Source of the DNA: Acidobacteriota bacterium | Lineage (GTDB): Bacteria > Acidobacteriota > Terriglobia > Acidiferrales > UBA7541 | Direction: 5' to 3' | DNA: 64,000 nucleotides | NCBI GenBank assembly: GCA_003223215.1 | Contig: QHYH01000112.1 | Span: forward strand, 1 to 64,000 | Shown: one piece after another, positions 1 to 64,000 of the stretch | How positions within the stretch are numbered: position 1 is the first letter of the stretch | Layout: each line of letters opens with the position of its first letter | Made by a program: the position numbers and the translations under genes | Notes under the pieces: model-generated | What the model was told of the DNA's origin: nothing | Seen by the model: the letters and a program-made list of their open reading frames with translations, nothing else | Databases searched by the model: none

Positions 1-564
1 ATCGAGTCCCTGACTGGCATAAAACTGCGCATGGGGAATGAGCCGGCTGGCGTCATCGAGAGTGGCGTGAAGAAAGGCCTGCATGCGGCCGCCATCCTTC
101 ACCCGCCGGACCCAAGGGCCGAACAGCATGTCGCCCTGCCAGATCTGATTGCTGAGTTCGGCCTCAAACTTCTTGTGCGCCTGGGGTGCAAGCAGTTGCT
201 TTTCTGACAGACCGCGTTGTTTGAGGAAACGGTAGAGCGTGGAAGCGGAGATCGCGGGCGTGTCCTGACCGGAAGACAAGGCCAGTTCGCGCAGCAGAGT
301 CGTGCCGGTGCGATGCGGGTTCTCGCGCTTGAGACGTTCGATGAGGCTGGCCAGTTGCGGAGTGACGGTGCGGGACTGTCCGCGGTCCTGGCGCGGCTTG
401 GGAGCCAATGCCTCGAAACCGCCGTTGCGATAGCGCAGCGCCCAATCGAGCAGCGTATCGACGGAAACTGCTGTTCGTTTCGAATGCGGGATGTCGTAGG
501 TGCGGGCGGCGATCTCCTGGGCGCGGCGCGTGAGTTCGCCGCGGGGAAGGCGTTCAATAAACAA
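1..564 (-). CDS. DDE-type transposase/integrase, 3'-truncated by window edge
   Basis: Reading the minus strand gives 188 codons without a stop from 564 to the left edge. An N-terminal helix-turn-helix-like part is followed by a stretch with TLYRFLKQRGLSEK, then IWQGDMLFGPW and LDDASRLIPHAQFY. These resemble the first two acidic positions of the RNase-H-like integrase core of the IS481/Mu-type families. The third catalytic residue (Glu) would lie beyond the window. No ATG exists in this frame after the upstream stop, so TTG at 564 is the most likely start; alternatively the 5' end is lost. No inverted repeat could be identified. The family (broad DDE transposase) is fairly sure, the exact IS group is not. 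Confidence 0.8.
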   Translation of the reverse strand, partial: MFIERLPRGELTRRAQEIAARTYDIPHSKRTAVSVDTLLDWALRYRNGGFEALAPKPRQDRGQSRTVTPQLASLIERLKRENPHRTGTTLLRELALSSGQDTPAISASTLYRFLKQRGLSEKQLLAPQAHKKFEAELSNQIWQGDMLFGPWVRRVKDGGRMQAFLHATLDDASRLIPHAQFYASQGLD

Positions 565-1220
565 GAGGCGCGATTAATGCAAAACCGCCGAGCCTTCCAC
601 CGTTCGAGATCCTACATCCAATTCAACCAACCACAGACGCAGGAATACCGCGTCGAAATGTATCCCGGCGTGATCTGCTCCGCGGTTCACGCTGCAACCC
701 GGTGCGCTTTCGCGATCACCACCCTACATCCCGGATCTAATTTGAAGAATCTTGTTTATGAAGAAGGGAAAAAACGAGGCTCGTTACAGCAGCCTAAAAA
801 AGTCAGTCACTCTCCCCGGACATCCCTCTCGCTCCGGCAGGCAAGGGACGATCGACACAAGTCGACTCTGTCTCGAACGTTCTCCCATTCCCGAAACCGG
901 GTGATAATTTGACATCGACGTTACATATTCCTGACATTTTCCGTCTGCTTTTTTCCTACGCTTGCGGTGCTCTTCCAGCTCGAGAGTCGGACCAAGGGAG
1001 GGAAATTGCGGGAACGAGGAAACGTCGGTGTGTCGCACGCCGGATCCCACTTACTGAGGGAACATACCATTTTCCGTTCCCATCCGAACAGAATTACAAA
1101 CTTTACGGTTGCTACTTGAACTATGGCAGCGCTGTACCCCAACACGGCTCTATCCTCTGGCCCTTCTCCGTCTTGGAATGAGTTCAACCTCACTACTTGC
1201 CGTGAAATAAGGAGCCTCAA
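565..1220. other. Intergenic region, no convincing gene
   Basis: Short open frames occur on both strands but none has recognisable protein character. The right end carries AAGGAG just before the ATG at 1221, the ribosome binding site of the following pseudogene. Otherwise nothing seen. Confidence 0.5.
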
Positions 1221-2215
1221 ATGATTGAGAGATTCAACTCATCGCTCAGGCATGTGCTCGGATGTCTTATTGGCGTGGGCCTCGTCGCTTCGCCACTGTT
1301 TGCGTCCGACGATGCACCGGTTCTCAAGAAACTCAAGAAAATTTCGACATTGTCTTCGACTGTGCCGTCAAACGGCGACGTCAACCCCTACGGACTCGTT
1401 CGTGTCCCAAATACGATTGGGAATCTGCGAGAGGGTCACTTTCTGGTGAGCAACTTCAACGCGAGTTCGAACCTACAGGGCACTGGAGCGACGATTGTAG
1501 ATATCTCACTATATCTCACCAAGTGGAGCGCCCACGCTCTTCGCCCAAATAGATCCAAGCAAGTTACCTGGCCCATGCCCGGGAGGAGTTGGCTTAACGA
1601 CAGCTCTCGCAGTGCTGCGTTCAGGCTGGGTTATTGTCGGCAGCTTGCCGACTTCTGATGGCACTTCCGCCACTGCACAAGCCGGTTGCTTAATCGTCCT
1701 CGACAGCGAGGGCAACCTGGCGGAGACGATTCACGGTTCGCTGATCAATGGCCCTTGGGACGTGACCGCGGTCGATGGCGATCGGGAGCTGTGCTGTTTG
1801 TCACCAATGTGCTCAATGGCCGGTTGCGGCCAACGGAGGAATTGTGAACCAAGGTACCGTCGTGCGCTTGAACCTTGCAGTTTCGGAAAAACAGATGCCC
1901 GTTCTTGAATCCGTCACTATTGTCGGCACTGGATTCGCTGAGCGTAGCGACCCGGCAGCACTGGTCATCGGCCCTACCGGTTTGGCGCTCTCACCAAGCT
2001 GCAAGCAATCCGGAAACAATTGCTGGACTCCTTTCGGGGAGGATGAGCCCGTGCTGTACCTTGCAGACAGCTTGAACAACCGCATTGCAGTAATTACCGA
2101 TCCTCTTACACGTATGAGCTTTCATGCGAGGGCGAAACGCCAGTTTCGAACCAGTTTTCGCCCCTCTACTTCAAACTGGTACTTTCTGAATCGCATCCCG
2201 ATCACGAGCTGGTGA
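1221..2215 (+). pseudogene. Frameshifted secreted NHL/beta-propeller-like protein
   Basis: The start has a good AAGGAG site and a signal peptide (hydrophobic GCLIGVGLVASPLFA). The message then moves between frames. Frame one covers about the first 95 residues to GTGATIVDIS. A second frame continues with FAQIDPSKLPGPCPGG, GWVIVGSLPTSDG and NGPWDVTAVDG. A third continues with VNQGTVVRLNL and YLADSLNNRIAVITD. Joined, these read as one secreted beta-propeller-like protein of a type common in soil acidobacteria. At least two frame breaks (near 1510 and 1795) are needed, and the 3' end degenerates after about 2115. Either a decayed gene or uncorrected indels; the degenerate tail favours decay. Confidence 0.7.
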
Positions 2216-2392
2216 TGTGCTCCCCTGTTCGAGCACGCGCCGGAAGCATCTCGAATAATCGTTCTTCATGCAGATTCTCAAATTGCTCGCTGACCCCAGC
2301 AGGGTATTATATGGAAATCGTGCGCTCGCCCGGCCATTGCATGCCGGAACGGTTGGGGAAAGCGCTTGATTCGCACGGGAGCGGCCAGATCA

Positions 2393-3118
2393 ATGGATAC
2401 GGTTCTAGTCGTAGAAGATAGTCGCGCGATGCAACGCACACTCCAACGGCTTTTCGAATCGGATTCTTTGCATGTGCAGATTGCCCCCGACGGTCCGAGC
2501 GGCCTGGAATTCTTCCGTAAACAGCTGCCCAGTGCCGTGGTGTTGGATTTGAAGCTTCCTGGAATTTCAGGCAAGGAATTATGCCGTGAATTCAAGATCA
2601 TCGCAGCCTCGGTGCCCATAGTTGTCTTGAGCGCCAATTCCGAGGTTGAGGACAAAGTTCTGCTCCTAGAATTGGGTGCGGATGATTACGTCACCAAACC
2701 ATTCAGCCCGAAAGAGCTCTTGGCGCGTGTCCGCCGGGCAATGCGGCGAACCGGTGAGCCGCAACAAACAACCACCCAGGTGGCTGTCAAGCCCGTAAAT
2801 CATGAGGTTCTGGAATTTGGTGATGCCCATGTTGATTTCACAAGTATGGAGGCGGCCCGCGCTGGCAAGCCCATCACGCTGACCACACAAGAATTCAAAT
2901 TATTAAAGTATCTTGTCTCGTCCCCGGGAAGGGTCATTTCGCGCGAGGAACTTCTCAACGAGGTATGGGGTTATCAAAATTACCCTTCTACTCGGACAGT
3001 GGACAATCATATCCTCCGGCTTCGCCAGAAACTTGAACCTGACCCTGCCTGCCCCCGATATCTGATGACCATGCACGGCGCGGGATATAAGTTTGTTCAA
3101 GGGGGAGGGATGTCTTGA
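2393..3118 (+). CDS. OmpR/PhoB-family response regulator
   Basis: A DNA-binding two-component regulator of about 241 residues. The receiver domain occupies roughly residues 1-120, with acidic pocket residues E8/D9, the phospho-acceptor D52 in VVLDLKLPG, and the conserved Lys in VTKPF. The C-terminal half is a winged-helix domain (LTTQEFKLLKYL, then TVDNHILRLRQKLE). An upstream TTG at 2366 is in frame, but ATG at 2393 puts the first beta strand (TVLVVEDS) at the N-terminus as is usual, so it was chosen. It lies 31 bases before a histidine kinase on the same strand, its likely partner. Confidence 0.93.
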   Translation: MDTVLVVEDSRAMQRTLQRLFESDSLHVQIAPDGPSGLEFFRKQLPSAVVLDLKLPGISGKELCREFKIIAASVPIVVLSANSEVEDKVLLLELGADDYVTKPFSPKELLARVRRAMRRTGEPQQTTTQVAVKPVNHEVLEFGDAHVDFTSMEAARAGKPITLTTQEFKLLKYLVSSPGRVISREELLNEVWGYQNYPSTRTVDNHILRLRQKLEPDPACPRYLMTMHGAGYKFVQGGGMS

Positions 3119-3149
3119 TTCAAAGACAAAACTCTGCGATTGAAACCCA

Positions 3150-4916
3150 ATGAAAGCCTTGCGACTGCGATCACAGCTGCTGATTGCTGCTCTGCTGATC
3201 ATTCTCGGATTGACCGGCTCGCTGTTGCTGTTCATTCGACATGCCGTGACCGTCGAGATTCAAAAACAGGTGCGTGATGGCACCGAGGAGTCCGTGCACG
3301 CCTTTGAAAGCGTCCAACGGCAGCGCGAACTCCAACTCTCTCGCACGGCAGCCATGTTAGCGGAACTCCCCACGCTCAAGATGCTGATGTCCACCGAACA
3401 TGCCCTTACCATTCAAGATGGCTCGCGAACTTTCTGGAAGCTTGCCGGGAGCGACCTTTTCGTTCTAGCTAAGCCTGACCGAGAAGTTGTCGCGCTGCAT
3501 ATGAACAAGCCAGGATCGTCAGCCGCCACAGCGGAACGCGATCTCAAACGTTCCATGGATCTGGCGGAGGACCCTTCCTGGTGGTACGACGACGGCCGCC
3601 TTTATTGGGTATTCTTACACCCTATCACTTCGGGGGCCGGAGACACCATCCGGCCACTGGGCATTCTGGCAGTGGGCTATCAGATTGATTCGGGAGTCGC
3701 ACAGCAGTTGGCCATCGCCGCAGAAAATCAAATCGCTTTGACTACAGGGGATTCCGTCATTGCCTCGACACTTTCTGCCCAAGATGAAGCCAGACTTCAG
3801 CGGCGAATCGGGTCAGGCCTCTCCCCAGAAGAAATTACCTCCGGGGAGATCGTTCTAGAGACCGGGCGTTACGCGTTTTCGTCCGTCTTGTTGCACGGAT
3901 CTTCGCCGTTCCCGGTGCGCTGCTATGTGATGATGCCACTTGCACCGGCGACCGCATTCCTGAAGCACCTGAATTATTCGATTTACCTGATGGGTGGCTT
4001 GGCGGTTCTGTTTGGCGCGCTGCTCTTTGGGTTTGTCGCCCGCACTATCACTCGTCCGCTCGATAATCTCGTTGCAGGCGTAAAAGCGCTGGCCGGCGGC
4101 GACTTTACCTATTCGATTACGCCGCGTGGCAGCACTGAATTGGTTGAACTTAGCACCTCATTTGCTCGGACGCGCGGCCAGTTGCTGACATTGCAGCAGC
4201 AGAGAATCGAAACGGAGCGGATTGCTGCTTTGGCTCGTGCGGCAAGTTCCATTTCGCATGATCTTCGTCACTACCTGGCAACTGTTGTCGCCAACGCAGA
4301 GTTTCTCTACGAAGCCGACGTGCTGAAACTCAAGAAAAGCGAGATCTACGAGGAAATCAAGACGGCTGCCAACCAGATGACGGACCTCATTGATTCGCTT
4401 CGTGAATTGTCCTACCAGCGTAGCGCAATATCTCCCACTCTAGCGCGAATCGATCAGGTAATTCGGCGGGCGATCGAAGCAATCCATGGAAGACCGGAAT
4501 TCCGGAACTCCCGAGTGGTCCTGGTGACGCCCGAGGACCTAGAGGGCATGTTCGATTCGCGGAAGTTAGAACGGGTCTTCTTTAACCTGATTCTCAACGC
4601 CTGCGAGGCAACGCCAGGCCCTGACGGTACAATCACAGTCGATGCAAGGAAGGAGGGAAACGCTTTCGAAATTCGCGTCCGGGACAACGGTCCGGGTATT
4701 CCAGAAACTATCCGAGACACACTTTTTGACGCTTTTGTCAGTTTCGGCAAAACCAATGGTACGGGTTTGGGTTTGGCTATCGTGAGCAAAATTGTGCAAG
4801 ACCACTCTGGCACGGTTTCCGTCGAACAGACCTCCGAATCCGGGACGACGGTCCTCGTGCGCCTTCCCCTATCGGGCCAATCCAATCCTCACCCCGCGAT
4901 TTCCTCTCGACTTTGA
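3150..4916 (+). CDS. Membrane sensor histidine kinase
   Basis: A 588-residue kinase. A transmembrane segment (residues about 9-28) precedes a periplasmic sensor region of roughly 240 residues that looks double-CACHE-like, then a second membrane segment near 280-300 and a HAMP linker (ITRPLDNLVAGVKAL). The phospho-accepting His is about residue 370 in ISHDLRHY, with Arg in place of the more usual Pro-region spacing. The ATPase domain shows NLILNACEATP, VRDNGPGIP and GTGLGLAIVSKI. Expected to phosphorylate the regulator immediately upstream. The sensor half is clearly paralogous to that of the hybrid kinase at 7469-9715 (same MKA-RLR start, same LMST-AxTIQD and ILAVGYQID blocks). Confidence 0.93.
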   Translation: MKALRLRSQLLIAALLIILGLTGSLLLFIRHAVTVEIQKQVRDGTEESVHAFESVQRQRELQLSRTAAMLAELPTLKMLMSTEHALTIQDGSRTFWKLAGSDLFVLAKPDREVVALHMNKPGSSAATAERDLKRSMDLAEDPSWWYDDGRLYWVFLHPITSGAGDTIRPLGILAVGYQIDSGVAQQLAIAAENQIALTTGDSVIASTLSAQDEARLQRRIGSGLSPEEITSGEIVLETGRYAFSSVLLHGSSPFPVRCYVMMPLAPATAFLKHLNYSIYLMGGLAVLFGALLFGFVARTITRPLDNLVAGVKALAGGDFTYSITPRGSTELVELSTSFARTRGQLLTLQQQRIETERIAALARAASSISHDLRHYLATVVANAEFLYEADVLKLKKSEIYEEIKTAANQMTDLIDSLRELSYQRSAISPTLARIDQVIRRAIEAIHGRPEFRNSRVVLVTPEDLEGMFDSRKLERVFFNLILNACEATPGPDGTITVDARKEGNAFEIRVRDNGPGIPETIRDTLFDAFVSFGKTNGTGLGLAIVSKIVQDHSGTVSVEQTSESGTTVLVRLPLSGQSNPHPAISSRL

Positions 4917-5020
4917 GGAGCCGCTCTACTCCTGCGCCGCCTGAACGCCCATCGCCGGTACGCGGCTGTCCCACGGCTTGCAAGCACAAAAGCACAACTC
5001 CGCCGCAGCGAGTTGATTTG

Positions 5021-5785
5021 TTAAGGGTGAGGATACCCCTGCTGGGGAGGTGGCGGATAGTCCTGACCGTACTTGTTCTTATGTGACGGAGAGAACCCGG
5101 CGTCCTCGGGAACAACGATCGTGCCCAGGTTGCGACTATCACCGGAAATACGAACCATCCGCAAAAGCCCTTTCAATTCCTCCGGCAGACACCGCTCATA
5201 CCACACGTGCACGTCGTATTTTCCGTCTGTCACATTCGGAATTGCCAAGCCGCCGGACTTGTCAGTAACGGCGTAGTAAGGTGTATCCAACGCGATCACC
5301 ACTGCGCTCATCTCAGGATGGATGTTGCAGAAGAGAAAGCTGACACCGGCATGATCAAATCGCACGGAATTGGTTGCGCCTGCTTCATATAGTCCCAAGT
5401 CGAATCGCTTTCCATCGAACAGCGAGAAAACGTTGTGGAAGAACGGATCGCGATTCGGGAAATCAACGACAGAGCCCACGCGAACTACCGTGAGATGAGG
5501 CTGAAAGCTTTTGTTTTTTTGAACGACCCGCCATTTCTTGTCGGAGTGCTCCGACACAGAACCCACGGTTCCTGGATGATCAATGGGCAAAAGCCAAACG
5601 ACAACCTCCGAGGCGTCACGAACTGCGATGGGAGCCTTTAATTGCTTCGTGGACGCCGGCCTTTCGATCTTCACTTGTGCGGTCACGGCTTCTTCCTGGG
5701 CCACAAAGGGGTATCCAGCCAAGGTCCACGCGCCCCATAACCAGCATGTGCCAACGGCAAGACGACTAAATGAAATATTCCACAC
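5021..5785 (-). CDS. Secreted cupredoxin-type protein
   Basis: 254 residues with an N-terminal signal-like hydrophobic stretch (VGTCWLWGAWTLAG). A plastocyanin/azurin-like fold is indicated by FPNRDPFFHNVFSLF (first His ligand) and FCNIHPEMSAVV (Cys, His and Met ligands), a plausible type 1 copper site. It is followed by a carboxypeptidase-regulatory-like segment (GGLAIPNVTDGKYDVHVWY) and a Pro-rich tail. The start is GTG at 5785, overlapping the TAG stop of the upstream gene by one base (TAGTG), so translation is probably coupled to the beta-barrel-like gene. Likely periplasmic or surface electron carrier or copper-binding protein; the partner is unknown. Confidence 0.82.
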   Translation of the reverse strand: MWNISFSRLAVGTCWLWGAWTLAGYPFVAQEEAVTAQVKIERPASTKQLKAPIAVRDASEVVVWLLPIDHPGTVGSVSEHSDKKWRVVQKNKSFQPHLTVVRVGSVVDFPNRDPFFHNVFSLFDGKRFDLGLYEAGATNSVRFDHAGVSFLFCNIHPEMSAVVIALDTPYYAVTDKSGGLAIPNVTDGKYDVHVWYERCLPEELKGLLRMVRISGDSRNLGTIVVPEDAGFSPSHKNKYGQDYPPPPQQGYPHP

Positions 5786-7383
5786 TAGAATATGTACCCC
5801 AAGCTGAAATCTACAATGTTCGCCGTGTTCGGGTTACCGTCGAGAATGAAGGTCTTCGGTCTCCTGTACTCGAACGAAAGAACGAGATCGGACCTCGGCT
5901 GGTAAATGGAATTCACGAGCGCCGTCTGATTTTTGGCTAGGGGAAAGGGATAATAAGCCTGATTGCCTCCGTATTCGCGCAGGTTGGAGGCAAATGGATT
6001 GTCCTGGCCAAAGGCCCCGTTGAATTCCAGTTTAGGAGTCGCTTTGTATTTCAGTTGTGCCCAGCCTCCGATTGAATTGAGCCCGACGACCTTCGTAGCC
6101 GGGTTGAGAAGGGACCCCTTCCAGAGTACGGTCTGTCCGATGCCGCCACCAAGGCCGCCGGTCGCCCGTCCGCGATAAAACTCGGCCCTGAACTCGAACA
6201 ACTTGCCGAATGGCAGCGTAAGGTCACCTGTCGCGACCCACCCGTCAACGGAACGGCCATTTCCCCAGAACTGCCTGCCATAGTAGCCGCCCGCCCCCAC
6301 CACCATGTCTTGGCCATGGATTTCTCTTGCCCAGGCAAGCCGCGTGGCATAGGCCGGCTGTCCGGAAGATTCTCCCCAGGTAGGATATCGATAGTAGTCT
6401 GAGGGAGGCACATCGCCGGACAAGGAATTGAGAATCCCTCCTTGTAGTGACAAAGATGAATTGTCCGAAAGAGTGATCCGGTGTTCCACGCGAATTTGTG
6501 GCGCCCAATTCCAGAGATTTCCGGAATACGCCAGCGCCGGAGTCGCAAGCGTCGCTAACGACGTAGGCGCCAGCGGCGCGATGAACAACGTGTCCTGCCC
6601 TGCGATGATCGAAGTCTTGTCCCAATCAAATCGAATCGTGCCGGTTCGCAAGCGGGCGATTCCGAAGGAAACGCCATTGGGCGCTTGTGGAAATCCCCCT
6701 GCAAAATCAAATTGAATCTCTGCGCTCGTGTGGGCTCCGCCGACGGTTGGACCAAACCCTTGAATTCCAATTTGAGATTGACGCAATGAACCTCCAAAAG
6801 TGCCGTTGGAAGATAGCGCAGTACCTGCACTGGCCAGTTGCGGAAAGTCCTGGTTCTCTACAGTTCCACGATTCGCGTACATATTGAGGAGAACGATTCC
6901 GGACAAGCGGACGCGGTACTTAGAGGAGCTTTCCACTTTCGTCTGGTTGTGTTCCGAGATTTTTGCATCCTGGAGTTGCTGATTCTCTTCGAGCTTGCTG
7001 AGCCGCTCCTCGGTCGTTGAAGCAGAAGGAGCAGCGGTCGGGCCGGGTTGTGCGGAGGCCACTCCGCCAGGTTGGCCGGAAGATGCAAGGAGCTGCGACT
7101 TGGTGGCATCCAACTCTTGTCGCAACGCCACGGACACGGCCTGCATCGACTCCTGTTGCGCCTTTAGGGTTTTGACCTGGGCGCTGAGCTCCTGCACTTT
7201 CGCTTGGAGTTGCCGGAGCAAAGCGCTGACGTTCCCAGGCTCGATGTGCTGCGTTGACGCCTCTGCATCTTGAGACGTCTCTGTGCTTGCGCTTTGCCCA
7301 AGAGCACGGTGCGGCTGCGCTAGTAAGCTCCATATCACTACGCACACCCAAAGGATTACCTTCCGCCACTCTCTGGCATGCAT
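5785..7383 (-). CDS. Porin-like outer-membrane beta-barrel protein
   Basis: 532 residues. Signal peptide at 1-29 (ending HRALG/Q), then a coiled-coil segment around residues 48-90 (LLRQLQAKVQELSAQVKTLK), a low-complexity Ala/Pro/Ser linker, and a long region of alternating polar/hydrophobic strands ending in an aromatic residue (SLGYIF), the usual outer-membrane barrel terminus. This layout resembles trimeric porins with periplasmic coiled coils (phosphate-selective/OprP-like or OprB-like), but the exact family is not assigned. GAGGAGG precedes the ATG at good spacing. It is in an operon with the cupredoxin downstream. Confidence 0.72.
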   Translation of the reverse strand: MHAREWRKVILWVCVVIWSLLAQPHRALGQSASTETSQDAEASTQHIEPGNVSALLRQLQAKVQELSAQVKTLKAQQESMQAVSVALRQELDATKSQLLASSGQPGGVASAQPGPTAAPSASTTEERLSKLEENQQLQDAKISEHNQTKVESSSKYRVRLSGIVLLNMYANRGTVENQDFPQLASAGTALSSNGTFGGSLRQSQIGIQGFGPTVGGAHTSAEIQFDFAGGFPQAPNGVSFGIARLRTGTIRFDWDKTSIIAGQDTLFIAPLAPTSLATLATPALAYSGNLWNWAPQIRVEHRITLSDNSSLSLQGGILNSLSGDVPPSDYYRYPTWGESSGQPAYATRLAWAREIHGQDMVVGAGGYYGRQFWGNGRSVDGWVATGDLTLPFGKLFEFRAEFYRGRATGGLGGGIGQTVLWKGSLLNPATKVVGLNSIGGWAQLKYKATPKLEFNGAFGQDNPFASNLREYGGNQAYYPFPLAKNQTALVNSIYQPRSDLVLSFEYRRPKTFILDGNPNTANIVDFSLGYIF

Positions 7384-7468
7384 AACTGCCTCCTCGGCAA
7401 CGCCAACCGTCTCAAGGCAAACAAACAGTCTTTCATTATGCGGGAAAACAAGGTTTTCGGGCTGGACT

Positions 7469-9715
7469 CTACACCTTTGTTTCGCTGGGCTGTTTGCCAG
7501 GACTTACACCCAAGACTTGTCGCACTTCTTCGAGAAGGGTCAACCGGGAAAACGGCTTCTGCAAGACACTTGCTCCATGGGCCATTTTCTCACCTTTCTT
7601 TTCTGAGAATTCCGTATAACCGGTCATCAGAATGACCCGAAGGTTGGGGCGTAGGCGTCGAAGCTTCTCAGCTAGGTCCACACCATTCATCCGTGGCATG
7701 ACCATATCGGTAAGCAAAAGATGAATTTGGTCCGGGTAATTCATCGCGAATCTCAAACCTTCGGCCCCGTCCTGAGCTTCCAGAACTTTATAGCCACTAC
7801 TCTTCAAGAATTCGGATGCCAACTCCCGCACCGCAGTTTCATCTTCAACCAACAGGATCGTCTCGCTGCCCCCCGGCATCGAATCGGCCTCAGTAATTCC
7901 GTCCCTGGCGCTTACCGGTTTTCTGCAACTTGGCAGGTAAATCTCGAAGGTGGCTCCTCTGCCTTTTTCGCTGTCAACCCAAATGAACCCGCCGCTTTGT
8001 TTAACGATGCCGTAGACCGTTGCGAGCCCGAGCCCTGTTCCCTTCCCCACCTCCTTCGTCGTGAAGAAGGGTTCGAAGATGTGTGCTTTTGTTGCCGCAT
8101 CCATTCCATGGCCGTTGTCTGATACGGAGAGTAAAACGTAGTCTCCCGGAAGCATCGGCGGACGCTTGGCCGCTTCAACCGCATCCATCGCTACGTTTTT
8201 CGTTCGAACAGTAATTTTGCCCCCATCGGGCATCGCGTCCCGGGCATTTATTGCCAGATTCAGAATGACCTGTTCCATTTGACCCGGGTCGGCAAGCACT
8301 GCGGAAAGCTGGTGCTCCGGCAGAAAGCCAAACTCTATGTGCTCGCCGATCAATCTTGGAATCATTTTGTTCATTTCCGAAATAATTAGATTTAGATCTA
8401 TCACTCTTGGTAGAAGCACTTGCATGCGGCTGAACGCCAACAGTTGCCGGGTCATTGATACCGCGCGGTCGGCGGCTTTCTGAATTTGATCCAGATGTTT
8501 TCGCTGAGAAAGATCAACATCCTTGCGGTCCAACAGAAGATCGCTATTCCCCCGTATGACGGTCAGGAGATTGTTGAAATCGTGAGCCACTCCCCCGGCC
8601 AGCCGGCCAACCGCTTCCATCTTATGAGCCTGTCGGAGCCGGTCTTCAAGCTGGCGTTGTTCCCCCTGTGTTTTCTGAATGCTCGCCCTCATTCGACCGA
8701 ACGCGTTGGTGACTTTCCCGACTTCGTCACCTCCAGTTGATTGCAGTGGATATTCGAAATCCCCTTCTTCAAGTGCACGTACACCCGCTACAAGATTTGA
8801 CAAAGGTTTTGTAAACGTATGGGAGACCAGTAATACCAGGGCGCCGCCGGCCAGCACGCTCAACAATCCAAGCCCCAACAGGATGCGGTTAAGCCGGCTG
8901 AGAAACTCAGTTGCCTTGTCCAAGGAGGTGAGCACACTCAGAGTCACGGGAAGCTCGTCACCTTTAGACAATCGGACAGTACTAACCAGATATTTCTCGC
9001 TACCAAGCTGAAACTCTTGCGGAGCGTCAACGGTATCTACGTTTTCCACTGGTCCCAGGGACGAAAGACTGTCTCTCGCAGCTTGCGGGAGCGAGCTTGC
9101 CAAAGTCGTGTTCCCTGACCGAAACGCAATTTCATTCGACACAATACTGCTGAATTCCCGTGCTACCCGATCGTCAATTTCATGTCCCACCGCCAGGACG
9201 CCGATAACCGAGCCCTCTCCAGGTGCGCCAAAATAGATCGGCTGGAGCCATACTTCATAAAGATGTCCACGACCAAGCCACCAGTTCCGCCCTTCTTCTC
9301 GCTGCATGGATTTCCGGAGCAAACCCGTGGCAACATCCTTGCTGAAGTCATCAGACTTCCCCTGCAAGCCCACAACGTCCCCAGTCCGGTTGCCAAGAAC
9401 CATTAAATCAGTCCCTGAGACACGGAGAACGCTTGCGGATTCATCTTGAATCGTAACGGCATCTTGCGTGCTCATCAAAGCCCGCAAGTTGGGGAGATTA
9501 GCTACCATGGCAGCGGAACGCGCCAGGGTGATCTCGCGCTGCTCGGCGAATGTTTGATAGGTTTTGACGGAACTGCGCAGTTCGTCGTGCAAGGACCCCC
9601 GCACACGCTTTTCAACGCTGTAGCTTACGATCGCGAGGGTGGCCGCGGTCATCCCGGCAATGATGGCGAGGAGTGAGATGAGGAACTTGGTCCGCAATCG
9701 AATAGCCTTAAACAA
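7469..9715 (-). CDS. Hybrid sensor histidine kinase with C-terminal receiver
   Basis: 748 residues. The membrane segment (LLAIIAGMTAATLAIVSY), periplasmic sensor, second membrane segment and HAMP (FTKPLSNLVAGVRAL) parallel the kinase at 3150-4916. The kinase core is of the AGGVAHDFNNLL type, with NLAINARDAMPDGG, VSDNGHGM and GTGLGLATVYGIV. A C-terminal receiver (ILLVEDETAVRE; LLTDMVMPRMNG with the phospho-Asp; MTGYTEF; LQKPF) ends the protein. The start is TTG at 9715, chosen because the following residues FKAIRLR align with the ATG-started KALRLR of the paralogue. No output domain is present, so it may signal through the upstream regulator or an unlinked one. Confidence 0.92.
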   Translation of the reverse strand: MFKAIRLRTKFLISLLAIIAGMTAATLAIVSYSVEKRVRGSLHDELRSSVKTYQTFAEQREITLARSAAMVANLPNLRALMSTQDAVTIQDESASVLRVSGTDLMVLGNRTGDVVGLQGKSDDFSKDVATGLLRKSMQREEGRNWWLGRGHLYEVWLQPIYFGAPGEGSVIGVLAVGHEIDDRVAREFSSIVSNEIAFRSGNTTLASSLPQAARDSLSSLGPVENVDTVDAPQEFQLGSEKYLVSTVRLSKGDELPVTLSVLTSLDKATEFLSRLNRILLGLGLLSVLAGGALVLLVSHTFTKPLSNLVAGVRALEEGDFEYPLQSTGGDEVGKVTNAFGRMRASIQKTQGEQRQLEDRLRQAHKMEAVGRLAGGVAHDFNNLLTVIRGNSDLLLDRKDVDLSQRKHLDQIQKAADRAVSMTRQLLAFSRMQVLLPRVIDLNLIISEMNKMIPRLIGEHIEFGFLPEHQLSAVLADPGQMEQVILNLAINARDAMPDGGKITVRTKNVAMDAVEAAKRPPMLPGDYVLLSVSDNGHGMDAATKAHIFEPFFTTKEVGKGTGLGLATVYGIVKQSGGFIWVDSEKGRGATFEIYLPSCRKPVSARDGITEADSMPGGSETILLVEDETAVRELASEFLKSSGYKVLEAQDGAEGLRFAMNYPDQIHLLLTDMVMPRMNGVDLAEKLRRLRPNLRVILMTGYTEFSEKKGEKMAHGASVLQKPFSRLTLLEEVRQVLGVSPGKQPSETKV

Positions 9716-10284
9716 GGGCGCCTACCCCCCGGTTACGTTTTTTCATGTGAAATGCGAATGCGCCCGACGGCGCAAGGACCCGCTATGAAAAAACTAACAT
9801 GCGACCGACTGCAGCAAGCGCATGGTGTCCAATGCGCTATCGCCGGCTGCACAACACTCCTGGATGCTATTGTTCCCTAATAATTCATGAGCAACACTCA
9901 GGGGACAAACTGATTGATTCCCAGCGATTTCGCCACTTGATTGGCGCCCCGACGGAGCAGCACGGTATTTTCGCCGCCAGCTCCGGTGGCGTCGCGGAGA
10001 ATCCGGCCGGATCTGCTGATTGCGACGGCGTCTGTCATAGGGGATGAAGAAACCAAGAGTGGTAGGTCGATTGCGCCAAGCGGAATATCAAATCTACGAG
10101 TGCGTTCTGAAGGGCTTCTACTCCGTATCGAGCTCCGCGTAACGCTCTCGCCAACACCACTTCGTGAATTGAGACCGGACGTCACTACCAGAATCGTCCC
10201 CGAGCCAAACGCTGGGCGAGTGCCTGGTTGCGTGCCAACAAGCTTTGGAAGCAACGGTCAACGCCACTACGGAATTCAAGAACG
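9716..10284. other. Intergenic region with an unassigned minus-strand reading frame
   Basis: The gap lies between two minus-strand genes. A frame from 10254 to 9898 on the minus strand is open for 118 codons, but it is Ser/Arg-rich, has no recognisable domain and no good ribosome binding site, so I do not call it a gene. It may be a remnant or an unrelated open frame. Confidence 0.4.
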
Positions 10285-11016
10285 TCACTTAAAGACAAAA
10301 TCGACAGTCCTGGTTTCGCCTGCACCCACAGTAATCTTCTGTGTCGCGGTGCCCAGTTTCTCGTGCCAGGCCTCAATGAGGTAGGTGCCGGGCGGGAGAC
10401 CGGGCAAATCGAAGCTCCCATCCTGGCCGGTCACGGCGAAGTAAGGATGTTTCAAAACCGCGATATAGCCCCGCATCCAGGGATGAATGTTGCACTTCAC
10501 AGGGATAGCTATTTCTTCTCGCGAAAACGTCGTCTCCACGCTGGATCCGGGGGGTTCAGCCTTGTTCCACTCACGATTGTTGGCCGGAACAGGATGAACA
10601 TTGTGGGATGTCGGATCGTGATTCATCACTTCCAAGGTTTGATTCGCACGTATTGCCAGCACATGGGGCTGATACTGGCAGCCTTTTTGATCAATGACCA
10701 CAGACTGACTGGGTTGGCCAAAGGCCCGATCGCCCAGGCCGTCAGCAACAAACACAATCACATTTTGCAGTCCACTCTTTGCATCGGTAACCAACTCTTG
10801 GCTGAAGATCGGGACGTTGTGTTGCTTAGCGCACTGTGGATCAGCATGCATGTTAATGATCGTCGCGCTGGGCAATTTTCCCTCGAACTTGACTACACCG
10901 GTGAGCGTGGCCAGGTCCACCGTGTTATTGGCTTCTTTGGGAGGGTTTCCCTCTTTGATAGCGGGTTCACAAATCGCTACCAAAAGGCAACCGAGGATAA
11001 AGGTTCTCGTCGTCAT
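10285..11016 (-). CDS. Secreted cupredoxin/carboxypeptidase-regulatory protein
   Basis: 243 residues starting at ATG 11016; an in-frame TTG nine bases upstream is possible. After a short hydrophobic leader with an early Cys come a beta-sandwich segment (TGVVKFEGKLPSA) and a cupredoxin-like core with NHDPTSHNVHPVP and KCNIHPWMRGYIAV. These supply His, Cys, His and Met residues that could form a type 1 copper site. A C-terminal carnitine/carboxypeptidase-regulatory fold follows (YFAVTGQDGSFDLPGLPPG). It shares this layout with the protein at 5021-5785, so the locus encodes two related secreted copper-type proteins. Function inferred only from fold. Confidence 0.82.
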   Translation of the reverse strand: MTTRTFILGCLLVAICEPAIKEGNPPKEANNTVDLATLTGVVKFEGKLPSATIINMHADPQCAKQHNVPIFSQELVTDAKSGLQNVIVFVADGLGDRAFGQPSQSVVIDQKGCQYQPHVLAIRANQTLEVMNHDPTSHNVHPVPANNREWNKAEPPGSSVETTFSREEIAIPVKCNIHPWMRGYIAVLKHPYFAVTGQDGSFDLPGLPPGTYLIEAWHEKLGTATQKITVGAGETRTVDFVFK

Positions 11017-11845
11017 GCACTCCAACTCTCCGCCTCACGAGACTGGAACCTCTTTGCTTGGGATTCCTGAGCCTGCGGGCTCCTGCCGAGAATACGAAGA
11101 GCGCAGAGTCACGTTGTCTATCACCGGTAACTGTCTTGTAATTTGTTTGTCCGCCCCGGGGGTCACGCGTGACGACATTTTCCTGACATTCCGCAGACTG
11201 GTCACGATGCTCCTGCTGTCGCGCCCGGTTGTTACGCGGCGCACTGATGCAGGAGGTCATCTGCAGGCTGCTCCAGGGTTGAATCACACGGGGCGATGGG
11301 CGTGAATCTTTGAACCTTCCCTTCCCGTTCTACTCTAAGGGGCGGGAACGGAAGGGCGATGGTCTGGCCGGATGGAAAACCGGAAAAAAGGAGCGCCGGC
11401 AAAGAACGCCGGCGGACGTCGCGTTTATTTTCCGAGGGACTTCAGCTCAGAAACCGAACCGGCTCAATGAGGCAGCAAACAAAAGAATACCCCGCCAGAG
11501 GGAAAGATTCCGGCGGGGTTGGTGGACTGCAGGGAAAGAGCCGTATGCGGATCCTCGCCTCAGCCCTCGGGGCCTGCCTAACCCGGCAGGCAGGTTTCGC
11601 CGCGGCGCGACCTGCGGCAAGTGGCGGACTCTGGCAGGAGATACGCGATCAGTAACGACCTTTGTCCCTGAAGCGGGATGATCCGGGAATTCTTCCTAAC
11701 CCTGGTTCAATCGGCGGCATTACACGGGCGCGCGACGGAGTGAGATGGCTATTCGGGCTGTACTTGGCGCACGGCGTGGGAGGTTGCTGCGCATGCTCGC
11801 AACCGATGGTTTGGTTTTGGCGGCTGTAGCGGGAACCGTTAGCAT
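11017..11845. other. 829-bp gap without a clear gene; hairpin-rich centre
   Basis: The short frames here (for example 11310-11681 on plus) are Arg/Gly-rich with no protein-family character. The centre contains four strong inverted repeats described separately. No promoter could be assigned with confidence. Confidence 0.5.
11320..11591. other. Cluster of four inverted repeats, possible structured RNA
   Basis: Four potential stems lie in 270 bases. Arms 11320-11330 and 11346-11355 pair over ten base pairs with one bulge. CGCCGGC 11394-11400 pairs perfectly with GCCGGCG 11408-11414. CCCCGCC 11490-11496 pairs with GGCGGGG 11512-11518. GCCTGCC 11572-11578 pairs with GGCAGGC 11585-11591. None is followed by a T-run, so they are not simple terminators. 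They could be a structured RNA or mobile palindromic repeats. Confidence 0.35.
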
Positions 11846-12220
11846 TTAGACAGGCTTGATGTGCTGACGGATCCAGTCGAGGATCTGGGGAAGGCGGAAC
11901 CCGCTTCGGTTCATCGAGCCGGCGACAAACTCTTCCCCCTCCAGGCCGCTGACATCGATGTAAAAACCATTGCGACCCAGGAAAACATCCGTTGCGGTGA
12001 AGGCTATGCGCTTGTTGCCATCGATAAATGCGTGATTGTTCCCGAGAGATTCCATCAGAGCTGCCGCCTCTTCCTCAATGGAGTTGTAATAGCCGGTCTG
12101 GGCCCGGAAAACGGCGGCTTCAACCGCGTTCTTGTCGCGAACACCGTGAACGCCGCCGAATCTTTCGATCAGCAGAAACTGCATGCGGTACACTTCTGCT
12201 ACGGTCAGGCATTCCGCCAT
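11846..12220 (-). CDS. doc: Doc-type toxin (Fic fold)
   Basis: 124 residues, the usual length for Doc (death-on-curing). The Fic-family active-site motif is complete: NHAFIDGNKRIA (HxFxDGNKR), followed by the hydrophobic helix FTATDVFLGRNG. Doc proteins are kinases that inactivate EF-Tu by phosphorylation, which is known for the family and inferred here. The ATG directly follows the TAA of the upstream antitoxin frame (TAAATG), giving coupled translation. The antitoxin is not of the classical Phd sort and its frame is broken, so how the toxin is held in check is unclear. Confidence 0.9.
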   Translation of the reverse strand: MAECLTVAEVYRMQFLLIERFGGVHGVRDKNAVEAAVFRAQTGYYNSIEEEAAALMESLGNNHAFIDGNKRIAFTATDVFLGRNGFYIDVSGLEGEEFVAGSMNRSGFRLPQILDWIRQHIKPV

Positions 12221-12455
12221 TTACTTGGCGAGCCGTTCGAGTAGGTCGCGGTTGCGAGCCACTGACTGCTCGAAGGTATCCATCACCTCAGGACGAACCA
12301 AGTGCTGAGACGGGACCAACGTTGTGCAGGTAGTAACGCAAGGCCTCTTCGAGAACATACCTTTGCGTGTGCCCGCTCTTCTTGGCCGTCGCAATCAGCT
12401 CGTCGTAGAGCTGGGCATCGATCTCAGGAGTGAACTTCTTCGTCCTGGCTGACAT
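12221..12455 (-). pseudogene. Antitoxin upstream of doc, single-base frameshift
   Basis: From ATG 12455, with GGAGGT at seven-base spacing, the frame reads MSARTKKFTPEI... to EEALRYYLHNV and then hits a stop at 12288 after 55 residues. Skipping one base just after that point restores a continuous product (PSQHLVRPEV, FEQSVARNRDLLERLAK) whose TAA abuts the doc ATG. The restored protein of 77 residues looks like a small ribbon-helix-helix-type antitoxin: an N-terminal basic strand followed by a helix, with a charged C-terminal tail that would bind the toxin. Either an inactivating insertion, programmed slippage or a sequence error. Confidence 0.72.
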
Positions 12456-12470
12456 CGTTCCACCTCCGAC

Positions 12471-12501
12471 ACAATATTGTCCCTTAACCTTGATAAGTCA
12501 A
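12471..12501 (-). promoter_or_regulatory. Putative promoter of the antitoxin-doc operon
   Basis: On the minus strand, TTGACT (12501-12496) and AATATT (12478-12473) are separated by 17 bases. The -10 region lies inside a perfect palindrome ACAATATTGT (12471-12480), and the -35 lies inside an interrupted palindrome CTTGA-N4-TCAAG (12489-12502). Such symmetric sites over a promoter are typical of toxin-antitoxin autoregulation; the function is inferred. Confidence 0.5.
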
Positions 12502-12834
12502 GATAAATCTTGTATTCCTCTAATAAGCTGTAAACAAGGTACTTAGCTATTAACCTATATCGAAGGCGGATTCCACCGTGCGTCGCGCGACGCGGACAAA
12601 GGTTAGCATGCTGCTCAGCTCGCAGTTGCCGTCGGCCGGGTAGCCCGCGGCGAGCTCCGCGGGACGCGTAGCACATCCGCCGCGGGATTTCCCAACCATC
12701 TGGACTTTTGCTCCGGCAACGTCTCTTCTCGCAGCCCCACCGACGAAAAATTTCCACCTCTTGTTGACCTGGCCGCGACCCGCTTGACCTCCTGGATCAT
12801 TAGCGTGTCAGAAGATTGTATCGCGCCCTTCCCA

Positions 12835-12863
12835 TTGACATGTGCAGCACATGAAAGTACGCT
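12835..12863 (+). promoter_or_regulatory. Promoter with palindromic operator of FitA/VapB-like antitoxin
   Basis: TTGACA (12835-12840) is followed after 17 bases by TACGCT (12858-12863). A perfect 15-base palindrome, CATGTGC-A-GCACATG (12839-12853), fills the spacer, as expected for an autoregulatory antitoxin operator. A start site about seven bases after the -10 would fall on the ATG at 12870, implying a leaderless transcript. Confidence 0.6.
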
Positions 12864-12869
12864 GCCGAC

Positions 12870-13040
12870 ATGGCGAAGATGATTCAGGGACGAAACGTTC
12901 CGGACACATTGCATCGTGTTCTAAAGGCCTGGGCTGCTATGAACGGGATGTCGCTGTCGGACTACCTGCTCTCGGAAATGCGCGAGATCGCTGAACGTCC
13001 CACCTGGGCGGAATTGCGCGAACGCCTGAAACAGGTCGTA
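12870..13040 (+). pseudogene. Truncated FitA/VapB-like antitoxin
   Basis: The first 57 residues (MAKMIQGRNVPDTLHRVL, SLSDYLLSEM, ELRERLKQ) match the ribbon-helix-helix DNA-binding part of FitA/VapB antitoxins that pair with PIN-domain toxins. The toxin-binding C-terminus is missing. The frame runs into unrelated sequence that contains a 68-bp repeat also found at 28973, and stays open to 13451 without protein character. No PIN toxin follows. The operator upstream is intact, so the truncated protein could still bind DNA. Best read as a relic disrupted by insertion of the repeat. Confidence 0.7.
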
Positions 13041-13050
13041 TGCGGCTCCA

Positions 13051-13118
13051 GGGAAACGTGCTCCATTGATTTGGCTGATAAAGAATCTGGCGGCTGGTTT
13101 TGCGCGCAGTTGTGCGGA
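13051..13118 (+). repeat. Dispersed 68-bp repeat, copy A
   Basis: This stretch is identical to 28973-29040 at 63 of 68 positions without gaps, in the same orientation. It begins GGGAAACGTGCT and ends CAGTTGTGCGGA. The two copies sit in otherwise unrelated contexts, here directly after the truncated antitoxin. Confidence 0.8.
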
Positions 13119-13428
13119 AAAGCGAAATTCGTATTGTCAGAACGAATACGCACTTGGCCAGATCAGGGTCCCTACGTCTTGAAAACCGGCGCGCAAATGC
13201 AACAGTACGGAAGGCAGCAAACGAAAAGGAACAAAGGCATCAGGTCTTTCCTCTATGACCCTATCAGCAGTTCCCCGCCATGGAGTTCCAGTATTGATGG
13301 GGTTGTCGAGCATGACCGTTCGTTGTTAGGGTGTTGCGTTTACGGGTCAACAATTTCGAGCTGTCAGTCACGCAGCCCAGCCTACCGAGCTTTATCGCTA
13401 AGTCGGCATCAGCCCCCGGAGTCCAGTC

Positions 13429-14127
13429 ATGCGAATGGTGTTCACGGGTGACCCGGGCCACATCAACCAAGCGTCTCCTCTGCAGAAACCCCCGAGTGGG
13501 TCCGCGGGCAACAGCAATGGCCTATCCAAGCGCCCGCCTCAAGCAAGCCCTCAGGAGATCGCGGCGACAGCTGAGAATTTTGAAAGACAGAATTCCGATT
13601 CCCCGGGACTCTTGTTACTAGATAGTTCTTGGAAACCTATCTACGTCAGCGAAAAGGCTGTGTCCATTCTCTGTTACCCGGAAAGGCCGGGCAAAAATGG
13701 ACATCTTCGTTCTTTTCTTGTGCGAAGGATCGACTCACTGCTTCCAGGGCAAGACGAATCGTTGTGTCCGAAGATCCCGCATGAATTTGCTTCTGGGAAA
13801 AGACTTTATCAAGTCCGTCTGTTCACGTTGAAACCGCACCTGGGAAACGGCGCGGTGCCAGCTTTGGCAGTGATGCTGGAAAGAAACCAGCGAGCACCGG
13901 TCGAAATCACTCAAGCAGCTAAAAGATTCCGTCTGACACCACGCGAAACCGAAGCTCTCGAGCTTCTGACGCTAGGCTACAATACGAAGGAGATCGCCAG
14001 CCAAATGGGCATCAGCCCTAATACCGCGAAGACTTTGTTGAGATCCATCATGTTCAAAATTGGAGCTCGTGAGCGGTCCGGGATCCTGGTAAAAATCCTG
14101 CAATTTGCGAAACGTTTTGCCCGATAG
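13429..14127 (+). CDS. LuxR-family transcriptional regulator with PAS-like N-terminus
   Basis: 232 residues. The N-terminal half, after a Pro/Ser-rich lead, has a PAS-like look (LLLLDSSWKPIYVSEKA). The C-terminal 65 residues are a LuxR/GerE helix-turn-helix (RLTPRETEALELLTLGYNTKEIASQ, then SPNTAKTLLRSI). GGAG at seven-base spacing supports ATG 13429. No receiver domain is present, so it would respond to a ligand or redox cue rather than to phosphorylation. It sits just before a PilZ gene and upstream of galE and the polysaccharide-like cluster; control of that region is an inference from position. Confidence 0.85.
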   Translation: MRMVFTGDPGHINQASPLQKPPSGSAGNSNGLSKRPPQASPQEIAATAENFERQNSDSPGLLLLDSSWKPIYVSEKAVSILCYPERPGKNGHLRSFLVRRIDSLLPGQDESLCPKIPHEFASGKRLYQVRLFTLKPHLGNGAVPALAVMLERNQRAPVEITQAAKRFRLTPRETEALELLTLGYNTKEIASQMGISPNTAKTLLRSIMFKIGARERSGILVKILQFAKRFAR

Positions 14128-14175
14128 AACCGAAGGTTCCAGCAATTTGTACGGTCTCGCTGGGATGAGGAGCGC

Positions 14176-14478
14176 ATGCACTCGCGAAGAAAGAGGCGTG
14201 ATCCGCGTCATGCAATTCGTGGAAAATTCGAGGGCGCCGAGCTGCCCTCACTCCAGTTCAAGAGGAAAGGTGCGACCTTCAAGGGACAGGTAAGTAATGT
14301 CTCTGACGGCGGTTTCTGCCTGCTCGCACCTCACGCACCCAGGCAGTCGGTCCTTCTTCAGGGGCCGCTCAAATTCGCTGGCCTGCCTGCAGAGATCCCT
14401 ACGCTTGTTCAGGTCCGTTGGGTAGAGCGCCTGCCTCATGGCAGGAATTATCGAATCGGTCTTCAATACGTAATCTGA
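14176..14478 (+). CDS. PilZ domain protein
   Basis: A 100-residue single-domain protein with RRKRRDPRHAIR (RxxxR motif) and NVSDGGFCLL (the N/DxSxxG motif), the two parts of the cyclic di-GMP site of PilZ domains. GAGGAG lies three bases before the ATG. It probably acts as a c-di-GMP-responsive adaptor, possibly for the exopolysaccharide-like genes that follow. The target is unknown. Confidence 0.88.
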   Translation: MHSRRKRRDPRHAIRGKFEGAELPSLQFKRKGATFKGQVSNVSDGGFCLLAPHAPRQSVLLQGPLKFAGLPAEIPTLVQVRWVERLPHGRNYRIGLQYVI

Positions 14479-14659
14479 TAGGTGTGCCCCTCCTGTCTGC
14501 GCGACTCTCGCCAACGTCGTTCCCGCTCCCAAACGCACTCCAGCGCACGCCGGCGCGGCTTCGAACAAAATCTCTGCCGAGGGGATCGCGAGGTACGCAG
14601 GAACTTTTCGTAGCAACCAGGGCGGTCGCGGGAATAATCAAAAAAACTTAGGGCTGATT
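14479..14659. other. Short intergenic stretch
   Basis: No gene or clear signal seen between the PilZ stop and the end of the degenerate minus-strand gene. Confidence 0.4.
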
Positions 14660-15068
14660 TTACCCTCGCAGCCTCGTCCGTGACTCACCGCTGGCCTGTT
14701 CTTTCCTGTTCCGGACGCGCTCCCGGTACCGCCGGCTCTGGGCCTTCCGCCTTTCCTTACCCACTGGCTCGGTACTTCTGCTGCGCCTTCGACACGGACC
14801 ACTTCTGCGCCTTCGCTCGACACCGAACATTGCAGTAGCGCTGCAAGGCTTGTTTCGGATGGAAGGGCTGCTCACATCCCTTCAGCAAACCCATCCGCCT
14901 CCGTGGCCGACGTGCGAGCTGCACACAACTGCTTGCCCTCAACTCACTCCTTGACAGGGATACGATCTCCTGGCTCAGTACTTCCCCTGCACTCACCGCC
15001 ACCGCGTACTGGCGGTCCGGTCTACACGGGACCGCTACAATGGACCACGCTCTTTCCGCCACTGACAC
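14660..15068 (-). pseudogene. Frameshifted small zinc-finger-like protein
   Basis: The first minus-strand frame gives RPRRRMGLLKGCEQPF, LQRYCNVRCRAKAQKW and KAQQKYRASG before a stop. A second frame continues directly with VGKERRKAQSRRYRERVRN. Joined, they form a Cys-containing (C..C...C) basic protein resembling small conserved zinc-finger-like proteins seen near mobile DNA in acidobacteria. A single frame break near 14770 separates the parts. Function unknown; the highly basic C-terminus suggests nucleic-acid binding. Confidence 0.55.
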
Positions 15069-15144
15069 CCTCCTATCTATGTCCTATGTCTCGGATTCCA
15101 GAACAACCGCAGTACTAACCCGCGGGGCTACGGGATAGCCCTGA

Positions 15145-15173
15145 TTGACATGGTCGCGCACAGTCCTTAAGTT
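15145..15173 (+). promoter_or_regulatory. Putative galE promoter
   Basis: TTGACA (15145-15150), a 17-base spacer and a weak -10 TAAGTT (15168-15173). A transcript would start near 15180 and carry a leader of about 90 bases. Confidence 0.5.
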
Positions 15174-15208
15174 CACCAAATTGTAAGCAAGCTTTAACGA
15201 AGTATTTA

Positions 15209-15220
15209 AGAAACGTTTCT
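15209..15220 (+). promoter_or_regulatory. LacI-family-type operator palindrome in galE leader
   Basis: AGAAACGTTTCT is a perfect 12-base palindrome centred on AAACGTTT, the core typical of LacI/GalR/PurR-family operators. It lies downstream of the promoter and just before the terminator hairpin. No LacI-family gene is present in the window. Confidence 0.5.
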
Positions 15221-15222
15221 CG

Positions 15223-15260
15223 GGACCCACCGGCCTCTGAAAGTGGGTTCTCTTTTTTTT
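15223..15260 (+). terminator. Rho-independent terminator just upstream of galE
   Basis: GGACCCAC (15223-15230) pairs with GTGGGTTC (15243-15250) over eight base pairs including one G-T, with a 12-base loop, followed by TCTTTTTTTT (15251-15260). It ends 12 bases before the galE ATG, so it lies in the galE leader and could act as an attenuator. Confidence 0.75.
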
Positions 15261-15272
15261 CGGACAAAGAAA

Positions 15273-16307
15273 ATGCGAGTCCTGGTTACGGGCGGCGCGG
15301 GCTACATCGGAAGCCATACGGCGAAGTTTCTAGCGCAGGCGGGAATTGAACCCGTCGTGTTGGATAACCTAAGCGCAGGGCATCTATGGGCAGTGCGTTG
15401 GGGTCCCTTCGTGCAGGGGGACCTGGAGGATATCGACCTGTTGCGGGAGGTCATGAGGGCCTACCAAATTCAAGCGGTTATGCATTTCGCGGCGCACGCC
15501 TACGTCGGCGAATCCATGCTCCACCCTCGGAAGTACTTTCGGAACAACGTGGTGAACACGCTGAATTTGCTAGACGTCGTGGTCGAAGCGAAGGTCCAGC
15601 ACTTTATCTTCTCCTCCACCTGTGCCACGTATGGGGTTCCGCAGGAAACCCCCATTCGGGAACAGCACGCTCAGGCACCGGTTAATCCTTACGGGGAAGC
15701 CAAGCTGTTCGTTGAACGAGTTCTCAACTGGTATGGCCATTGCTACGGACTCCGATGGGCGGCTTTGAGGTATTTCAATGCAGCCGGCTCAGATCCAGAG
15801 GGCCAGCTCGGTGAGCAACACGATCCGGAACCCCACCTAATACCGCAGGTGATTCGAGCCGCGACAGGTGAAACTCCGTTCGTGGAAATCTTCGGCACCG
15901 ACTATGCTACGCCAGACGGAACTGCAATCCGAGATTACACCCACGTAACAGATTTGGCCGCGGCGCACTACCTCGCTCTCACCAACATTCTTAACGGTGG
16001 GAAGAGCGCTGCTTTCAATCTTGGAACTGGAACGGGTTATTCCGTGCGCGAAGTGATTGCCGCAGTCGAGCGAAGCACTGGCTGCCCCGTTCCTGTTCGG
16101 GAGGCACAACGACGTCCCGGCGATCCTCCCTGTTTGGTGGCTGATGCCACCTGCGCCAAACAGGTTCTTCATTGGCGCCCGAGCCACTCGTCGCTCGATG
16201 AAATTGTTGGAACTGCCTGGCAATGGCGTGCGACGCGGTCGCGTGTCCCCGCGTTAGTGTGCCCAATGCCAATTCATAGAAAGAAATCGGAAGAGGCATG
16301 GACCTAG
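15273..16307 (+). CDS. galE: UDP-glucose 4-epimerase
   Basis: Interconverts UDP-glucose and UDP-galactose. The protein of 344 residues begins MRVLVTGGAGYIGSH, the NAD-binding glycine motif GxxGxxG. The catalytic Tyr140 and Lys144 lie in YGEAK, and STCATYG supplies the active-site Ser/Thr. The length is normal for GalE (about 340). An upstream in-frame GTG at 15243 lies inside the terminator hairpin and is unlikely as a start. The 3' end overlaps the receptor gene by 10 bases, suggesting coupled expression of sugar-nucleotide supply and an outer-membrane receptor. Confidence 0.95.
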   Translation: MRVLVTGGAGYIGSHTAKFLAQAGIEPVVLDNLSAGHLWAVRWGPFVQGDLEDIDLLREVMRAYQIQAVMHFAAHAYVGESMLHPRKYFRNNVVNTLNLLDVVVEAKVQHFIFSSTCATYGVPQETPIREQHAQAPVNPYGEAKLFVERVLNWYGHCYGLRWAALRYFNAAGSDPEGQLGEQHDPEPHLIPQVIRAATGETPFVEIFGTDYATPDGTAIRDYTHVTDLAAAHYLALTNILNGGKSAAFNLGTGTGYSVREVIAAVERSTGCPVPVREAQRRPGDPPCLVADATCAKQVLHWRPSHSSLDEIVGTAWQWRATRSRVPALVCPMPIHRKKSEEAWT

Positions 16308-18943
16308 TGAAAAGGTTTAGTACGAAGGCAAACAAAACCGCTGCGGGAGGACCCTGGTTTGCACGGCGCGCGTTTCTTTCAGTCTTCATCTGGGCATTTC
16401 CCTTGTTAGCCCAGGACGGCATCAGCCTGAGAGGTAAGGTCCAAGGAACAGGTGGAACGCAGCTCGGCGGCGCAAAGGCAACTCTGGTTAACGAAGAAAC
16501 GCAGGCAAAACAAGAAACCATCACTGCAGAAGACGGCAGCTTCGCCTTCGCACAAGTTGCGCCGGGTGACTATCTTCTCCGTGTCGAAGCAAAGGGTTTT
16601 GAGCCTTATCGTGCCAGCATTCAACTAGGAACTGACGAGCCCGCCTCGTTGAAGATCAGACTGAAATTGCAGACCGTGGAAGAAGAACTGATCGTGAGAC
16701 CCGATACAAGCGACGACCGTCTATCTCCCGAAAGCAATACGCAGTCAATGAAAGTGGATGAAACCTTTTTCAGTGGACTCCCGCTGGCAGTGGACTACCT
16801 CCTGCCGTTCATCGAGACATTTACCTACCCCGGAGCACGAGGCAGCGAAGGAACCTCAATTGTTGTTGATGGTATCGAGGGCGGAGAACTCGACATGCCA
16901 ACCAGCGCCATCCGAACCGTGAAAATCAATCGCAATCCATATTCTGCGGAGTTTCAACATCCCGGAGCGGGAAGAGCGGAAATCACGACAAAACACGGAC
17001 ACAAGCGCCGCTATTACGGCAGCATGGCTTTTTTCGCCAGGAATTCCGTCTTCGATGCGCGAAACGCCTTTGCCCATGCGACGCCGGATTTAAATCGCCG
17101 CTTTGTGGAGGGTAGCTTGGCTGGGCCACTGCCCGGTAACTATGGCCACTTTTTTGTTGCGGGCGACCGTTTGACGAACGATCAGAGCACCGTTGTGAAT
17201 GCCCTAAACACGGTCGCCCTGACGGGCCCAGTCAACATAAATGTGCCTGTGCCGCAGCGGCGGGACCATCTATTCGCTCGGGCGCAATGGTCGTTAACGG
17301 AGATGCAAACTCTTTCTTTGAGTTACACTTTCACCGATCATTCAAGTACGAACAACGGAGTCGGGGCACTAAGCCTACCCGAACAAGGAGCCAGCGCTGT
17401 CCGGCACACGCATCGCGTGCAATTGATCGACAGTGCGGCCTTTTCACCGCAACTGCGGAACGAAATCATTCTGGTTTTCAAGGACCAGACGTCACGGTCC
17501 GGGAGCCAAGCCGACGGGCCGGAAATCCTTGTAAACGGTGTTTTCGTCGGCGGGCCATCCCAATCCTTTGATCGCAAGGAGAGGCGCGCGTTTGATGTGC
17601 AGGATACCGCTACTTACATCCGGGGAAGACACAGCTTTCTTTTTGGCGCCACGCTCGGGAATGAGTGGTCGAACGTTTTCGAAGCGGCAAACTTCGGAGG
17701 AACGTTTGAGTTCAGCAGTCTTGACCAGTACAGGAATGTTGTTCAGAACCAGGTGGGGAGCCCAGATTTGTTCCAAGTGAATCAAGGCGACCCTAGGGTG
17801 TCTTACCTCGAGCAGCAAATTAGCGGATTTGCACAGGACACGTTGCGAGCGCTCCCAAACCTTAGCCTTACGCTCGGGTTGCGCTACGACTGGCAACAGA
17901 CGCTAGACAGCCGCAAAAATTTTGCGCCCCGGCTCGCTGTTGCATTCACGCCTGGCAAGAGAAGGAGAACGGTTCTGCGTGGCGGCGCCGGAATCTTCTA
18001 TGACAATTTGCCACGGTCGGACACCGAGGATGCCTTGCTTTTGGATGGCATGCGCGTCCGCGAGATTGACATTTCATACCCGTCGTATCCTGACCCATTC
18101 TTGGGAGGACAAGTAACGTCTCCGCCGCCGAGCATCACGCGCGTGGCGACCGTCGCCCGATCTCCCTACTTGATACAGGCAAGTGCCGCAGTCGAAGAAG
18201 AGATTTCGAGAGGAACCTGGCTCTCGCTGGACTATTCGTTTCTGCATGGCGCTCGCCTCTTCCGGCTTGTCGACGTCAATGCTCCGGTACCGTCTGCGTT
18301 GGGGCTGCGCCCAGATCCAAACTTTTCAAACATTGCGGAGGTGCAATCGACGGCATTCCTTCGCGGACATGCTCTGACCCTGACCTTTCGCGGAGGATTG
18401 GGAAAGCGCTTTCGAGGCTACGCGCAATATGTCTTTTCCAAGTACACCAACGACGTATCGAGTAGCGGGCCAGGCACCTTTTTGTTTCCCGCCGACAACT
18501 ATGACTTGCGGCCGGAGATAGGTCCGGCTGACTTTGACCGCAGGCATCGCCTCAACTTCGCAGGAACGGTGCAACTGCCATTCGGTCTCCGCGCGGGATC
18601 GATTTTCTCGGCTGCCAGTGGCGCTCCCTTCAATGTCATCACCGGGTCGGATCCCTTTGGCGACACCATTACGCGGCCGCCTGGAGTAACCAGAAACACA
18701 GGCCGCGGCCCGGCCAACGTGCAATTCGACGTGCGCGTCACAAAGGTGTTCAGCCTCCAGCGCAGGGTCGGGGCCGAACGAAGTTCGAGACGGAGCATGG
18801 AATTGAGTGTGGACGCATTCAACTTCATCAATCACACGAACGTCAGCAACATCGTCGGAGTGGTGAGTTCCCCGCTCTTCGGTCAAGCCGATGCGGCGGG
18901 CCCCGCGAGAACGATCCAACTTTCAGTGAAATACAGTTTTTGA
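16298..18943 (+). CDS. Oar-like TonB-dependent receptor with carboxypeptidase-regulatory domain
   Basis: 881 residues. Signal sequence at about 20-40 (RRAFLSVFIWAFPLLAQ), then a carboxypeptidase-regulatory-like beta domain (SLRGKVQGTGGTQLGGAKATL, FAFAQVAPGDYLLRVEAKGF), a plug-like part (IVVDGIEGGELDMP, IRTVKINRNPYSAEF), and a long beta-barrel ending in the aromatic signature QLSVKYSF. This is the acidobacterial Oar-like layout, usually of unknown substrate and often carbohydrate-related. At 881 residues it is shorter than the commonest 1000-1200-residue members. Confidence 0.88.
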   Translation: MDLVKRFSTKANKTAAGGPWFARRAFLSVFIWAFPLLAQDGISLRGKVQGTGGTQLGGAKATLVNEETQAKQETITAEDGSFAFAQVAPGDYLLRVEAKGFEPYRASIQLGTDEPASLKIRLKLQTVEEELIVRPDTSDDRLSPESNTQSMKVDETFFSGLPLAVDYLLPFIETFTYPGARGSEGTSIVVDGIEGGELDMPTSAIRTVKINRNPYSAEFQHPGAGRAEITTKHGHKRRYYGSMAFFARNSVFDARNAFAHATPDLNRRFVEGSLAGPLPGNYGHFFVAGDRLTNDQSTVVNALNTVALTGPVNINVPVPQRRDHLFARAQWSLTEMQTLSLSYTFTDHSSTNNGVGALSLPEQGASAVRHTHRVQLIDSAAFSPQLRNEIILVFKDQTSRSGSQADGPEILVNGVFVGGPSQSFDRKERRAFDVQDTATYIRGRHSFLFGATLGNEWSNVFEAANFGGTFEFSSLDQYRNVVQNQVGSPDLFQVNQGDPRVSYLEQQISGFAQDTLRALPNLSLTLGLRYDWQQTLDSRKNFAPRLAVAFTPGKRRRTVLRGGAGIFYDNLPRSDTEDALLLDGMRVREIDISYPSYPDPFLGGQVTSPPPSITRVATVARSPYLIQASAAVEEEISRGTWLSLDYSFLHGARLFRLVDVNAPVPSALGLRPDPNFSNIAEVQSTAFLRGHALTLTFRGGLGKRFRGYAQYVFSKYTNDVSSSGPGTFLFPADNYDLRPEIGPADFDRRHRLNFAGTVQLPFGLRAGSIFSAASGAPFNVITGSDPFGDTITRPPGVTRNTGRGPANVQFDVRVTKVFSLQRRVGAERSSRRSMELSVDAFNFINHTNVSNIVGVVSSPLFGQADAAGPARTIQLSVKYSF

Positions 18944-19264
18944 ATTCGCAAGGGAGCGCTTTTCAGAGAAATTTGGACATGCTGCAAGCTTCGGCCTTTA
19001 GCACGCGAATGACCACACCGCGGCGTTGATGTGCGTTTCTCAATTTCAATCACAGGTGTTAAGGATGAACCGGACAGCCTCTTCGAACAAATTTAGATTG
19101 TGCGACCATTCGCCTCGCCATGGGGCTCGACTTTCCTCGACGGACGGAACGGCCGGGGCAGAGAATCATGCAAGAAGATTATTCGCTCAACAAGGCTTCC
19201 AGCCGACGGTCCCGGATAGCCGTTGTTTTGTCGAACTATGGGCTAGTTCAAATGGAGCGCGGAT
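18944..19264. other. Intergenic leader of the seven-gene cluster
   Basis: No convincing gene. A frame from 19120 has IAVVLSNYGLVQMERG, faintly like the start of a glycosyltransferase, but it overlaps the next gene and is not called. GGAG precedes the ATG at 19265 with six-base spacing. Confidence 0.4.
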
Positions 19265-21832
19265 ATGTCCGTGAGAATAATTCCGATCAGCGCTCCTGCC
19301 GATGTTCCAGTTTCCGAGCCGGAGCTTGTTCTGGACCTGGTTTCTCCTTCGAAAACAGTCTGCGACGGTTCACGCGTGGTTTTGGGCGGTAAGTTTCTAT
19401 GGGCAGGCCAGGAAAAGCTCTTTGTCCGGGGCGTAACCTACGGGACATTTCGGCCGGGCATAGAGGGCAGCGCATTCCCTTCTCCGAGAGTGGTGGAACA
19501 GGATTTCTCGCTGATGTCTACAAACGGCGTGAATGCCGTCCGCACGTACACAGCCCCGCCACGCTGGCTTCTGGACATTGCCCATCGATGCAACCTGCGC
19601 GTCATGGTTGGGCTGCAAGGGGAACGCCACTATACGTTTCTGCATGAGAAAAGAACAGTTCGCGAGATCAGAGAGCAGGTTAGAGCGGGAGCTCGAGCGT
19701 GCGCGGGCCATCCCGCTGTTCTCGGATACCTTGTTGCCAACGAGATTCCCGCATCTGTGGTGCGCTGGCACGGAGCCTATGCCACTGAAGGTTATCTGAA
19801 GGAGTTATGGAACGAGGTGAAGGAACAGGACCCAAAAGCTCTCGTTTCCTATGCAAACTATCCCTCGACGGAATACCTGGATTTGTCTTTCCTCGATTTG
19901 TTTTGCTTCAACGTTTTCCTGCAGTCGCAGGACAACTACGAAGCCTATCTCGCGCGCCTGCAGAACCTGGCTGGCAATCGCCCGCTACTCATAACAGAAA
20001 TCGGGCTTGACAGCCGGAGAAATGGTGAGAAAGCTCAGGCCAATTGCTTAGACTGGCAAATACGAAAAGCCTTCGCCGCGGGCTGCGCCGGAGCATTTGT
20101 CTACGCTTGGACCGACGAATGGTTCAGAGGTGGCGAGGATGTCGATGACTGGGATTTCGGTCTGACGACACGGAATCGCGAGCCGAAACCGGCGCTCGGT
20201 GTGGTTCGAAAAGCGTTCGAAGAAGTTCCATTTCCTCGGAATTGGGCGTGGCCGAGAATATCCGTTGTGGTTTGCACATTTAACGGAAGTCGGACCATTC
20301 GAGACTGCTTGGAAGGAATCGGGAAACTGCGCTATCCCGACTACGAAACCATCGTAATCGATGATGGTTCAACCGACGGCGTCGGTGATATTGCCGCCGA
20401 GTACGGTGTACGCTTGATCCGCACAGAAAACCAAGGCCTGAGCGTGGCCCGGAATCTGGGATGGCAATCCGCAGCAGGAGAGATCGTCGCCTACATTGAT
20501 GACGACGCCCGCCCCGACCGGGATTGGCTGACATTTTTAGCCGCCGCATTCCTCAAGACCGACTATGCAGGTGTGGGGGGACCCAACATTCCAATCCAAG
20601 ACGACGGAGAGACAGCGAGTTGTGTCGCTGGATCTCCGGGCGGACCGGCCCATGTGCTCCTTTCCGATTGCGAAGCAGAGCACATTCCAGGTTGCAACAT
20701 GGCTTTCCGCAGAAGCTGGCTGGATGCCATCAACGGATTTGATCCGGAATTCCGGCAAGCCGGTGACGACGTGGATATTTGCTGGAGAACGCGAGAAAGA
20801 GGAGGAAAGCTGGGGTTCAGTCCGGCAGCCATGGTCTGGCATCACTACCGCCGGACCGTACGGGCGTACTGGAAACAGCAGATGGGTTATGGCCAGGCCG
20901 AGGCCATGCTCGAGAAAAAATGGCCGGAAAAATACAACTCCGGTGGCTATGCGACGTGGGCGGGACGCATATATGTAAATGGGACAATCCAGGCGCTCTC
21001 GTTATCCAGTGGACGGATTTATCAGGGAACCTGGGGAACAGCAGGTTACGCGCGGCTGTACCAGCCCGGCCCGAGTGTTCTGAGCACACTTCCGCTGACC
21101 CACGAGTGGCAGCTCACGAACCTTGTGTTGGCCGCCCTCTGTGCCGTCGGCATCGTTTGGCGACCGCTGTTGAGCGCTCTACCAGTGGCATGCGTTACCC
21201 TCGTATTGTCGCTGGTCTCGGCAATAGGTGCGGCGCTGAAGGTTCGCCTTCCGGCGTCGGGGAGGAGTCGCTTCACTCGGCTCCGTCTCCGCGCTCTTTT
21301 GTCCATGCTTCACCTCTTGCAGCCTCTGGCTCGTCTATGGAGTCGCCTAGCCTATTCCCTGACGGCTAGGAAGATTCGCCGTTTCCCAACGCTCTCATTT
21401 CCCTGGCCGAGGATGTTCCAGTTCTGGAGTGAAGAATGGGTGGATGCTACCGAGCTGCTGCTGTCATTAGAATCTGTGCTGCGGTCAAGTGGGGCGGTCG
21501 TGCGTCGAGGCGGCGACTACGACAGTTGGGATCTGGAAATACGGGGCGGGTTGTTTGGGGGCGTACGGGTTCGTACGGTCTCGGAGAACTACGGGCCTCG
21601 CAAGCACATCGTGAGGCTTTGTTCTCGGCCATGGTTCTCCATCTCCGGCGCGGGGATGACACTTCTGCTGGTGATTGCCTGCGTTGGAGCGGCATTCGAC
21701 GGGTCGGGATACGCAGCTGCCATCCTCGGCACGTTGGGCGCGCTGTTCGGAGCGATCACATTTCGGAGCGGGGCTGTGGCGGTTAGCGCGATCCATCGCG
21801 CGCTCATCAAGTTGGACTTCGAATGTATATGA
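19265..21832 (+). CDS. Glycosidase-like / family 2 glycosyltransferase fusion, membrane-anchored
   Basis: 855 residues in three parts. Residues about 25-325 form a TIM-barrel glycoside-hydrolase-like domain (GH2/GH5-like): VRGVTYGTFRP, NAVRTYTAPP, Glu160 in VANEIP (acid/base position) and Glu245 in ITEIGLDS (nucleophile position). Residues about 330-590 are a GT2 domain (ISVVVCTFNG, ETIVIDDGSTDG, AYIDDDARPD, DDVDICWR). The C-terminal part has two hydrophobic segments (about 625-655 and 795-835) that could anchor it in the membrane. It could build and remodel one glycan. The 3' end overlaps the ABC exporter by 10 bases. Confidence 0.87.
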   Translation: MSVRIIPISAPADVPVSEPELVLDLVSPSKTVCDGSRVVLGGKFLWAGQEKLFVRGVTYGTFRPGIEGSAFPSPRVVEQDFSLMSTNGVNAVRTYTAPPRWLLDIAHRCNLRVMVGLQGERHYTFLHEKRTVREIREQVRAGARACAGHPAVLGYLVANEIPASVVRWHGAYATEGYLKELWNEVKEQDPKALVSYANYPSTEYLDLSFLDLFCFNVFLQSQDNYEAYLARLQNLAGNRPLLITEIGLDSRRNGEKAQANCLDWQIRKAFAAGCAGAFVYAWTDEWFRGGEDVDDWDFGLTTRNREPKPALGVVRKAFEEVPFPRNWAWPRISVVVCTFNGSRTIRDCLEGIGKLRYPDYETIVIDDGSTDGVGDIAAEYGVRLIRTENQGLSVARNLGWQSAAGEIVAYIDDDARPDRDWLTFLAAAFLKTDYAGVGGPNIPIQDDGETASCVAGSPGGPAHVLLSDCEAEHIPGCNMAFRRSWLDAINGFDPEFRQAGDDVDICWRTRERGGKLGFSPAAMVWHHYRRTVRAYWKQQMGYGQAEAMLEKKWPEKYNSGGYATWAGRIYVNGTIQALSLSSGRIYQGTWGTAGYARLYQPGPSVLSTLPLTHEWQLTNLVLAALCAVGIVWRPLLSALPVACVTLVLSLVSAIGAALKVRLPASGRSRFTRLRLRALLSMLHLLQPLARLWSRLAYSLTARKIRRFPTLSFPWPRMFQFWSEEWVDATELLLSLESVLRSSGAVVRRGGDYDSWDLEIRGGLFGGVRVRTVSENYGPRKHIVRLCSRPWFSISGAGMTLLLVIACVGAAFDGSGYAAAILGTLGALFGAITFRSGAVAVSAIHRALIKLDFECI

Positions 21833-23601
21833 CAATTCCTTGGAAGACCGGCCCGAATCGCGATCTGGCACTCTACGGACGACTGTTCCTGTGGGCCCGA
21901 CCCTACTGGCCGCACCTTGCCGGTGTTTTCTTGCTCAGCTTACTGGCGACTCCCCTGGCATTACTCGTTCCTTTGCCGCTTAAGATAGCTCTGGATAGCG
22001 GGCTGGGTTCCAAGCCCCTTCCTCATTTGTTTAGCCTTTTCGTGCCAGCCGGATTTAGGCTCTCTCCGTCCTCAGCGTTGCTTTTTGCCGTCGGCTTGCT
22101 GATCGCTGTGACGGTTCTCGCACAGATTCAGGCACTGGCCGTAGCACTCCTGAAGACGTACACCGGCGAAAAGCTTCTCCTCGACTTCCGGTCTGAAATT
22201 TTTCGACAAATGCAGCGGCTCTCGCTTTCTTACCATGATGTCAAAGGGATCGGCGAATCGCTGTATGGCGTTCAGTACGACGCCGCGGCAGTTCAAACCA
22301 TCGCGGTCGAGCACTTGATCCCTCTCATCAACTCTGCGTTTACTTTGCTCGGAATGCTGTACATCACTGCCAAAATCGATTGGCAACTGGCCTTGGTGGC
22401 TCTGCTGATCTCGCCAGTTCTTTTCCTGATTTCAAAATTCTACCGGCGAGGCCTGCGCCGTGGGTCGCGTGAAGTGAAAGCGCTTGAGAAATCAGCAATG
22501 GGAGTTGTGCAGGAAGTGCTTGGCGCACTGCGCGTAGTGAAGGCATTTGGAAGAGAGGAAGACGAGAGACATCGTTTTGTTCGCCATAGCTTTGACGGCA
22601 TGCGCGCCCGCCTGAGGCTGGCCTTCGCCGAGGGAAAGTTCAACTCTTTGGTTGGGCTAACCACCGCGGCAGGAACGGGGACGGTATTGCTTGTGGGATT
22701 CCGCCAAGTGCAGTCAGGCGTGATCACTCTGGGTGATCTCTTCCTGATGATGGGATATGTGGCCCAGCTTTACGAGCCCTTAAAGACCATGGGTAAGAAA
22801 TCGGCCGCTCTGCAGTCGCAACTGGCCAGCGTTGAAAGGGCTTTCGCTCTACTCGATGAAATTCCTGAAGTGGAGGAAAAACCGCATCCCTATCGCCTGG
22901 ACCGGGCAACCGGAAAGCTCGCATTCCAAAATGTGTCCTTCGCGTACCGGCAGAGCCTGCCAGCACTGGATCGCGTGTCATTTTACGTGGATTCGGGAAT
23001 GCGCGTGGGCATCGTCGGACCGACGGGTGCCGGCAAGACTACGTTAATGAATCTGCTGACCCGTTTCTACGATCCCACGGATGGAAAAATCTTGCTTGAT
23101 GGTGTGGATCTGCGGGACTACAAATTGACCGATCTGCGCAACCAGTTTGCCATCGTCCTCCAGGAGTCCGTCTTGTTTTCCACGAGCGTTGCTCAAAACA
23201 TTGCTTATGCCCGGCCCAGCGCGAGCGAAACGGAAATCGTAGCCGCGGCAAAGGCCGCAAGCGCTCACGAATTCATCTCGCAACTTCCCGAAGGTTATCG
23301 GACGCTCGTTGGTGAACGCGGGATGCGCCTCTCCGGAGGCGAGCGTCAACGCATTTCCCTCGCTCGCGCTTTCCTGAAAGATGCGCCGATATTGATTCTC
23401 GACGAGCCAACCAGCGCCGTGGATATCAGAACAGAAGCGGCCATTTTAGAAGCCCTGGAGCGCCTCATGGAAGGCCGGACCACATTCTTGATTACGCACC
23501 GCCACAGTGCTTTGAAGCAATGCGATGTCATCGTGAGAATCGAAAAGGGACAGCTTGCGGCGTTTGAGCCGAGCGCTCGGCGTGAGACGGTGTGCAGATA
23601 G
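21823..23601 (+). CDS. MsbA-like ABC exporter (fused permease-ATPase)
   Basis: 592 residues. A six-helix permease domain fills residues about 25-320 and an ATPase domain the rest: Walker A GPTGAGKTT at about 399-407, signature LSGGERQRISLARA, Walker B ILILDEPTSAVD and the switch His in ITHRHS. Homodimeric exporters of this build move lipids, glycolipids, peptides or drugs outward. Lying between a glycosyltransferase and biosynthetic ligase/kinase genes, it probably exports their product. The ATG overlaps the preceding gene and the next ATG follows 12 bases after the stop. Confidence 0.93.
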   Translation: MYMTIPWKTGPNRDLALYGRLFLWARPYWPHLAGVFLLSLLATPLALLVPLPLKIALDSGLGSKPLPHLFSLFVPAGFRLSPSSALLFAVGLLIAVTVLAQIQALAVALLKTYTGEKLLLDFRSEIFRQMQRLSLSYHDVKGIGESLYGVQYDAAAVQTIAVEHLIPLINSAFTLLGMLYITAKIDWQLALVALLISPVLFLISKFYRRGLRRGSREVKALEKSAMGVVQEVLGALRVVKAFGREEDERHRFVRHSFDGMRARLRLAFAEGKFNSLVGLTTAAGTGTVLLVGFRQVQSGVITLGDLFLMMGYVAQLYEPLKTMGKKSAALQSQLASVERAFALLDEIPEVEEKPHPYRLDRATGKLAFQNVSFAYRQSLPALDRVSFYVDSGMRVGIVGPTGAGKTTLMNLLTRFYDPTDGKILLDGVDLRDYKLTDLRNQFAIVLQESVLFSTSVAQNIAYARPSASETEIVAAAKAASAHEFISQLPEGYRTLVGERGMRLSGGERQRISLARAFLKDAPILILDEPTSAVDIRTEAAILEALERLMEGRTTFLITHRHSALKQCDVIVRIEKGQLAAFEPSARRETVCR

Positions 23602-23613
23602 GAAGGCTAGACG

Positions 23614-24480
23614 ATGAACAAAGTGCGTATCGGATTCCTGCTCCCACACTACTCCTGCCACAGCAGAAGCTTCATGCCAATCGTCGTGCGGATGCTCGCA
23701 GAATCCGGCGCAGTCGTCGACGTCATACACCCGCTGAACGAGATGCGCGATCTATCAAAAGTCTCGATCGAGCATGACCTGTATGTGTTGCGCCACACCA
23801 GCGGGCTCTCCCTCAGCTTGGCAGGCGCGCTTCATGAACTGGGCGCCGTCATGGTGAATCCGTATCCGGTGTCCGCCGCGTTACGCGACAAGGTCATCGC
23901 CTCACGAATCCTGCAAGCCACCGGCGTGCCTACGCCTGACACATACCTTGCCTCTCACCCCGATCAGTTGCTCCCGCTGCTGGACTCGGGTCCGCTGGTC
24001 ATCAAGCCGTATCAGGGATCCGGCGGCCACCATGTTCGCATCGTACGGACCGGTGCCGAGCTCGCGGGCACGGATTGCGGCCGCGAGCCGGTGTTCGCCC
24101 AGCGTTACCACAATAATGACGGCCGGGATCGCAAGATTTACGCGATCGGCGGACAACTCTTTGGCGTGAAGAAGGTATTTCCGCGCCGAACCGAAGAAGA
24201 AAAACAGGGGGAGTTATTCATGCTCTCGCCCGAGTTACGTGAGATTACCTTGCAGTGCGGCCGCGCGTTCGGCATTGATCTCTACGGCGTGGACATCATT
24301 GAAAGTGAGGGAACGCCATACGTTGTGGACATGTGCAGCATCCCTGGTTTCAAGGGTGTTCCGGACGCGCCGCGGCTGCTGGCGCAGTACTTCTACGCCG
24401 CGGCGGAGCGCGCCGCCCGAGGAGAGCCTCTGCCACAAACGCCGGCCTTCGGCACTGCGGCGAGCCATGCCCATGTCTAA
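23614..24480 (+). CDS. ATP-grasp ligase (RimK/glutathione-synthetase-like)
   Basis: 288 residues. The N-terminal pre-ATP-grasp domain is short (MNKVRIGFLLPHYSCHS). The ATP-grasp fold follows with ASRILQATGVPTPDTYLA, the ATP-binding VIKPYQGSGGHHVRIV and the metal-binding-like C-terminal VVDMCSIPGFKGVP. A canonical member has Glu-x-Asn in this last position; here the corresponding stretch is ...DMCSIPG, so the Mg site may be altered. Family enzymes join a carboxylate to an amine or thiol through an acyl-phosphate. The substrate is unknown. It belongs to the seven-gene run. Confidence 0.85.
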   Translation: MNKVRIGFLLPHYSCHSRSFMPIVVRMLAESGAVVDVIHPLNEMRDLSKVSIEHDLYVLRHTSGLSLSLAGALHELGAVMVNPYPVSAALRDKVIASRILQATGVPTPDTYLASHPDQLLPLLDSGPLVIKPYQGSGGHHVRIVRTGAELAGTDCGREPVFAQRYHNNDGRDRKIYAIGGQLFGVKKVFPRRTEEEKQGELFMLSPELREITLQCGRAFGIDLYGVDIIESEGTPYVVDMCSIPGFKGVPDAPRLLAQYFYAAAERAARGEPLPQTPAFGTAASHAHV

Positions 24481-24487
24481 GGGAACG

Positions 24488-25483
24488 ATGACCGAAGTTC
24501 TGATCGAAGGCGTTCGTGAGCATCGCGCCGTCCAGGCCTGGCTTCAAGTGCAATCAGACCCTTGGGAGCCAGGCAGCCTTGAAGTTCTGCAACGGAGAAG
24601 GTACAGCACGGTTTACCGGCTCAGCCAAGCAGAACAAGATGCCGCGAGAGTCATTGCGAAGAGATGCCGGACAGCCACGGCGCGTATCGAATATACGATT
24701 TACAAAACGATACTGCCGCTTACCGGGCTGCCTGCATTGCACTGCTACGGAGTAGTCGAAGAGTCAGAGGGGGAGTTCTGCTGGCTTTTCCTGGAAGATG
24801 CTGCCGGGGTCAGGTATTCGCCTCAGCTTTCCCAGCATCGCGAGCTTGCGGCCTGCTGGTTGGCGAAAACACAATTAGCTGCTGCATCGACCGGGCTCGA
24901 GGCCTGCCTCCCGGCCCGCGAACTCGATCATTATCTGGGATTGCTGCGCGGCAGCCGGAATACGTTGCTGTATCACCTGGCGGGCAGTGCATTGCCGGTT
25001 GAGGATGGAACGGTGTTTCGCAGGGTCGCTGCACATATCGATTTGATCGAATCGCTGTGGAAAGAAATCGAAAGAATCTGTGATCTTGTGCCGCGGACAC
25101 TCGTGCATGGAGATTTTGTGAACAAGAATCTGCGCATCCGCGAGACGGCCACCTCCCCTGCTCTGTTGGTATTCGATTGGGAATTCGCTGGCTGGGGTGT
25201 GCCGGCAGCCGATCTGGCTCAGTTCACTGACCGTGCGGCCAGTCCCGACCTTAGTCTCTACTGGTCCACCTTGAACCGTGAGCATGCGGGTCTGGATTTA
25301 CGCGGCATCCAAGCTGTGGCTGCCTGCGGCAACCTCCTCCGCCTCGTCGACCAAGTGAGTTGGGCTACCACAGGACAAGAATCCGTCCCTCCCGAGCATC
25401 TGGTCAAGGCCGCTGCCCTGCTGCGATCCTATGAAGCCTCAATCGTTGGAGCACTAAACACCTTCCAAAGGAGCAGGACATGA
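24488..25483 (+). CDS. APH-fold phosphotransferase, first of three
   Basis: Aminoglycoside-phosphotransferase/choline-kinase fold, about 331 residues. The catalytic loop is LVHGDFVNKNLRI (HxDxxxxN complete) and the metal-binding segment is VFDWEFAGWG. ATP-binding Lys is probably in ARVIAKRCR. The start is uncertain: ATG at 24467, 24473 or 24488 are all in frame, and AAGGGA lies just ahead of the last, which also avoids overlap with the upstream stop. The 3' end overlaps the next kinase by four bases (ATGA). It should phosphorylate a small hydroxylated compound, sugar or amino alcohol; the target is unknown. Confidence 0.83.
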   Translation: MTEVLIEGVREHRAVQAWLQVQSDPWEPGSLEVLQRRRYSTVYRLSQAEQDAARVIAKRCRTATARIEYTIYKTILPLTGLPALHCYGVVEESEGEFCWLFLEDAAGVRYSPQLSQHRELAACWLAKTQLAAASTGLEACLPARELDHYLGLLRGSRNTLLYHLAGSALPVEDGTVFRRVAAHIDLIESLWKEIERICDLVPRTLVHGDFVNKNLRIRETATSPALLVFDWEFAGWGVPAADLAQFTDRAASPDLSLYWSTLNREHAGLDLRGIQAVAACGNLLRLVDQVSWATTGQESVPPEHLVKAAALLRSYEASIVGALNTFQRSRT

Positions 25484-26544
25484 TTGAAGGCTTGGACCAT
25501 CTGCTCGAAAGTCGAGGCCAGCCTGGCTTGGCCCAGCTGCGGGGCTTGCTGCGGGAGCTGCTTGGCGGTCACGAGGCAGAGGGCCGGTTGATAGAAGAGC
25601 AGACGCTACAACCTCGCGGCCTGCGCGTCTTCCGGCTGCGCTTCGCCATCAATGGCCACGTTCGTCAAGTAATCGTGAAGCGGCTGAGGCCGGAAATCGC
25701 TTTGCGCGGTGCATTGATAGCCGAACGCTGGTTGCCCGCAGTGGGCATGAGGGATAGCGGTCCAGCGTTGCTCGGCAGCGTGGCCGAGCCCGGCGGCAAC
25801 TGCGCCTGGCATGTTTATGACGACCTCGGGCCGTGCGAACTCGATACCAGCCGACTCGACCGCGAAAAGGTGAGCGCCGCAATCAAGCTGATTGCGCAAC
25901 TTCACCTACAGTTCGCCCGGCACCCGCTGCTGGGGGAAGTCCGGCTTCACGGTTGCGACCTGGGTATTCACTTCTACGATGCGAATGTGCGCGATGCTAC
26001 TTACGCGTTGGAAGCGTGCCAAGCCTTGCCACAGCAAACCTCGGTAGTAGCCCGTCTCTTGAAACGGCTAGACAAATTGCGGCAAGAACTGCCGCACCGC
26101 GCACGCGCGCTGGCCGCATGGGGTGGCCCTGAGACTTTGCTGCATGGCGATTTGTGGGGCATCAACGTTTTCGTTATCCCTACTCCCCGTGGGCTCCACG
26201 TGCGCCTTATTGACTGGGACCATGCCTCCGTTGGACCAGCAAGCTACGACATCTCGACCTTTCTCGTTCGTTTACCACCTCAGGAGCGGGCTTGGGTCTT
26301 GGAGGTGTACCGCGAGGAGACGGCACGAGCAGGTTGGTGTCTACCGCCTAAGCCCGTGTTGAACCTCTTGTTTGAGACCGCTGAGTATGCACGCTTGGCC
26401 AATCGTATTATCTGGCCTGCCATTGCTCTCGTGCAGGATCGAGTGCCTTGGGCCTGGGAGTCATTGGCCGAAGTCGATCAATGGTTTGAAGATCTTGCCC
26501 CGGTGCTGCCATGCGAGACCGAAATGCAAGGCGCGACACATTGA
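25480..26544 (+). CDS. APH-fold phosphotransferase, second of three
   Basis: 354 residues with a complete kinase loop LLHGDLWGINVFV (HGDxxxxN) and the metal-binding LIDWDHASVGPASYD. A central conserved Lys in RQVIVKRLRPE probably binds ATP. Only weak similarity to the first kinase is visible outside these motifs, so the three kinases are divergent family members rather than recent duplicates. It overlaps both neighbours (ATGA upstream, 34 bases downstream), showing tight co-translation. Both catalytic motifs are intact, so it is probably active. Substrate unknown. Confidence 0.83.
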   Translation: MIEGLDHLLESRGQPGLAQLRGLLRELLGGHEAEGRLIEEQTLQPRGLRVFRLRFAINGHVRQVIVKRLRPEIALRGALIAERWLPAVGMRDSGPALLGSVAEPGGNCAWHVYDDLGPCELDTSRLDREKVSAAIKLIAQLHLQFARHPLLGEVRLHGCDLGIHFYDANVRDATYALEACQALPQQTSVVARLLKRLDKLRQELPHRARALAAWGGPETLLHGDLWGINVFVIPTPRGLHVRLIDWDHASVGPASYDISTFLVRLPPQERAWVLEVYREETARAGWCLPPKPVLNLLFETAEYARLANRIIWPAIALVQDRVPWAWESLAEVDQWFEDLAPVLPCETEMQGATH

Positions 26545-27536
26545 AAACCCCGGCATCGCTGCTGCCTGATTCGCAGACTCTGACACTCCGGCTCGCGAGC
26601 GCTCTGGGACCTGATGCGGATAAACAGCGCTCCGTGCGCATCCTGAGCAGGACTCTTCCGCCATTTATGAGCACTTTCCCGAATGAGATCGTCACCTGTC
26701 AATTGCCGGATGGCCGCAAACGGCGGGTGTTCATCAAGTACCAGGCAGGCCAAAGCCATGCGTGTTACGGGCACCGCGGGGATGTTCCCTATGAAACCGA
26801 GGTCTATCGTCGCGTGCTGCACTCGCTGCCAAACTTCAAACCGAAGTGTCTGGGAGCGCATACAGACCCTCACACCGGTGACATCTCCTTATTCCTGGAA
26901 TATGTGTATCGGAGCGTTCGTTTGAGCGACATGGTTTGGAAGCGGTTAACACGTCAACCCCGGGCGATGACCCAGGCCGCTTGCTGGATTGGGAATTTCC
27001 ACACCGTGCACGTGCACCGCATCGACGATCCCTCGTTGGCATTCTTGAGACGGTACGACGCAGAGTATTACCGCGGTTGGGCGCAACGAACTTTCGAATT
27101 CTCGCGCCCGCTGCACGGCCGCTTTCCCTGGCTCACCATACTATGCGGTGCCAATGAGTGGTTTGCGCCTTTGCTGGCCCAGCCACAGACCGTTATTCAC
27201 GGCGAGTTCTACGCCAAGACTATCCTGGTTCGAAACGAAAACGTGTTCATGGTGGACTGGGAATCGGCTGCAATCGCCGCAGGTGAGATCGACTTGGCGG
27301 CGCTGACGGAAGGAAAGCACTGGCCCGCCGACCTTGTGCGCGAGTGCGAATGCGCTTACGTATCCGCACGCCGGCCTGAAGCAGCACCTCGAACCTTCAG
27401 ACGTACCCTCGATGCCGCAAGAATCTACCTGCATTTCCGTTGGCTCGGAGAGCGGCCCGATTGGGCCGTCCGTGAGAAAAACATCCCGCGCTACGATCAA
27501 CTTCACGCCTCAGCGAAGCGGCTTGGCCTGGTCTAG
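26511..27536 (+). CDS. APH-like protein, third of three, with altered catalytic loop
   Basis: 341 residues of APH-like fold. The catalytic loop reads VIHGEFYAKTILV: the Asp of HGD is Glu, and the metal-coordinating Asn of HxDxxxxN is Thr. HGEFY with a following Asn is a known sub-type, but here the Asn is gone. The downstream metal-binding Asp remains in FMVDWESAAI and the ATP-binding Lys may be in RVFIKYQAG. It may therefore be a weak or pseudo-enzyme with a scaffolding role. The start overlaps the second kinase by 34 bases; a later Met could be the real start. Confidence 0.75.
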   Translation: MRDRNARRDTLKTPASLLPDSQTLTLRLASALGPDADKQRSVRILSRTLPPFMSTFPNEIVTCQLPDGRKRRVFIKYQAGQSHACYGHRGDVPYETEVYRRVLHSLPNFKPKCLGAHTDPHTGDISLFLEYVYRSVRLSDMVWKRLTRQPRAMTQAACWIGNFHTVHVHRIDDPSLAFLRRYDAEYYRGWAQRTFEFSRPLHGRFPWLTILCGANEWFAPLLAQPQTVIHGEFYAKTILVRNENVFMVDWESAAIAAGEIDLAALTEGKHWPADLVRECECAYVSARRPEAAPRTFRRTLDAARIYLHFRWLGERPDWAVREKNIPRYDQLHASAKRLGLV

Positions 27537-27545
27537 AGTCTAGCA

Positions 27546-28700
27546 ATGGCGACCGTTGTCATTTCACCATACGACGTCGCGAATTATCCTCAGGGAGGTG
27601 GACACTTCTGGGTCTATCTGCAATATGTTCTCGGCCTGCGGCTTTTGGGCCACGACGTTTATTGGCTTGAAGCTTTTCGCAGCAAGGGGCGTGAGGAACT
27701 GGAAGCCGCCGCACTCGCCACGTTCCAAGCACGGATGGAACAATATGGCCTGCGCGGGAAGTGCGTCCTCTACCGCACGCAGAGCAAAGAGCCTTCACCC
27801 GAACCGCCGGAAGAGTACCTCAACATGACCCGTGGCGAGGCTGAAGCGATCTTTGAGCGCGCGGATCTGCTGCTGAATTTTCACTATGCTATCAGTCCCG
27901 CGCTGCTTCCATACTTCCAGCGTACAGCCCTGGTGGACATCGATCCCGGCCTTTTGCAGTTTTGGATGACCCGTGGACAGCTGCGCGTGCCCGACCATAA
28001 TTTTTACTTCACCATTGGCGAGGGCGTTGGCCGATCCGGTGAGAAGATTGCAACCGGCGGTCCCCGTTGGATTCACATCTGGCCGGCGGTTTGCCTCGAA
28101 CGCTGGCCCTACACCTTCGACCCGTGTTGCGAAGCCTTCACGACAGTCTCTACCTGGGACTCCTCCGACTGGGTTGTGGACCGCGATAAAAGCTACGAGA
28201 ACACAAAGCGGGTTGCTTTCTTGCCGTTCGCCGATCTGCCGGGTTTCACTCGTCAGCCCCTGGAGTTGGCGCTGGTTCTGCGCACGGAGCGAGACATGGA
28301 GGAGCGGAAAAAGTTGGAGAATTGTGGTTGGCGCATCCGGCACGCATGTGAAGTCGCCAGTACGCCTGAGATGTATCAGGCCTATATTCAGCGTTCGCGC
28401 GGGGAGTTCAGTTGCGCCAAGCCTTCCTATATCAAGCTACAAACGTCTTGGATCAGCGACCGCACACTCTGCTACCTAGCTAGCGGAAAACCTGCGGTCG
28501 TGCAGAATACAGGTCCCAGCTCATTCCTCCCCAACGGAGAAGGAATGTTTCGTTTCTCCTCTCTTCAGGAAGCAGCCGATGCGCTGGAAGCTGTCAACAC
28601 GAACTATCGGCGGCACAGCGAGGCTGCCCGGCAGATTGCCGAGACCTATTTCGACTCCAAGCACGTTGTGAGGGAGATCCTAAACCATGCTCTCCGTTAG
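27546..28700 (+). CDS. Glycosyltransferase-like protein (GT-B type C-terminus)
   Basis: 384 residues. The C-terminal third is like group 1 glycosyltransferases: GEFSCAKPSYIKLQTSW, RTLCYLASGKPAVVQNTGP, FRFSSLQEAADALEAV and YFDSKHVVREIL. This matches the region that binds the sugar-nucleotide donor. The N-terminal domain begins VVISPYDVANYPQGGGHFWVYLQYV, with a Gly-rich turn as in GT-B enzymes. It is the last gene of the seven-gene run, nine bases after the third kinase. Together with the GT2 fusion it suggests the cluster product is a glycoside. Donor and acceptor are unknown. Confidence 0.78.
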   Translation: MATVVISPYDVANYPQGGGHFWVYLQYVLGLRLLGHDVYWLEAFRSKGREELEAAALATFQARMEQYGLRGKCVLYRTQSKEPSPEPPEEYLNMTRGEAEAIFERADLLLNFHYAISPALLPYFQRTALVDIDPGLLQFWMTRGQLRVPDHNFYFTIGEGVGRSGEKIATGGPRWIHIWPAVCLERWPYTFDPCCEAFTTVSTWDSSDWVVDRDKSYENTKRVAFLPFADLPGFTRQPLELALVLRTERDMEERKKLENCGWRIRHACEVASTPEMYQAYIQRSRGEFSCAKPSYIKLQTSWISDRTLCYLASGKPAVVQNTGPSSFLPNGEGMFRFSSLQEAADALEAVNTNYRRHSEAARQIAETYFDSKHVVREILNHALR

Positions 28701-29069
28701 TCGAGACCGCATGCTGCTCCTGGTATGCGTGATCCACATCTGCTCTTGCCGCTGTCTTCGTCGCCGCGTTCCCATGTCCATCAGCAGTGCTCCAGAAATC
28801 CGCTCGGCACTCTACAGAAATTGTTGAGCGATGGAAGTTACACCAGGTTGAAAGAACTGACTTTCACCCGGAGGCTGCTAGCCGGCGATGGAGCAATGCA
28901 CGAATGGGTTATTGCCAACATCGCGCGGGCATGTCGATCGAACCCGTCGCTATGCTGCTCGCGGGAAACGTGCTGCATTGATTTGACTGATAAAGCATCT
29001 GGCGGCAGGTTTTGCGGGCAGTTGTGCGGACATGCGGTAGGCTGGCACGTCGTCACTCCGCATTGCTTT
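28701..29069. other. Gap after the cluster, carrying a repeat
   Basis: No gene is supported. A frame of 120 codons (28725-29087) has no domain; its end runs through the dispersed repeat. No terminator with a T-run was recognised after the last cluster gene. Confidence 0.45.
28973..29040 (+). repeat. Dispersed 68-bp repeat, copy B
   Basis: 63 of 68 positions match 13051-13118 without gaps. The copy lies between the glycosyltransferase and the convergent DUF72 gene. Confidence 0.8.
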
Positions 29070-29804
29070 CTATTTCTTCGGCACTGAACCGTCGCTTCCC
29101 AGAATCTTGCGGGCGTAGGCAGGAGCTTTACCTTCGTCTTCGTGTTTGCAGTACGCATACACGTCGACGCCCTGGCTCAGCCAGGTGTTAAAGCGCCCTC
29201 TCCAGGCAGCCAATTGCTTGGGTGTGTAGTTTTCAAGGCGCAGCCTGACGTATGTAAAGTTAGCCGTCAGCACATCGGGAGGCGTTTGCTTTTCCGTCTC
29301 AGCAATGCACAACGCGGTCTCGTGCTTGCGAAGAACCGCATACGTTTCGTCGGTGTACCATGACGCGTGGCGCACTTCAAAAGCGAAAGCGAAAGCAGGT
29401 GGGCGAAGCGCCAGAAAGTCTTCCAACAAGGGCTTGTCGAACTTGCACGAAGGCGGAAGCTGTACCAGGATCGGGCCGAGATGATCCCCTTCCTGGAACA
29501 CGCTGGCTACTTCCAAGAAACGTTTCAGCGTGCTCTCGCAGCCGCGCAGCCGCTGAATGTGGGTAATCTGCTGATTAGCCTTCAACGCAAAACGAAACCC
29601 TTCCGGCACGCTTTTCGCCCAGTTCAGCAGCAAATTCTCGGTGGGCATCCGATAGAAGCTGTGATTGATCTCCACCGTCGAGAATTGCGTGGCGTAGTAG
29701 CTCAGCATTTCCTTGTCGGGCAGCTTGTCGGGATAGAAATTCCCTTTCCACTGTTTATAGGAATATCCCGATGTCCCCACGCGAAGCTGACCAGTTGAAA
29801 AAAT
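29070..29804 (-). CDS. DUF72 family protein, possible ATT start
   Basis: A YecE-like DUF72 TIM-barrel protein of about 244 residues: VGTSGYSYKQWKGNFYP, TVEINHSFYRMP, FRFALKANQQITH, FAFEVRHASWY and YVRLR. A GTG at 29780 is in frame but would cut into the first strand (LRVGTSGY), which other members include. The frame upstream has no ATG, GTG or TTG back to a stop. An ATT at 29804-29802 lies six bases after a strong GGAGG (29815-29811), so a rare ATT start is the best fit. Molecular role of DUF72 is not established. It precedes LigD on the same strand. Confidence 0.85.
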   Translation of the reverse strand: MFSTGQLRVGTSGYSYKQWKGNFYPDKLPDKEMLSYYATQFSTVEINHSFYRMPTENLLLNWAKSVPEGFRFALKANQQITHIQRLRGCESTLKRFLEVASVFQEGDHLGPILVQLPPSCKFDKPLLEDFLALRPPAFAFAFEVRHASWYTDETYAVLRKHETALCIAETEKQTPPDVLTANFTYVRLRLENYTPKQLAAWRGRFNTWLSQGVDVYAYCKHEDEGKAPAYARKILGSDGSVPKK

Positions 29805-29867
29805 AAAGCACCTCCGGGGCCAGGCATTTAATCACAGCGCAGCTTGAGCCGAAAGAAACACTAAGAA

Positions 29868-32666
29868 CTATTGGATCCGGCTGCTCAGTGCCTCGATGGC
29901 CCTTTCAATTCTTTGTTGACTCTTCCAAAAGTCTTTCCACAAGTCGCCCTTCTCCTTCAGCCGTGCAAAGATCGTATTGATGTTGAAACTTTCCGGCCGC
30001 AGGCTCGACCGCAACTCATGCGGCAACACTGGCGCGGAAACCGGCGCTTTGGGAAACGCTCGCACCGAATACGCCGCAGCCAGCGGCCGGCCCATGGCAT
30101 TTTGCTGCACGTCAATAAGTACGCGCCCCGCAGGCCTTTTCGCGACAGACCGCTCGTTGGTCACTAAATTGGGATGCTGCGCCGTCACGGTGCGTGCGAT
30201 GATTTCGCCAAAGGTCCGCAACTGCTCATACGTGTAAACCGGTTCCACCGGTATGAAGATGTGGAATCCCGTTGCGCCGGAAGTTTTCAGAAAACTCACG
30301 ATCCCCAATTCTTCGAGCTTTTCCTGTAGCGCTCGAGCGATGGTGACGACCACCGAAAACTCCGTGCCGTCGGAAGGATCGAGGTCGAAGAAAAAATAGT
30401 CGGGATGATCGAGGTCATCGAGGCGGCTGGACCACGGATTGTGGTCGATGCAGCCGAGTCCGGTCAAAAACAAAAGAGAGGCGCGATCGTCCGCCGTCGC
30501 GTAGTGAATTTGTTTGCCGCGCTCCTCGGATTCGATCGGCACAGTTTTAAGCCATTCCGGCACGCCTTCGCGCAAATCTTTTTGAAAAAACGCCTGTCCC
30601 TGGATACCGTCGGGATAGCGGCGCAAAACCAGTGCGCGATCCTTTAGCAACGGAAGGATGTAATCCGCAATACGGTAGTAGTAAGCCAGCAGGTCGCGTT
30701 TCCTGTATCCGGACTCCGGAAAATAAACTTTGTTCAGGTTGCTGAACCGCAGCCGTTTCCCGTCCAGCTCAATCGTGATCGTTTCCGCGCGCCCGTTGAA
30801 CAATTCCTGTTCGATTTGCGCCGTGCCGCTGATCACGCGGCCCACGACTTCCGGCGCGCGCACCACGGCCGCTGGCCCAGCCGCAACTTCGCTCTCCCAT
30901 TTGCAGTCCTCTGGTTTCACGTCCTCGCGCAGCCCAATGAAAACCGGGTGGCGCAAGTACTTTTCTTGCGTCCATCCGCTATATTTCACGCGAGCCACCA
31001 CCGCCGGCTTTACCCAGGACGGCTTTTCGTTGGTTTCGGGCACGCTTTCAAACGGGCACGTAGACGCCGCCAATTCCTTCCACTTGCTGTTCAATTCGGC
31101 GTGCTTCTTGGCGTCAAACCCGCTCCCCACATGCCCAATGAAGCGCAACTTCTTCCCTTCGTACAGGCCCAATAACAACGACCCGAAGGGAATCGCCTCC
31201 GTGCGCGCTTCGGTCCAGCCGCCGACGACCGCGTCAAGCGTCTGGTTCACTTTCAGCTTCGCCCAATTCGCGCTGCGGTCGCCCACATAAGCGCTGTCCG
31301 CGCGCTTCGCGACAATTCCTTCCAGTCCGCTCTCTTTGGCCAGCTCGAACAGCTCTTTTCCGTGCTCCAACTGATGGTCGGAATAACGAAACCGCTGCGA
31401 TGCATGCAGCAGCCGCTCCAGCAATTGCTTGCGTTCCAGCAGCGGCGCGCCCCTCAGGTCATATCCGTCGCAATAGAGAAGGTCGAACGCAAAATAAACC
31501 ACCGGTGTCTCGCGCAACTGCTTTTCGCCCGGCGTGCGCACGTGCATGCGCTCCTGCAAGCGCTGGAAATCGCTGTGGCCGCGCGCATCGAGCGCCACAA
31601 TCTCGCCATCGAGAATCGCTTGGCTCGCGGCAAAAACTTTAGGAAGCGTAGCCAATTCCGGATACCGCGAAGTGATGTCCACATTGTTGCGCGAGCGCAG
31701 CGTCAACGCCCCGCCTTCAATCCACGCGAGGGCGCGCACGCCATCCCACTTAATCTCAAAAAGCCAGTAGGGATCGGAAAACGGACGCTCGGCGAGCGTC
31801 GCCAGCATTGGTGCGATGCGCGACGGCATCGCGCCTTTGCGTGCGCCCTCGACCCCCGCGGCACGGATTGGAACAGGGCTGCGTTTCGGCGGCGCCTCCT
31901 CGGCAATTTCTTTGATGGTCCGACCGCTCAGAACCGACCCGTCATGCTCTTCGATGTTCCACTTGGGATCTTCGGCGGCGTCCTTGTGCTTGATGAGCAG
32001 CCACTCATTGCCCTTTTCGCTGCGCTTCAGCTTGACGAGCACGAAGCTGCCCCGCAGCTTCTCCCCGTTCAAGCTGAACTTGATCTCCCCGCGTTGCAGT
32101 TGCTGTAATGCGTCGGGCGTCGGCCCGCGGAGCTTACCGGGGTCGTCTTCCACAACAAACGAGCCGCGGTCCCACACCATCACGCTTCCCGCGCCGTAGT
32201 TGCCTTCAGGAATTTTCCCCTCGAAGCCGCCGTATTCCAGTGGATGATCCTCGGTCTGCACCGCCAAGCGCTTGTCCGCATGGCACTGGGACGGCCCCTT
32301 CGGCACCGCCCACGACTTCAGCGTCCCGTCAATCGCCAGCCGGAAATCGTAGTGCAGCCGCGTCGCGGAGTGCTTCTGCACTACGAACGTACTTCCGTAC
32401 TCTTCCGTTGGACGGGCCTGCAGCCGCAGCTTGGGCATCGGCTTCGGCAGGCGCGTGCCAGTGCGGTCACTCCGCCTGCCCTGAGTAGAGTCAGAGGGAG
32501 CGGCGCGAGGAATCTCTTTTACCTCCGCTTTTGTAGCCGCGGGTTTGTCCCCCCGTTCCCGGCGAGGCTCGAGACCGCGACCCTCCGCGTCGCCCCGCTC
32601 CGCTCCTGCAGGCTCGGGCGTGCGGTCAAACTTCCTCTTCCGCCTATACTCTTCCAACTTACTCAT
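29868..32666 (-). CDS. ligD: Multifunctional DNA ligase D (non-homologous end joining)
   Basis: 932 residues with all three LigD domains. The phosphoesterase domain (about 95-235) has KHSATRLHYDFRL and WAVPKGPS. The ligase domain (about 280-600) has the nucleotidyl-accepting Lys in EIKWDGVRALAW. The primase-polymerase domain (about 640-920) has FFFDLDPSD, giving the catalytic Asp pair, and SGATGFHIFIP. The order PE-Lig-Pol is that of the Pseudomonas type rather than the mycobacterial order. It processes and seals Ku-bound double-strand breaks. Ku lies 1.3 kb away on the opposite strand, so the pair is linked but not in an operon. The N-terminal 90 residues are a charged extension. Confidence 0.96.
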   Translation of the reverse strand: MSKLEEYRRKRKFDRTPEPAGAERGDAEGRGLEPRRERGDKPAATKAEVKEIPRAAPSDSTQGRRSDRTGTRLPKPMPKLRLQARPTEEYGSTFVVQKHSATRLHYDFRLAIDGTLKSWAVPKGPSQCHADKRLAVQTEDHPLEYGGFEGKIPEGNYGAGSVMVWDRGSFVVEDDPGKLRGPTPDALQQLQRGEIKFSLNGEKLRGSFVLVKLKRSEKGNEWLLIKHKDAAEDPKWNIEEHDGSVLSGRTIKEIAEEAPPKRSPVPIRAAGVEGARKGAMPSRIAPMLATLAERPFSDPYWLFEIKWDGVRALAWIEGGALTLRSRNNVDITSRYPELATLPKVFAASQAILDGEIVALDARGHSDFQRLQERMHVRTPGEKQLRETPVVYFAFDLLYCDGYDLRGAPLLERKQLLERLLHASQRFRYSDHQLEHGKELFELAKESGLEGIVAKRADSAYVGDRSANWAKLKVNQTLDAVVGGWTEARTEAIPFGSLLLGLYEGKKLRFIGHVGSGFDAKKHAELNSKWKELAASTCPFESVPETNEKPSWVKPAVVARVKYSGWTQEKYLRHPVFIGLREDVKPEDCKWESEVAAGPAAVVRAPEVVGRVISGTAQIEQELFNGRAETITIELDGKRLRFSNLNKVYFPESGYRKRDLLAYYYRIADYILPLLKDRALVLRRYPDGIQGQAFFQKDLREGVPEWLKTVPIESEERGKQIHYATADDRASLLFLTGLGCIDHNPWSSRLDDLDHPDYFFFDLDPSDGTEFSVVVTIARALQEKLEELGIVSFLKTSGATGFHIFIPVEPVYTYEQLRTFGEIIARTVTAQHPNLVTNERSVAKRPAGRVLIDVQQNAMGRPLAAAYSVRAFPKAPVSAPVLPHELRSSLRPESFNINTIFARLKEKGDLWKDFWKSQQRIERAIEALSSRIQ

Positions 32667-32727
32667 AGATTCGTTCGTCTTCGCTTTTTGTCTGCCTTAG
32701 ACCTATGCTCTTTGTATACTCCTGCTT

Positions 32728-32972
32728 ATGCGCTTCGCCTACCAATACCGGCTGTACTCCAAGCAAGCCCAGGTTCAGTTTCTCGAGAACCAGCTCCACG
32801 AGGCTTGCGAGCTCTACAACGCCGCCTTTCAGGAACGGCGCGACGCTTGGAACGTTTGCCGCAAGAGCATCCACTACTACGACCAGGCCAAGCAGTTGAA
32901 GCCGAAGGGTTGCTCGGACTGGCCAACTTCTCCCGCTGCCAGATGTGCTCCGCCGGCCAGGCGACGGAGTGA
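32728..32972 (+). pseudogene. Truncated IS605-type TnpB remnant
   Basis: Begins MRFAYQYRLYSKQAQVQFLE and continues LYNAAFQERRDAWNVCRKSI, the N-terminal segment of TnpB/OrfB proteins. After about 55 residues the frame breaks; a second frame continues GLLGLANFSRCQMC and stops at 32972. The RuvC-like core and zinc ribbon are absent, so it cannot be an active nuclease. The remaining sequence up to 33210 shows no protein similarity. Confidence 0.72.
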
Positions 32973-33210
32973 TCACGCGGGCATTCTACCGCACCCCCGC
33001 TCCGTGACCGCTGCCTCTCGTGGTGCGGCCATCTTGCCGGTGGGGCGGGGCGGCTCGACGCCGCTTTGTCAGTGGAGCTTTGAGCCCGCCGCAGGCAAGC
33101 TCCGACACTTACCCAACCACGCTCGCTGCGTACGAACATTTGGGTTCCTAAGACGGGGGTACTATTCACTTCCGCCCTGGACTCCGTGGTGGCGCTGAAA
33201 GGAGGGTCTC

Positions 33211-33636
33211 ATGGCTCTCGACGTTGACGGTCTCTGTCCGCTCCTGCAGGTTTTCGACATGCCCACGTCGGTGAAGTTCTACCGCGAGGTGCTCGGCTTC
33301 GAGCTCGTCGGCAACTCCCCAATCGTCCATAGCCCCCAAGGCGATTACTTCCATTGGGCCATGCTGCGTCGGGGCAGCAACACACTCATGCTCAACACGG
33401 CTTATGACGAAGGCGAGCGCCCTCCTGCGCCCGATCCGGCCCGCGTCGCCGCCCACTCCGACACCGCGTTGTTCCTCGGCTGCCCGGATGTGGATGCCAC
33501 CTTCAATCAACTTCTTTCCTTCGGAGTGAGGGTGTTGGAGAAGCCCATGACCACCGTCTACAGAATGCGGCGCTTTACCATCGCCGACCCCGACGGCTAC
33601 AACCTCTCCTTTCAAGGACCCCCAAGCGCATCCTAG
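33211..33636 (+). CDS. VOC-family protein (glyoxalase/bleomycin-resistance fold)
   Basis: 141 residues built of two babbb-like halves: LCPLLQVFDMPTSVKFYREV, the strand pair around YFHWAMLRRGSNTLML, and DTALFLGCPDVDATFNQLL with MRRFTIADPDGYNLSF. The terminal Glu usual for metal binding is not evident (YNLSFQG), so it may be a sequestering or non-metal member. AGGAGG precedes the ATG. It sits between the TnpB remnant and ku and its role is unknown. Confidence 0.85.
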   Translation: MALDVDGLCPLLQVFDMPTSVKFYREVLGFELVGNSPIVHSPQGDYFHWAMLRRGSNTLMLNTAYDEGERPPAPDPARVAAHSDTALFLGCPDVDATFNQLLSFGVRVLEKPMTTVYRMRRFTIADPDGYNLSFQGPPSAS

Positions 33637-33945
33637 CGAAACAGCAGGACCGCCCGCAGACAAATCTGTATGAAAGTCAGGGTAGGGCTGCGACTTGCAG
33701 CTGGTGGCTATGTAGTCCGCAGGGCTATCCGCCGGCCCGTGGACCGCCGAATTCGTTTCCTGCCCTCTTGATTTCGCGTGCGGTGTCACTCCGCTCATCC
33801 CTTCTGCCTTTTTCGGCATGGGCCTCCACGGATTCGCCTTGCATTCTCCCTGGGCGCCGACTAACCTTACAAAGCAGCAACCCCTTTTGGCTGGTATCGG
33901 CTCTAAAGAAGAGACCCTGGGAAACTTTTGCAAAGGAGTTTCTGC
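33637..33945. other. Intergenic region before ku
   Basis: 309 bases with no gene. Its right end carries AAGGAG (33934-33939) ahead of the ku ATG. No clear promoter boxes recognised. Confidence 0.45.
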
Positions 33946-34803
33946 ATGGCTTCAACGGTATGGAAGGGACATCTTACTTTCGGTTTAATTTCGATTCCCG
34001 TGCGGATGACCACGGCGGCGCGTAGCGAGCGGATCAGCTTCAACCAGCTCCACAAGGAATGCCACACGCGCGTTAAGCAGCCCTTGTTCTGTCCCACCCA
34101 CAACCGCATCATCGAGCGCTCGGAAGTCGTCAAGGGCTACGAATACGAAAAAGATCAGTACGTGCTCTTCACCGAAGAAGAGCTCGACAAGATTGAGCCG
34201 CCCTCGGCGCGCGTCATGGAGATCCTGGAGTTCGTAAAGCTTGGCGAAGTGGATCCGTTGTACTTCGACGCCTCTTACTACGTGGCGCCGGATGAAGGCG
34301 GCGTGAAGGCGTACAAATTGCTGATGAACGCAATGGAGGAGTCAGGGTACGCAGCTATCGCGAAGCTCACCATGCACCAGCGCGAACACATTGTGGTGAT
34401 TCGGCCAAGCTCGAAAGGCTTGACGCTGCACACCATGTTCTACTCGAATGAAATCCGCGCCGCCGAATCGTCCTCGACGGACAATGTCGAGTTGAAGGAT
34501 CAGGAAAGGAAACTCGCGCAGCAACTAATCGAAAACCTTGCCGTGCCGTTCCAGCCGGAGAAATACCACGACACCTACCAAGACAATGTGCGCGCGGTGA
34601 TCGCAGCCAAGCTCAAGGGCCAGGAAGTGACCGAAGTCGCACAACCCCACATGGCTCCGGTGATTGATTTGATGGAAGCGCTGAAGAAGAGCCTGGCCGA
34701 ACGGCAGGCGCCCGCGAAGAAGCCGCCAGTGCGCGCGGTCGAGCCAGCCGCTTCGGCGGGTCCGGTGGCCGTTCCGAAGAGGGGGAAGAAGGCCGTCGGT
34801 TAG
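33946..34803 (+). CDS. ku: Ku protein (non-homologous end joining)
   Basis: 285 residues, normal for bacterial Ku. MASTVWKGHLTFGLISIPV is the characteristic N-terminus, followed by the Cys-containing ECHTRVKQPLFCPTH and the ring-forming beta-barrel region (YYVAPDEGGVKAYKLL, KLTMHQREHIVVIRP). The C-terminal tail is Lys/Ala/Pro-rich (APAKKPP... KRGKKAVG), like the basic tails that contact DNA or LigD. An ATG 18 bases upstream is in frame, but AAGGAG at seven-base spacing supports 33946. It binds DNA ends and recruits LigD, encoded nearby. Confidence 0.96.
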   Translation: MASTVWKGHLTFGLISIPVRMTTAARSERISFNQLHKECHTRVKQPLFCPTHNRIIERSEVVKGYEYEKDQYVLFTEEELDKIEPPSARVMEILEFVKLGEVDPLYFDASYYVAPDEGGVKAYKLLMNAMEESGYAAIAKLTMHQREHIVVIRPSSKGLTLHTMFYSNEIRAAESSSTDNVELKDQERKLAQQLIENLAVPFQPEKYHDTYQDNVRAVIAAKLKGQEVTEVAQPHMAPVIDLMEALKKSLAERQAPAKKPPVRAVEPAASAGPVAVPKRGKKAVG

Positions 34804-34827
34804 AGAAAGCAGTACACTCGATTTTTC

Positions 34828-35712
34828 ATGGGCACCACGGACCGATTCAGCCGCGACGAAGTCCAGCGTATTCTGGGTCTGTCTCCAAAACAATTGGACT
34901 ACTGGGACCGACTCGAGCTGGTCTCCGCGCGGAAAGATCAGGGGAGCCGCTTCTACGACTTTCGCGATCTGATCGCGCTGCGCACGGTAAAGCAGTTGAT
35001 CGAAACGGGGGTTCCCGCCAGCCGCCTGCGGCGCGCTCTCGCGGCGCTGCGTGAGAAACTTTCGCAAGTGCAGGCGCCGCTGACTGAATTGCGCGTTCTT
35101 TCCGATGGCAAGGACGTGATCGTGGAACGCGAAGGCGCACGCCTGGAACCGCTGACCGGCCAGTTTGTGATGAATTTCGAGACGCGCCAGTTGGACGAAG
35201 AAGTCCAAGTGATTTCCGAGCGCGGCGCCGACGAGTGGTTCGCGCTGGCGCTCGACTACGAAGCGGACCGCGCAAACCGCAAGACCTGGACGCAGGCCAT
35301 CGACGCCTACGAAAATGTTCTGCGACGGGATCCGCAGCGCACGGACGCACTCATCAATTGCGGAACGCTGTACTACGAGCAAGGGAATTTTGAAAAGGCT
35401 GGGGAATGCTACCGCCGCGCCATAGAAATCGACCCGCAAAGCGCGCTGGCGCATTTCAATCTGGGCAGCGTCCTGGAAGAAATGGGCCAACAGGAAGAGG
35501 CGCGGCGGCATCTGCGGCTGGCTGTGCGCCTCGATCTGAATCATCCCGACGCGCGTTACAACCTCGCGCTGGTGTGCGAGAAGCTGGGGGCCTTCGACGA
35601 GGCGCGCGAGCACTGGCAAGCTTATTTGCAGCTCGACCCGTCAAGCCCGTGGAGCGATTATGCACGCCAGCGGCTCGCCGCGAGGACGGCAAAGTCCGCC
35701 AGCCGCCACTGA
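34828..35712 (+). CDS. MerR-type HTH protein with TPR domain
   Basis: 294 residues. Residues 5-75 form a MerR-like winged helix (FSRDEVQRILGLSPKQLDYW, SRFYDFRDLIALRTVKQLIE), then a linker of about 75 residues, and three tetratricopeptide repeats at about 150-280 (QAIDAYENVLRRDP, KAGECYRRAIEIDP, EEARRHLRLAVRLDL, EAREHWQAYLQLDP). The typical effector-binding tail of MerR is replaced by TPRs, which suggests control through protein partners. It starts 24 bases after ku and probably shares its transcript. A link to repair control is inference. Confidence 0.85.
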   Translation: MGTTDRFSRDEVQRILGLSPKQLDYWDRLELVSARKDQGSRFYDFRDLIALRTVKQLIETGVPASRLRRALAALREKLSQVQAPLTELRVLSDGKDVIVEREGARLEPLTGQFVMNFETRQLDEEVQVISERGADEWFALALDYEADRANRKTWTQAIDAYENVLRRDPQRTDALINCGTLYYEQGNFEKAGECYRRAIEIDPQSALAHFNLGSVLEEMGQQEEARRHLRLAVRLDLNHPDARYNLALVCEKLGAFDEAREHWQAYLQLDPSSPWSDYARQRLAARTAKSASRH

Positions 35713-36037
35713 TAGTTCTATTGCTGACGGGGACTTCCTTCGCTCCGATTCAGATGAAAGCGTGCGACGAGGACGACACAAAGTGGATCGTTGGCGTCAT
35801 GGGTTCGATTGCAACGACAAGGCCAAGCTGCCACGCGAAGATTGGTTGAAAGTGTTTGCCACGGGTGGTCTTTCCAACAGACTCGGGTGCACATACGTTT
35901 ACAAGGAATGCCCCGATAGCAAAGTTGCCGCCGCCTTCGAGGCCAGCGGGAATCCAGAGGACCAATGGACGGAGATGCCTGAGGAACGAAGCGTGAGAAT
36001 GTCGATGCCGGTTCGACAATACGGCGTCACGGACTAG
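35660..36037 (+). CDS. Small hypothetical protein, doubtful frame
   Basis: A frame of 125 codons overlaps the end of the previous gene. The part after about residue 45 looks protein-like (LPREDWLKVFATGGLSNR, TYVYKECPDSKVAAAF). Just upstream, a neighbouring frame has signal-peptide-like LIVLLLTGTSFAP followed by KACDEDDTKW, so a short secreted protein with a frame break near 35805 is possible. No family recognised. Confidence 0.3.
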   Translation: MHASGSPRGRQSPPAATDSSIADGDFLRSDSDESVRRGRHKVDRWRHGFDCNDKAKLPREDWLKVFATGGLSNRLGCTYVYKECPDSKVAAAFEASGNPEDQWTEMPEERSVRMSMPVRQYGVTD

Positions 36038-36060
36038 CCTGCACGCAGCTGAAAAGGGCG

Positions 36061-37386
36061 TTACGCGATCTTGAGTTTCTTTTGCATCTCTTCGAGCGAG
36101 ATGCCCTTGGTTTCCGGATAGAAAAAAAGCACGACGAAGAATTGCACCACCATCATCGCGGAGAAAAACGCGAACGGGTAGCCGCCGGAAGACGCAGCCA
36201 TAAGAGGAAACGTCCAGGAAATCAGCGCGTTCATGATCCAGTGAGAAAAACTGCCGAGGCTTTGGCCCTTGGCGCGCACGCGGTTTGGAAAAACTTCGCT
36301 GAGATAGACCCAGATCACCGCGCCCTGGGAAAACGCAAAGAAGGCGATGAAGCCAATCAGCATCCATACCAGCAAATCTTCGTGACGGCCCGTCAGGAAG
36401 ATGGCGGCGACACCGGCAAGCGAAAGACACGTCCCCACCGATCCCACGAGCAGCAGCGTCTTGCGCCCGAGCTTGTCGATCACGGACATGGCAATCACGG
36501 TGAAAATGAGATTGGTGGCACCGACGGCAACGGATTGCAGGTCGCTAGAGACCTTGCTGAAGCCGGCGAACGCAAAGATGCTGTTCAGATAGTACAGGAT
36601 GGCGTTGATCCCGGAGAGTTGATTGAACATTCCGATGGTGACGGCCAGGAAAATGGGGACGCGGTATTTTGCGGAGAAGAGCGCGTCGCCCTTGACGTGC
36701 TCCGCGTCGATGGACTCTACGATTTCTCTCAGCTCTTGGTCCGCATTTTCTTCACCGGTCAGGCGAAGCACGTCCCCGGCTTCGTTCGTTCTTCCCTGCT
36801 TGACCAACCAGCGCGGGCTCTCGGGTATTCCAAAAAGCATCGCCAGGAAAAGCAGCGCGGGCAGGGCGGAAATGCCAAGCTTCCAGCGCCATTCCGCACT
36901 GCCAAAGCCCATCGTGCCGACCAAGTAGTTCGAGAAATAGGCAAGCAGAATCCCAAACACCACGTTGAATTGAAAGCAGCCGACCAGCCGCCCGCGCCAT
37001 CTGGCCGGGGAAATCTCCGCGATGTACATGGGCCCGAGAACGGAGGATCCGCCAATGCCCAGGCCGCCGATGAAGCGAAAAAGCACCAGGGCGCTCCAGT
37101 TCCATGCAAAAGCGCACCCCGCCGCGGAAACCACGTAGAGTATCGCCATCCAGCGCAAGCTGCCGCGGCGGCCCAGGCTGTCGCCCGGAATACTGGCGAG
37201 CATGGAACCAACCACGGTGCCCACGAGCGCGGCGGCAACGGTAAACCCTTCCCAGAAAGGCGAAAGATGATAGAGCGATTTGAGCGGCTGGATGGCTCCG
37301 GCGATGACGACGGTGTCGAATCCGAACAGCAGCCCTCCCAATGCTGCAACGACAGTGCTCTTCAAAAGCGTGGAATTTAGTTTCAT
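36061..37386 (-). CDS. MFS sugar:H+ symporter
   Basis: 441 residues with 12 membrane segments. Sugar-porter signatures are present: the first helix GGLLFGFDTVVIAGA, the loop GRRGSLRW, the central PESPRWLV, the loop IDKLGRKTLLLVG and the C-terminal PETKGISLEEM. It imports a hexose or pentose with protons; which sugar cannot be told. An upstream start at 37518 is in frame, but MKLNSTLLKS at 37386 matches family N-termini and was chosen. The 3' end is close to the small convergent gene. Confidence 0.93.
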   Translation of the reverse strand: MKLNSTLLKSTVVAALGGLLFGFDTVVIAGAIQPLKSLYHLSPFWEGFTVAAALVGTVVGSMLASIPGDSLGRRGSLRWMAILYVVSAAGCAFAWNWSALVLFRFIGGLGIGGSSVLGPMYIAEISPARWRGRLVGCFQFNVVFGILLAYFSNYLVGTMGFGSAEWRWKLGISALPALLFLAMLFGIPESPRWLVKQGRTNEAGDVLRLTGEENADQELREIVESIDAEHVKGDALFSAKYRVPIFLAVTIGMFNQLSGINAILYYLNSIFAFAGFSKVSSDLQSVAVGATNLIFTVIAMSVIDKLGRKTLLLVGSVGTCLSLAGVAAIFLTGRHEDLLVWMLIGFIAFFAFSQGAVIWVYLSEVFPNRVRAKGQSLGSFSHWIMNALISWTFPLMAASSGGYPFAFFSAMMVVQFFVVLFFYPETKGISLEEMQKKLKIA

Positions 37387-37556
37387 GGCGCCCCTGGGCG
37401 AACAAAAGCTCAATAAAGCAACGGGATTGTACAGAAGTTGATTCAGAAATGCGAGGCAGGATGCAGCAAGACCTCCGCGCAGTTTCGCGCGGACGAGATG
37501 AGCGGAACCTAGACACATTGCCGGGCCCGGAACAAATCTGCGGAATGGCGCACCGA

Positions 37557-38132
37557 TCAGGAAAATCTTGGGAGGAACATTCCCGTGCGCTGTTTGTGTT
37601 CTGCGAAACCGGGGCCAAATTCCTGACTGAGAAACAATTCTTCACGGCGGGCCTTGATGTAAAAGGAGAGCCATGCGATCGCCACCGCGAGCAGCGCGCG
37701 GACTTCTCCGAAGGTAATGGCGGTACCGAGAAGCGCGAGCAAAATGCCCGTGTAGATCGGATGACGGATGGCGCGGTAGGGCCCGGTTCGAATCAGTTCA
37801 TGGCCTTGTTTGAGCGTGACCACACCACTCCAATTCGTGCCGAGATGCCAACGCGCCCAAAACGCCACAGCAATGCCGTTGGCTGTCAGGGCAACGCCAA
37901 GCCACGCGCCGACAGGTCTGGCGGGAAGAAAAGGGGCGCTCAGCCAGCCATAAGGCGGATGTGGTTCATAGAGGAAGTAAAAGCCCAGCCCCAGCGGAAG
38001 CGTGTATGCAAAACGTTGAAGGATGGTCTCGCGCTGTTTCGTTTTCTTTCTCTTGAGCGCCGATGCCAGCCAATACGCGCCAAAGAGAAGCCACAGCGCA
38101 TCAATCCATTGGCGGGGCGAGGTGAAATGCAT
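37557..38132 (-). CDS. Isoprenylcysteine-carboxyl-methyltransferase-like membrane protein
   Basis: 191 residues with about five membrane segments. The conserved C-terminal motif of the ICMT/PEMT-like family is clear: LIRTGPYRAIRHPIYTGILL followed by REELFLSQEFGPGF. In bacteria such proteins are SAM-dependent membrane methyltransferases of mostly unknown substrate. It is transcribed toward the sugar transporter with a gap of 170 bases. Confident as family, not as function. Confidence 0.88.
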   Translation of the reverse strand: MHFTSPRQWIDALWLLFGAYWLASALKRKKTKQRETILQRFAYTLPLGLGFYFLYEPHPPYGWLSAPFLPARPVGAWLGVALTANGIAVAFWARWHLGTNWSGVVTLKQGHELIRTGPYRAIRHPIYTGILLALLGTAITFGEVRALLAVAIAWLSFYIKARREELFLSQEFGPGFAEHKQRTGMFLPRFS

Positions 38133-38682
38133 ATCTCACAGAATGCCGCAGCCGCGAAGACGGAGCAAGCCGACCGGGCTTTGCCGGCAAGAAATCTAGA
38201 GTCGCTTGAGCGTTTAAGCCCGGAGCTTTGGATGAAAAGATGTGGCTTCCCGGTAAGGACCCGGAGAAAGCGAGAAGTTGCGCTTCGACACTCCCAAGCG
38301 TCCCGCTCAGGAGGGCAGACCGACCTCTATCCCCAGGATTTCATTCCCTCTTACTCTGAAGTAAATACTCGCTTGACGCGGGCGTGATTCCCGCCTTGAG
38401 GCGCCCAAATAACAAAAAACTTATTTCCGAAATGGCCGCTGGCAGCCCCGGTGACGGCCATCCCTTCCACGGCAACAGCATTTCGGAACTGGCCGACGGT
38501 AGCTCGTTTGCCCTTGCCCTCTGGGACGCTAAGGATCGCCAAAGAAATGGGGAAAAGCAGGCAAGAAGCAGCCTCAGGACACGTATATTAGGTGGAGAGG
38601 AGCGGGTTCTCGCGAGTACAGCAGCTTTGCTTAAGGGACTTGGTCGAGATTACCCAAGAAAGGGTTGCCCAAGGAGGAAGAA
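38133..38682. other. Intergenic region with a weak minus-strand reading frame
   Basis: A minus-strand frame ending at 38351 reads RATVGQFRNAVAVEGMAV and KFFVIWAPQGGN, somewhat protein-like, but is only about 65 codons long and has no clear start or family. The right end supplies AAGGAGGA for the next gene. Confidence 0.35.
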
Positions 38683-39516
38683 ATGAAGATTGAGCGAGTG
38701 AGTCTTATGACCGTGGGCTTGCTGTTCGTGTTGGTGGCCGCCGCCTCGGCTCAAACGAAGGAAGCGGTCAGAACGACATCGGCGAAGAAGGCACGCGTTT
38801 TGGTCCTTGGCGTCTTCCACATGGCCAATCCGGGAAGAGACATGTTCAACTTGCAGGTTGACGATGTGCTGGCGCCGAGGCGGCAAAAAGAGCTAAGCGA
38901 CCTGGCGGAGATGCTCAAGAGGTTTCAGCCGACGAAAATCGCGCTTGAGTCGCCCGCGGGAAGTGAGAAAATCCGGAAGCAGTACGAGGACTATCTTGCG
39001 GGCAATTACTCGCTGACGCGGAGCGAGAGCGATCAGATCGGCTTCCGGTTGGCGAAAGAACTGGGGCACAAGCAGGTCTGTGGCATCGACATTCAGGGCG
39101 ACTTCCCGTTCGACCCGATCGCGCAATTCGCAAAGAAAAACGGGAAAGAGGAGCTGTTGAACGGATTGATCTCGCAAGTGCCAAAAGAAATCGAAGCGAT
39201 GTCTGCGGTTCTGAGCAAAGGAACCATCACCGATTTGCTGCGCTACATCAATCAGGACGAGCACGTGAGACGGGATCACGAGTTTTATATGAGCTTGGCG
39301 CAGTTTGCGGGGAACGGCGAGTATCCGGGTCCGGACTTGCTGGCAGCATGGTATCAGCGCAACATCCGGATCTACAGCAACCTGCGGGGAATGATTGATT
39401 CGCCGGACGACCGCGTGCTGGTCATCTACGGCTCAGGCCATCTGTTCTGGCTGCAGCGAGATGTTTTTGATTCACCGGACCTGGAGCTAGTGCGGCTGAG
39501 CGATTACGCAAAATAG
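38683..39516 (+). CDS. Secreted DUF5694-like protein
   Basis: 277 residues. A signal peptide (MKIERVSLMTVGLLFVLVAAASAQ) is followed by a domain starting VLVLGVFHMANPGRDMFN with ALESPAGSEK and, near the end, VLVIYGSGHLFWLQRDV. The paired His motifs (GVFHM; GSGHL) resemble TraB/DUF5694-type proteins, which have been likened to metal-dependent proteases; activity is not established. AAGGAGGA five bases before ATG fixes the start. The next gene begins 10 bases after the stop. Confidence 0.8.
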   Translation: MKIERVSLMTVGLLFVLVAAASAQTKEAVRTTSAKKARVLVLGVFHMANPGRDMFNLQVDDVLAPRRQKELSDLAEMLKRFQPTKIALESPAGSEKIRKQYEDYLAGNYSLTRSESDQIGFRLAKELGHKQVCGIDIQGDFPFDPIAQFAKKNGKEELLNGLISQVPKEIEAMSAVLSKGTITDLLRYINQDEHVRRDHEFYMSLAQFAGNGEYPGPDLLAAWYQRNIRIYSNLRGMIDSPDDRVLVIYGSGHLFWLQRDVFDSPDLELVRLSDYAK

Positions 39517-39526
39517 ACAGGCGATC

Positions 39527-39997
39527 ATGGAGAGTGGTTCAAAACCAAAGCACGTGATTACCGCCACGGCGGTCGTGCCGGCGCAGCCGAGCCGCGTGTA
39601 CGCGGTGATCGCGGACTATCACAATGGTCATCCGCACATCTTGCCGAAACAGTTTAGCGAGATGGTGGTCGAGAAAGGAGGAGTTGGAAGAGGAACGATC
39701 ATCCGCTTTCAGATGAGCGTCTTCGGTAGAAAGCAGACCTTTCGGGCGGCGATTAGCGAGCCGGAGCCAGGACGCGTGCTGGCGGAGACGGATCTGGATA
39801 ACAACGGTGCGGTGACCACTTTTGTTGTCGATCCTGATCCGGGCTCGGGCCATTCGCGAGTGACGATCAGGACGGAGCTTTCGGTGCGAAAGGGCATCGC
39901 CGGCAAGATTGAGCGCTTTCTTTCCGCGCGGCTGCTGCACCCTGTGTATAAGCGGGAGCTGGGCCTGCTGGCGGCTTATGTAAGGGAGCATCCATGA
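39527..39997 (+). CDS. SRPBCC-family protein
   Basis: 156 residues of START/Bet v1-like fold: ITATAVVPAQPSRVYAVIAD, GRGTIIRFQMSVFGRKQ, GRVLAETDLDN and the C-terminal long helix LLHPVYKRELGLLAAYV. Such proteins have a lipid- or polyketide-binding cavity. It is close to the DUF5694-like gene upstream and 15 bases before mtnB. No pathway can be assigned. Confidence 0.85.
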   Translation: MESGSKPKHVITATAVVPAQPSRVYAVIADYHNGHPHILPKQFSEMVVEKGGVGRGTIIRFQMSVFGRKQTFRAAISEPEPGRVLAETDLDNNGAVTTFVVDPDPGSGHSRVTIRTELSVRKGIAGKIERFLSARLLHPVYKRELGLLAAYVREHP

Positions 39998-40012
39998 TTA
40001 TAATGAGAGGAG

Positions 40013-40705
40013 ATGAAAACCCCCAAAGGCCGCTCGAAAGTGATCCCGGCTCGCCGAGGCGCTCGACCGGAAACGGAAAATTCCGGGAGTTTCTCGAAGG
40101 CGGCGGAAAGTTTGGCGGAGATTGGAAGAGGGTTTTATGCGCGGGGATGGGTGCTCGGAACGAGCGGAAACTTCAGTGTGGTGATTTCGCGAAAGCCGCT
40201 GCGGCTGGCGATCACTTCGACAGGATTGGACAAAGGCGCCTTGTCGGCCAAACAGTTTCTCGAAATTGATGAAACGGCGAATGTGGTGCGGGGTGAAGGA
40301 CGGCCCTCGGCGGAGGCCCTGCTACATCTGGCGATTGTGCGCAACGTGGAAGGTGGCGCAGTGCTCCACACGCACTCGGTGTGGAGCACGGTGCTTTCCG
40401 GCACGCATGCGCGGCATGGCGGCATCGCGCTCGAAGGGTACGAGATGCTGAAAGGCTTGGCCGCGGTAGAAACCCACAAGCACCGCGAGTGGCTGCCGAT
40501 CCTCGAGAACTCGCGGGACGTGGTGGAGCTGGCGGACCGCGTCACGAGCACGCTGCGGGAAACGCCAGGCATACATGGATTCCTTTTGCAGGCGCATGGG
40601 CTTTATACTTGGGGAGAAAGCTTGGCCGAAGCCAAGCGCCACGTGGAGATTCTGGAGTTTCTGATGGAAGTTCTGGTGCGATCCGGCGCCGCACAGAGTG
40701 CGTGA
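40013..40705 (+). CDS. mtnB: Methylthioribulose-1-phosphate dehydratase
   Basis: 230 residues of the class II aldolase fold. WVLGTSGNFSVV, ITSTGLDKG and the Zn-binding VLHTHSVWSTVLS and LLQAHGLYTWG are visible. The enzyme dehydrates methylthioribulose 1-phosphate in methionine salvage. Its adjacency to mtnD and mtnC makes the assignment firm, because fold alone would leave fuculose-aldolase relatives open. GAGAGGAG directly precedes the ATG. Confidence 0.92.
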   Translation: MKTPKGRSKVIPARRGARPETENSGSFSKAAESLAEIGRGFYARGWVLGTSGNFSVVISRKPLRLAITSTGLDKGALSAKQFLEIDETANVVRGEGRPSAEALLHLAIVRNVEGGAVLHTHSVWSTVLSGTHARHGGIALEGYEMLKGLAAVETHKHREWLPILENSRDVVELADRVTSTLRETPGIHGFLLQAHGLYTWGESLAEAKRHVEILEFLMEVLVRSGAAQSA

Positions 40706-40737
40706 GGGCTGGACGCCACGGGCAGGAGCAGATCGCC

Positions 40738-41304
40738 ATGGCTCTGTTGCGAATTCCTGACGAACAACGGTCGCTTTTCGAACACGATGAGGTACGGGAT
40801 TACCTCGCAGGAATCGGCATCGAATACGAGCGCTGGGAGACTCCGGCGAATTTGCCGGAGGATGCTTCGGCGGAGCAAGTGCTGAGCACATACGCTCCGC
40901 AACTTGAAGAATGCAAGCGCCGGGGCGGGTATGTCACGGCGGATGTGATTGACGTGAACCGAGACACTCCCGGGCTCGATGCCATGCTGGCGAAGTTCAA
41001 CATCGAACACACCCATGATGAAGACGAAGTGCGTTACATCATCTCCGGACGCGGGCTGTTCCACATTCATCCGCCGCAAGGACCGGTGGTGGCGATTGAG
41101 GTGAAAGCTGGCGACTTGATACGCGTGCCCCGCGGGACGCTCCACTGGTTTGATCTCTGCGGTGACCGTCGGATCCGGGCGATTCGCCTGTTTCAAGACA
41201 AGTCCGGCTGGACGCCTCACTATACCGGCAGCGGCGTGGACCGAAGCTATAAGCCTGTCTGCTGGGGGCCGCGCTACATTCCACCACAGATTCCAGCAAA
41301 GTAA
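40738..41304 (+). CDS. mtnD: Acireductone dioxygenase
   Basis: 188 residues of the cupin fold. The metal ligands of the family are visible in FNIEHTHDEDEVRYIISG (two His and Glu) with the last His in PRGTLHWFDL. It converts acireductone to the keto-acid precursor of methionine plus formate (Fe form), or to methylthiopropionate and CO (Ni form). ATG 40738 follows AGGAG at about ten-base spacing. Five bases separate it from mtnC. Confidence 0.94.
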   Translation: MALLRIPDEQRSLFEHDEVRDYLAGIGIEYERWETPANLPEDASAEQVLSTYAPQLEECKRRGGYVTADVIDVNRDTPGLDAMLAKFNIEHTHDEDEVRYIISGRGLFHIHPPQGPVVAIEVKAGDLIRVPRGTLHWFDLCGDRRIRAIRLFQDKSGWTPHYTGSGVDRSYKPVCWGPRYIPPQIPAK

Positions 41305-41309
41305 CCGGC

Positions 41310-42059
41310 GTGCCGCTTTTTGACGAAACGCCAGTCCGCGCCATCCTTCTCGACATCGAAGGAACGACCACTCCCGTAGATTTCGTGAGCACGACGCTTT
41401 TCCCATACGCAAGCGGAAAGCTAGAAACGTTTTTGCATGAGAACTATCGAAATTCGGAGATTCGTGCGCTTTTGGAAGACTTCCGTGCTCAGCAGCAACG
41501 CGATGAGCGGGGCGGACTCAAGCCGCCGCCATGGCACGACGGTTCCGAACAAGAGCAGGTGCGCTCGAGCGCTGCGTACGGTCAATGGCTCATCGCCAGG
41601 GACAGCAAGTGCACACCGCTAAAAACGCTTCAGGGGAAGATTTGGCAGCAGGGATACGCGAGCGGGGAGTTGAGAGGCGAAGTGTATCCGGATGTGCCGC
41701 CGGCGTTCGAACGGTGGAAGCGGCAAGGAAAGACAGTTTTTATTTATTCCAGCGGAAGCGTGCTTGCACAAATGTTGCTTTTTGGGAGCGTTCGAGCGGG
41801 GGATTTAACGCCGTACATCGCTTCCTTCTTTGACACGTACGTGGGAGCGAAGACCGAAGCCGAGAGCTACCGCCGGATCGCGGCGTCGGCAGGGTACGAG
41901 GCGACACAGTTTCTGTTTCTATCGGATGCCGGAAAAGAGATTGAGGCGGCGCGAGCCGCAGGAATGCAGGCGCTGCTGTGCCGCCGGGAAGACACTTCGG
42001 GCGCGGAGGAAGGCGCGGTGCATGCGGTTTATAGTTTCAATGATATTTTTCCGGAATGA
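41310..42059 (+). CDS. mtnC: Enolase-phosphatase E1
   Basis: 249 residues of the HAD superfamily: motif I ILLDIEGTTTP, motif II FIYSSGS, Lys in GAKTEAESY and motif IV FLSDAGKEIEAARAAG. It enolises and dephosphorylates the diketo intermediate to give acireductone, the mtnD substrate. The start is GTG. With mtnB and mtnD it forms a three-gene salvage operon. mtnA, mtnK and an aminotransferase are not in the window. Confidence 0.94.
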   Translation: MPLFDETPVRAILLDIEGTTTPVDFVSTTLFPYASGKLETFLHENYRNSEIRALLEDFRAQQQRDERGGLKPPPWHDGSEQEQVRSSAAYGQWLIARDSKCTPLKTLQGKIWQQGYASGELRGEVYPDVPPAFERWKRQGKTVFIYSSGSVLAQMLLFGSVRAGDLTPYIASFFDTYVGAKTEAESYRRIAASAGYEATQFLFLSDAGKEIEAARAAGMQALLCRREDTSGAEEGAVHAVYSFNDIFPE

Positions 42060-42201
42060 CGGATTCGGATGCGCAACGTCTGGCGGTGCTCGACCGACCC
42101 TGCCCGCCATTTGTTCGCTTCCATTCTCAGCGCATACGTGCGCCGCGCCGCAAAACGAACAACCATAAGGCTATCGCTGCAGGGAATGCTCAGGGCGATA
42201 G

Positions 42202-43092
42202 CTAATGTGCCGCGGCGGCTTTGCGAAGGGTCGCGGCATAGTCGGAGACGGAGTGGAGCGTGACGCCGTAGCGGCGCGCCGTTTCCACCGCACCCGGAAT
42301 CTCGTCACCCTTGGCATAGCCGAGCATGAGGGCGGCAAAGGTCTTTTGCAGCGGATCGCTCGAGCGGTGCTGCTCTTCGAGAGTAGCAACCGGAACTCGG
42401 TCCAGTTCCACTTTCTTTCCCAGAGTTCGCTCGAAGATTCCAACGGCGTCCAACTGGGACAGCGGCTCGGGCCCGCCCATCTCAAGAATCGCCGATGGGT
42501 GCGAAGGCTTTGTGGCCACCGCCAAAGCAAAAGCGACAACATCGTGAACGGAGATGTAGCTGACTTTCGCGTCGCCTGTGCCGTAAATGCGAGCGCGGCC
42601 GTTGGCGGGGTCGCAGCCGAGCGCCGGGCTCAGCCACATTTCCATGAAATAAGAAGGTCTGAGGACGGTGACGCGCATTTTGGAGGACAGAAGACGCTTC
42701 TCGCAATCGCGCTTGGCCGTTTCCAGCGGAGAGTCCACACGAATGTTCCCCGAATAAGACGTATAGACAAAGTGGCGCACGCCAGCGCGCTCTGCACTCT
42801 CAATTAAAGCGAGCGTGCCATCGTGGTCGACGCGGCGCAGCCCGTCGTCCTTGCCCTGAGGCATGGACGTAGCCGTCGTGAGAAGGGTCTCCACGCCCGC
42901 GCAGGCAGAAGGCAGGGATTCCGGTTTGGTGAGATCGGCATCAACGATCTCGACGCCCGCTGAAAGGAGTGGAGCGGCTTTCTCATGATGCGTTCCGCAG
43001 CGCACGAGCGCGCGCACCCTGCGCCCCAGACGACCGAGACCGAGGGCAACTTGCTGACCGACAAGACCTGTGGAACCGACGACGAGATCCAT
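42202..43092 (-). CDS. NmrA-like NAD(P)-binding protein
   Basis: 296 residues of atypical short-chain-dehydrogenase fold. The Rossmann motif GSTGLVGQQVA opens the protein, with VRHFVYTSYSG, VTVLRPSYFMEMWL and VSYISVHDVVAFAL. The catalytic Tyr-x3-Lys is absent as a clear motif, which points to the NmrA/HSCARG type, redox sensors or quinone/ether reductases. It is in the same direction as the metallo-beta-lactamase-like gene. Substrate not predicted. Confidence 0.85.
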   Translation of the reverse strand: MDLVVGSTGLVGQQVALGLGRLGRRVRALVRCGTHHEKAAPLLSAGVEIVDADLTKPESLPSACAGVETLLTTATSMPQGKDDGLRRVDHDGTLALIESAERAGVRHFVYTSYSGNIRVDSPLETAKRDCEKRLLSSKMRVTVLRPSYFMEMWLSPALGCDPANGRARIYGTGDAKVSYISVHDVVAFALAVATKPSHPSAILEMGGPEPLSQLDAVGIFERTLGKKVELDRVPVATLEEQHRSSDPLQKTFAALMLGYAKGDEIPGAVETARRYGVTLHSVSDYAATLRKAAAAH

Positions 43093-43137
43093 CGTTAACC
43101 TCCTCTGTTTTCCAGCCCGCGTCCCCGCGGGGACGTG

Positions 43138-44253
43138 TTAGGACTTGGCCGCTTGCCATTCGGAATACAGCGTGGCGATGGCCGGACCGATGGTGAAGCC
43201 CCAGGCAAATATGGGGAAGTTCTTAATTTGTTAGGGACAACATAACGATGCTGTGCTTCCTCGGCGGGAACACCTGCTTTGTACATTTTTTCGGCTTGGC
43301 CGGCAATATCGTCGAACATTTCGCGGATGGAGGCAATGCCTTCCTGGCCGCAAAGCTGGCCGTGGCCGGGAACAAACAGGGTGTCCTTGTCGAAGGAGGC
43401 AAATTTCTTGAGCGTGGCGCGCCATCCGGATAGGGTCGCTTTTTCGTCCAAACAAACCGGATACCAGCCGCTGAAGAGGAGGTCGCCGGTGTAAACGACG
43501 TTCTGCTCAGGAACTCTGGCAATGACGTCGGTGCCGGAGTGTCTCGGATGTGATTCAAGCACCGCCGTCAGACCGCCCAAATCGACGGACATGGGCAGCT
43601 TTGCGGGATCGAGAGGATGGTTGGGAAGGCTAAGGACACTGGTGCTCACGACTTGGAAGACAATCGTGGCCGCGTTGAGGTCTGACTGAGCGTGCGCGCG
43701 TTCGGCATCCGATTTCGCCTCTTTGACGGTCTTTTCGAGCGGCGCAAGTACGGCTTCTTTGTCCGCTCCTTGCATGGGTGAATAGCTTTCCACGATGCGT
43801 TTCGCGGCGGTGGCGTGGGCGCAAAGAGGAATGTTATTCACGCCGTAAAACGAGTTCCCCATGGAATGGTCGAAGTGGTAGTGGGTGTCCAAGGCGGCTT
43901 TCACGGGGACCTGACTCACCATCCGCAGGGCATCCATCTGGAACGCGGCGCCGCTCGGCGTCGTGAAGCCCTCTATGAGAAGCGCGGCGTCCTTGCCGAT
44001 GAGGAACCCGCCGTTACAAACGGTCGTGGACCCCTTCGAAAAATCGGAGATGGTGGCGTACAGGCCGTTGGCGATTCTGCGCACGGCGGCGAAGCCCTTG
44101 TCGACAAGCGGAGTTTGGGAGATGCGGGGGTCATCGGCCAACTCTGCGGCGAGGGCCGGCAGCAGAATACGCATGGCCAGCGAGATAGAACACTCCGAAG
44201 CATGAAGCATGCGCCAGAAATTCGCGACGCGAAAATCCGCTGGTGAAGTGCAT
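43138..44253 (-). pseudogene. Tat-exported metallo-beta-lactamase-fold protein with two frame breaks
   Basis: ATG 44253 follows AAGGAGGA and opens MHFTSGFSRREFLAHASC, a twin-arginine signal. The frame then shifts near 44170 to a long frame with ALDTHYHFDHSMGNSF (HxHxDH motif), VLESHPRHSGTDVI, TGDLLFSG and VPGHGQLCGQEG, all metal-site parts. Near 43220 a second shift returns to the first frame, ending NFPIFAWGF and SEWQAAKS with TAA at 43140-43138. The whole is 372 codons, so the two breaks compensate. Without them this would be an intact secreted hydrolase. Either real mutation or two sequence errors. Confidence 0.8.
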
Positions 44254-44367
44254 GCCGATTCCTCCTTGAATTGAAAGTGGTTCTGGCGTGGCCTCACGGT
44301 AGAGGAAAATTCTAGCAGATTCGACAATGCAAAGAATGATTGGACTCAGGGGCTTTCGTTTTTCTCC

Positions 44368-44393
44368 TATAATCTTGGAGACGACGAAGGAGT
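44368..44393 (+). promoter_or_regulatory. -10 box and ribosome binding site of the next gene
   Basis: TATAAT at 44368-44373 is a perfect -10; no good -35 lies at 17 bases. AAGGAG at about 44387-44392 precedes the ATG at 44401 by eight bases. Confidence 0.5.
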
Positions 44394-44400
44394 ATGGGCC

Positions 44401-44925
44401 ATGATTAAGCCCGCAGGAATCGCGACAGTGGCCATGATGCTACTTCTTGCTGAAGGCCCGCCGCAGCAAGACGAGCGCGCGGCAGCGGAGCGGAATGATT
44501 GCATTCGGCGCTGTGTAACCCAGCCTCCGGACCCCGAACTGCGGCGCCAGGAGATTGTAAGCCTCGAGAGAGAGGCAGGACACGCCATCGAGTTGAAGAA
44601 TGGCGGCTATTTCCGCCGCGTGTACAGCGAGGATTTTGCGGGCACGCTTTCGCATGGCGAACCGGTGAACAAGGTCCAGTGGATTGCGCTGGTGCAGTCT
44701 GATGCAGTCAAGTATGAATCCTTCCACGCCTCGGACATCAAAGTCCAAATCTATCAGGATATGGCCATTGCCACATGTTTGTGGTCCTCGAGATTCAGCA
44801 GCACAGGCAAGCCCCTAAGCCACCAGATGCGTGCGATCCACGTCTACCTGAACGGGGCGGGCGGCTGGCACGTGGTGTCCGGGCAAATTACCAATTTACC
44901 GCCGGATGTGGGGCAGCCGCTGTAA
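44401..44925 (+). CDS. NTF2-like/DUF4440-type protein
   Basis: 174 residues. A weak hydrophobic N-terminus (ATVAMMLLLAEG) may be a signal peptide. The core is NTF2-like: a helical lead (RRQEIVSLEREAGHAIEL, YFRRVYSEDFAG) and a curved sheet (ASDIKVQIYQDMAIATCLW, RAIHVYLNGAGGWHVVSGQ). Such proteins are small secreted or cytosolic members of unknown function. It is transcribed alone, divergent from the metallo-beta-lactamase gene. Confidence 0.8.
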   Translation: MIKPAGIATVAMMLLLAEGPPQQDERAAAERNDCIRRCVTQPPDPELRRQEIVSLEREAGHAIELKNGGYFRRVYSEDFAGTLSHGEPVNKVQWIALVQSDAVKYESFHASDIKVQIYQDMAIATCLWSSRFSSTGKPLSHQMRAIHVYLNGAGGWHVVSGQITNLPPDVGQPL

Positions 44926-45003
44926 CCGCTCTGAAATAGGAACGCCGCATTACATTGACGCTGCCTGAGGTGGATGCTACTCTCGCCAGCGCTTTCCACA
45001 CGC

Positions 45004-46314
45004 ATGCGCGCCGTTGATCTGATCCGCAAAAAACGTGATTCCGGGGAACTTTCCCACGAGGAAATCGACTTTCTCGTGTCCGGTTACACGCGCGGGGAAA
45101 TCCCCGATTACCAGATGGCGGCGTGGCTGATGGCCGCCTGGATTCGCGGGATGAACCGCGCCGAGCTTGCCGCGCTGACGGAGGTGATGCTGCATTCCGG
45201 GCAAGTGCTCGATCACTCGGACATCCCGGGAAAAAAAGTGGACAAGCATTCCACGGGCGGCGTAGGAGATAAGACCTCTTTGATTCTCGCGCCTATCGTC
45301 GCGGCGGGAGGACTGACTGTCCCAATGATTAGTGGCCGCGGGCTAGGGCATACAGGCGGAACGCTCGACAAGCTGGAGGCCATTCCGGGATTCAACGTAA
45401 ATCTGTCGCTCGCCCAGTTCCGGCACGTTCTTCGCGAATGCGGTATGGGTTTGATTGGGCAAACGGCGGAAATTGCTCCGGCGGACAAGAAAATTTACGC
45501 GTTACGTGATGTCACCTCGACGGTCGAGAACATCGGGCTCATCTCGGCATCCATCATGAGCAAGAAACTTGCCGAAGGAATCGATGCGTTGGTGCTGGAC
45601 GTAAAGACGGGGTCCGGGGCGTTCATGAAAAAGGAAGAGGATTCTGCCCGGCTGGCGCAAGTCATGGTTGAGACCGGGAAGCGCATGGGCAAGAAAGTGG
45701 TAGCGCTGATCACCGACATGGACCAGCCATTGGGGCAGATGGCGGGTCATGCGAATGAAGTGTGGGAGTCGGTGGAAGTGCTCAAGGGCCGCGGACCGGC
45801 GGACCTGTGTGAGCTGAGCCTGGAGCTTTCCGCGTGGATGTTTTTTCTTGGCGAAAGGACGCAGAGCGTGGAAGAAGGCAGAAGCCTGGCGGAGACGATG
45901 GTCGCGACCGGGCAGGCGCTCGAAAAACTGCGCCAAGGAATCCGCCTGCAAGGAGGAGACGCGCGCGTCGTGGATGAACCGCACCGCCTGCCGCAGGCGC
46001 GGTTTCACGCGGAAGTTACTGCCGCGAGTGCGGGATACCTTACCGCTGCGAATTGTGAAAACCTTGGCACAGCGCTGGCCATGCTCGGGGGCGGCCGGGA
46101 AAGGAAAGAAGACCAGATCGATCACGGCGTCGGATTGGAATTTCACAAACGCATCGGCGACCGCGTGGAAAAGAACGAAAAAATGGTCACGATTCATTAC
46201 AATAGCGACGCCAAACTTGCCGAAGCGAAGAATCTTATTGGCAGCAGCTATGTGGTTAGCGAGCGCGCACCGCAGGAAAAAAGGCCATTGGTGCGCCGCA
46301 TCATCGGCGCATAG
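45004..46314 (+). CDS. Thymidine/pyrimidine-nucleoside phosphorylase
   Basis: 436 residues of the nucleoside phosphorylase II family: MRAVDLIRKKRDSGELS, the family signature region SGRGLGHTGGTLDKLE and the phosphate/nucleoside site VDKHSTGGVGDKTS. It cleaves thymidine or uridine with phosphate. Length and motifs fit Pdp/DeoA, so the choice between thymidine-specific and broad pyrimidine activity is open. First gene of a salvage operon with nupC-, punA- and cdd-like genes. Confidence 0.94.
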   Translation: MRAVDLIRKKRDSGELSHEEIDFLVSGYTRGEIPDYQMAAWLMAAWIRGMNRAELAALTEVMLHSGQVLDHSDIPGKKVDKHSTGGVGDKTSLILAPIVAAGGLTVPMISGRGLGHTGGTLDKLEAIPGFNVNLSLAQFRHVLRECGMGLIGQTAEIAPADKKIYALRDVTSTVENIGLISASIMSKKLAEGIDALVLDVKTGSGAFMKKEEDSARLAQVMVETGKRMGKKVVALITDMDQPLGQMAGHANEVWESVEVLKGRGPADLCELSLELSAWMFFLGERTQSVEEGRSLAETMVATGQALEKLRQGIRLQGGDARVVDEPHRLPQARFHAEVTAASAGYLTAANCENLGTALAMLGGGRERKEDQIDHGVGLEFHKRIGDRVEKNEKMVTIHYNSDAKLAEAKNLIGSSYVVSERAPQEKRPLVRRIIGA

Positions 46315-46366
46315 GGTCGCGCCGGGCTTGCAGCGGTTGAAGCAGGAAAATGACGAAGGAGAGCGA

Positions 46367-47584
46367 ATGGGAAGATTCGTGGGGTTACTCGGCCTGGGAA
46401 GCATGATTGGGTTGGCCTACTTGTTCTCCACGGACCGCAAAGCCATTCGGTTGAGCACGGTCCTTTGGGGGCTGAGCCTTCAAATCTCCTTCGCGTTTTT
46501 TGTCTTGCGCTTTGAGCTTGGCCGCAAAGTCTTTCAGGCTGGCGGCGACGCCGTGAACCGGTTACTGAGCTTTTCGTATTCCGGTTCGGAATTCGTGTTC
46601 GGGGAGATCGGCAAGAAGGTTTCCTCTTTCGGCTTCTCCTTCGCCTTTCAAGTGTTGCCCACGATCATTTTCATTGCCGCGTTCTTTGCCGTGCTCTATC
46701 ACATCGGCGTGATGCAACTCATTATTCGCGGAGCCGCCTGGCTCATGACCCGCGTAATGGGCGCGAGCGGCGCAGAATCGCTGAACGTTGCGGCGAGCAT
46801 CTTCATGGGGCAAACGGAAGCGCCTCTCACGATTCGTCCGTTTCTAAACAAGCTTACAAAATCCGAATTGATGTGCGTCATGACCAGCGGGATGGCCCAC
46901 GTATCGGGCGGCATCATGGCGGCATACATTGCGTTTGGCATCGAGGCCAAGCACCTCCTCGCGGCGGTCATCATGACGGCGCCGGGCACGCTGCTGATGG
47001 CCAAGATGCTCGTGCCGGAAACGGAGCAATCGCTTACCGCGGGGCGCGTGGAAATGCCGGAAATGGAAAAAGAGCCGAATGTTCTTGGCGCGGTTTCGCG
47101 TGGAACGATTGACGGACTGCACCTGGCGCTAAACGTTGGTGCGATGCTGGTGACTTTCATCGCCCTGCTGGCTTTGGTGAACGCCATGATGGGGTGGGGT
47201 CACAACCATATCGCCTGGTTTCCCGACAGCCTGCAACGCGTGTTCGGTTGGGTTCTTTCGCCGGTTGCCTGGGTGATTGGAATTCCCTGGCACGATTGCA
47301 AAGTCATGGGGAACCTGCTCGGGACGCGCATGGTCATCAACGAACTCGTGGCCTTCCAGCAATTAGGAGCTTTGAGAGCGGCTCTCGATCCGCGCTCGTT
47401 TACCATCGCGACCTTTGCGCTGTGCGGTTTCGCAAATTTCAGCTCGATCGGGATCCAAATCGGCGGGATAGGGGCGCTGGCTCCCGAGCAGCGCGGTCAA
47501 CTCGCCAAATTCGGGATTCGCGCGATGCTCGCGGGCACCATGGCCAATTTGATGTCGGCCTCCATCGTCGGAATGTTTACATGA
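46367..47584 (+). CDS. NupC-type concentrative nucleoside transporter
   Basis: 405 residues with multiple membrane segments. Family motifs are FMGQTEAPL, MTSGMAHVSGG and the C-terminal CGFANFSSIGIQIGG. It imports nucleosides with H+ or Na+. AAGGAG lies five bases before the ATG. The stop overlaps the ATG of the purine nucleoside phosphorylase by four bases, so supply and cleavage of nucleosides are co-expressed. Confidence 0.94.
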   Translation: MGRFVGLLGLGSMIGLAYLFSTDRKAIRLSTVLWGLSLQISFAFFVLRFELGRKVFQAGGDAVNRLLSFSYSGSEFVFGEIGKKVSSFGFSFAFQVLPTIIFIAAFFAVLYHIGVMQLIIRGAAWLMTRVMGASGAESLNVAASIFMGQTEAPLTIRPFLNKLTKSELMCVMTSGMAHVSGGIMAAYIAFGIEAKHLLAAVIMTAPGTLLMAKMLVPETEQSLTAGRVEMPEMEKEPNVLGAVSRGTIDGLHLALNVGAMLVTFIALLALVNAMMGWGHNHIAWFPDSLQRVFGWVLSPVAWVIGIPWHDCKVMGNLLGTRMVINELVAFQQLGALRAALDPRSFTIATFALCGFANFSSIGIQIGGIGALAPEQRGQLAKFGIRAMLAGTMANLMSASIVGMFT

Positions 47585-48489
47585 GTCCGAAAAAGGCCCG
47601 GCGAAAGAGAAAAATCGCATTCCAAAACCCCGCGGGGGCTTCCAAGCAAGCGTCCCCCGGCGAATTCGAATCCGCCGGCGGTGCCGCTGATTTCGTTTTT
47701 TCGCGGACCAAGCTGCGGCCACAGATCGCGCTGGTTCTCGGGTCGGGACTAGGCGCTTTCGCCGAGGAATTCTCTGACGCAACCAAAATTCCTTACGGGG
47801 AGATCCCGTATTTCCCGCGGTCGACCGCCGTCGGGCACGCCGGGCAGTTGGTGATCGGAAAAGTGGGAGCGGTGTCTGTGGCCGGGATGCAAGGCCGCGT
47901 ACATCTCTATGAAGGATATTCGGCCAAGGAGATAGTTTTCCCTGTCCGCGTGTTCGCCCGCATGGGAGTAAAAGCGGTCATCTTGACGAATGCTGCGGGA
48001 GGCATCAAACGCGAGTTCAGTCAGGGAAGACTCGTGGTGATTAGCGATCATATTAATCTGCAGGGCGTCAATCCTCTGACCGGACCTAACGACGAACGGT
48101 TTGGCTTGCGTTTTCACGATATGACCGGTGCGTACGACCGCAGGTTTCGGGAGATGGCCGTGGACGAAGGAAACCACCTGGGGATTGGCATGTACGAAGG
48201 CGTGTACGCCGCGCTTACTGGGCCAAGCTACGAAACGCCTGCAGAGATTCGTTATCTGCGAACGATTGGCGCTGACCTGGTCGGCATGTCCACCGTTCCC
48301 GAAGTCATCGCCGCGCGGCACAGCGGCATGCGCGTGCTGGGCATTTCCTGCGTAACGAATGCTGCGGCGGGAATTCTAGATCAGCCGCTCAACCACCTCG
48401 AGGTGCTCGAAACCGCCGAACGCGTAAAAGGACAGTTTTTCAACTTGCTGAAAGCCGTGATCCCGCGCATCGCCGCGGCGATCGCATAG
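47581..48489 (+). CDS. Purine nucleoside phosphorylase
   Basis: 302 residues of the trimeric PNP family (PunA): IALVLGSGLGAFAEEF (phosphate-binding SGLG), STAVGHAGQL, the purine-site ALTGPSYETPAEI, DLVGMSTVPEV and SCVTNAAAGI. It releases free purine and ribose 1-phosphate. The first 40 residues are a basic extension not needed for the fold; its ATG overlaps the transporter stop (ATGA). Confidence 0.94.
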   Translation: MSPKKARRKRKIAFQNPAGASKQASPGEFESAGGAADFVFSRTKLRPQIALVLGSGLGAFAEEFSDATKIPYGEIPYFPRSTAVGHAGQLVIGKVGAVSVAGMQGRVHLYEGYSAKEIVFPVRVFARMGVKAVILTNAAGGIKREFSQGRLVVISDHINLQGVNPLTGPNDERFGLRFHDMTGAYDRRFREMAVDEGNHLGIGMYEGVYAALTGPSYETPAEIRYLRTIGADLVGMSTVPEVIAARHSGMRVLGISCVTNAAAGILDQPLNHLEVLETAERVKGQFFNLLKAVIPRIAAAIA

Positions 48490-48524
48490 TCTTTCTCGAG
48501 GCGCGTTCGAGAAAAGGAGAAAAG

Positions 48525-48917
48525 GTGGGCGAAAATGAAACGCTGATTTCCGCAGCCAGGCAGGCGAGGGAGAACGCTCACGCGCCATACTCGAATTTTC
48601 GCGTGGGCGCCGCCTTGCGCGCTACCTCGGGCAGAATCTTTGGCGGCTGCAACGTCGAGAATGCAACCTATGGTCTGACGGTGTGCGCCGAACGCGTGGC
48701 CATTTTCAAAGCCATCAGCGAAGGCGAACGCGGATTCGATGCCATTTCCGTGGTGACGGATACAGACACACTGACGCCGCCGTGCGGCGCCTGCCGCCAG
48801 CTCATTTGGGAGTTCTGCGGCGACGTGCCTGTGATCCTTGCGAATCTGAAAGGAAAGACGGAAGTGATTCCAATGCGGGACTTGTTTCCCAAACCGTTTG
48901 ACTCTTCGAATCTCTAA
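48525..48917 (+). CDS. cdd: Cytidine deaminase
   Basis: 130 residues, the size of tetrameric bacterial cytidine deaminases. Zinc and proton-shuttle motifs are present: VCAERVAIFKA (CAE) and PPCGACRQLIWEF (PCGAC). NVENATYG binds the nucleoside. The start is GTG preceded by AAGGAG. It closes the nucleoside salvage operon by converting cytidine to uridine for the pyrimidine phosphorylase. Confidence 0.95.
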   Translation: MGENETLISAARQARENAHAPYSNFRVGAALRATSGRIFGGCNVENATYGLTVCAERVAIFKAISEGERGFDAISVVTDTDTLTPPCGACRQLIWEFCGDVPVILANLKGKTEVIPMRDLFPKPFDSSNL

Positions 48918-48961
48918 CCTGGGCGTCCCGCACAAAGCTGGACGGCGTTTCCTTCAGGAGC

Positions 48962-49867
48962 TCACCGATTCCGAGAGCTCTTCAAATAGGCAACGCCGCA
49001 GCGAAACTTCTTTTCATCTTTTAGCTCCTGCACATACACAATCTCTGCAGGGGTAAAGAAGTTCGGCACTCCGGGCGTATACGGGGCGGCTACCTCCACC
49101 CTAAAGTTCTCCGAATATGGTTTTCGGCTCTTGAAGCACAACCCGCCTCGGGAAACATCCTCGCAGATCACAATGTCGTCGCCGTTGGTAAAGCTTCGAA
49201 TGCATGCCTTGAAGTTCACTTTCGTTCGAACGTACTTGCGGCGATTCGCCCGGTGCACTGCGGGGACAGGCTCTGCCCGAGCCGCGACGGCAACCGGAGC
49301 CGATGCCTGTTCCGGTTCGGGAACCCAGCCCATCGAGCGCCCCGGGACCCTCTCCACCATAACCGGTGCCTCCTCGACATCCCCCGATGCGCCCTTCCAA
49401 AACGTGGACGAACCGCACTTCTTGCAGTAGCGCACGATGCCTTCGTTAATCCGATAAACATCGGATTCCAAGTCGCTCTGTTCAACTGTTTCTTTTGTTT
49501 GGCAGCTGCCGCATTCAAGCGACACCATTCGCATTCGCTTCTCGGCTTCGGAAGGTGCGGGGAAGTCCATGCCCCAGAAGTTGTTTGTCGAGTCCAGAAA
49601 GGCGACACCGTACGTATAAACTTCGCCCTCGACCCCAATTCGGCCCACCAGACGCACCTCGGCCTCCTTGTTCGTATCCAAGCGGCGGAGGATCAATTCC
49701 TGCTCAGCGGAAAGTTTGTAGCGGGAGACGATGCCTGCTCCGTGCCGGCTGAGCAATACCGTTTTCGTTTGTTCGGAGAAAACCTTGCCTTCGGTGTCGC
49801 TGCCAACCAGCAGGACATTGATCTGCTTGGGAATCCGGCTGCTGCGGCGCACACTTTCGGGCGGCAT
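48962..49867 (-). CDS. Two-part PilZ-related protein with zinc-ribbon-like centre
   Basis: 301 residues. The N-terminal 110 residues look like a degenerate PilZ-type barrel (RRSSRIPKQINVLLVG, YTYGVAFLDSTNNFWGMDFP). A Cys motif follows (CGSCQTKE ... CKKCG), four Cys in zinc-ribbon spacing, then an Ala/Pro linker and a canonical PilZ domain (NRRKYVRTKVNF, EDVSRGGLCFKS). ATG 49867 has AAAGAG just upstream; an earlier in-frame start at 49963 is less likely. The N-terminal part resembles the small PilZ protein at 57262. Likely a c-di-GMP-binding adaptor. Confidence 0.82.
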   Translation of the reverse strand: MPPESVRRSSRIPKQINVLLVGSDTEGKVFSEQTKTVLLSRHGAGIVSRYKLSAEQELILRRLDTNKEAEVRLVGRIGVEGEVYTYGVAFLDSTNNFWGMDFPAPSEAEKRMRMVSLECGSCQTKETVEQSDLESDVYRINEGIVRYCKKCGSSTFWKGASGDVEEAPVMVERVPGRSMGWVPEPEQASAPVAVAARAEPVPAVHRANRRKYVRTKVNFKACIRSFTNGDDIVICEDVSRGGLCFKSRKPYSENFRVEVAAPYTPGVPNFFTPAEIVYVQELKDEKKFRCGVAYLKSSRNR

Positions 49868-50032
49868 TGAACTCTTTCTGTGAGCGGACGCTCTAAAGTG
49901 ATGGTACTTTGGGAAAATTGTTTCCGTCACGGACTTTCTGCGGAAATGACACGCAAGCAGCAAGGTTCATCGAATTTGCAGCAAGGGATCGCTGTTGGCT
50001 TGCTCCCGGTAAAACAGCGAGGGGCCCTCAAT

Positions 50033-50311
50033 CTAGCGTGAAAGAGCGAGGAGGGAGTCGTTCAATTTATTGAGGTCCGAATCCACCCGATAATAGCCGG
50101 GACGCCAAGCGGCCGTGGTTTCTTCCGGTTGAAAGCGAATCACCGCAAAATCGCCGGCTCCCGCCGCGTCTTTCCCAAGGCGCGGAAAATCTTCTCCAAC
50201 ATAGATGGCTGGATGGTGCCGGACAAACGCTTCACACTCGTTCACAGAGAGAACGGCTCGCAACATCCCCTGATTTTTTGCGTGGGGCTGGCAGAAGTAG
50301 AGGTTCGGCAT
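50033..50311 (-). CDS. Small hypothetical protein
   Basis: 92 residues from ATG 50311, or 110 from a TTG at 50365. The sequence has ordinary codon use and protein-like character (VLSVNECEAFVRHHPAIYVG, FAVIRFQPEETTAAW) but no recognised domain. No good ribosome binding site is seen for either start. It could also be the C-terminal remnant of a longer protein. Confidence 0.4.
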   Translation of the reverse strand: MPNLYFCQPHAKNQGMLRAVLSVNECEAFVRHHPAIYVGEDFPRLGKDAAGAGDFAVIRFQPEETTAAWRPGYYRVDSDLNKLNDSLLALSR

Positions 50312-50503
50312 GTCTAGCAGATGATCGTTCAATCTGTGGAAAACGTGAATAGTACTCCTGTGCAACTGAACCTCGGAAAGTGCATCTGTTCAGGGAGTCT
50401 GCGCTGGAAGATAAGATGCTTCTAATCAAGTATTTAGCGGTGTTGGAAAAACCTGTTCTTTGGTCCGAGGTAGTTACTCTTGAAGGACGGCCAGGAATTG
50501 CCT

Positions 50504-51742
50504 CTACGCGTTTCGATCGAAGACCTTCATGGCCGTAAGGGCGTAGATCGAAGCGCATTGGACGACGCGGCGGAGGTCGACGTACTCGTTCGGACCGTGC
50601 GCAACGGAAAGACGTCCCGGGCCATAAGCATAACTCGGGACGCCTCGCGCGGCATAGAAGCGGGTCTCGAGCAATCCCGGGCACAACTCGAAGCGGGCAG
50701 TCGCGCCTGTTATTTCGCGGATGGCTTCGGCCAGCGCTTGGCCCGTGGATTCTCCCTCCTGGCAGGAAGCGGAGTTCCCTTCCTGCAAGAGCTCCCACTC
50801 GAGAGCTATCCCCTGCTGCCGGCACTCGTTCAAAACGCCGATCAACCTTGCCTTTTCTTCTCTCAAGTCCTCCTCCGGATTGACCCGCCTGTCGATGGTG
50901 AACCAGCAGGTTTCCGGCACCACGTTGAAATTCGTGCCGCCCCCGCTTTGCCCGCCAAGCATGAGGATGGAATTGCGCGATTGCCCCGTCCCTACATTCA
51001 CCGTGGTTGTTCGCTGCTCCACTTCGCGCTTCAGCTCCTGAAGGCGCTCCACAACGTGGTGCATGCGTTCGAAAGCGTTTTCACCCTGATGCTGCAGGCC
51101 CACGTGAGCAGATTTGCCAAAAACTCGAACATGCAAAGAGATGGCCCCCCGGTTGGCGTTCCAAACCACGCCGCTGGTCGGTTCCGCGAGTAGCATGCCG
51201 ACTCCATTTCCGCCCGGTATCCCCTGCTCCGCCAGCCTGGCTGATCCGCGAGCACCTCCCGTTTCTTCATCGGGAACCAAGACTAAGTTGATTTTTCCCT
51301 CTATCTCCACACCGCATTCTTTCAGCCCAACGATGGCGTACAGCATGGATACGATTCCGCCCTTCATATCGGAGGCGCCGCGTCCGAATACAAAATGGTC
51401 TTTGCGCTGCGGCTGGAATTGCTTCTCGGATTGCGCGGGAACTACGTCATAGTGTCCATGGAAATAGAACGGTGCTCCTTGCCCATGGCTCGCCGAAAGA
51501 CACTCCGGAACGTCATCCCCGGCGCCGGGCCGCGAAGGAGGTTCGAGACGCCTGAATGCCAAGCCCAGCCTCTCGGTTTGCTTTTCGAGAACCTCAACAA
51601 ACTCGCGATACTGCCTGCCCGGCGGATTCTCTGTCGGAATGGCAATGAGATCGGCTAACAGAGCGGCCATTTGGTCTTCGCGCTGCTGCAGCCAACTGAG
51701 CAGCCGCTCGACAGCCTTGGTCTGGTGCGCTCGCGTCCCCAT
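50504..51742 (-). CDS. M20-family metallopeptidase/deacylase (ArgE/DapE-like)
   Basis: 413 residues. The metal-binding motifs of M20 enzymes are in order: FYFHGHYDVVPA (His and Asp), GRGASDMKGGIVSMLYAI (bridging Asp), and LVPDEETGG with the catalytic Glu pair. LLAEPTS gives the next ligand, and AHGPNEYVDL the C-terminal His. The dimerisation lid occupies about 190-310. It could be acetylornithine deacetylase, succinyl-diaminopimelate desuccinylase or a carboxypeptidase; sequence alone does not decide. ATG 51742 was preferred to a TTG at 51781. Confidence 0.9.
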   Translation of the reverse strand: MGTRAHQTKAVERLLSWLQQREDQMAALLADLIAIPTENPPGRQYREFVEVLEKQTERLGLAFRRLEPPSRPGAGDDVPECLSASHGQGAPFYFHGHYDVVPAQSEKQFQPQRKDHFVFGRGASDMKGGIVSMLYAIVGLKECGVEIEGKINLVLVPDEETGGARGSARLAEQGIPGGNGVGMLLAEPTSGVVWNANRGAISLHVRVFGKSAHVGLQHQGENAFERMHHVVERLQELKREVEQRTTTVNVGTGQSRNSILMLGGQSGGGTNFNVVPETCWFTIDRRVNPEEDLREEKARLIGVLNECRQQGIALEWELLQEGNSASCQEGESTGQALAEAIREITGATARFELCPGLLETRFYAARGVPSYAYGPGRLSVAHGPNEYVDLRRVVQCASIYALTAMKVFDRNA

Positions 51743-51836
51743 GCCCGGGGTAATCCTCGAACCTTGCCGAGAACTGTCCAAGCTCCATATTGGAGCCTAT
51801 GGTACGCTTTGGCGGATTTGGCATTCGAATGGGCAC

Positions 51837-52514
51837 ATGCCAACGGATACGAAATCTTTTGCGATCGCCCGCTGGGCGGCGCTGGTCTGGGTCCTGACCT
51901 GGTTCCCTCTCTACACCTGGTTCTGGGGCTGGCAAAACATGCTGCACTTGTGTGACGTTAGCGTGGTGATTGCTTGTCTCGGGCTGTGGTTCCGGCAATC
52001 TCTGTTGGTCTCCAGCCAGGCTCTTCTCGCGCCCCTTGTCGGAGTTCTGTGGAGCCTCGACGTTGGCTGGCGAATCGCGACCGGTCATCATCTTGTGGGT
52101 GGTACAGAGTACATGTGGGATGCGCATTACGCGCTGTGGGTCAGGTTACTTTCCTGCTTCCACATCGTTTTACCGGTTGTTCTGCTTTGGGCGCTCGAGA
52201 TTCTAGGCTACGATCGCCGGGCTCTAGCATTCGAAACATCGATTACGGGAATCTTGCTGATTTTTTCTCGGCTTCTGTCGCCTCAACTCAACATGAACTA
52301 TGCGTTCCAGGATCCTTTGCTACACCGCGCGTGGGGGCCGGCTCCGTCGCACCTGATGGTTATCCTGGCGGGATGCATAGCCATTTTCTTCTGGCCAACT
52401 CATGTCGTGTTTCTGCGTGCTTTTCCGGCAGCGCGCGGAGCGGGACCTGCAATTAGCAATCCTCAGAAAGGAGAAGAGGCGAAGAAGTGGCAACGGACAC
52501 CGCCAAGAACCTGA
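51837..52514 (+). CDS. Integral membrane protein, unknown function
   Basis: 225 residues with six or seven hydrophobic segments (for example AALVWVLTWFPLYTWFWGW, VSVVIACLGLWFRQSL, LLSCFHIVLPVVLLWALEIL, MVILAGCIAIFFWPTHVVF). Conserved-looking aromatic/His residues (HLCDVS, MWDAHYALWVRL) are scattered in the helices. No family recognised. It is divergent from the M20 gene and overlaps the following deaminase by 28 bases. Confidence 0.65.
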   Translation: MPTDTKSFAIARWAALVWVLTWFPLYTWFWGWQNMLHLCDVSVVIACLGLWFRQSLLVSSQALLAPLVGVLWSLDVGWRIATGHHLVGGTEYMWDAHYALWVRLLSCFHIVLPVVLLWALEILGYDRRALAFETSITGILLIFSRLLSPQLNMNYAFQDPLLHRAWGPAPSHLMVILAGCIAIFFWPTHVVFLRAFPAARGAGPAISNPQKGEEAKKWQRTPPRT

Positions 52515-52957
52515 AAAAGTACGAGGCCATGTTGCAAACCGCCCTCGCAGAAGCTCGCGCAGGCCTGGCCGAAGGTGGGATTCCCATCGGCGCCGCTCTT
52601 TTTACTCGCGAAGGAGAGCTTTTGGGCAAGGGTCACAATCGCAGGGTTCAGGAAGGTGATCCTTCCGCCCACGGAGAAACCGACGCATTTCGCCGCGCCG
52701 GCCGCCAGAGATCCTACCGCGACAAAATCATGGCCACGACGTTGGCCCCTTGCTGGTATTGCAGCGGATTGATTCGCCAGTTTGGCATCGGAACGGTCAT
52801 CGTCGGGGAGTCGGTGAACTTTCAAGGCGGAATCGCTTGGTTACGCAAGCATGGCATCGAGGTGATTGACCTGCGCTCCCAGGAATGCATGGACTTGCTG
52901 GCACAGTATGTAAAAGCTCATCCCGAAGTCTGGAAGGAAGACATCGGGGAAGACTAG
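52487..52957 (+). CDS. Nucleoside/cytosine deaminase-like protein
   Basis: 156 residues of the CDA fold. Zinc motifs are SAHGETDAFRRAGR (HGE) and TLAPCWYCSGLIRQF (PCxxC), a pattern seen in yeast-type cytosine deaminase and related guanine/tRNA adenosine deaminases. FGIGTVIVGESVNFQGG is also like the fungal-type cytosine deaminase. GTG 52487 is the start, overlapping the membrane protein gene. It would add base deamination to the salvage functions in this window. Confidence 0.88.
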   Translation: MATDTAKNLKKYEAMLQTALAEARAGLAEGGIPIGAALFTREGELLGKGHNRRVQEGDPSAHGETDAFRRAGRQRSYRDKIMATTLAPCWYCSGLIRQFGIGTVIVGESVNFQGGIAWLRKHGIEVIDLRSQECMDLLAQYVKAHPEVWKEDIGED

Positions 52958-52981
52958 ATTTTCGCTGAGCCTGGGTCACCG

Positions 52982-53014
52982 GCCCGACCTGCCCGGACCT
53001 GCCCGACCTGCCCG
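52982..53014. repeat. Short tandem repeat
   Basis: Three and a half near-identical copies of a 9-10 base unit (GCCCGACCT / GCCCGGACCT) lie between two genes. Confidence 0.6.
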
Positions 53015-53191
53015 TTCGATGATGGACTTCCTCATCTTTCTCTGGTATTCCTAAGGCGGCTCTCGCCCCAGCGCGGGGGACGCTCTCTGGCGCGACCGCC
53101 ACTTTCACTTGCAGAACGGCTCCAATTGCTTTCCTGCGACCTGGAGCGAGCACGTCCTGCAAGGACTGCCGGGGCTGAGAGAGGGGGGAGT

Positions 53192-53665
53192 ATGTTCGAG
53201 GCGACTCAGGAAGCCAAGGCATCCGGCGCATCTAAGGGTCTGTGGATCGTTTTTGCTGTCGTCGTGGTAGCCATTGCGGCTGGCGGTTATCTGTTCATCT
53301 CCAAAGCAAAAGCAAACAAACCATTCCCTGTCGTGGCGGCGGCTGCTCCGCCCACGGGCCCCGCCGATCCGGTTCGGGACTTGAAAGTGCGGCGCGCCAC
53401 GATGAGCAAAGACCGCACCGGAACGACGGCTGTGTGGCTCGTTACCATTGAGAATAGATCCGCTTCCTATACCTACAGCAATATCCAGTATGAAACCACT
53501 TACGTCGGCGCAAACAATGATGCCATCCTCATCAACAAAGGAACCATACCTGTAACCATCGAGCCCGGCGGGCAGCAAAATTCCGAAATCAACGACGCGC
53601 TGTACCCTGCCGGCACGGCCTGGTACAAAATTCGGATTACCGGAGCAAAGCCGTCCGCTCAATAG
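53192..53665 (+). CDS. Membrane-anchored protein with beta-rich outer domain
   Basis: 157 residues. A short cytoplasmic lead, one membrane segment (LWIVFAVVVVAIAAGGYLFI), a Pro/Ala linker and a C-terminal beta-rich domain (VWLVTIENRSASYTYSNIQYE, IPVTIEPGGQQNSEI) like FxLYD- or immunoglobulin-type folds that sit outside the membrane. The run GGGGGAG sits just before the ATG at 53192. Unknown function. Confidence 0.75.
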   Translation: MFEATQEAKASGASKGLWIVFAVVVVAIAAGGYLFISKAKANKPFPVVAAAAPPTGPADPVRDLKVRRATMSKDRTGTTAVWLVTIENRSASYTYSNIQYETTYVGANNDAILINKGTIPVTIEPGGQQNSEINDALYPAGTAWYKIRITGAKPSAQ

Positions 53666-53689
53666 ATCCGTTGCGACGGCAAATTAGAT

Positions 53690-55288
53690 ATGACGGCCAC
53701 TTCCACGGATCCCTTTCTGTCTGCGGACATTCCGGCGCAGTTCAACATTGCTGAGTTCTTCTTGGACGCTCCTGCCTCCCGGCATCCTCACAAGACAGCC
53801 ATCGTTGGTGAGCCTCGCCCTGTGAGCTATGCGGAACTCGCAAAGCTTGCAAACCGCGTCGGAAATGCTCTTCTTGAACTGGGGATCTCTGGCGGCGACC
53901 GCGTTCTCATCGTGCTTCCCGATTCCGCGGAATTCATCGCTTCGTTTTTTGGTGCTGCCAAAATAGGCGCCGTTGCGGTGCCGGTAAATCCTTTTGCGCG
54001 GCCAGGGGATTACATCCATTACCTTGAAAATAGCGAACCGCGGGCGGCCATCGTGCATTCCGAAGCGCTCGAGGCGTTTTTGCCCTCTTCCGGCGAACGC
54101 CCGCAAATGCCGATTGTCGTCGTCGCCGAAGGAAGGGTGGAGACCCAAGGGGTGTCCTGCGCAATGTGGAACAATTGGATTGCCTCGGCCAGCGAAACGC
54201 TCTCGCCGGCCGAGACCTCGTCTGGGGATGCGGCTTTTATGCTGTACACCTCCGGCAGCGGCGGTACACCAAAAGCGGCCCTGCATCGCCATGGCGACAT
54301 GCTGGCCGCCACCCGCAATTATGCGCACGGGGTTCTCGAATTGCGGCCGGATGATGTGACTCTCTCCACTTCGAAACTCTTTTTTGCCTACGGCCTGGGA
54401 AATGGCATGTATTTTCCGCTCGCGTTTGGCGCACGCACGATCTTGAACCCCAAGCGCACCAGCGCCGGGCATGTCGTTGCATTGGTATCCAAGCACCGGC
54501 CGACGATTTTCTTCTCGGTACCGACTCTTTACGCCGCCATGCTGCGGGAAGCGGAGACGACCGCAGGGCGCCTCGACTTTTCCTCGGTGCGACGGTGCGT
54601 TTCTGCCGGCGAAACGTTGCCTGCTGAAATTTTCGAACGCTGGAGGCGGGCCACGGGTTTGGAGATTCTGGACGGAATTGGCTCGACGGAGATGTTGCAC
54701 ATCTTCTTGTCCAGCCGACCCGGCAAATCGAAACCGGGGAGTTGTGGCACGCCGGTGCCCGGTTATGACACAAAGATTGTCGATGACCTAGGCAAGGAGA
54801 TGCTTTCCGGCGAAATTGGAAACCTCTGGGTGCGCGGTGCCAGCGCGTTCGCAGAGTATTGGCGGATTCCGGAGCTGACGGCGCGCACGAAGCGCGGCGA
54901 CTGGGTGATTACTGGAGACAAGTTCGTGCGCGACGCCGAGGGCTACTATCACTATTGCGGCCGCGCCGACGATATGTTGAAAGTCGCGGGCATGTGGGTC
55001 TCGCCCGTGGAAGTGGAAAATGTGCTTCTAGGCCATCTGCACGTGGCGGAAGCCGCAGTGGTAGGAGCGACAGATGCTCGCGGCCTGACCTACGCCGTTG
55101 CCTACGTTAGCTTGCGCTCGGGTTGCGAGGGCTCGGACGAGCTAGCCGAAGAGATTCGCAATCACATTAAAGCGCGGCTGGTCTCTCACAAAGTTCCCCG
55201 CGAAGTGCGTTTCTGTGGCGAGCTTCCCAAGACGGTGACAGGAAAAATCCAGCGTTTTAAGCTGCGCGCCAGCACCACCCACGGCTGA
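53690..55288 (+). CDS. Benzoate-CoA-ligase-like AMP-dependent acyl-CoA synthetase
   Basis: 532 residues of the ANL superfamily. The ATP site is MLYTSGSGGTPKAALH, adenine binding is GIGSTEML and the hinge is GDWVITGDKF. The catalytic Lys is in KTVTGKIQRFKLR. TSKLFFAYGLGNGMYFP is the sequence characteristic of benzoate- and hydroxybenzoate-CoA ligases. It activates an aromatic acid to its CoA ester. No ring-reduction or oxygenase genes are adjacent, so the pathway and true substrate are unknown. Confidence 0.88.
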   Translation: MTATSTDPFLSADIPAQFNIAEFFLDAPASRHPHKTAIVGEPRPVSYAELAKLANRVGNALLELGISGGDRVLIVLPDSAEFIASFFGAAKIGAVAVPVNPFARPGDYIHYLENSEPRAAIVHSEALEAFLPSSGERPQMPIVVVAEGRVETQGVSCAMWNNWIASASETLSPAETSSGDAAFMLYTSGSGGTPKAALHRHGDMLAATRNYAHGVLELRPDDVTLSTSKLFFAYGLGNGMYFPLAFGARTILNPKRTSAGHVVALVSKHRPTIFFSVPTLYAAMLREAETTAGRLDFSSVRRCVSAGETLPAEIFERWRRATGLEILDGIGSTEMLHIFLSSRPGKSKPGSCGTPVPGYDTKIVDDLGKEMLSGEIGNLWVRGASAFAEYWRIPELTARTKRGDWVITGDKFVRDAEGYYHYCGRADDMLKVAGMWVSPVEVENVLLGHLHVAEAAVVGATDARGLTYAVAYVSLRSGCEGSDELAEEIRNHIKARLVSHKVPREVRFCGELPKTVTGKIQRFKLRASTTHG

Positions 55289-55361
55289 TCAACTTTAAGC
55301 CGCGGCAAAACCCGCATGTCAAAGGTAGAATGACACGGCGGAAATATCCGTGGAGGAAAAG

Positions 55362-55811
55362 ATGGCGAACAAGCCGACGGTCGAAGAGGCGCGACTGATT
55401 TTGGAGCTCTACAATTTGCGGCGTGAGCCCGAAATGCGCAAAGCCCGACAGTGGTGGCTCACTAGTTTTTGGCCAACTTGCGCCGATGATTTCATGAAAG
55501 TTGCCATGGATTTCGGCTCGCAAGAGAACAACTGGCTTCGGCAGGTTGGGAGCTACTGGGGTATTGCCACGACTTTTGTATTGAACGGGATCATCAGCGA
55601 AACACTGTTCTTTGAGCCGGCCTTCTGCGGGGAGTTGTATTTCATGTTTGCCAAAGTCCGACCGTTTTTAAAGGAAATCCGTGAAAAGGGAAAGAACCCC
55701 GATCTGTTTGTCCTTTCCGAAAGGGCGATTTATGGTTCCGAACTGGGCCGCGCGCAGTTTGAAAAGGTGGAAGCTCGCGTGAATATGCTGCGCCCGAAGC
55801 GGGGAGCCTGA
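55362..55811 (+). CDS. Conserved hypothetical protein
   Basis: 149 residues, mostly helical with many Trp/Phe residues (ARQWWLTSFWPTCADDFM, NNWLRQVGSYWGIATTFVLN). GGAGG six bases before ATG fixes the start at 55362. No family recognised; sits 73 bases after the ligase gene and in line with the M23 peptidase gene, one base after whose start region it ends. Confidence 0.6.
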   Translation: MANKPTVEEARLILELYNLRREPEMRKARQWWLTSFWPTCADDFMKVAMDFGSQENNWLRQVGSYWGIATTFVLNGIISETLFFEPAFCGELYFMFAKVRPFLKEIREKGKNPDLFVLSERAIYGSELGRAQFEKVEARVNMLRPKRGA

Positions 55812-55812
55812 G

Positions 55813-56799
55813 TTGCGACACGGGTGCTTTGTTCAGTTCCTTTTAAGGATCGTTCCGCGGGTCGCGTTGGGATTGTTTTTGCTTCCATCTCTCGCCGCCG
55901 CAAAAATTCCGCCGAGCTGCGGCCCCGGCGTTACAGTGAAATTAAGCACTCCGGTTTCAAGCCAAGGGCGCTTGCTCCTTCTGGAAGTGCAAAGCCGCAA
56001 GCCGTTGACCCAAGTAACCGCCGAGTGGAACTCGAAGAGCGTTCCCTTCTGGCAAGTTTCTAACGAACACTCTGATGCCACTCCGGCGGCGGCGGTCGAT
56101 CGGCGCCAGGCCCTTCTTGGAGTCGACTTGGAAAAACCGCCCGGGACTTATCCCGTGCTCGTCCACGTGCAAACAGCAAGTGACAAGCCCGAGAGCTGCA
56201 CGCTTCGGATTCCCATTCACGCGGGAAGGTTCGCCATCGAGAGGCTACAAGTCGGTAAGGAATTCGTCGAACCGAGCCCCGAGCAAATCAAGCGGGCGAA
56301 CGAAGAGCGTGACAAGTTGCGCGCTATTTTCGACCAGGTGACCCCCGAGAAATTATGGGACGGAGATTTCCGCGTGCCGCTCGACGGCGTGACCACCGGC
56401 GGCAACTTCGGCAAGCGCCGCATCTTGAACGGCCAGTCCGGCTCTCCTCACAGCGGCGTGGATTTCCCCTCCCCCACCGGTACTCCCATTCATGCGGCGC
56501 AGAGCGGGCGCGTAACGCTGGCCCAGGAACTGTTCTTTTCCGGCAACACCGTGGTTGTCGATCACGGCCTCGGGATTTATACCTTCTATGGCCACCTTTC
56601 CGAAATGGACGTGAAAGTCGGCGACCAGCTGCAGTCCGGCCAGGTGCTCGGAAAGGTGGGCGCCACCGGCCGCGTCACCGGACCGCACCTCCATTGGGGC
56701 CTTACGGTTGAGCGCGCCCGAGTGAACCCTCTCGCGCTGGTCAAGCTTCTAGCGCGCGGGGGTGAGACTATCGGGCGGGTGACAACCAAGCGAGAATAA
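55813..56799 (+). CDS. Secreted M23-family metallopeptidase
   Basis: 328 residues. Signal peptide at about 1-30 (GLFLLPSLAAA). A beta-rich N-terminal domain precedes an M23/LytM domain at about 200-310: GSPHSGVDFPSPTG (His and Asp zinc ligands), TFYGHLSEMDV and GPHLHWGL (HxH). The zinc set is complete, so it should be an active endopeptidase on peptidoglycan cross-links. The start is TTG at 55813, two bases after the preceding stop. The coupling suggests co-translation. Confidence 0.9.
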   Translation: MRHGCFVQFLLRIVPRVALGLFLLPSLAAAKIPPSCGPGVTVKLSTPVSSQGRLLLLEVQSRKPLTQVTAEWNSKSVPFWQVSNEHSDATPAAAVDRRQALLGVDLEKPPGTYPVLVHVQTASDKPESCTLRIPIHAGRFAIERLQVGKEFVEPSPEQIKRANEERDKLRAIFDQVTPEKLWDGDFRVPLDGVTTGGNFGKRRILNGQSGSPHSGVDFPSPTGTPIHAAQSGRVTLAQELFFSGNTVVVDHGLGIYTFYGHLSEMDVKVGDQLQSGQVLGKVGATGRVTGPHLHWGLTVERARVNPLALVKLLARGGETIGRVTTKRE

Positions 56800-57261
56800 A
56801 AGGCACCAAACGGGATCCTTATGGAGACGCGTCCTGCACACGACTTGAGGGAGAGCGCCCAACTACCTCTGGGTCTCGGCCCAGGTCCCTTTGAGCAGTC
56901 CCAGAAACCTGTTTAGAATCAAAAGGTTGTGAAGCCGCTCATGGCATTCTTATAGGGATAAAGAGCGTTCGGTTTCCTGGAATCTCGCTCTACCCCCCTG
57001 TCCTCCCGGAAAAGTAGGGGAGTACTGGGAGTACAGGGGTACTGGTCTCCATGTGCGTTCTGTGGTACTGTTACGCCATTGTCAAGGGAGAAATCCTCGC
57101 GCAAGATGGGGCTGTGTGGGCGGGATTCGTGCTAGTTACTTCTGTTTTGCTGTGCTTGCGGTTTAGCACGCTGTTCGCGCGTCACTGTGGGCGAATCCCT
57201 GCGGAGAAACGCGCCGGCTAGCCGTGGTGAAGCTCCGAATTTGTTTTGAGGTCGCGCAGAA
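56800..57261. other. Intergenic region
   Basis: About 460 bases without a gene. It contains the inverted repeat below; otherwise nothing recognised. Confidence 0.5.
56995..57039. repeat. Imperfect inverted repeat
   Basis: Arm 56995-57007 (CCCCTGTCCTCCC) pairs with 57027-57039 (GGGAGTACAGGGG) with one mismatch in 13. The loop is 19 bases and there is no T-run. Confidence 0.5.
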
Positions 57262-57639
57262 ATGTCCCTGCTTCATTTTCGTGTCAAAGAACGCCGCCGG
57301 ACTTTAAGGGTAGCTTTGACCGTCCCGCTGACGGTCCATGGAAAAACAGACGGCGGCGAGCGCTTTTCGGCACGCACCACTTCGCAATCCGTCAATCGCC
57401 ATGGCGCCTTGTTTCACCTCGAAGAAATCGTCCTCGTAGGTCAGACGGTGGTTCTGGTGAACGACCACACCGCCCAATCGATTGAGTGTCGCGTCGTTTC
57501 GATCCATCGCGCCCGCGATAACAAGCAATATGTCGGCGTAGAATTTCTTTCTCCGGAAGCCAACTTCTGGCACATGCAGTTCCCCGCCCCAGGGGCGAAA
57601 CCGCAGCGCCGCGTACTTCCCGACAAAGCCTCGGCGTAA
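57262..57639 (+). CDS. PilZ-domain-like protein
   Basis: 125 residues of PilZ-type fold: KERRRTLRVALTVPL (RxxxR-like), SVNRHGALFHLEE (replacing the D/NxSxxG motif with NRHG) and YVGVEFLSPEANFWHM. The second motif is degenerate, so c-di-GMP binding is doubtful. The NFWHMQFPAP ending closely resembles NFWGMDFPAP in the larger PilZ protein at 48962-49867, marking the two as relatives. Confidence 0.75.
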   Translation: MSLLHFRVKERRRTLRVALTVPLTVHGKTDGGERFSARTTSQSVNRHGALFHLEEIVLVGQTVVLVNDHTAQSIECRVVSIHRARDNKQYVGVEFLSPEANFWHMQFPAPGAKPQRRVLPDKASA

Positions 57640-57710
57640 TGAATCTGAACGGGACTAGACGGCCTTTAATTCCTCGACGGCATGAAACAGCCAAGCATTA
57701 GAATTTCTCC

Positions 57711-58184
57711 GTGCCAAAGGCACCCACACGAATCGGCTTGATCTCGGATACTCACGGCCTGCTGCGCCCGCAAGCCCTAGAAGCCCTTCGCGGTTCGCAG
57801 CTGATTCTCCATGCCGGAGACGTGGGAAAGCCCGAAATTCTCACCGCTCTCCGAAAACTTGCTCTGGTGATTGCTGTGCGCGGAAACGTCGATAAGGAAG
57901 ATTGGGCGAAAGCGCTGCCGGAGGCCGCTGTCGCGGAGGCGGGCAGCGTCCAGCTTTACGTTCTGCACGACGTACATGCGCTTGACTTGGACCCTCGGGC
58001 CGCGGGATTCCACGTGGTCGTCAGCGGCCATTCCCATCAGCCCGGGAAGTTCGAGCGCAATGGCGTCCTCTACATCAATCCGGGCAGTGCGGGGCCGCGG
58101 AGGTTTCATCTGCCGGTCAGCGTGGCGCGCTTGAATCTGGGATCGACGCCCTTCGAAGTCGAGTTGGTGGAGCTCCAAGCTTAG
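57711..58184 (+). CDS. YfcE/MJ0936-like metallophosphoesterase
   Basis: 157 residues of the calcineurin-like fold: GLISDTHGLL (DxH), ILHAGDVGKPEI (GDxx), AVRGNVDKED (GNxD/H), VVSGHSHQPGKF (GHxH) and YINPGS. All metal ligands are present. It probably hydrolyses phosphodiesters such as bis-pNPP-type substrates; the biological substrate is unknown. The start is GTG at 57711. Confidence 0.93.
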   Translation: MPKAPTRIGLISDTHGLLRPQALEALRGSQLILHAGDVGKPEILTALRKLALVIAVRGNVDKEDWAKALPEAAVAEAGSVQLYVLHDVHALDLDPRAAGFHVVVSGHSHQPGKFERNGVLYINPGSAGPRRFHLPVSVARLNLGSTPFEVELVELQA

Positions 58185-58248
58185 TTGCGGGCGGTTTTCC
58201 CTGCGTTTCGCGGCCAACCGGCCCGCTCATTTCGAGCTCATTTCCCTA

Positions 58249-58276
58249 TTGACATCCCATAGGAGTTTCGCATACT
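58249..58276 (+). promoter_or_regulatory. Promoter of the first PadR/permease pair
   Basis: TTGACA (58249-58254), a 16-base spacer, and CATACT (58271-58276). The 10-mer CCCATAGGAG occurs twice, at 58256-58265 within the promoter and at 58289-58298 near the ribosome binding site, 33 bases apart (about three helical turns). Confidence 0.65.
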
Positions 58277-58302
58277 TCCATGGTTCCCCCCATAGGAGGG
58301 GT

Positions 58303-58647
58303 ATGGGCGACAAAGCGGACGTCTGGCAGGGCACTCTTGCTCTCATGATTTTGAAAACCCTCGAAACGCTCGGGCCGCTTCACGGCTACGGCATTGCCCG
58401 GCGCATCGAGCAGACGAGCGGCGACCTCCTTTCGCTCAATTACGGCACGTTATATCCGGCTCTGTTGAAACTGGAACAGGAGGGTTCGATCGAGTCCGCA
58501 TGGGGAGTCTCCGACAACAATCGCAAAGCGAAATACTACAAACTGACCAGCGCCGGCCGCAGACAGCTGGAGCGCGAGGCACGCGATTGGCGGCAAGCTC
58601 AAGCCATCCTCGCGAAATTCCTGTCCGCCACGGAGCCGTCGACATGA
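58303..58647 (+). CDS. PadR-family transcriptional regulator
   Basis: 114 residues of the PadR winged-helix family: QGTLALMILKTLETLGPLHGYGIARRI, LNYGTLYPALLKLEQEG and AKYYKLTSAGRRQLE. AGGAGGG lies immediately upstream of ATG 58303. It overlaps the permease gene by four bases (ATGA). In this arrangement the regulator commonly controls its own operon; here that is inferred. Confidence 0.93.
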   Translation: MGDKADVWQGTLALMILKTLETLGPLHGYGIARRIEQTSGDLLSLNYGTLYPALLKLEQEGSIESAWGVSDNNRKAKYYKLTSAGRRQLEREARDWRQAQAILAKFLSATEPST

Positions 58648-61298
58648 GCGAAATCTGGAAGACCTCCCGTGCGTGGTTCGAGCGACTCGGCGGTCTTTTT
58701 CATAAAGCGCAACGTGAAGCGGAACTTGCGGCCGAGTTGGAGAGCCATCTACAACTCCATGTGGAAGACAACCTTCGCGCGGGTATGACGCGCGAAGCCG
58801 CCCGACGTGACGCGCTGGCGAAGCTCGGCGGCGTCGAACAAACCAAGGAACGGTATCGGGACCGCCGCGGCCTGCCATTCCTCGAGACTGCTCTTCAGGA
58901 CCTCCGCTTTTCGCTCCGCACTCTTCGCAAGTCTCCTGGCTTCTCTTTCGTCGCAATCCTGGTCATGGCACTCGGCATTGGAGCCACGACGGCGCTTTTC
59001 ACCGTGGTGCGCTCGGTTTTGCTCAAGCCGTTGCCGTTTAAGGACCCTGAGCGACTTATTCGGTTGTATGAATACAGCGCTGATGACAAGTTTGCCTACA
59101 ACGTGGTGTCCGGCGGGGGTTTTGCCGAGTGGCGGAAGGAGAGTCACAGCTTTTCGGATCTGGCGATCCTTGGTGAGGCGCAGTACGGCCTATCCGGAGT
59201 CGCCGGTCAGCTTCCCGAAAGGGTGATGGCTTCCAACTGTTCTTGGAATCTATTTCCCATGCTTGGTGTAGAACCCGCACTGGGGCGAGGTTTCGCCTCC
59301 GCAGATGATCAACCCTCGGCAAGTGCCACGGTCATCCTCAGCTGGGGACTGTGGAAGAGACGCTTCGGCGGAGATCCCGCAATCCTGAATCAGACCATTC
59401 ATCTTGACGCCAAGCCTTACACGGTCATCGGCGTGATGCCGTCTTGGTTTGCCTATCCAGAACAGAGTGTGCAACTGTGGACGCCGACATACCATGAAGA
59501 GTCGCCTGAACTCATGCAGGCAATAGACGATCACGAATTCTCGGTCGTCGGGCGCCTCAAACCTCGTGTAACTGAGGCTCAGGCGAGGACGGAGCTTTCG
59601 GTCATTATGCGCCGGCTGCATGATCAGCATCTCGACATTCCCTTTGTAAGCAAAGCCGCAAACAGCCGGCCGCTCCTCGAGGCCATGGTCGGAGATGCCA
59701 GGACGGCCTTATACGTTTTGCTAGCTGCTACCTTTTGCGTGCTTTTGATCGCCTGTTCGAATGTCGCCAGTCTGCTCGTCGCGCGCGGCGCGACCCGCCG
59801 ACGGGAACTGGCGATCCGCACGGCGCTCGGTGGCAGTCGTCGGCGCCTGCTTCGGGAGCACCTCACGGAGAGCTTCGTCCTGTCGCTGGTGGGCGGCGCT
59901 GCCGGTTTGCTCATTGCCTATGGCGTGATCCAGTGGTTCGTCACCACCCGCCAGGATATGAGCCGCGTCGAAGCCATCCGCTTAGACGGAGTCGCCGCGG
60001 CTTTTGGGGCGGGGATGATTCTCTTCTGTACGTTTTTTGCGGGCGCGACATCTTCGTTCTCCATCAAGAGCCATCAGATTCTTTCATCCCTCCAGGAATC
60101 CTCGCGCACGCACAGCCCGGGGCAATCCCCGGTCCGGTTGCGCAAAGCGCTGCTGTCGCTCGAAGTGGGGCTTACGGTGCTTTTGCTGATCAGTTCCGGT
60201 TTATTGCTGAAAAGCTACGAACAGCTGCGCGCGACCCATCTCGGGTGCATTACAGAAAACGTGCTGACGATGCATGTCGATCTTCCCGATGCCAAGTACA
60301 GCCAGCCCACCCAGCGCCTAGCTTTTTTTGAAACTCTGCTCGATCGCCTTCGCACTCTGCCCGGTATTCGAGCCGCGGGAATTGCGACTTCGGTTCCCGG
60401 GGAAGGCTACGGGGGAGACAACGGCTTCACCATTGCCGAGCACCCTCCTCTTCCCTTGGATAAGACTCCCTACGCCATCCACCGCTGGGCGGATCCCGGA
60501 TACTTCGCCGCCCTCGGCATCCCCTTCCTGCGCGGGCAGATATTTGATAAAAACCAACGCCTGGAAAAAGCAAGCGAAGTTATCATCAGCGAATCCTTTG
60601 CGCGACAGTATTTCGGTGCGGAAGAGCCTCTCGGAAAACACCTGCTTACCCTTGGGCGGAAGCCTCAGAAGATTGTCGGTGTGGTAGGCGATACGCGCCA
60701 TCGGGTCTGGGAACGTCCCCAGCCCATTATGTATTTCCCGCTCTATTCTGGCATCCGGGAGCGGACGACCCTCGCCATCCGCTCAACCAGCGACGTGACC
60801 TCTTTCGCATTGCCAGTCCAACGCATCGTCGAACAGCTTGATCCCGAGCTGCCCGTCTCGGATGTGCTTACCATGGGTCAGGTCATTGGACAGTCCACCT
60901 TGGATGCCAATTTCGAGGCTACGCTCCTTCTCGCCTTCGCCGGGTTATCGCTGCTGCTGGCTTCCGTCGGCCTGTTCGGCGTCCTCTCCTACATCGTTGC
61001 TCAGCGAACTCCGGAAATCGGAATCCGTCTGGCGCTTGGCGCGCAGCGAGGCGCACTGCTGCGGCTCACCTTGCTAGACGGTCTGAAGCCTGCGGGTGTC
61101 GGATTAGCCCTGGGACTAGCGGGAGCGGCGGCGGCAACAAGAATGATCAGCAGCTTGCTTTATGGCGTCGCGCCTCTGGATGCCACCGTTTTTGTCGCCG
61201 TAACGACCCTTCTACTGGCCGTGGCGGGGATCGCGTGTCTGCTGCCTGCCTGGCGCGCGTCGCGCGTCGACCCGGTCATCGCATTGCGCTACGAATAG
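58644..61298 (+). CDS. MacB/FtsX-like permease (ADOP type)
   Basis: 884 residues. A cytoplasmic N-terminal segment with REAELAAELESHLQLHVEDN marks the acidobacterial duplicated-permease type. Then MacB-like periplasmic core and two FtsX-type membrane domains (IACSNVASLLVARGATRRRELAIRTALGG; ASVGLFGVLSYIVAQRTPEIGIRLALGA). A total of about eight helices is expected. No ATPase is encoded here, so it must use an unlinked MacB-like ATPase or act without one. The role, often assumed to be peptide or toxic-compound export, is not known. Confidence 0.92.
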   Translation: MSEIWKTSRAWFERLGGLFHKAQREAELAAELESHLQLHVEDNLRAGMTREAARRDALAKLGGVEQTKERYRDRRGLPFLETALQDLRFSLRTLRKSPGFSFVAILVMALGIGATTALFTVVRSVLLKPLPFKDPERLIRLYEYSADDKFAYNVVSGGGFAEWRKESHSFSDLAILGEAQYGLSGVAGQLPERVMASNCSWNLFPMLGVEPALGRGFASADDQPSASATVILSWGLWKRRFGGDPAILNQTIHLDAKPYTVIGVMPSWFAYPEQSVQLWTPTYHEESPELMQAIDDHEFSVVGRLKPRVTEAQARTELSVIMRRLHDQHLDIPFVSKAANSRPLLEAMVGDARTALYVLLAATFCVLLIACSNVASLLVARGATRRRELAIRTALGGSRRRLLREHLTESFVLSLVGGAAGLLIAYGVIQWFVTTRQDMSRVEAIRLDGVAAAFGAGMILFCTFFAGATSSFSIKSHQILSSLQESSRTHSPGQSPVRLRKALLSLEVGLTVLLLISSGLLLKSYEQLRATHLGCITENVLTMHVDLPDAKYSQPTQRLAFFETLLDRLRTLPGIRAAGIATSVPGEGYGGDNGFTIAEHPPLPLDKTPYAIHRWADPGYFAALGIPFLRGQIFDKNQRLEKASEVIISESFARQYFGAEEPLGKHLLTLGRKPQKIVGVVGDTRHRVWERPQPIMYFPLYSGIRERTTLAIRSTSDVTSFALPVQRIVEQLDPELPVSDVLTMGQVIGQSTLDANFEATLLLAFAGLSLLLASVGLFGVLSYIVAQRTPEIGIRLALGAQRGALLRLTLLDGLKPAGVGLALGLAGAAAATRMISSLLYGVAPLDATVFVAVTTLLLAVAGIACLLPAWRASRVDPVIALRYE

Positions 61299-61382
61299 CT
61301 CTAGGTGTTCTTAAGGCCCGCGGAACGGGCTAATCGGTAGAGGCCAGCCTCGTCTAACTCTCCTGTGGCATCCCCACATAAA

Positions 61383-61412
61383 CTGTGTTACCTTGCTGTG
61401 GCCATAACACAG
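61383..61412 (+). promoter_or_regulatory. Probable PadR operator
   Basis: CTGTGTTA (61383-61390) and TAACACAG (61405-61412) are a perfect eight-base inverted repeat with a 14-base spacer; the second arm overlaps the ribosome binding site AGGAGG. Symmetric sites of this size fit dimeric PadR binding. Confidence 0.6.
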
Positions 61413-61420
61413 GAGGGTGC

Positions 61421-61774
61421 ATGTCCGAATCCAAGCTCGATCTGCTGCAGGGAACTTTGGACCTGATGGTCCTGCAAACCCTTGCCGCCATGGGGCGACT
61501 CCACGGCTACGGTATCGCGCGCCGTATTGAGCAGGTCAGCGGCGACGCGGTGCTGCTGAATCAAGGCACCATTTATGCCTCTCTCGTGAGGTTGCAGCAG
61601 CGCGGATGGATTTCCGCCGAGTGGGGCACTTCCACCAACAATCGCAAGGCCAAGTTTTATTCCATCACGAAGCGAGGCCGCAAGCAGCTCTCCGAAGACG
61701 CCGCCTACTGGCAACGGCTCTCCGAGGTTATGGGCCGCGTGCTGGCTCTGCCGGAGGGGAGCGACAACAAATGA
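61421..61774 (+). CDS. PadR-family transcriptional regulator, second
   Basis: 117 residues: QGTLDLMVLQTLAAMGRLHGYGIARRI, LNQGTIYASLVRLQQRG and AKFYSITKRGRKQLSE. Clearly homologous to the regulator at 58303. AGGAGG precedes ATG 61421 and the 3' end overlaps the next permease gene (ATGA). The inverted repeat just upstream is its likely operator. Confidence 0.93.
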   Translation: MSESKLDLLQGTLDLMVLQTLAAMGRLHGYGIARRIEQVSGDAVLLNQGTIYASLVRLQQRGWISAEWGTSTNNRKAKFYSITKRGRKQLSEDAAYWQRLSEVMGRVLALPEGSDNK

Positions 61775-64000
61775 TCGACGAGGTTCGTCAAGGGTTCCAT
61801 CGCCTGCGCTCTTTGTTCCGCCGCGCCCGGCAAGATCGTGAACTCGACGCGGAAATGTCCGCTCATCTGGAACTCGCTATCGAAGAGAATCTTGAGCGCG
61901 GTCTTTCTCCCGCGGAGGCTCGCCGCCAAGCCCTCGTGCGTTTCGGGGGACCGCAGCAAGTCAAAGAAAGCCACCGCGAAGCGCGCGGACTCCCGCTCCT
62001 TGAAACCCTGCTTCAAGATTTTCGCTTCGCCTTGCGGATGCTGCGCCGCAGTCCCGGCTTTGCCCTTGTGGCGATTTTTTGCCTGACTTTGGGTATCGGC
62101 GCCAACGCCGCCGTTTTCAGTTGGATGGAGGGACTTCTGTTCCGCCCCTACCCGGCGGTTGCGCACCAAGAGAGGTTGCTGGCTCTGACGGGAACGGCTC
62201 AGGCTGACCGTACCGCGCTTTCCTGGCCCGATTTCCTCGATCTGCAAAGGAACTGCAAACTGTTTGACGCGTTCTTTGTAAGCAAGATTATGGGCACCAC
62301 GCTCAGCATTGGCGACCGGGCCCAGGTCGCCACGGGAAGTATCGTCTCATCGAATTATTTCCCGGCGCTGGGGGTTCATCCGATTCTCGGGCGCGCGTTT
62401 GAGCCCAATGAGGATGTGGGCCGCGGCGCCCATCCTGTGACGGTCATTAGTTACCAGCTATGGAAGGAGCGCTTCGCAGGCGACCCGCAAATCATCGGCA
62501 AGACGCAGCGCATGAACGGCGTGCTTCACACCATTATTGGCGTGGCTCCCGAAGGCTTTTACGGAACATTTGTCGGCTGGGCCATGAAGTTTTGGGTGCC
62601 GGCCTCCATGGAAGACACCTTCGAGGCCGGCGGTTACAAGCTCGAAGATCGCGGTGAGCGTTGGATCGAGGCTTACGGCCGCCTGAAACCCGGCGTCAGC
62701 CTCGAGCAAGCGCAGCAGGAAGTTTCTGCGGTGGCGAAGCGCTTGGAAACGGATTATCCGGCAACCAACCGCGGTCACGGCGTCAAGCTCTGGCCCTTGT
62801 GGCAAACACCATTCAATAACGCGGGAACCCTGCTCCCCACGCTCGGAATCATGCTCGTCGTCGTCGTGTTTGTACTTTTGATTGCCTGCGCCAATGTCGG
62901 CAACCTCCTGCTCGTCCGGTCTTTCGCGCGAAGACACGAAATCACCGTCCGCGTCGCGGTGGGCGCCGGGCGGAAACGCCTGCTGCAGCAACTTTTCATA
63001 GAAGGTCTGGTCCTTTCCGCTCTGGCCGCAACCGGCGGACTCCTCATCGCGCACTGGTCGAGTCACTTGCTTGTGTTGCTCTTGCCGGTGCGAAACGGAA
63101 ATGCCATGCACCTGCCCGGCGAAATGGACTGGCGGGTGATGGCTCTTAGCGCTGCTGTCTGCCTTGTCTCGACGCTGCTGTTCGCTCTTCTTCCGGCGAT
63201 GCAAACCAGCAAAGTCGATCTGGCTGCCACTTTGCGGTCGGAAATGGCCGGCGTGGTCCACGGCCGCAGCAAATCTTGGGTTCGTTCCGGCTTGGTGGTG
63301 GTTCAAGTATCCCTGTGTTTCATTCTGCTTGTAGGAGCAGGCCTGCTGCTGCAAAGCCTCGAGAGAATCCGATCGGACAGCCCAGGATTCTCGACCCAAG
63401 GCACCTTGGTGACCGCGGTGAATTTGTCCGCGTCCGGATACGAGGTACAGCGCGCGAAGAGTTTTCAAGACGAACTCATCGACCGCGTCGAAAGACTTCC
63501 CGGCGTGGAGTCCGCTGCCTTGGCGCGTCTTACGCCGCTCGGCTACGGCTCTTTTTCTTCGGCTCCGATCGTGGTCGATGGATATCAACCTCCGCCCGAT
63601 GAGCGCCCGTCGCTGGACTACAACCAGGTTGGCCCCGGCTACTTTGCCACCATGGGAATCCCACTCGGGTCAGGCCGCGAATTCACTCGCGCCGATAACG
63701 AAACCGCCGCCCCCGTCGCCATCGTCAACGAAACCATGGCCGCGCGCTACTGGCCCGACAAGAATCCCATCGGTGAGCGCCTTCAAGTCAAAGACAAATG
63801 GTTGCGGATCGTTGGCGTCGCAAAAACCTCGAAATATTACAGCATGCGTGAAATGCCTAAGCCATTTTTCTACGTTCCTTTGCGTCAAAATTTCTCCGTA
63901 GGCGCAGCCTTGAATATCCGGACCAAGCTGCGACCTCAGATCATGGCCGGCGCGCTCTCGCGTGAACTGAAAGCGATGGACGCGAACCTGGCCCTTTATG
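61771..64000 (+). CDS. MacB/FtsX-like permease (ADOP type), 3'-truncated by window edge
   Basis: 743 codons are visible and the frame is open at the edge. Same layout as 58644-61298: N-terminal RQDRELDAEMSAHLELAIEEN, first FtsX domain (IACANVGNLLLVRSFARRHEITVRVAVGA), then a MacB-like periplasmic part ending ...ALSRELKAMDANLAL. The second membrane domain lies outside the window. It is the partner of the PadR regulator directly upstream. Confidence 0.92.
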   Translation, partial: MIDEVRQGFHRLRSLFRRARQDRELDAEMSAHLELAIEENLERGLSPAEARRQALVRFGGPQQVKESHREARGLPLLETLLQDFRFALRMLRRSPGFALVAIFCLTLGIGANAAVFSWMEGLLFRPYPAVAHQERLLALTGTAQADRTALSWPDFLDLQRNCKLFDAFFVSKIMGTTLSIGDRAQVATGSIVSSNYFPALGVHPILGRAFEPNEDVGRGAHPVTVISYQLWKERFAGDPQIIGKTQRMNGVLHTIIGVAPEGFYGTFVGWAMKFWVPASMEDTFEAGGYKLEDRGERWIEAYGRLKPGVSLEQAQQEVSAVAKRLETDYPATNRGHGVKLWPLWQTPFNNAGTLLPTLGIMLVVVVFVLLIACANVGNLLLVRSFARRHEITVRVAVGAGRKRLLQQLFIEGLVLSALAATGGLLIAHWSSHLLVLLLPVRNGNAMHLPGEMDWRVMALSAAVCLVSTLLFALLPAMQTSKVDLAATLRSEMAGVVHGRSKSWVRSGLVVVQVSLCFILLVGAGLLLQSLERIRSDSPGFSTQGTLVTAVNLSASGYEVQRAKSFQDELIDRVERLPGVESAALARLTPLGYGSFSSAPIVVDGYQPPPDERPSLDYNQVGPGYFATMGIPLGSGREFTRADNETAAPVAIVNETMAARYWPDKNPIGERLQVKDKWLRIVGVAKTSKYYSMREMPKPFFYVPLRQNFSVGAALNIRTKLRPQIMAGALSRELKAMDANLALY

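Follow-up and report, generated by a model that had tools for sequence, protein, structure and literature searches.

Pseudokinases of the APH fold are already known, and judging from a literature search the pseudokinases of this small-molecule branch seem to have been little studied. A review of bacterial pseudokinases covers the serine-threonine kinase families; in the available part of its text "APH" is absent and "aminoglycoside kinase" occurs once, as a drug-target remark. The protein considered here, APH3, is encoded by the last of three consecutive APH-fold genes in a 64,000-nucleotide stretch of acidobacterial DNA (the window). A parallel from outside the fold is provided by Fam20A and Fam20C, which belong to a different kinase family from APH. 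Fam20A is a pseudokinase and a paralogue of the active kinase Fam20C; it binds ATP, associates with Fam20C in a complex and activates it (PMC4421793). The change of a key acidic residue to Gln is a likeness to the APH3 lineage, but in Fam20A that residue is a Fam20-specific Glu rather than the catalytic-loop Asp, and these are secreted animal proteins (PMC4421793).

Within the APH/choline-kinase fold, the bacterial spore kinases (BSKs: YtaA/CotI, CotS, YutH) include five proteins without the catalytic Asp that are predicted pseudokinases, and some BSKs are associated with glycosyltransferase genes (PMC2860764). APH3, with its predicted fold of the same kind and its lost catalytic Asp, resembles them. 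In contrast to APH3, the BSKs belong to the spore coat of spore-forming bacteria; those predicted to be pseudokinases lose further motifs, whereas APH3 retains Lys, Glu and the metal-binding Asp; and a fused active partner, which occurs among APH3 relatives, is not reported for BSKs in the available part of that paper (PMC2860764).

RosX, of the LanX family found in class V lanthipeptide clusters, is likewise predicted to have an APH-like fold and lacks the catalytic residues of kinases; like APH3, it shares its cluster with a neighbouring true kinase, RosK (PMC12291118). Unlike APH3, it is a cyclase that lacks the ATP and metal residues; its function depends on Glu220, His269 and Asp272, and it binds RosD but hardly the RosK-RosY complex (PMC12291118). 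The kinases MTRK and LxmK share the fold of APH3 (Z 20.4 each). As in APH3, the metal-binding Asn is replaced, by Ser in MTRK (PMC4702295) and by Gln in LxmK (PMC12291118); unlike APH3, both keep the catalytic Asp.

The gene cluster around APH3

APH3 lies in a nine-gene acidobacterial operon. The sequence-only reading had placed three APH-fold genes in a row at 24488-27536, and this is exact: an ATG stands at 24488 and a stop codon ends at 27536. The features are as follows.

15243..16307, + strand: GalE-like NAD-dependent epimerase (PF01370, E 3.2e-56; PF16363)
16298..18943, + strand: outer-membrane beta-barrel / TonB-receptor-like protein (PF25183, 231 bits; PF13620, 57 bits)
18944..19264, no strand: gap preceding the GH-GT2 gene, with conserved blocks between indels (alignment of four loci)
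19265..21832, + strand: fusion of a GH (clan A-like TIM barrel) and a GT2 (PF00535, 100 bits; PF02836, 35.8 bits)
21823..23601, + strand: MsbA-type ABC exporter (PF00664, PF00005)
23614..24480, + strand: RimK-type ATP-grasp ligase (PF08443, 51.8 bits)
24488..25483, + strand: APH1, complete APH-fold kinase with VIAK, HGDFVNKN and DWE (PF01636, 51.3 bits)
25480..26544, + strand: APH2, complete APH-fold kinase with VIVK, HGDLWGIN and DWD (PF01636, 36.1 bits)
26511..27536, + strand: APH3, APH-fold protein with an altered catalytic loop, HGEFYAKT, and DWE (alignment, AlphaFold2 model, fold match, loop table)
27198..27221, + strand: codons of the APH3 HGEFYAKT loop, residues 230-237 numbered from the start codon at 26511
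27546..28700, + strand: GT1, probable GT-B glycosyltransferase (weak PF13524 match, 19.9 bits; cut-off 25)

The epimerase gene is probably the first of the operon. Its last 10 bases are shared with the gene that follows, and its homologue adjoins the cluster in three other loci (L057, L060, L121). A homologue of the outer-membrane protein occurs in many related clusters. The conserved blocks of the gap that follows it perhaps have a regulatory role; in this gap, the one inspected for a RiPP precursor, no conserved small ORF is evident. In the GH-GT2 protein the putative GH Asn-Glu, the nucleophile Glu and most of the GT2 Asp residues are conserved in the alignment, and the protein is found in 27 of 396 genomes of the phylum, its own included (E ≤ 1e-60). 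The exporter scores 420.6 bits against TIGR02203, under the cut-off of 602. The solved structure closest to the ATP-grasp protein by sequence is 7qys, a probable alpha-L-glutamate ligase (E 4.7e-12). For GT1, the PF13524 cut-off is passed by two of eight scanned homologues, and the fold model has a pLDDT of 32 from a five-row alignment. An anti-phage defence system was considered and rejected: PADLOC gave no family at E ≤ 0.01 for APH1, APH2, APH3 or the ATP-grasp protein.

The cluster probably makes and exports a sugar-containing molecule. No description of it was found in the portions of the literature searched, and it is a candidate source of a new exported glycoconjugate in soil Acidobacteriota.

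Fold and catalytic residues of APH3

The window APH3 matches no Pfam family at E ≤ 1 and so falls short of the PF01636 cut-off (23.2 bits), which APH1 and APH2 exceed. It is assigned to the APH fold because two relatives, L055 and L057, match PF01636 (53.0 and 58.7 bits) and because its AlphaFold2 model, a good one with a mean pLDDT of 87.2, superposes on APH structures. The model predicts a bilobal APH/choline-kinase fold, and its best match is 8agy, named as the phosphotransferase of corramycin (Z 22.3, 286 residues, rmsd 3.1 Å, 17% identity over aligned residues). Searched by sequence alone, the PDB returned nothing for the window APH3 (E ≤ 5) and nothing for the other two proteins, APH1 and APH2 (E ≤ 0.1); a profile of the APH3-lineage alignment matched 37 PDB sequences at E ≤ 1, the best being the capreomycin phosphotransferase 7f0a (E 2.2e-5). 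Membership in the class V LanK family (LxmK, NF038156) was rejected at 14.1 bits against a cut-off of 315. The spore-coat CotS/BSK family (TIGR02906) was likewise rejected, as it is absent from the matches of the window APH3 at E ≤ 1; the relative L055 scores 15.2 bits against it, with a cut-off of 172.7. The search for relatives covered Acidobacteriota genomes and plasmids. Among plasmids none was found for the window APH3 or for L065, and L067 gave one weak match, a Rhodococcus phosphotransferase with HGDYRPDN and unrelated neighbours.

A tree of 41 rows contains three well-supported clades (APH3 98/97, APH1 99/97, APH2 100/100), by which the three proteins are separate lineages. The key residues of APH3 are K76, E95, E232 (in place of Asp), T237 (in place of Asn) and D249. 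From kinase motifs we take K76 to be the ATP lysine of β3, E95 the αC Glu and D249 the metal-binding Asp. Across 20 APH3 rows of the alignment K76, E95, H230, G231, D249, W250 and E251 are invariant. The HxDxxxxN loop is present in APH1 and APH2 and absent in APH3. The sequence-only reading had described complete loops in the first two proteins (HGDFVNKN...DWE and HGDLWGIN...DWD) and a third with Asp changed to Glu, Asn changed to Thr and DWE retained; all of this holds. The residue check by alignment that it had proposed finds Lys, the αC Glu and the metal Asp kept in APH3 and the catalytic Asp and Asn replaced.

The two replacements differ in distribution. Of the 28 readable loops of the APH3 lineage, 27 have another residue at the site of the catalytic Asp (16 Glu, 10 Gln and 1 Ser) and 1 has kept it, versus no replacement among the 35 loops of APH1 (24 of 24 with Asp) and APH2 (11 of 11), all of which read D...N. 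Thr for Asn is seen in 8 of the 28, every one in a cluster that holds APH2. Among APH-family proteins beyond the APH3 lineage the Asp is kept wherever the loop pattern located the right stretch, as judged by eye, several rows being unreadable, including three from the window's own genome (L002, L006, L007); there is one exception, L121:9812-10942, with HGSYIPQH. A local accident or sequencing error is ruled out, since the close clade offers 8 readable loops, drawn from eight contigs, and every one of them reads HGEFYAKT. By these counts the main change is the replacement of Asp (by Glu, Gln or Ser), which runs through the whole lineage. The earlier reading had given weight to both changes, and for the Asp this stands; the change of Asn to Thr is later and, because MTRK and LxmK are kinases with the same Asn replaced, is not decisive alone. 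On its sequence APH3 would be classed as a pseudokinase, having an orthologue-conserved loss of at least one canonical catalytic residue, and its activity may have been lost.

APH1 as the proposed partner of APH3 and the competing explanations

Of 24 loci with a readable flank, 22 have APH1 upstream of APH3, either directly or, as in the window's clade, with APH2 between them. APH2 is present without APH3 in L155. In two genomes APH1 and APH3 are fused in one chain (G472, 700 aa; G407, 644 aa). These fusions align over 659 columns at 46% identity, and their junctions are nearly equal in length; the APH1 half of G407 is without part of its N-lobe. In six unfused loci the reading frame of APH3 differs from that of APH1. 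One gene context thus holds a natural series of HGD, HGE, HGQ and HGS loops, with Asn, Thr or Gln at the second site, together with kinase and altered partner both as separate proteins and as fusions, and the transition from metabolic kinase to partner protein is therefore directly testable with small proteins.

Most likely APH3 is a partner of APH1 rather than an ordinary kinase. That it is a conserved APH-fold pseudokinase forming a kinase-pseudokinase pair with APH1 has, in our estimate, about an even chance. Two kinases and one regulatory or scaffold pseudokinase had been proposed from the sequence before; the pairing and the fusions make this the best-supported reading, with the inactivity of APH3 deduced from its residues. 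By sequence, the APH3 lineage has dropped the catalytic Asp and kept the ATP lysine, the Glu that pairs with this lysine and the Asp that binds metal; the window's sub-clade has in addition swapped the second metal ligand, Asn, for Thr. APH3 may bind ATP/Mg and dock on APH1, activating it or positioning its substrate. APH1, and the complete APH2, would phosphorylate an intermediate that GH-GT2 and GT1 have assembled, the ATP-grasp enzyme might attach an amino-acid-like group, and the product would leave through the ABC transporter. A more specific form is offered tentatively: APH1 and APH3 would be an obligate heterodimer that acts as a kinase of small molecules or glycans, with an APH3 that still binds ATP and has stopped transferring phosphate. 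Such a pair would be the equivalent of Fam20C/Fam20A in bacterial biosynthesis; the Asp would have been lost first, and Gln, Ser or Thr-for-Asn would have followed where the cluster retained the active partner.

Against the pair, adjacency and fusion would also be expected of successive enzymes in one pathway, and Glu is the gentlest replacement for Asp and might serve as a base. APH3 could be an active atypical kinase, with Glu as base and Thr as metal ligand, the three proteins phosphorylating different positions or successive intermediates. We regard this as possible but doubtful. The substitution by Glu is conservative, the Lys, αC Glu and metal Asp are invariant, and MTRK and LxmK are active with Ser and Gln at the Asn site (PMC4702295, PMC12291118). 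One relative, L063, is fused not to APH1 but to a GT1-like glycosyltransferase domain. Some members of the lineage may be active kinases, because L066, nested within it, reads HGD...N, and because L052 and L067 have HGE...N loops and full flanks from which an APH1 neighbour is absent; for the same reasons APH3 might be a weak or substrate-specific kinase. However, the ten relatives with Gln and the one with Ser have no carboxylate base at the Asp site, 22 of the 24 testable members adjoin APH1, and APH-family proteins read beyond the lineage keep the Asp with a single exception. Nothing speaks specifically for the earlier suggestion of three successive phosphorylations of one molecule. It is unlikely that APH3 is some other catalyst, a kinase fold using ATP for a different transfer or Glu for acid/base chemistry without phosphoryl transfer. 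There are precedents in RosX, a cyclase of APH/LxmK-like predicted fold from a biosynthetic cluster (PMC12291118), and in the nitrile-forming pseudokinase CalN, mentioned in PMC13060819. A cyclase of the LanX/RosX type was rejected, as RosX has lost all the ATP and metal residues, the ATP Lys and metal Asp included, and APH3 keeps most of them, K76 and D249 among them (PMC12291118). Where APH3 has this Glu, some relatives have Gln or Ser, which speaks against a Glu-based chemistry conserved through the whole lineage.

A functionless, decaying relic is very improbable. The altered loop would fit it, as would the close relative L033, in which APH3 is broken, so that the gene may be dispensable or that assembly faulty. 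Against decay, the loop is the same in all 8 close relatives in which it is readable, 184 of 341 APH3 positions are invariant in seven loci, and the median dN/dS of APH3 (0.148, computed without L033, whose copy is broken, and L034, whose copy is partial) contradicts it. By this ratio purifying selection acts on APH3 as it does on APH2 and APH1, for which the medians are 0.170 and 0.228.

The APH3 gene and its operon

Three APH-fold proteins had been placed at 24488-27536 by the sequence-only reading, and open reading frames were found exactly there:

24488-25483, + strand: APH1, overlapping APH2
25480-26544, + strand: APH2, overlapping APH3
26511-27536, + strand: APH3

That reading also credited the first two proteins with complete catalytic loops and the third with a changed one, as proved to be the case: APH1 carries HGDFVNKN followed by DWE, APH2 HGDLWGIN followed by DWD, and APH3 HGEFYAKT followed by DWE. 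In a Pfam search APH1 and APH2 matched PF01636 above its cut-off, and two relatives of APH3 also matched this family; the APH3 of the window matched no Pfam family at E≤1. An AlphaFold2 model of APH3 from a 20-row alignment (mean pLDDT 87.2, pTM 0.87) superposes on APH-type kinases, for example 8agy (Z 22.3, rmsd 3.1 Å, 286 residues), LxmK (9dk3, Z 20.4) and MTRK (2olc, Z 20.4).

The three genes are part of a tight + strand run, 15243 to 28700, in a genome of 8.8 Mb. Its order is GalE-like epimerase, outer-membrane beta-barrel/TonB-receptor-like protein, a glycoside hydrolase-GT2 fusion (GH-GT2), MsbA-type ABC exporter, RimK-type ATP-grasp, APH1, APH2, APH3 and a probable glycosyltransferase (GT1). 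Neighbors overlap or almost abut, the sole exception being a gap of about 320 bases 5' of the GH-GT2 gene. This gap contains conserved non-coding blocks (18944-19264, in an alignment of the window with three relatives) that are perhaps a promoter or operator. A DUF72 gene follows the run on its 3' side, and then the non-homologous end-joining genes:

29868-34803: LigD (- strand) and Ku (+ strand), downstream of the cluster
32728-33198: ORF between LigD and Ku; weak match of residues 1-42 to PF12323 (HTH_OrfB_IS605; 15.9 bits, cut-off 21)

From this match, the ORF is perhaps a TnpB-like relic.

Constraint on APH3 and history of its loop

The invariant columns among 20 APH3 rows include K76, E95, H230, G231, D249, W250 and E251, so that the nucleotide lysine (K76), its salt-bridge partner (E95) and the metal-binding Asp (D249) are retained. 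The catalytic Asp is lost in APH3, and the second metal ligand is lost too in the window clade, the close relatives of the window cluster. Median pairwise dN/dS is 0.148 for APH3 (7 loci, 21 pairs, range 0.108-0.251), 0.170 for APH2 (7 loci), 0.228 for APH1 (6 loci), 0.121 for the ATP-grasp gene (6 loci) and 0.105 for GT1 (6 loci). APH3 is thus constrained as much as the two complete kinases and somewhat less than some other cluster genes. At one locus, L033, APH3 is split in two and lacks about 41 residues.

APH1 (13 rows, support 99/97), APH2 (7 rows, 100/100) and APH3 (21 rows, 98/97) separate in a 41-row maximum-likelihood tree, which omits the rows of L070, L033, L034, L053 and L064 and the masked APH1 of L058, and for which the program warned of long branches, including L065, L066 and the APH1 of L054. 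Loci L121-L123 and L153-L156 are absent from it and were assigned to lineages by best phmmer score; placing is weak for L153 (about 70 bits) and for L065 with its long branch. Counting sequences and not independent events (L061 and L122, for example, resemble near copies), the catalytic Asp and metal-binding Asn sites read D...N in all readable loops of APH1 (24 of 26 stretches) and APH2 (11/11). The 28 readable APH3 loops (of 32) comprise E...T (8, the window clade), E...N (8), Q...N (10), D...N (1, L066) and S...Q (1, L153). Contig ends, frame breaks or runs of N made the other six stretches unreadable. APH2 is present in all eight E...T loci and the ATP-grasp gene is seen in seven; in the eighth, L029, the contig begins inside APH2.

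In the midpoint-rooted tree the two main APH3 branches each include HGE members, and HGD is confined to the nested L066. By parsimony, the simplest history would therefore be a single change of Asp to Glu at the APH3 root, followed by replacement of Glu with Gln in one branch and a reversal to Asp in L066; Thr would have replaced Asn on the window-clade stem alone. The Asp is also missing outside this lineage: another APH-domain protein in genome G472 (L121:9812-10942; PF01636, 44.9 bits), 3' of an APH1-APH3 fusion, apparently reads HGSYIPQH, without Asp and Asn.

Pairing of APH1 with APH3

An APH3-lineage gene is found at 29 loci, five of which (L029, L061, L063, L065, L066) end too early for the flank to be read. 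APH1 lies directly upstream in 22 of the 24 readable loci, with APH2 in between in the window clade; among the 22, the APH1 of L053 is cut by a contig end and that of L058 has a masked loop. The other two, L052 and L067, have no upstream APH1. APH2 occurs without APH3 in L155, so these two are separable.

In two genomes, both known from draft contigs, APH1 and APH3 form a single ORF: 700 residues in G472 (HGDLKPKN and HGQYFGRN) and 644 in G407, where the APH1 half has HADFKPKN and a shortened N-lobe. Over 659 aligned columns the chains share 46% identity. The junction lengths, from the matching Trp to the matching Asn, differ by one residue (33 and 32), neither of the other two frames is open at that point, and the APH3 frame differs from that of APH1 in six unfused loci. 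It is therefore unlikely that independent sequencing errors produced both fusions at one junction. In G188, a GT1-like domain precedes an APH3 relative (HGEYFGKN) in one 591-residue frame running off the contig start (L063:2-1774).

This gene anatomy fits a kinase-pseudokinase pair, in which APH1 would be the catalyst and APH3, with ATP bound but its own catalysis severely impaired, would activate or scaffold APH1. Mechanistically, Fam20A/Fam20C is the nearest analogue of such a pair (PMC4421793). APH3 is a predicted pseudokinase, and its loop Glu could act as base. The Asn position is not decisive for activity, since MTRK carries Ser there (PMC4702295) and LxmK carries Gln (PMC12291118). RosX of lanthipeptide clusters, whose predicted fold is APH-like, is a cyclase and not a kinase (PMC12291118), and APH-fold spore-coat proteins include predicted pseudokinases (PMC2860764). 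To judge from family names, a glycan or glycoconjugate intermediate may be the substrate of APH1 and APH2, the ATP-grasp enzyme would add an amino acid, and the ABC protein would export the product.

Distribution of the cluster and of the GH-GT2 fusion

The order ATP-grasp-APH1-APH2-APH3-GT1, or whatever part the contig contains, recurs in L029-L034, L068 and L069 (L070, the same place as L031, was excluded). In searches with APH3 at E≤0.001, counting the window's own genome each time, 17 of the 396 phylum genomes gave matches, as did 13 of the 61 near relatives. Many of the phylum matches are short and fall on APH kinases that do not belong to the lineage and carry HRD loops. Two different cluster versions, one HGE...T and the other HGE...N or HGQ...N, occur in G422 (L055, L069), G449 (L054, L068) and G412 (L061, L070). 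Contamination may account for the G412 pair, since L061 looks almost identical to L122 in G473. Along a G188 contig (L153:1-5233) lie an ABC fragment, APH1, one APH3 relative reading HGSYGAGQ, GT1, another APH3 relative that contains a stretch of N, and a fifth APH-like piece. Open-access literature searches directed at this cluster type or at APH-type glycan kinases yielded no description of the cluster. In a paper on the genus Angelobacter (PMC9723581), where the window's membership is a guess, the words phosphotransferase, glycosyltransferase and kinase do not occur.

In the GH-GT2 fusion (19265-21832) the GH residues are apparently intact and the GT2 residues mostly so. In a 40-row alignment, in which L031 and L070 are one place entered twice, the GH Asn-Glu pair is retained in 34 of the 35 rows that are not gapped there (5 are), and 37 of 38 rows keep the nucleophile Glu (2 gapped). 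The GT2 residues D412, D414, D501 and D502 occur in 40/40 rows, and D366 is Asp in 25 and Asn in the other 15; from familiar motifs, we take all of these to be catalytic. The fusion is reminiscent of glucan synthases of the GH17-GT2 type, NdvB for example. It was detected at E≤1e-60 in 27 of 396 phylum genomes, the window's own counted, scattered across Acidobacteriota, often adjoining an MsbA-type exporter and mostly without kinases nearby. At 24 loci, none of them from the window's own genome, G188 or G226, no APH-like gene lies near it (0/24), and an ABC gene scoring >300 bits is found near it at 18.
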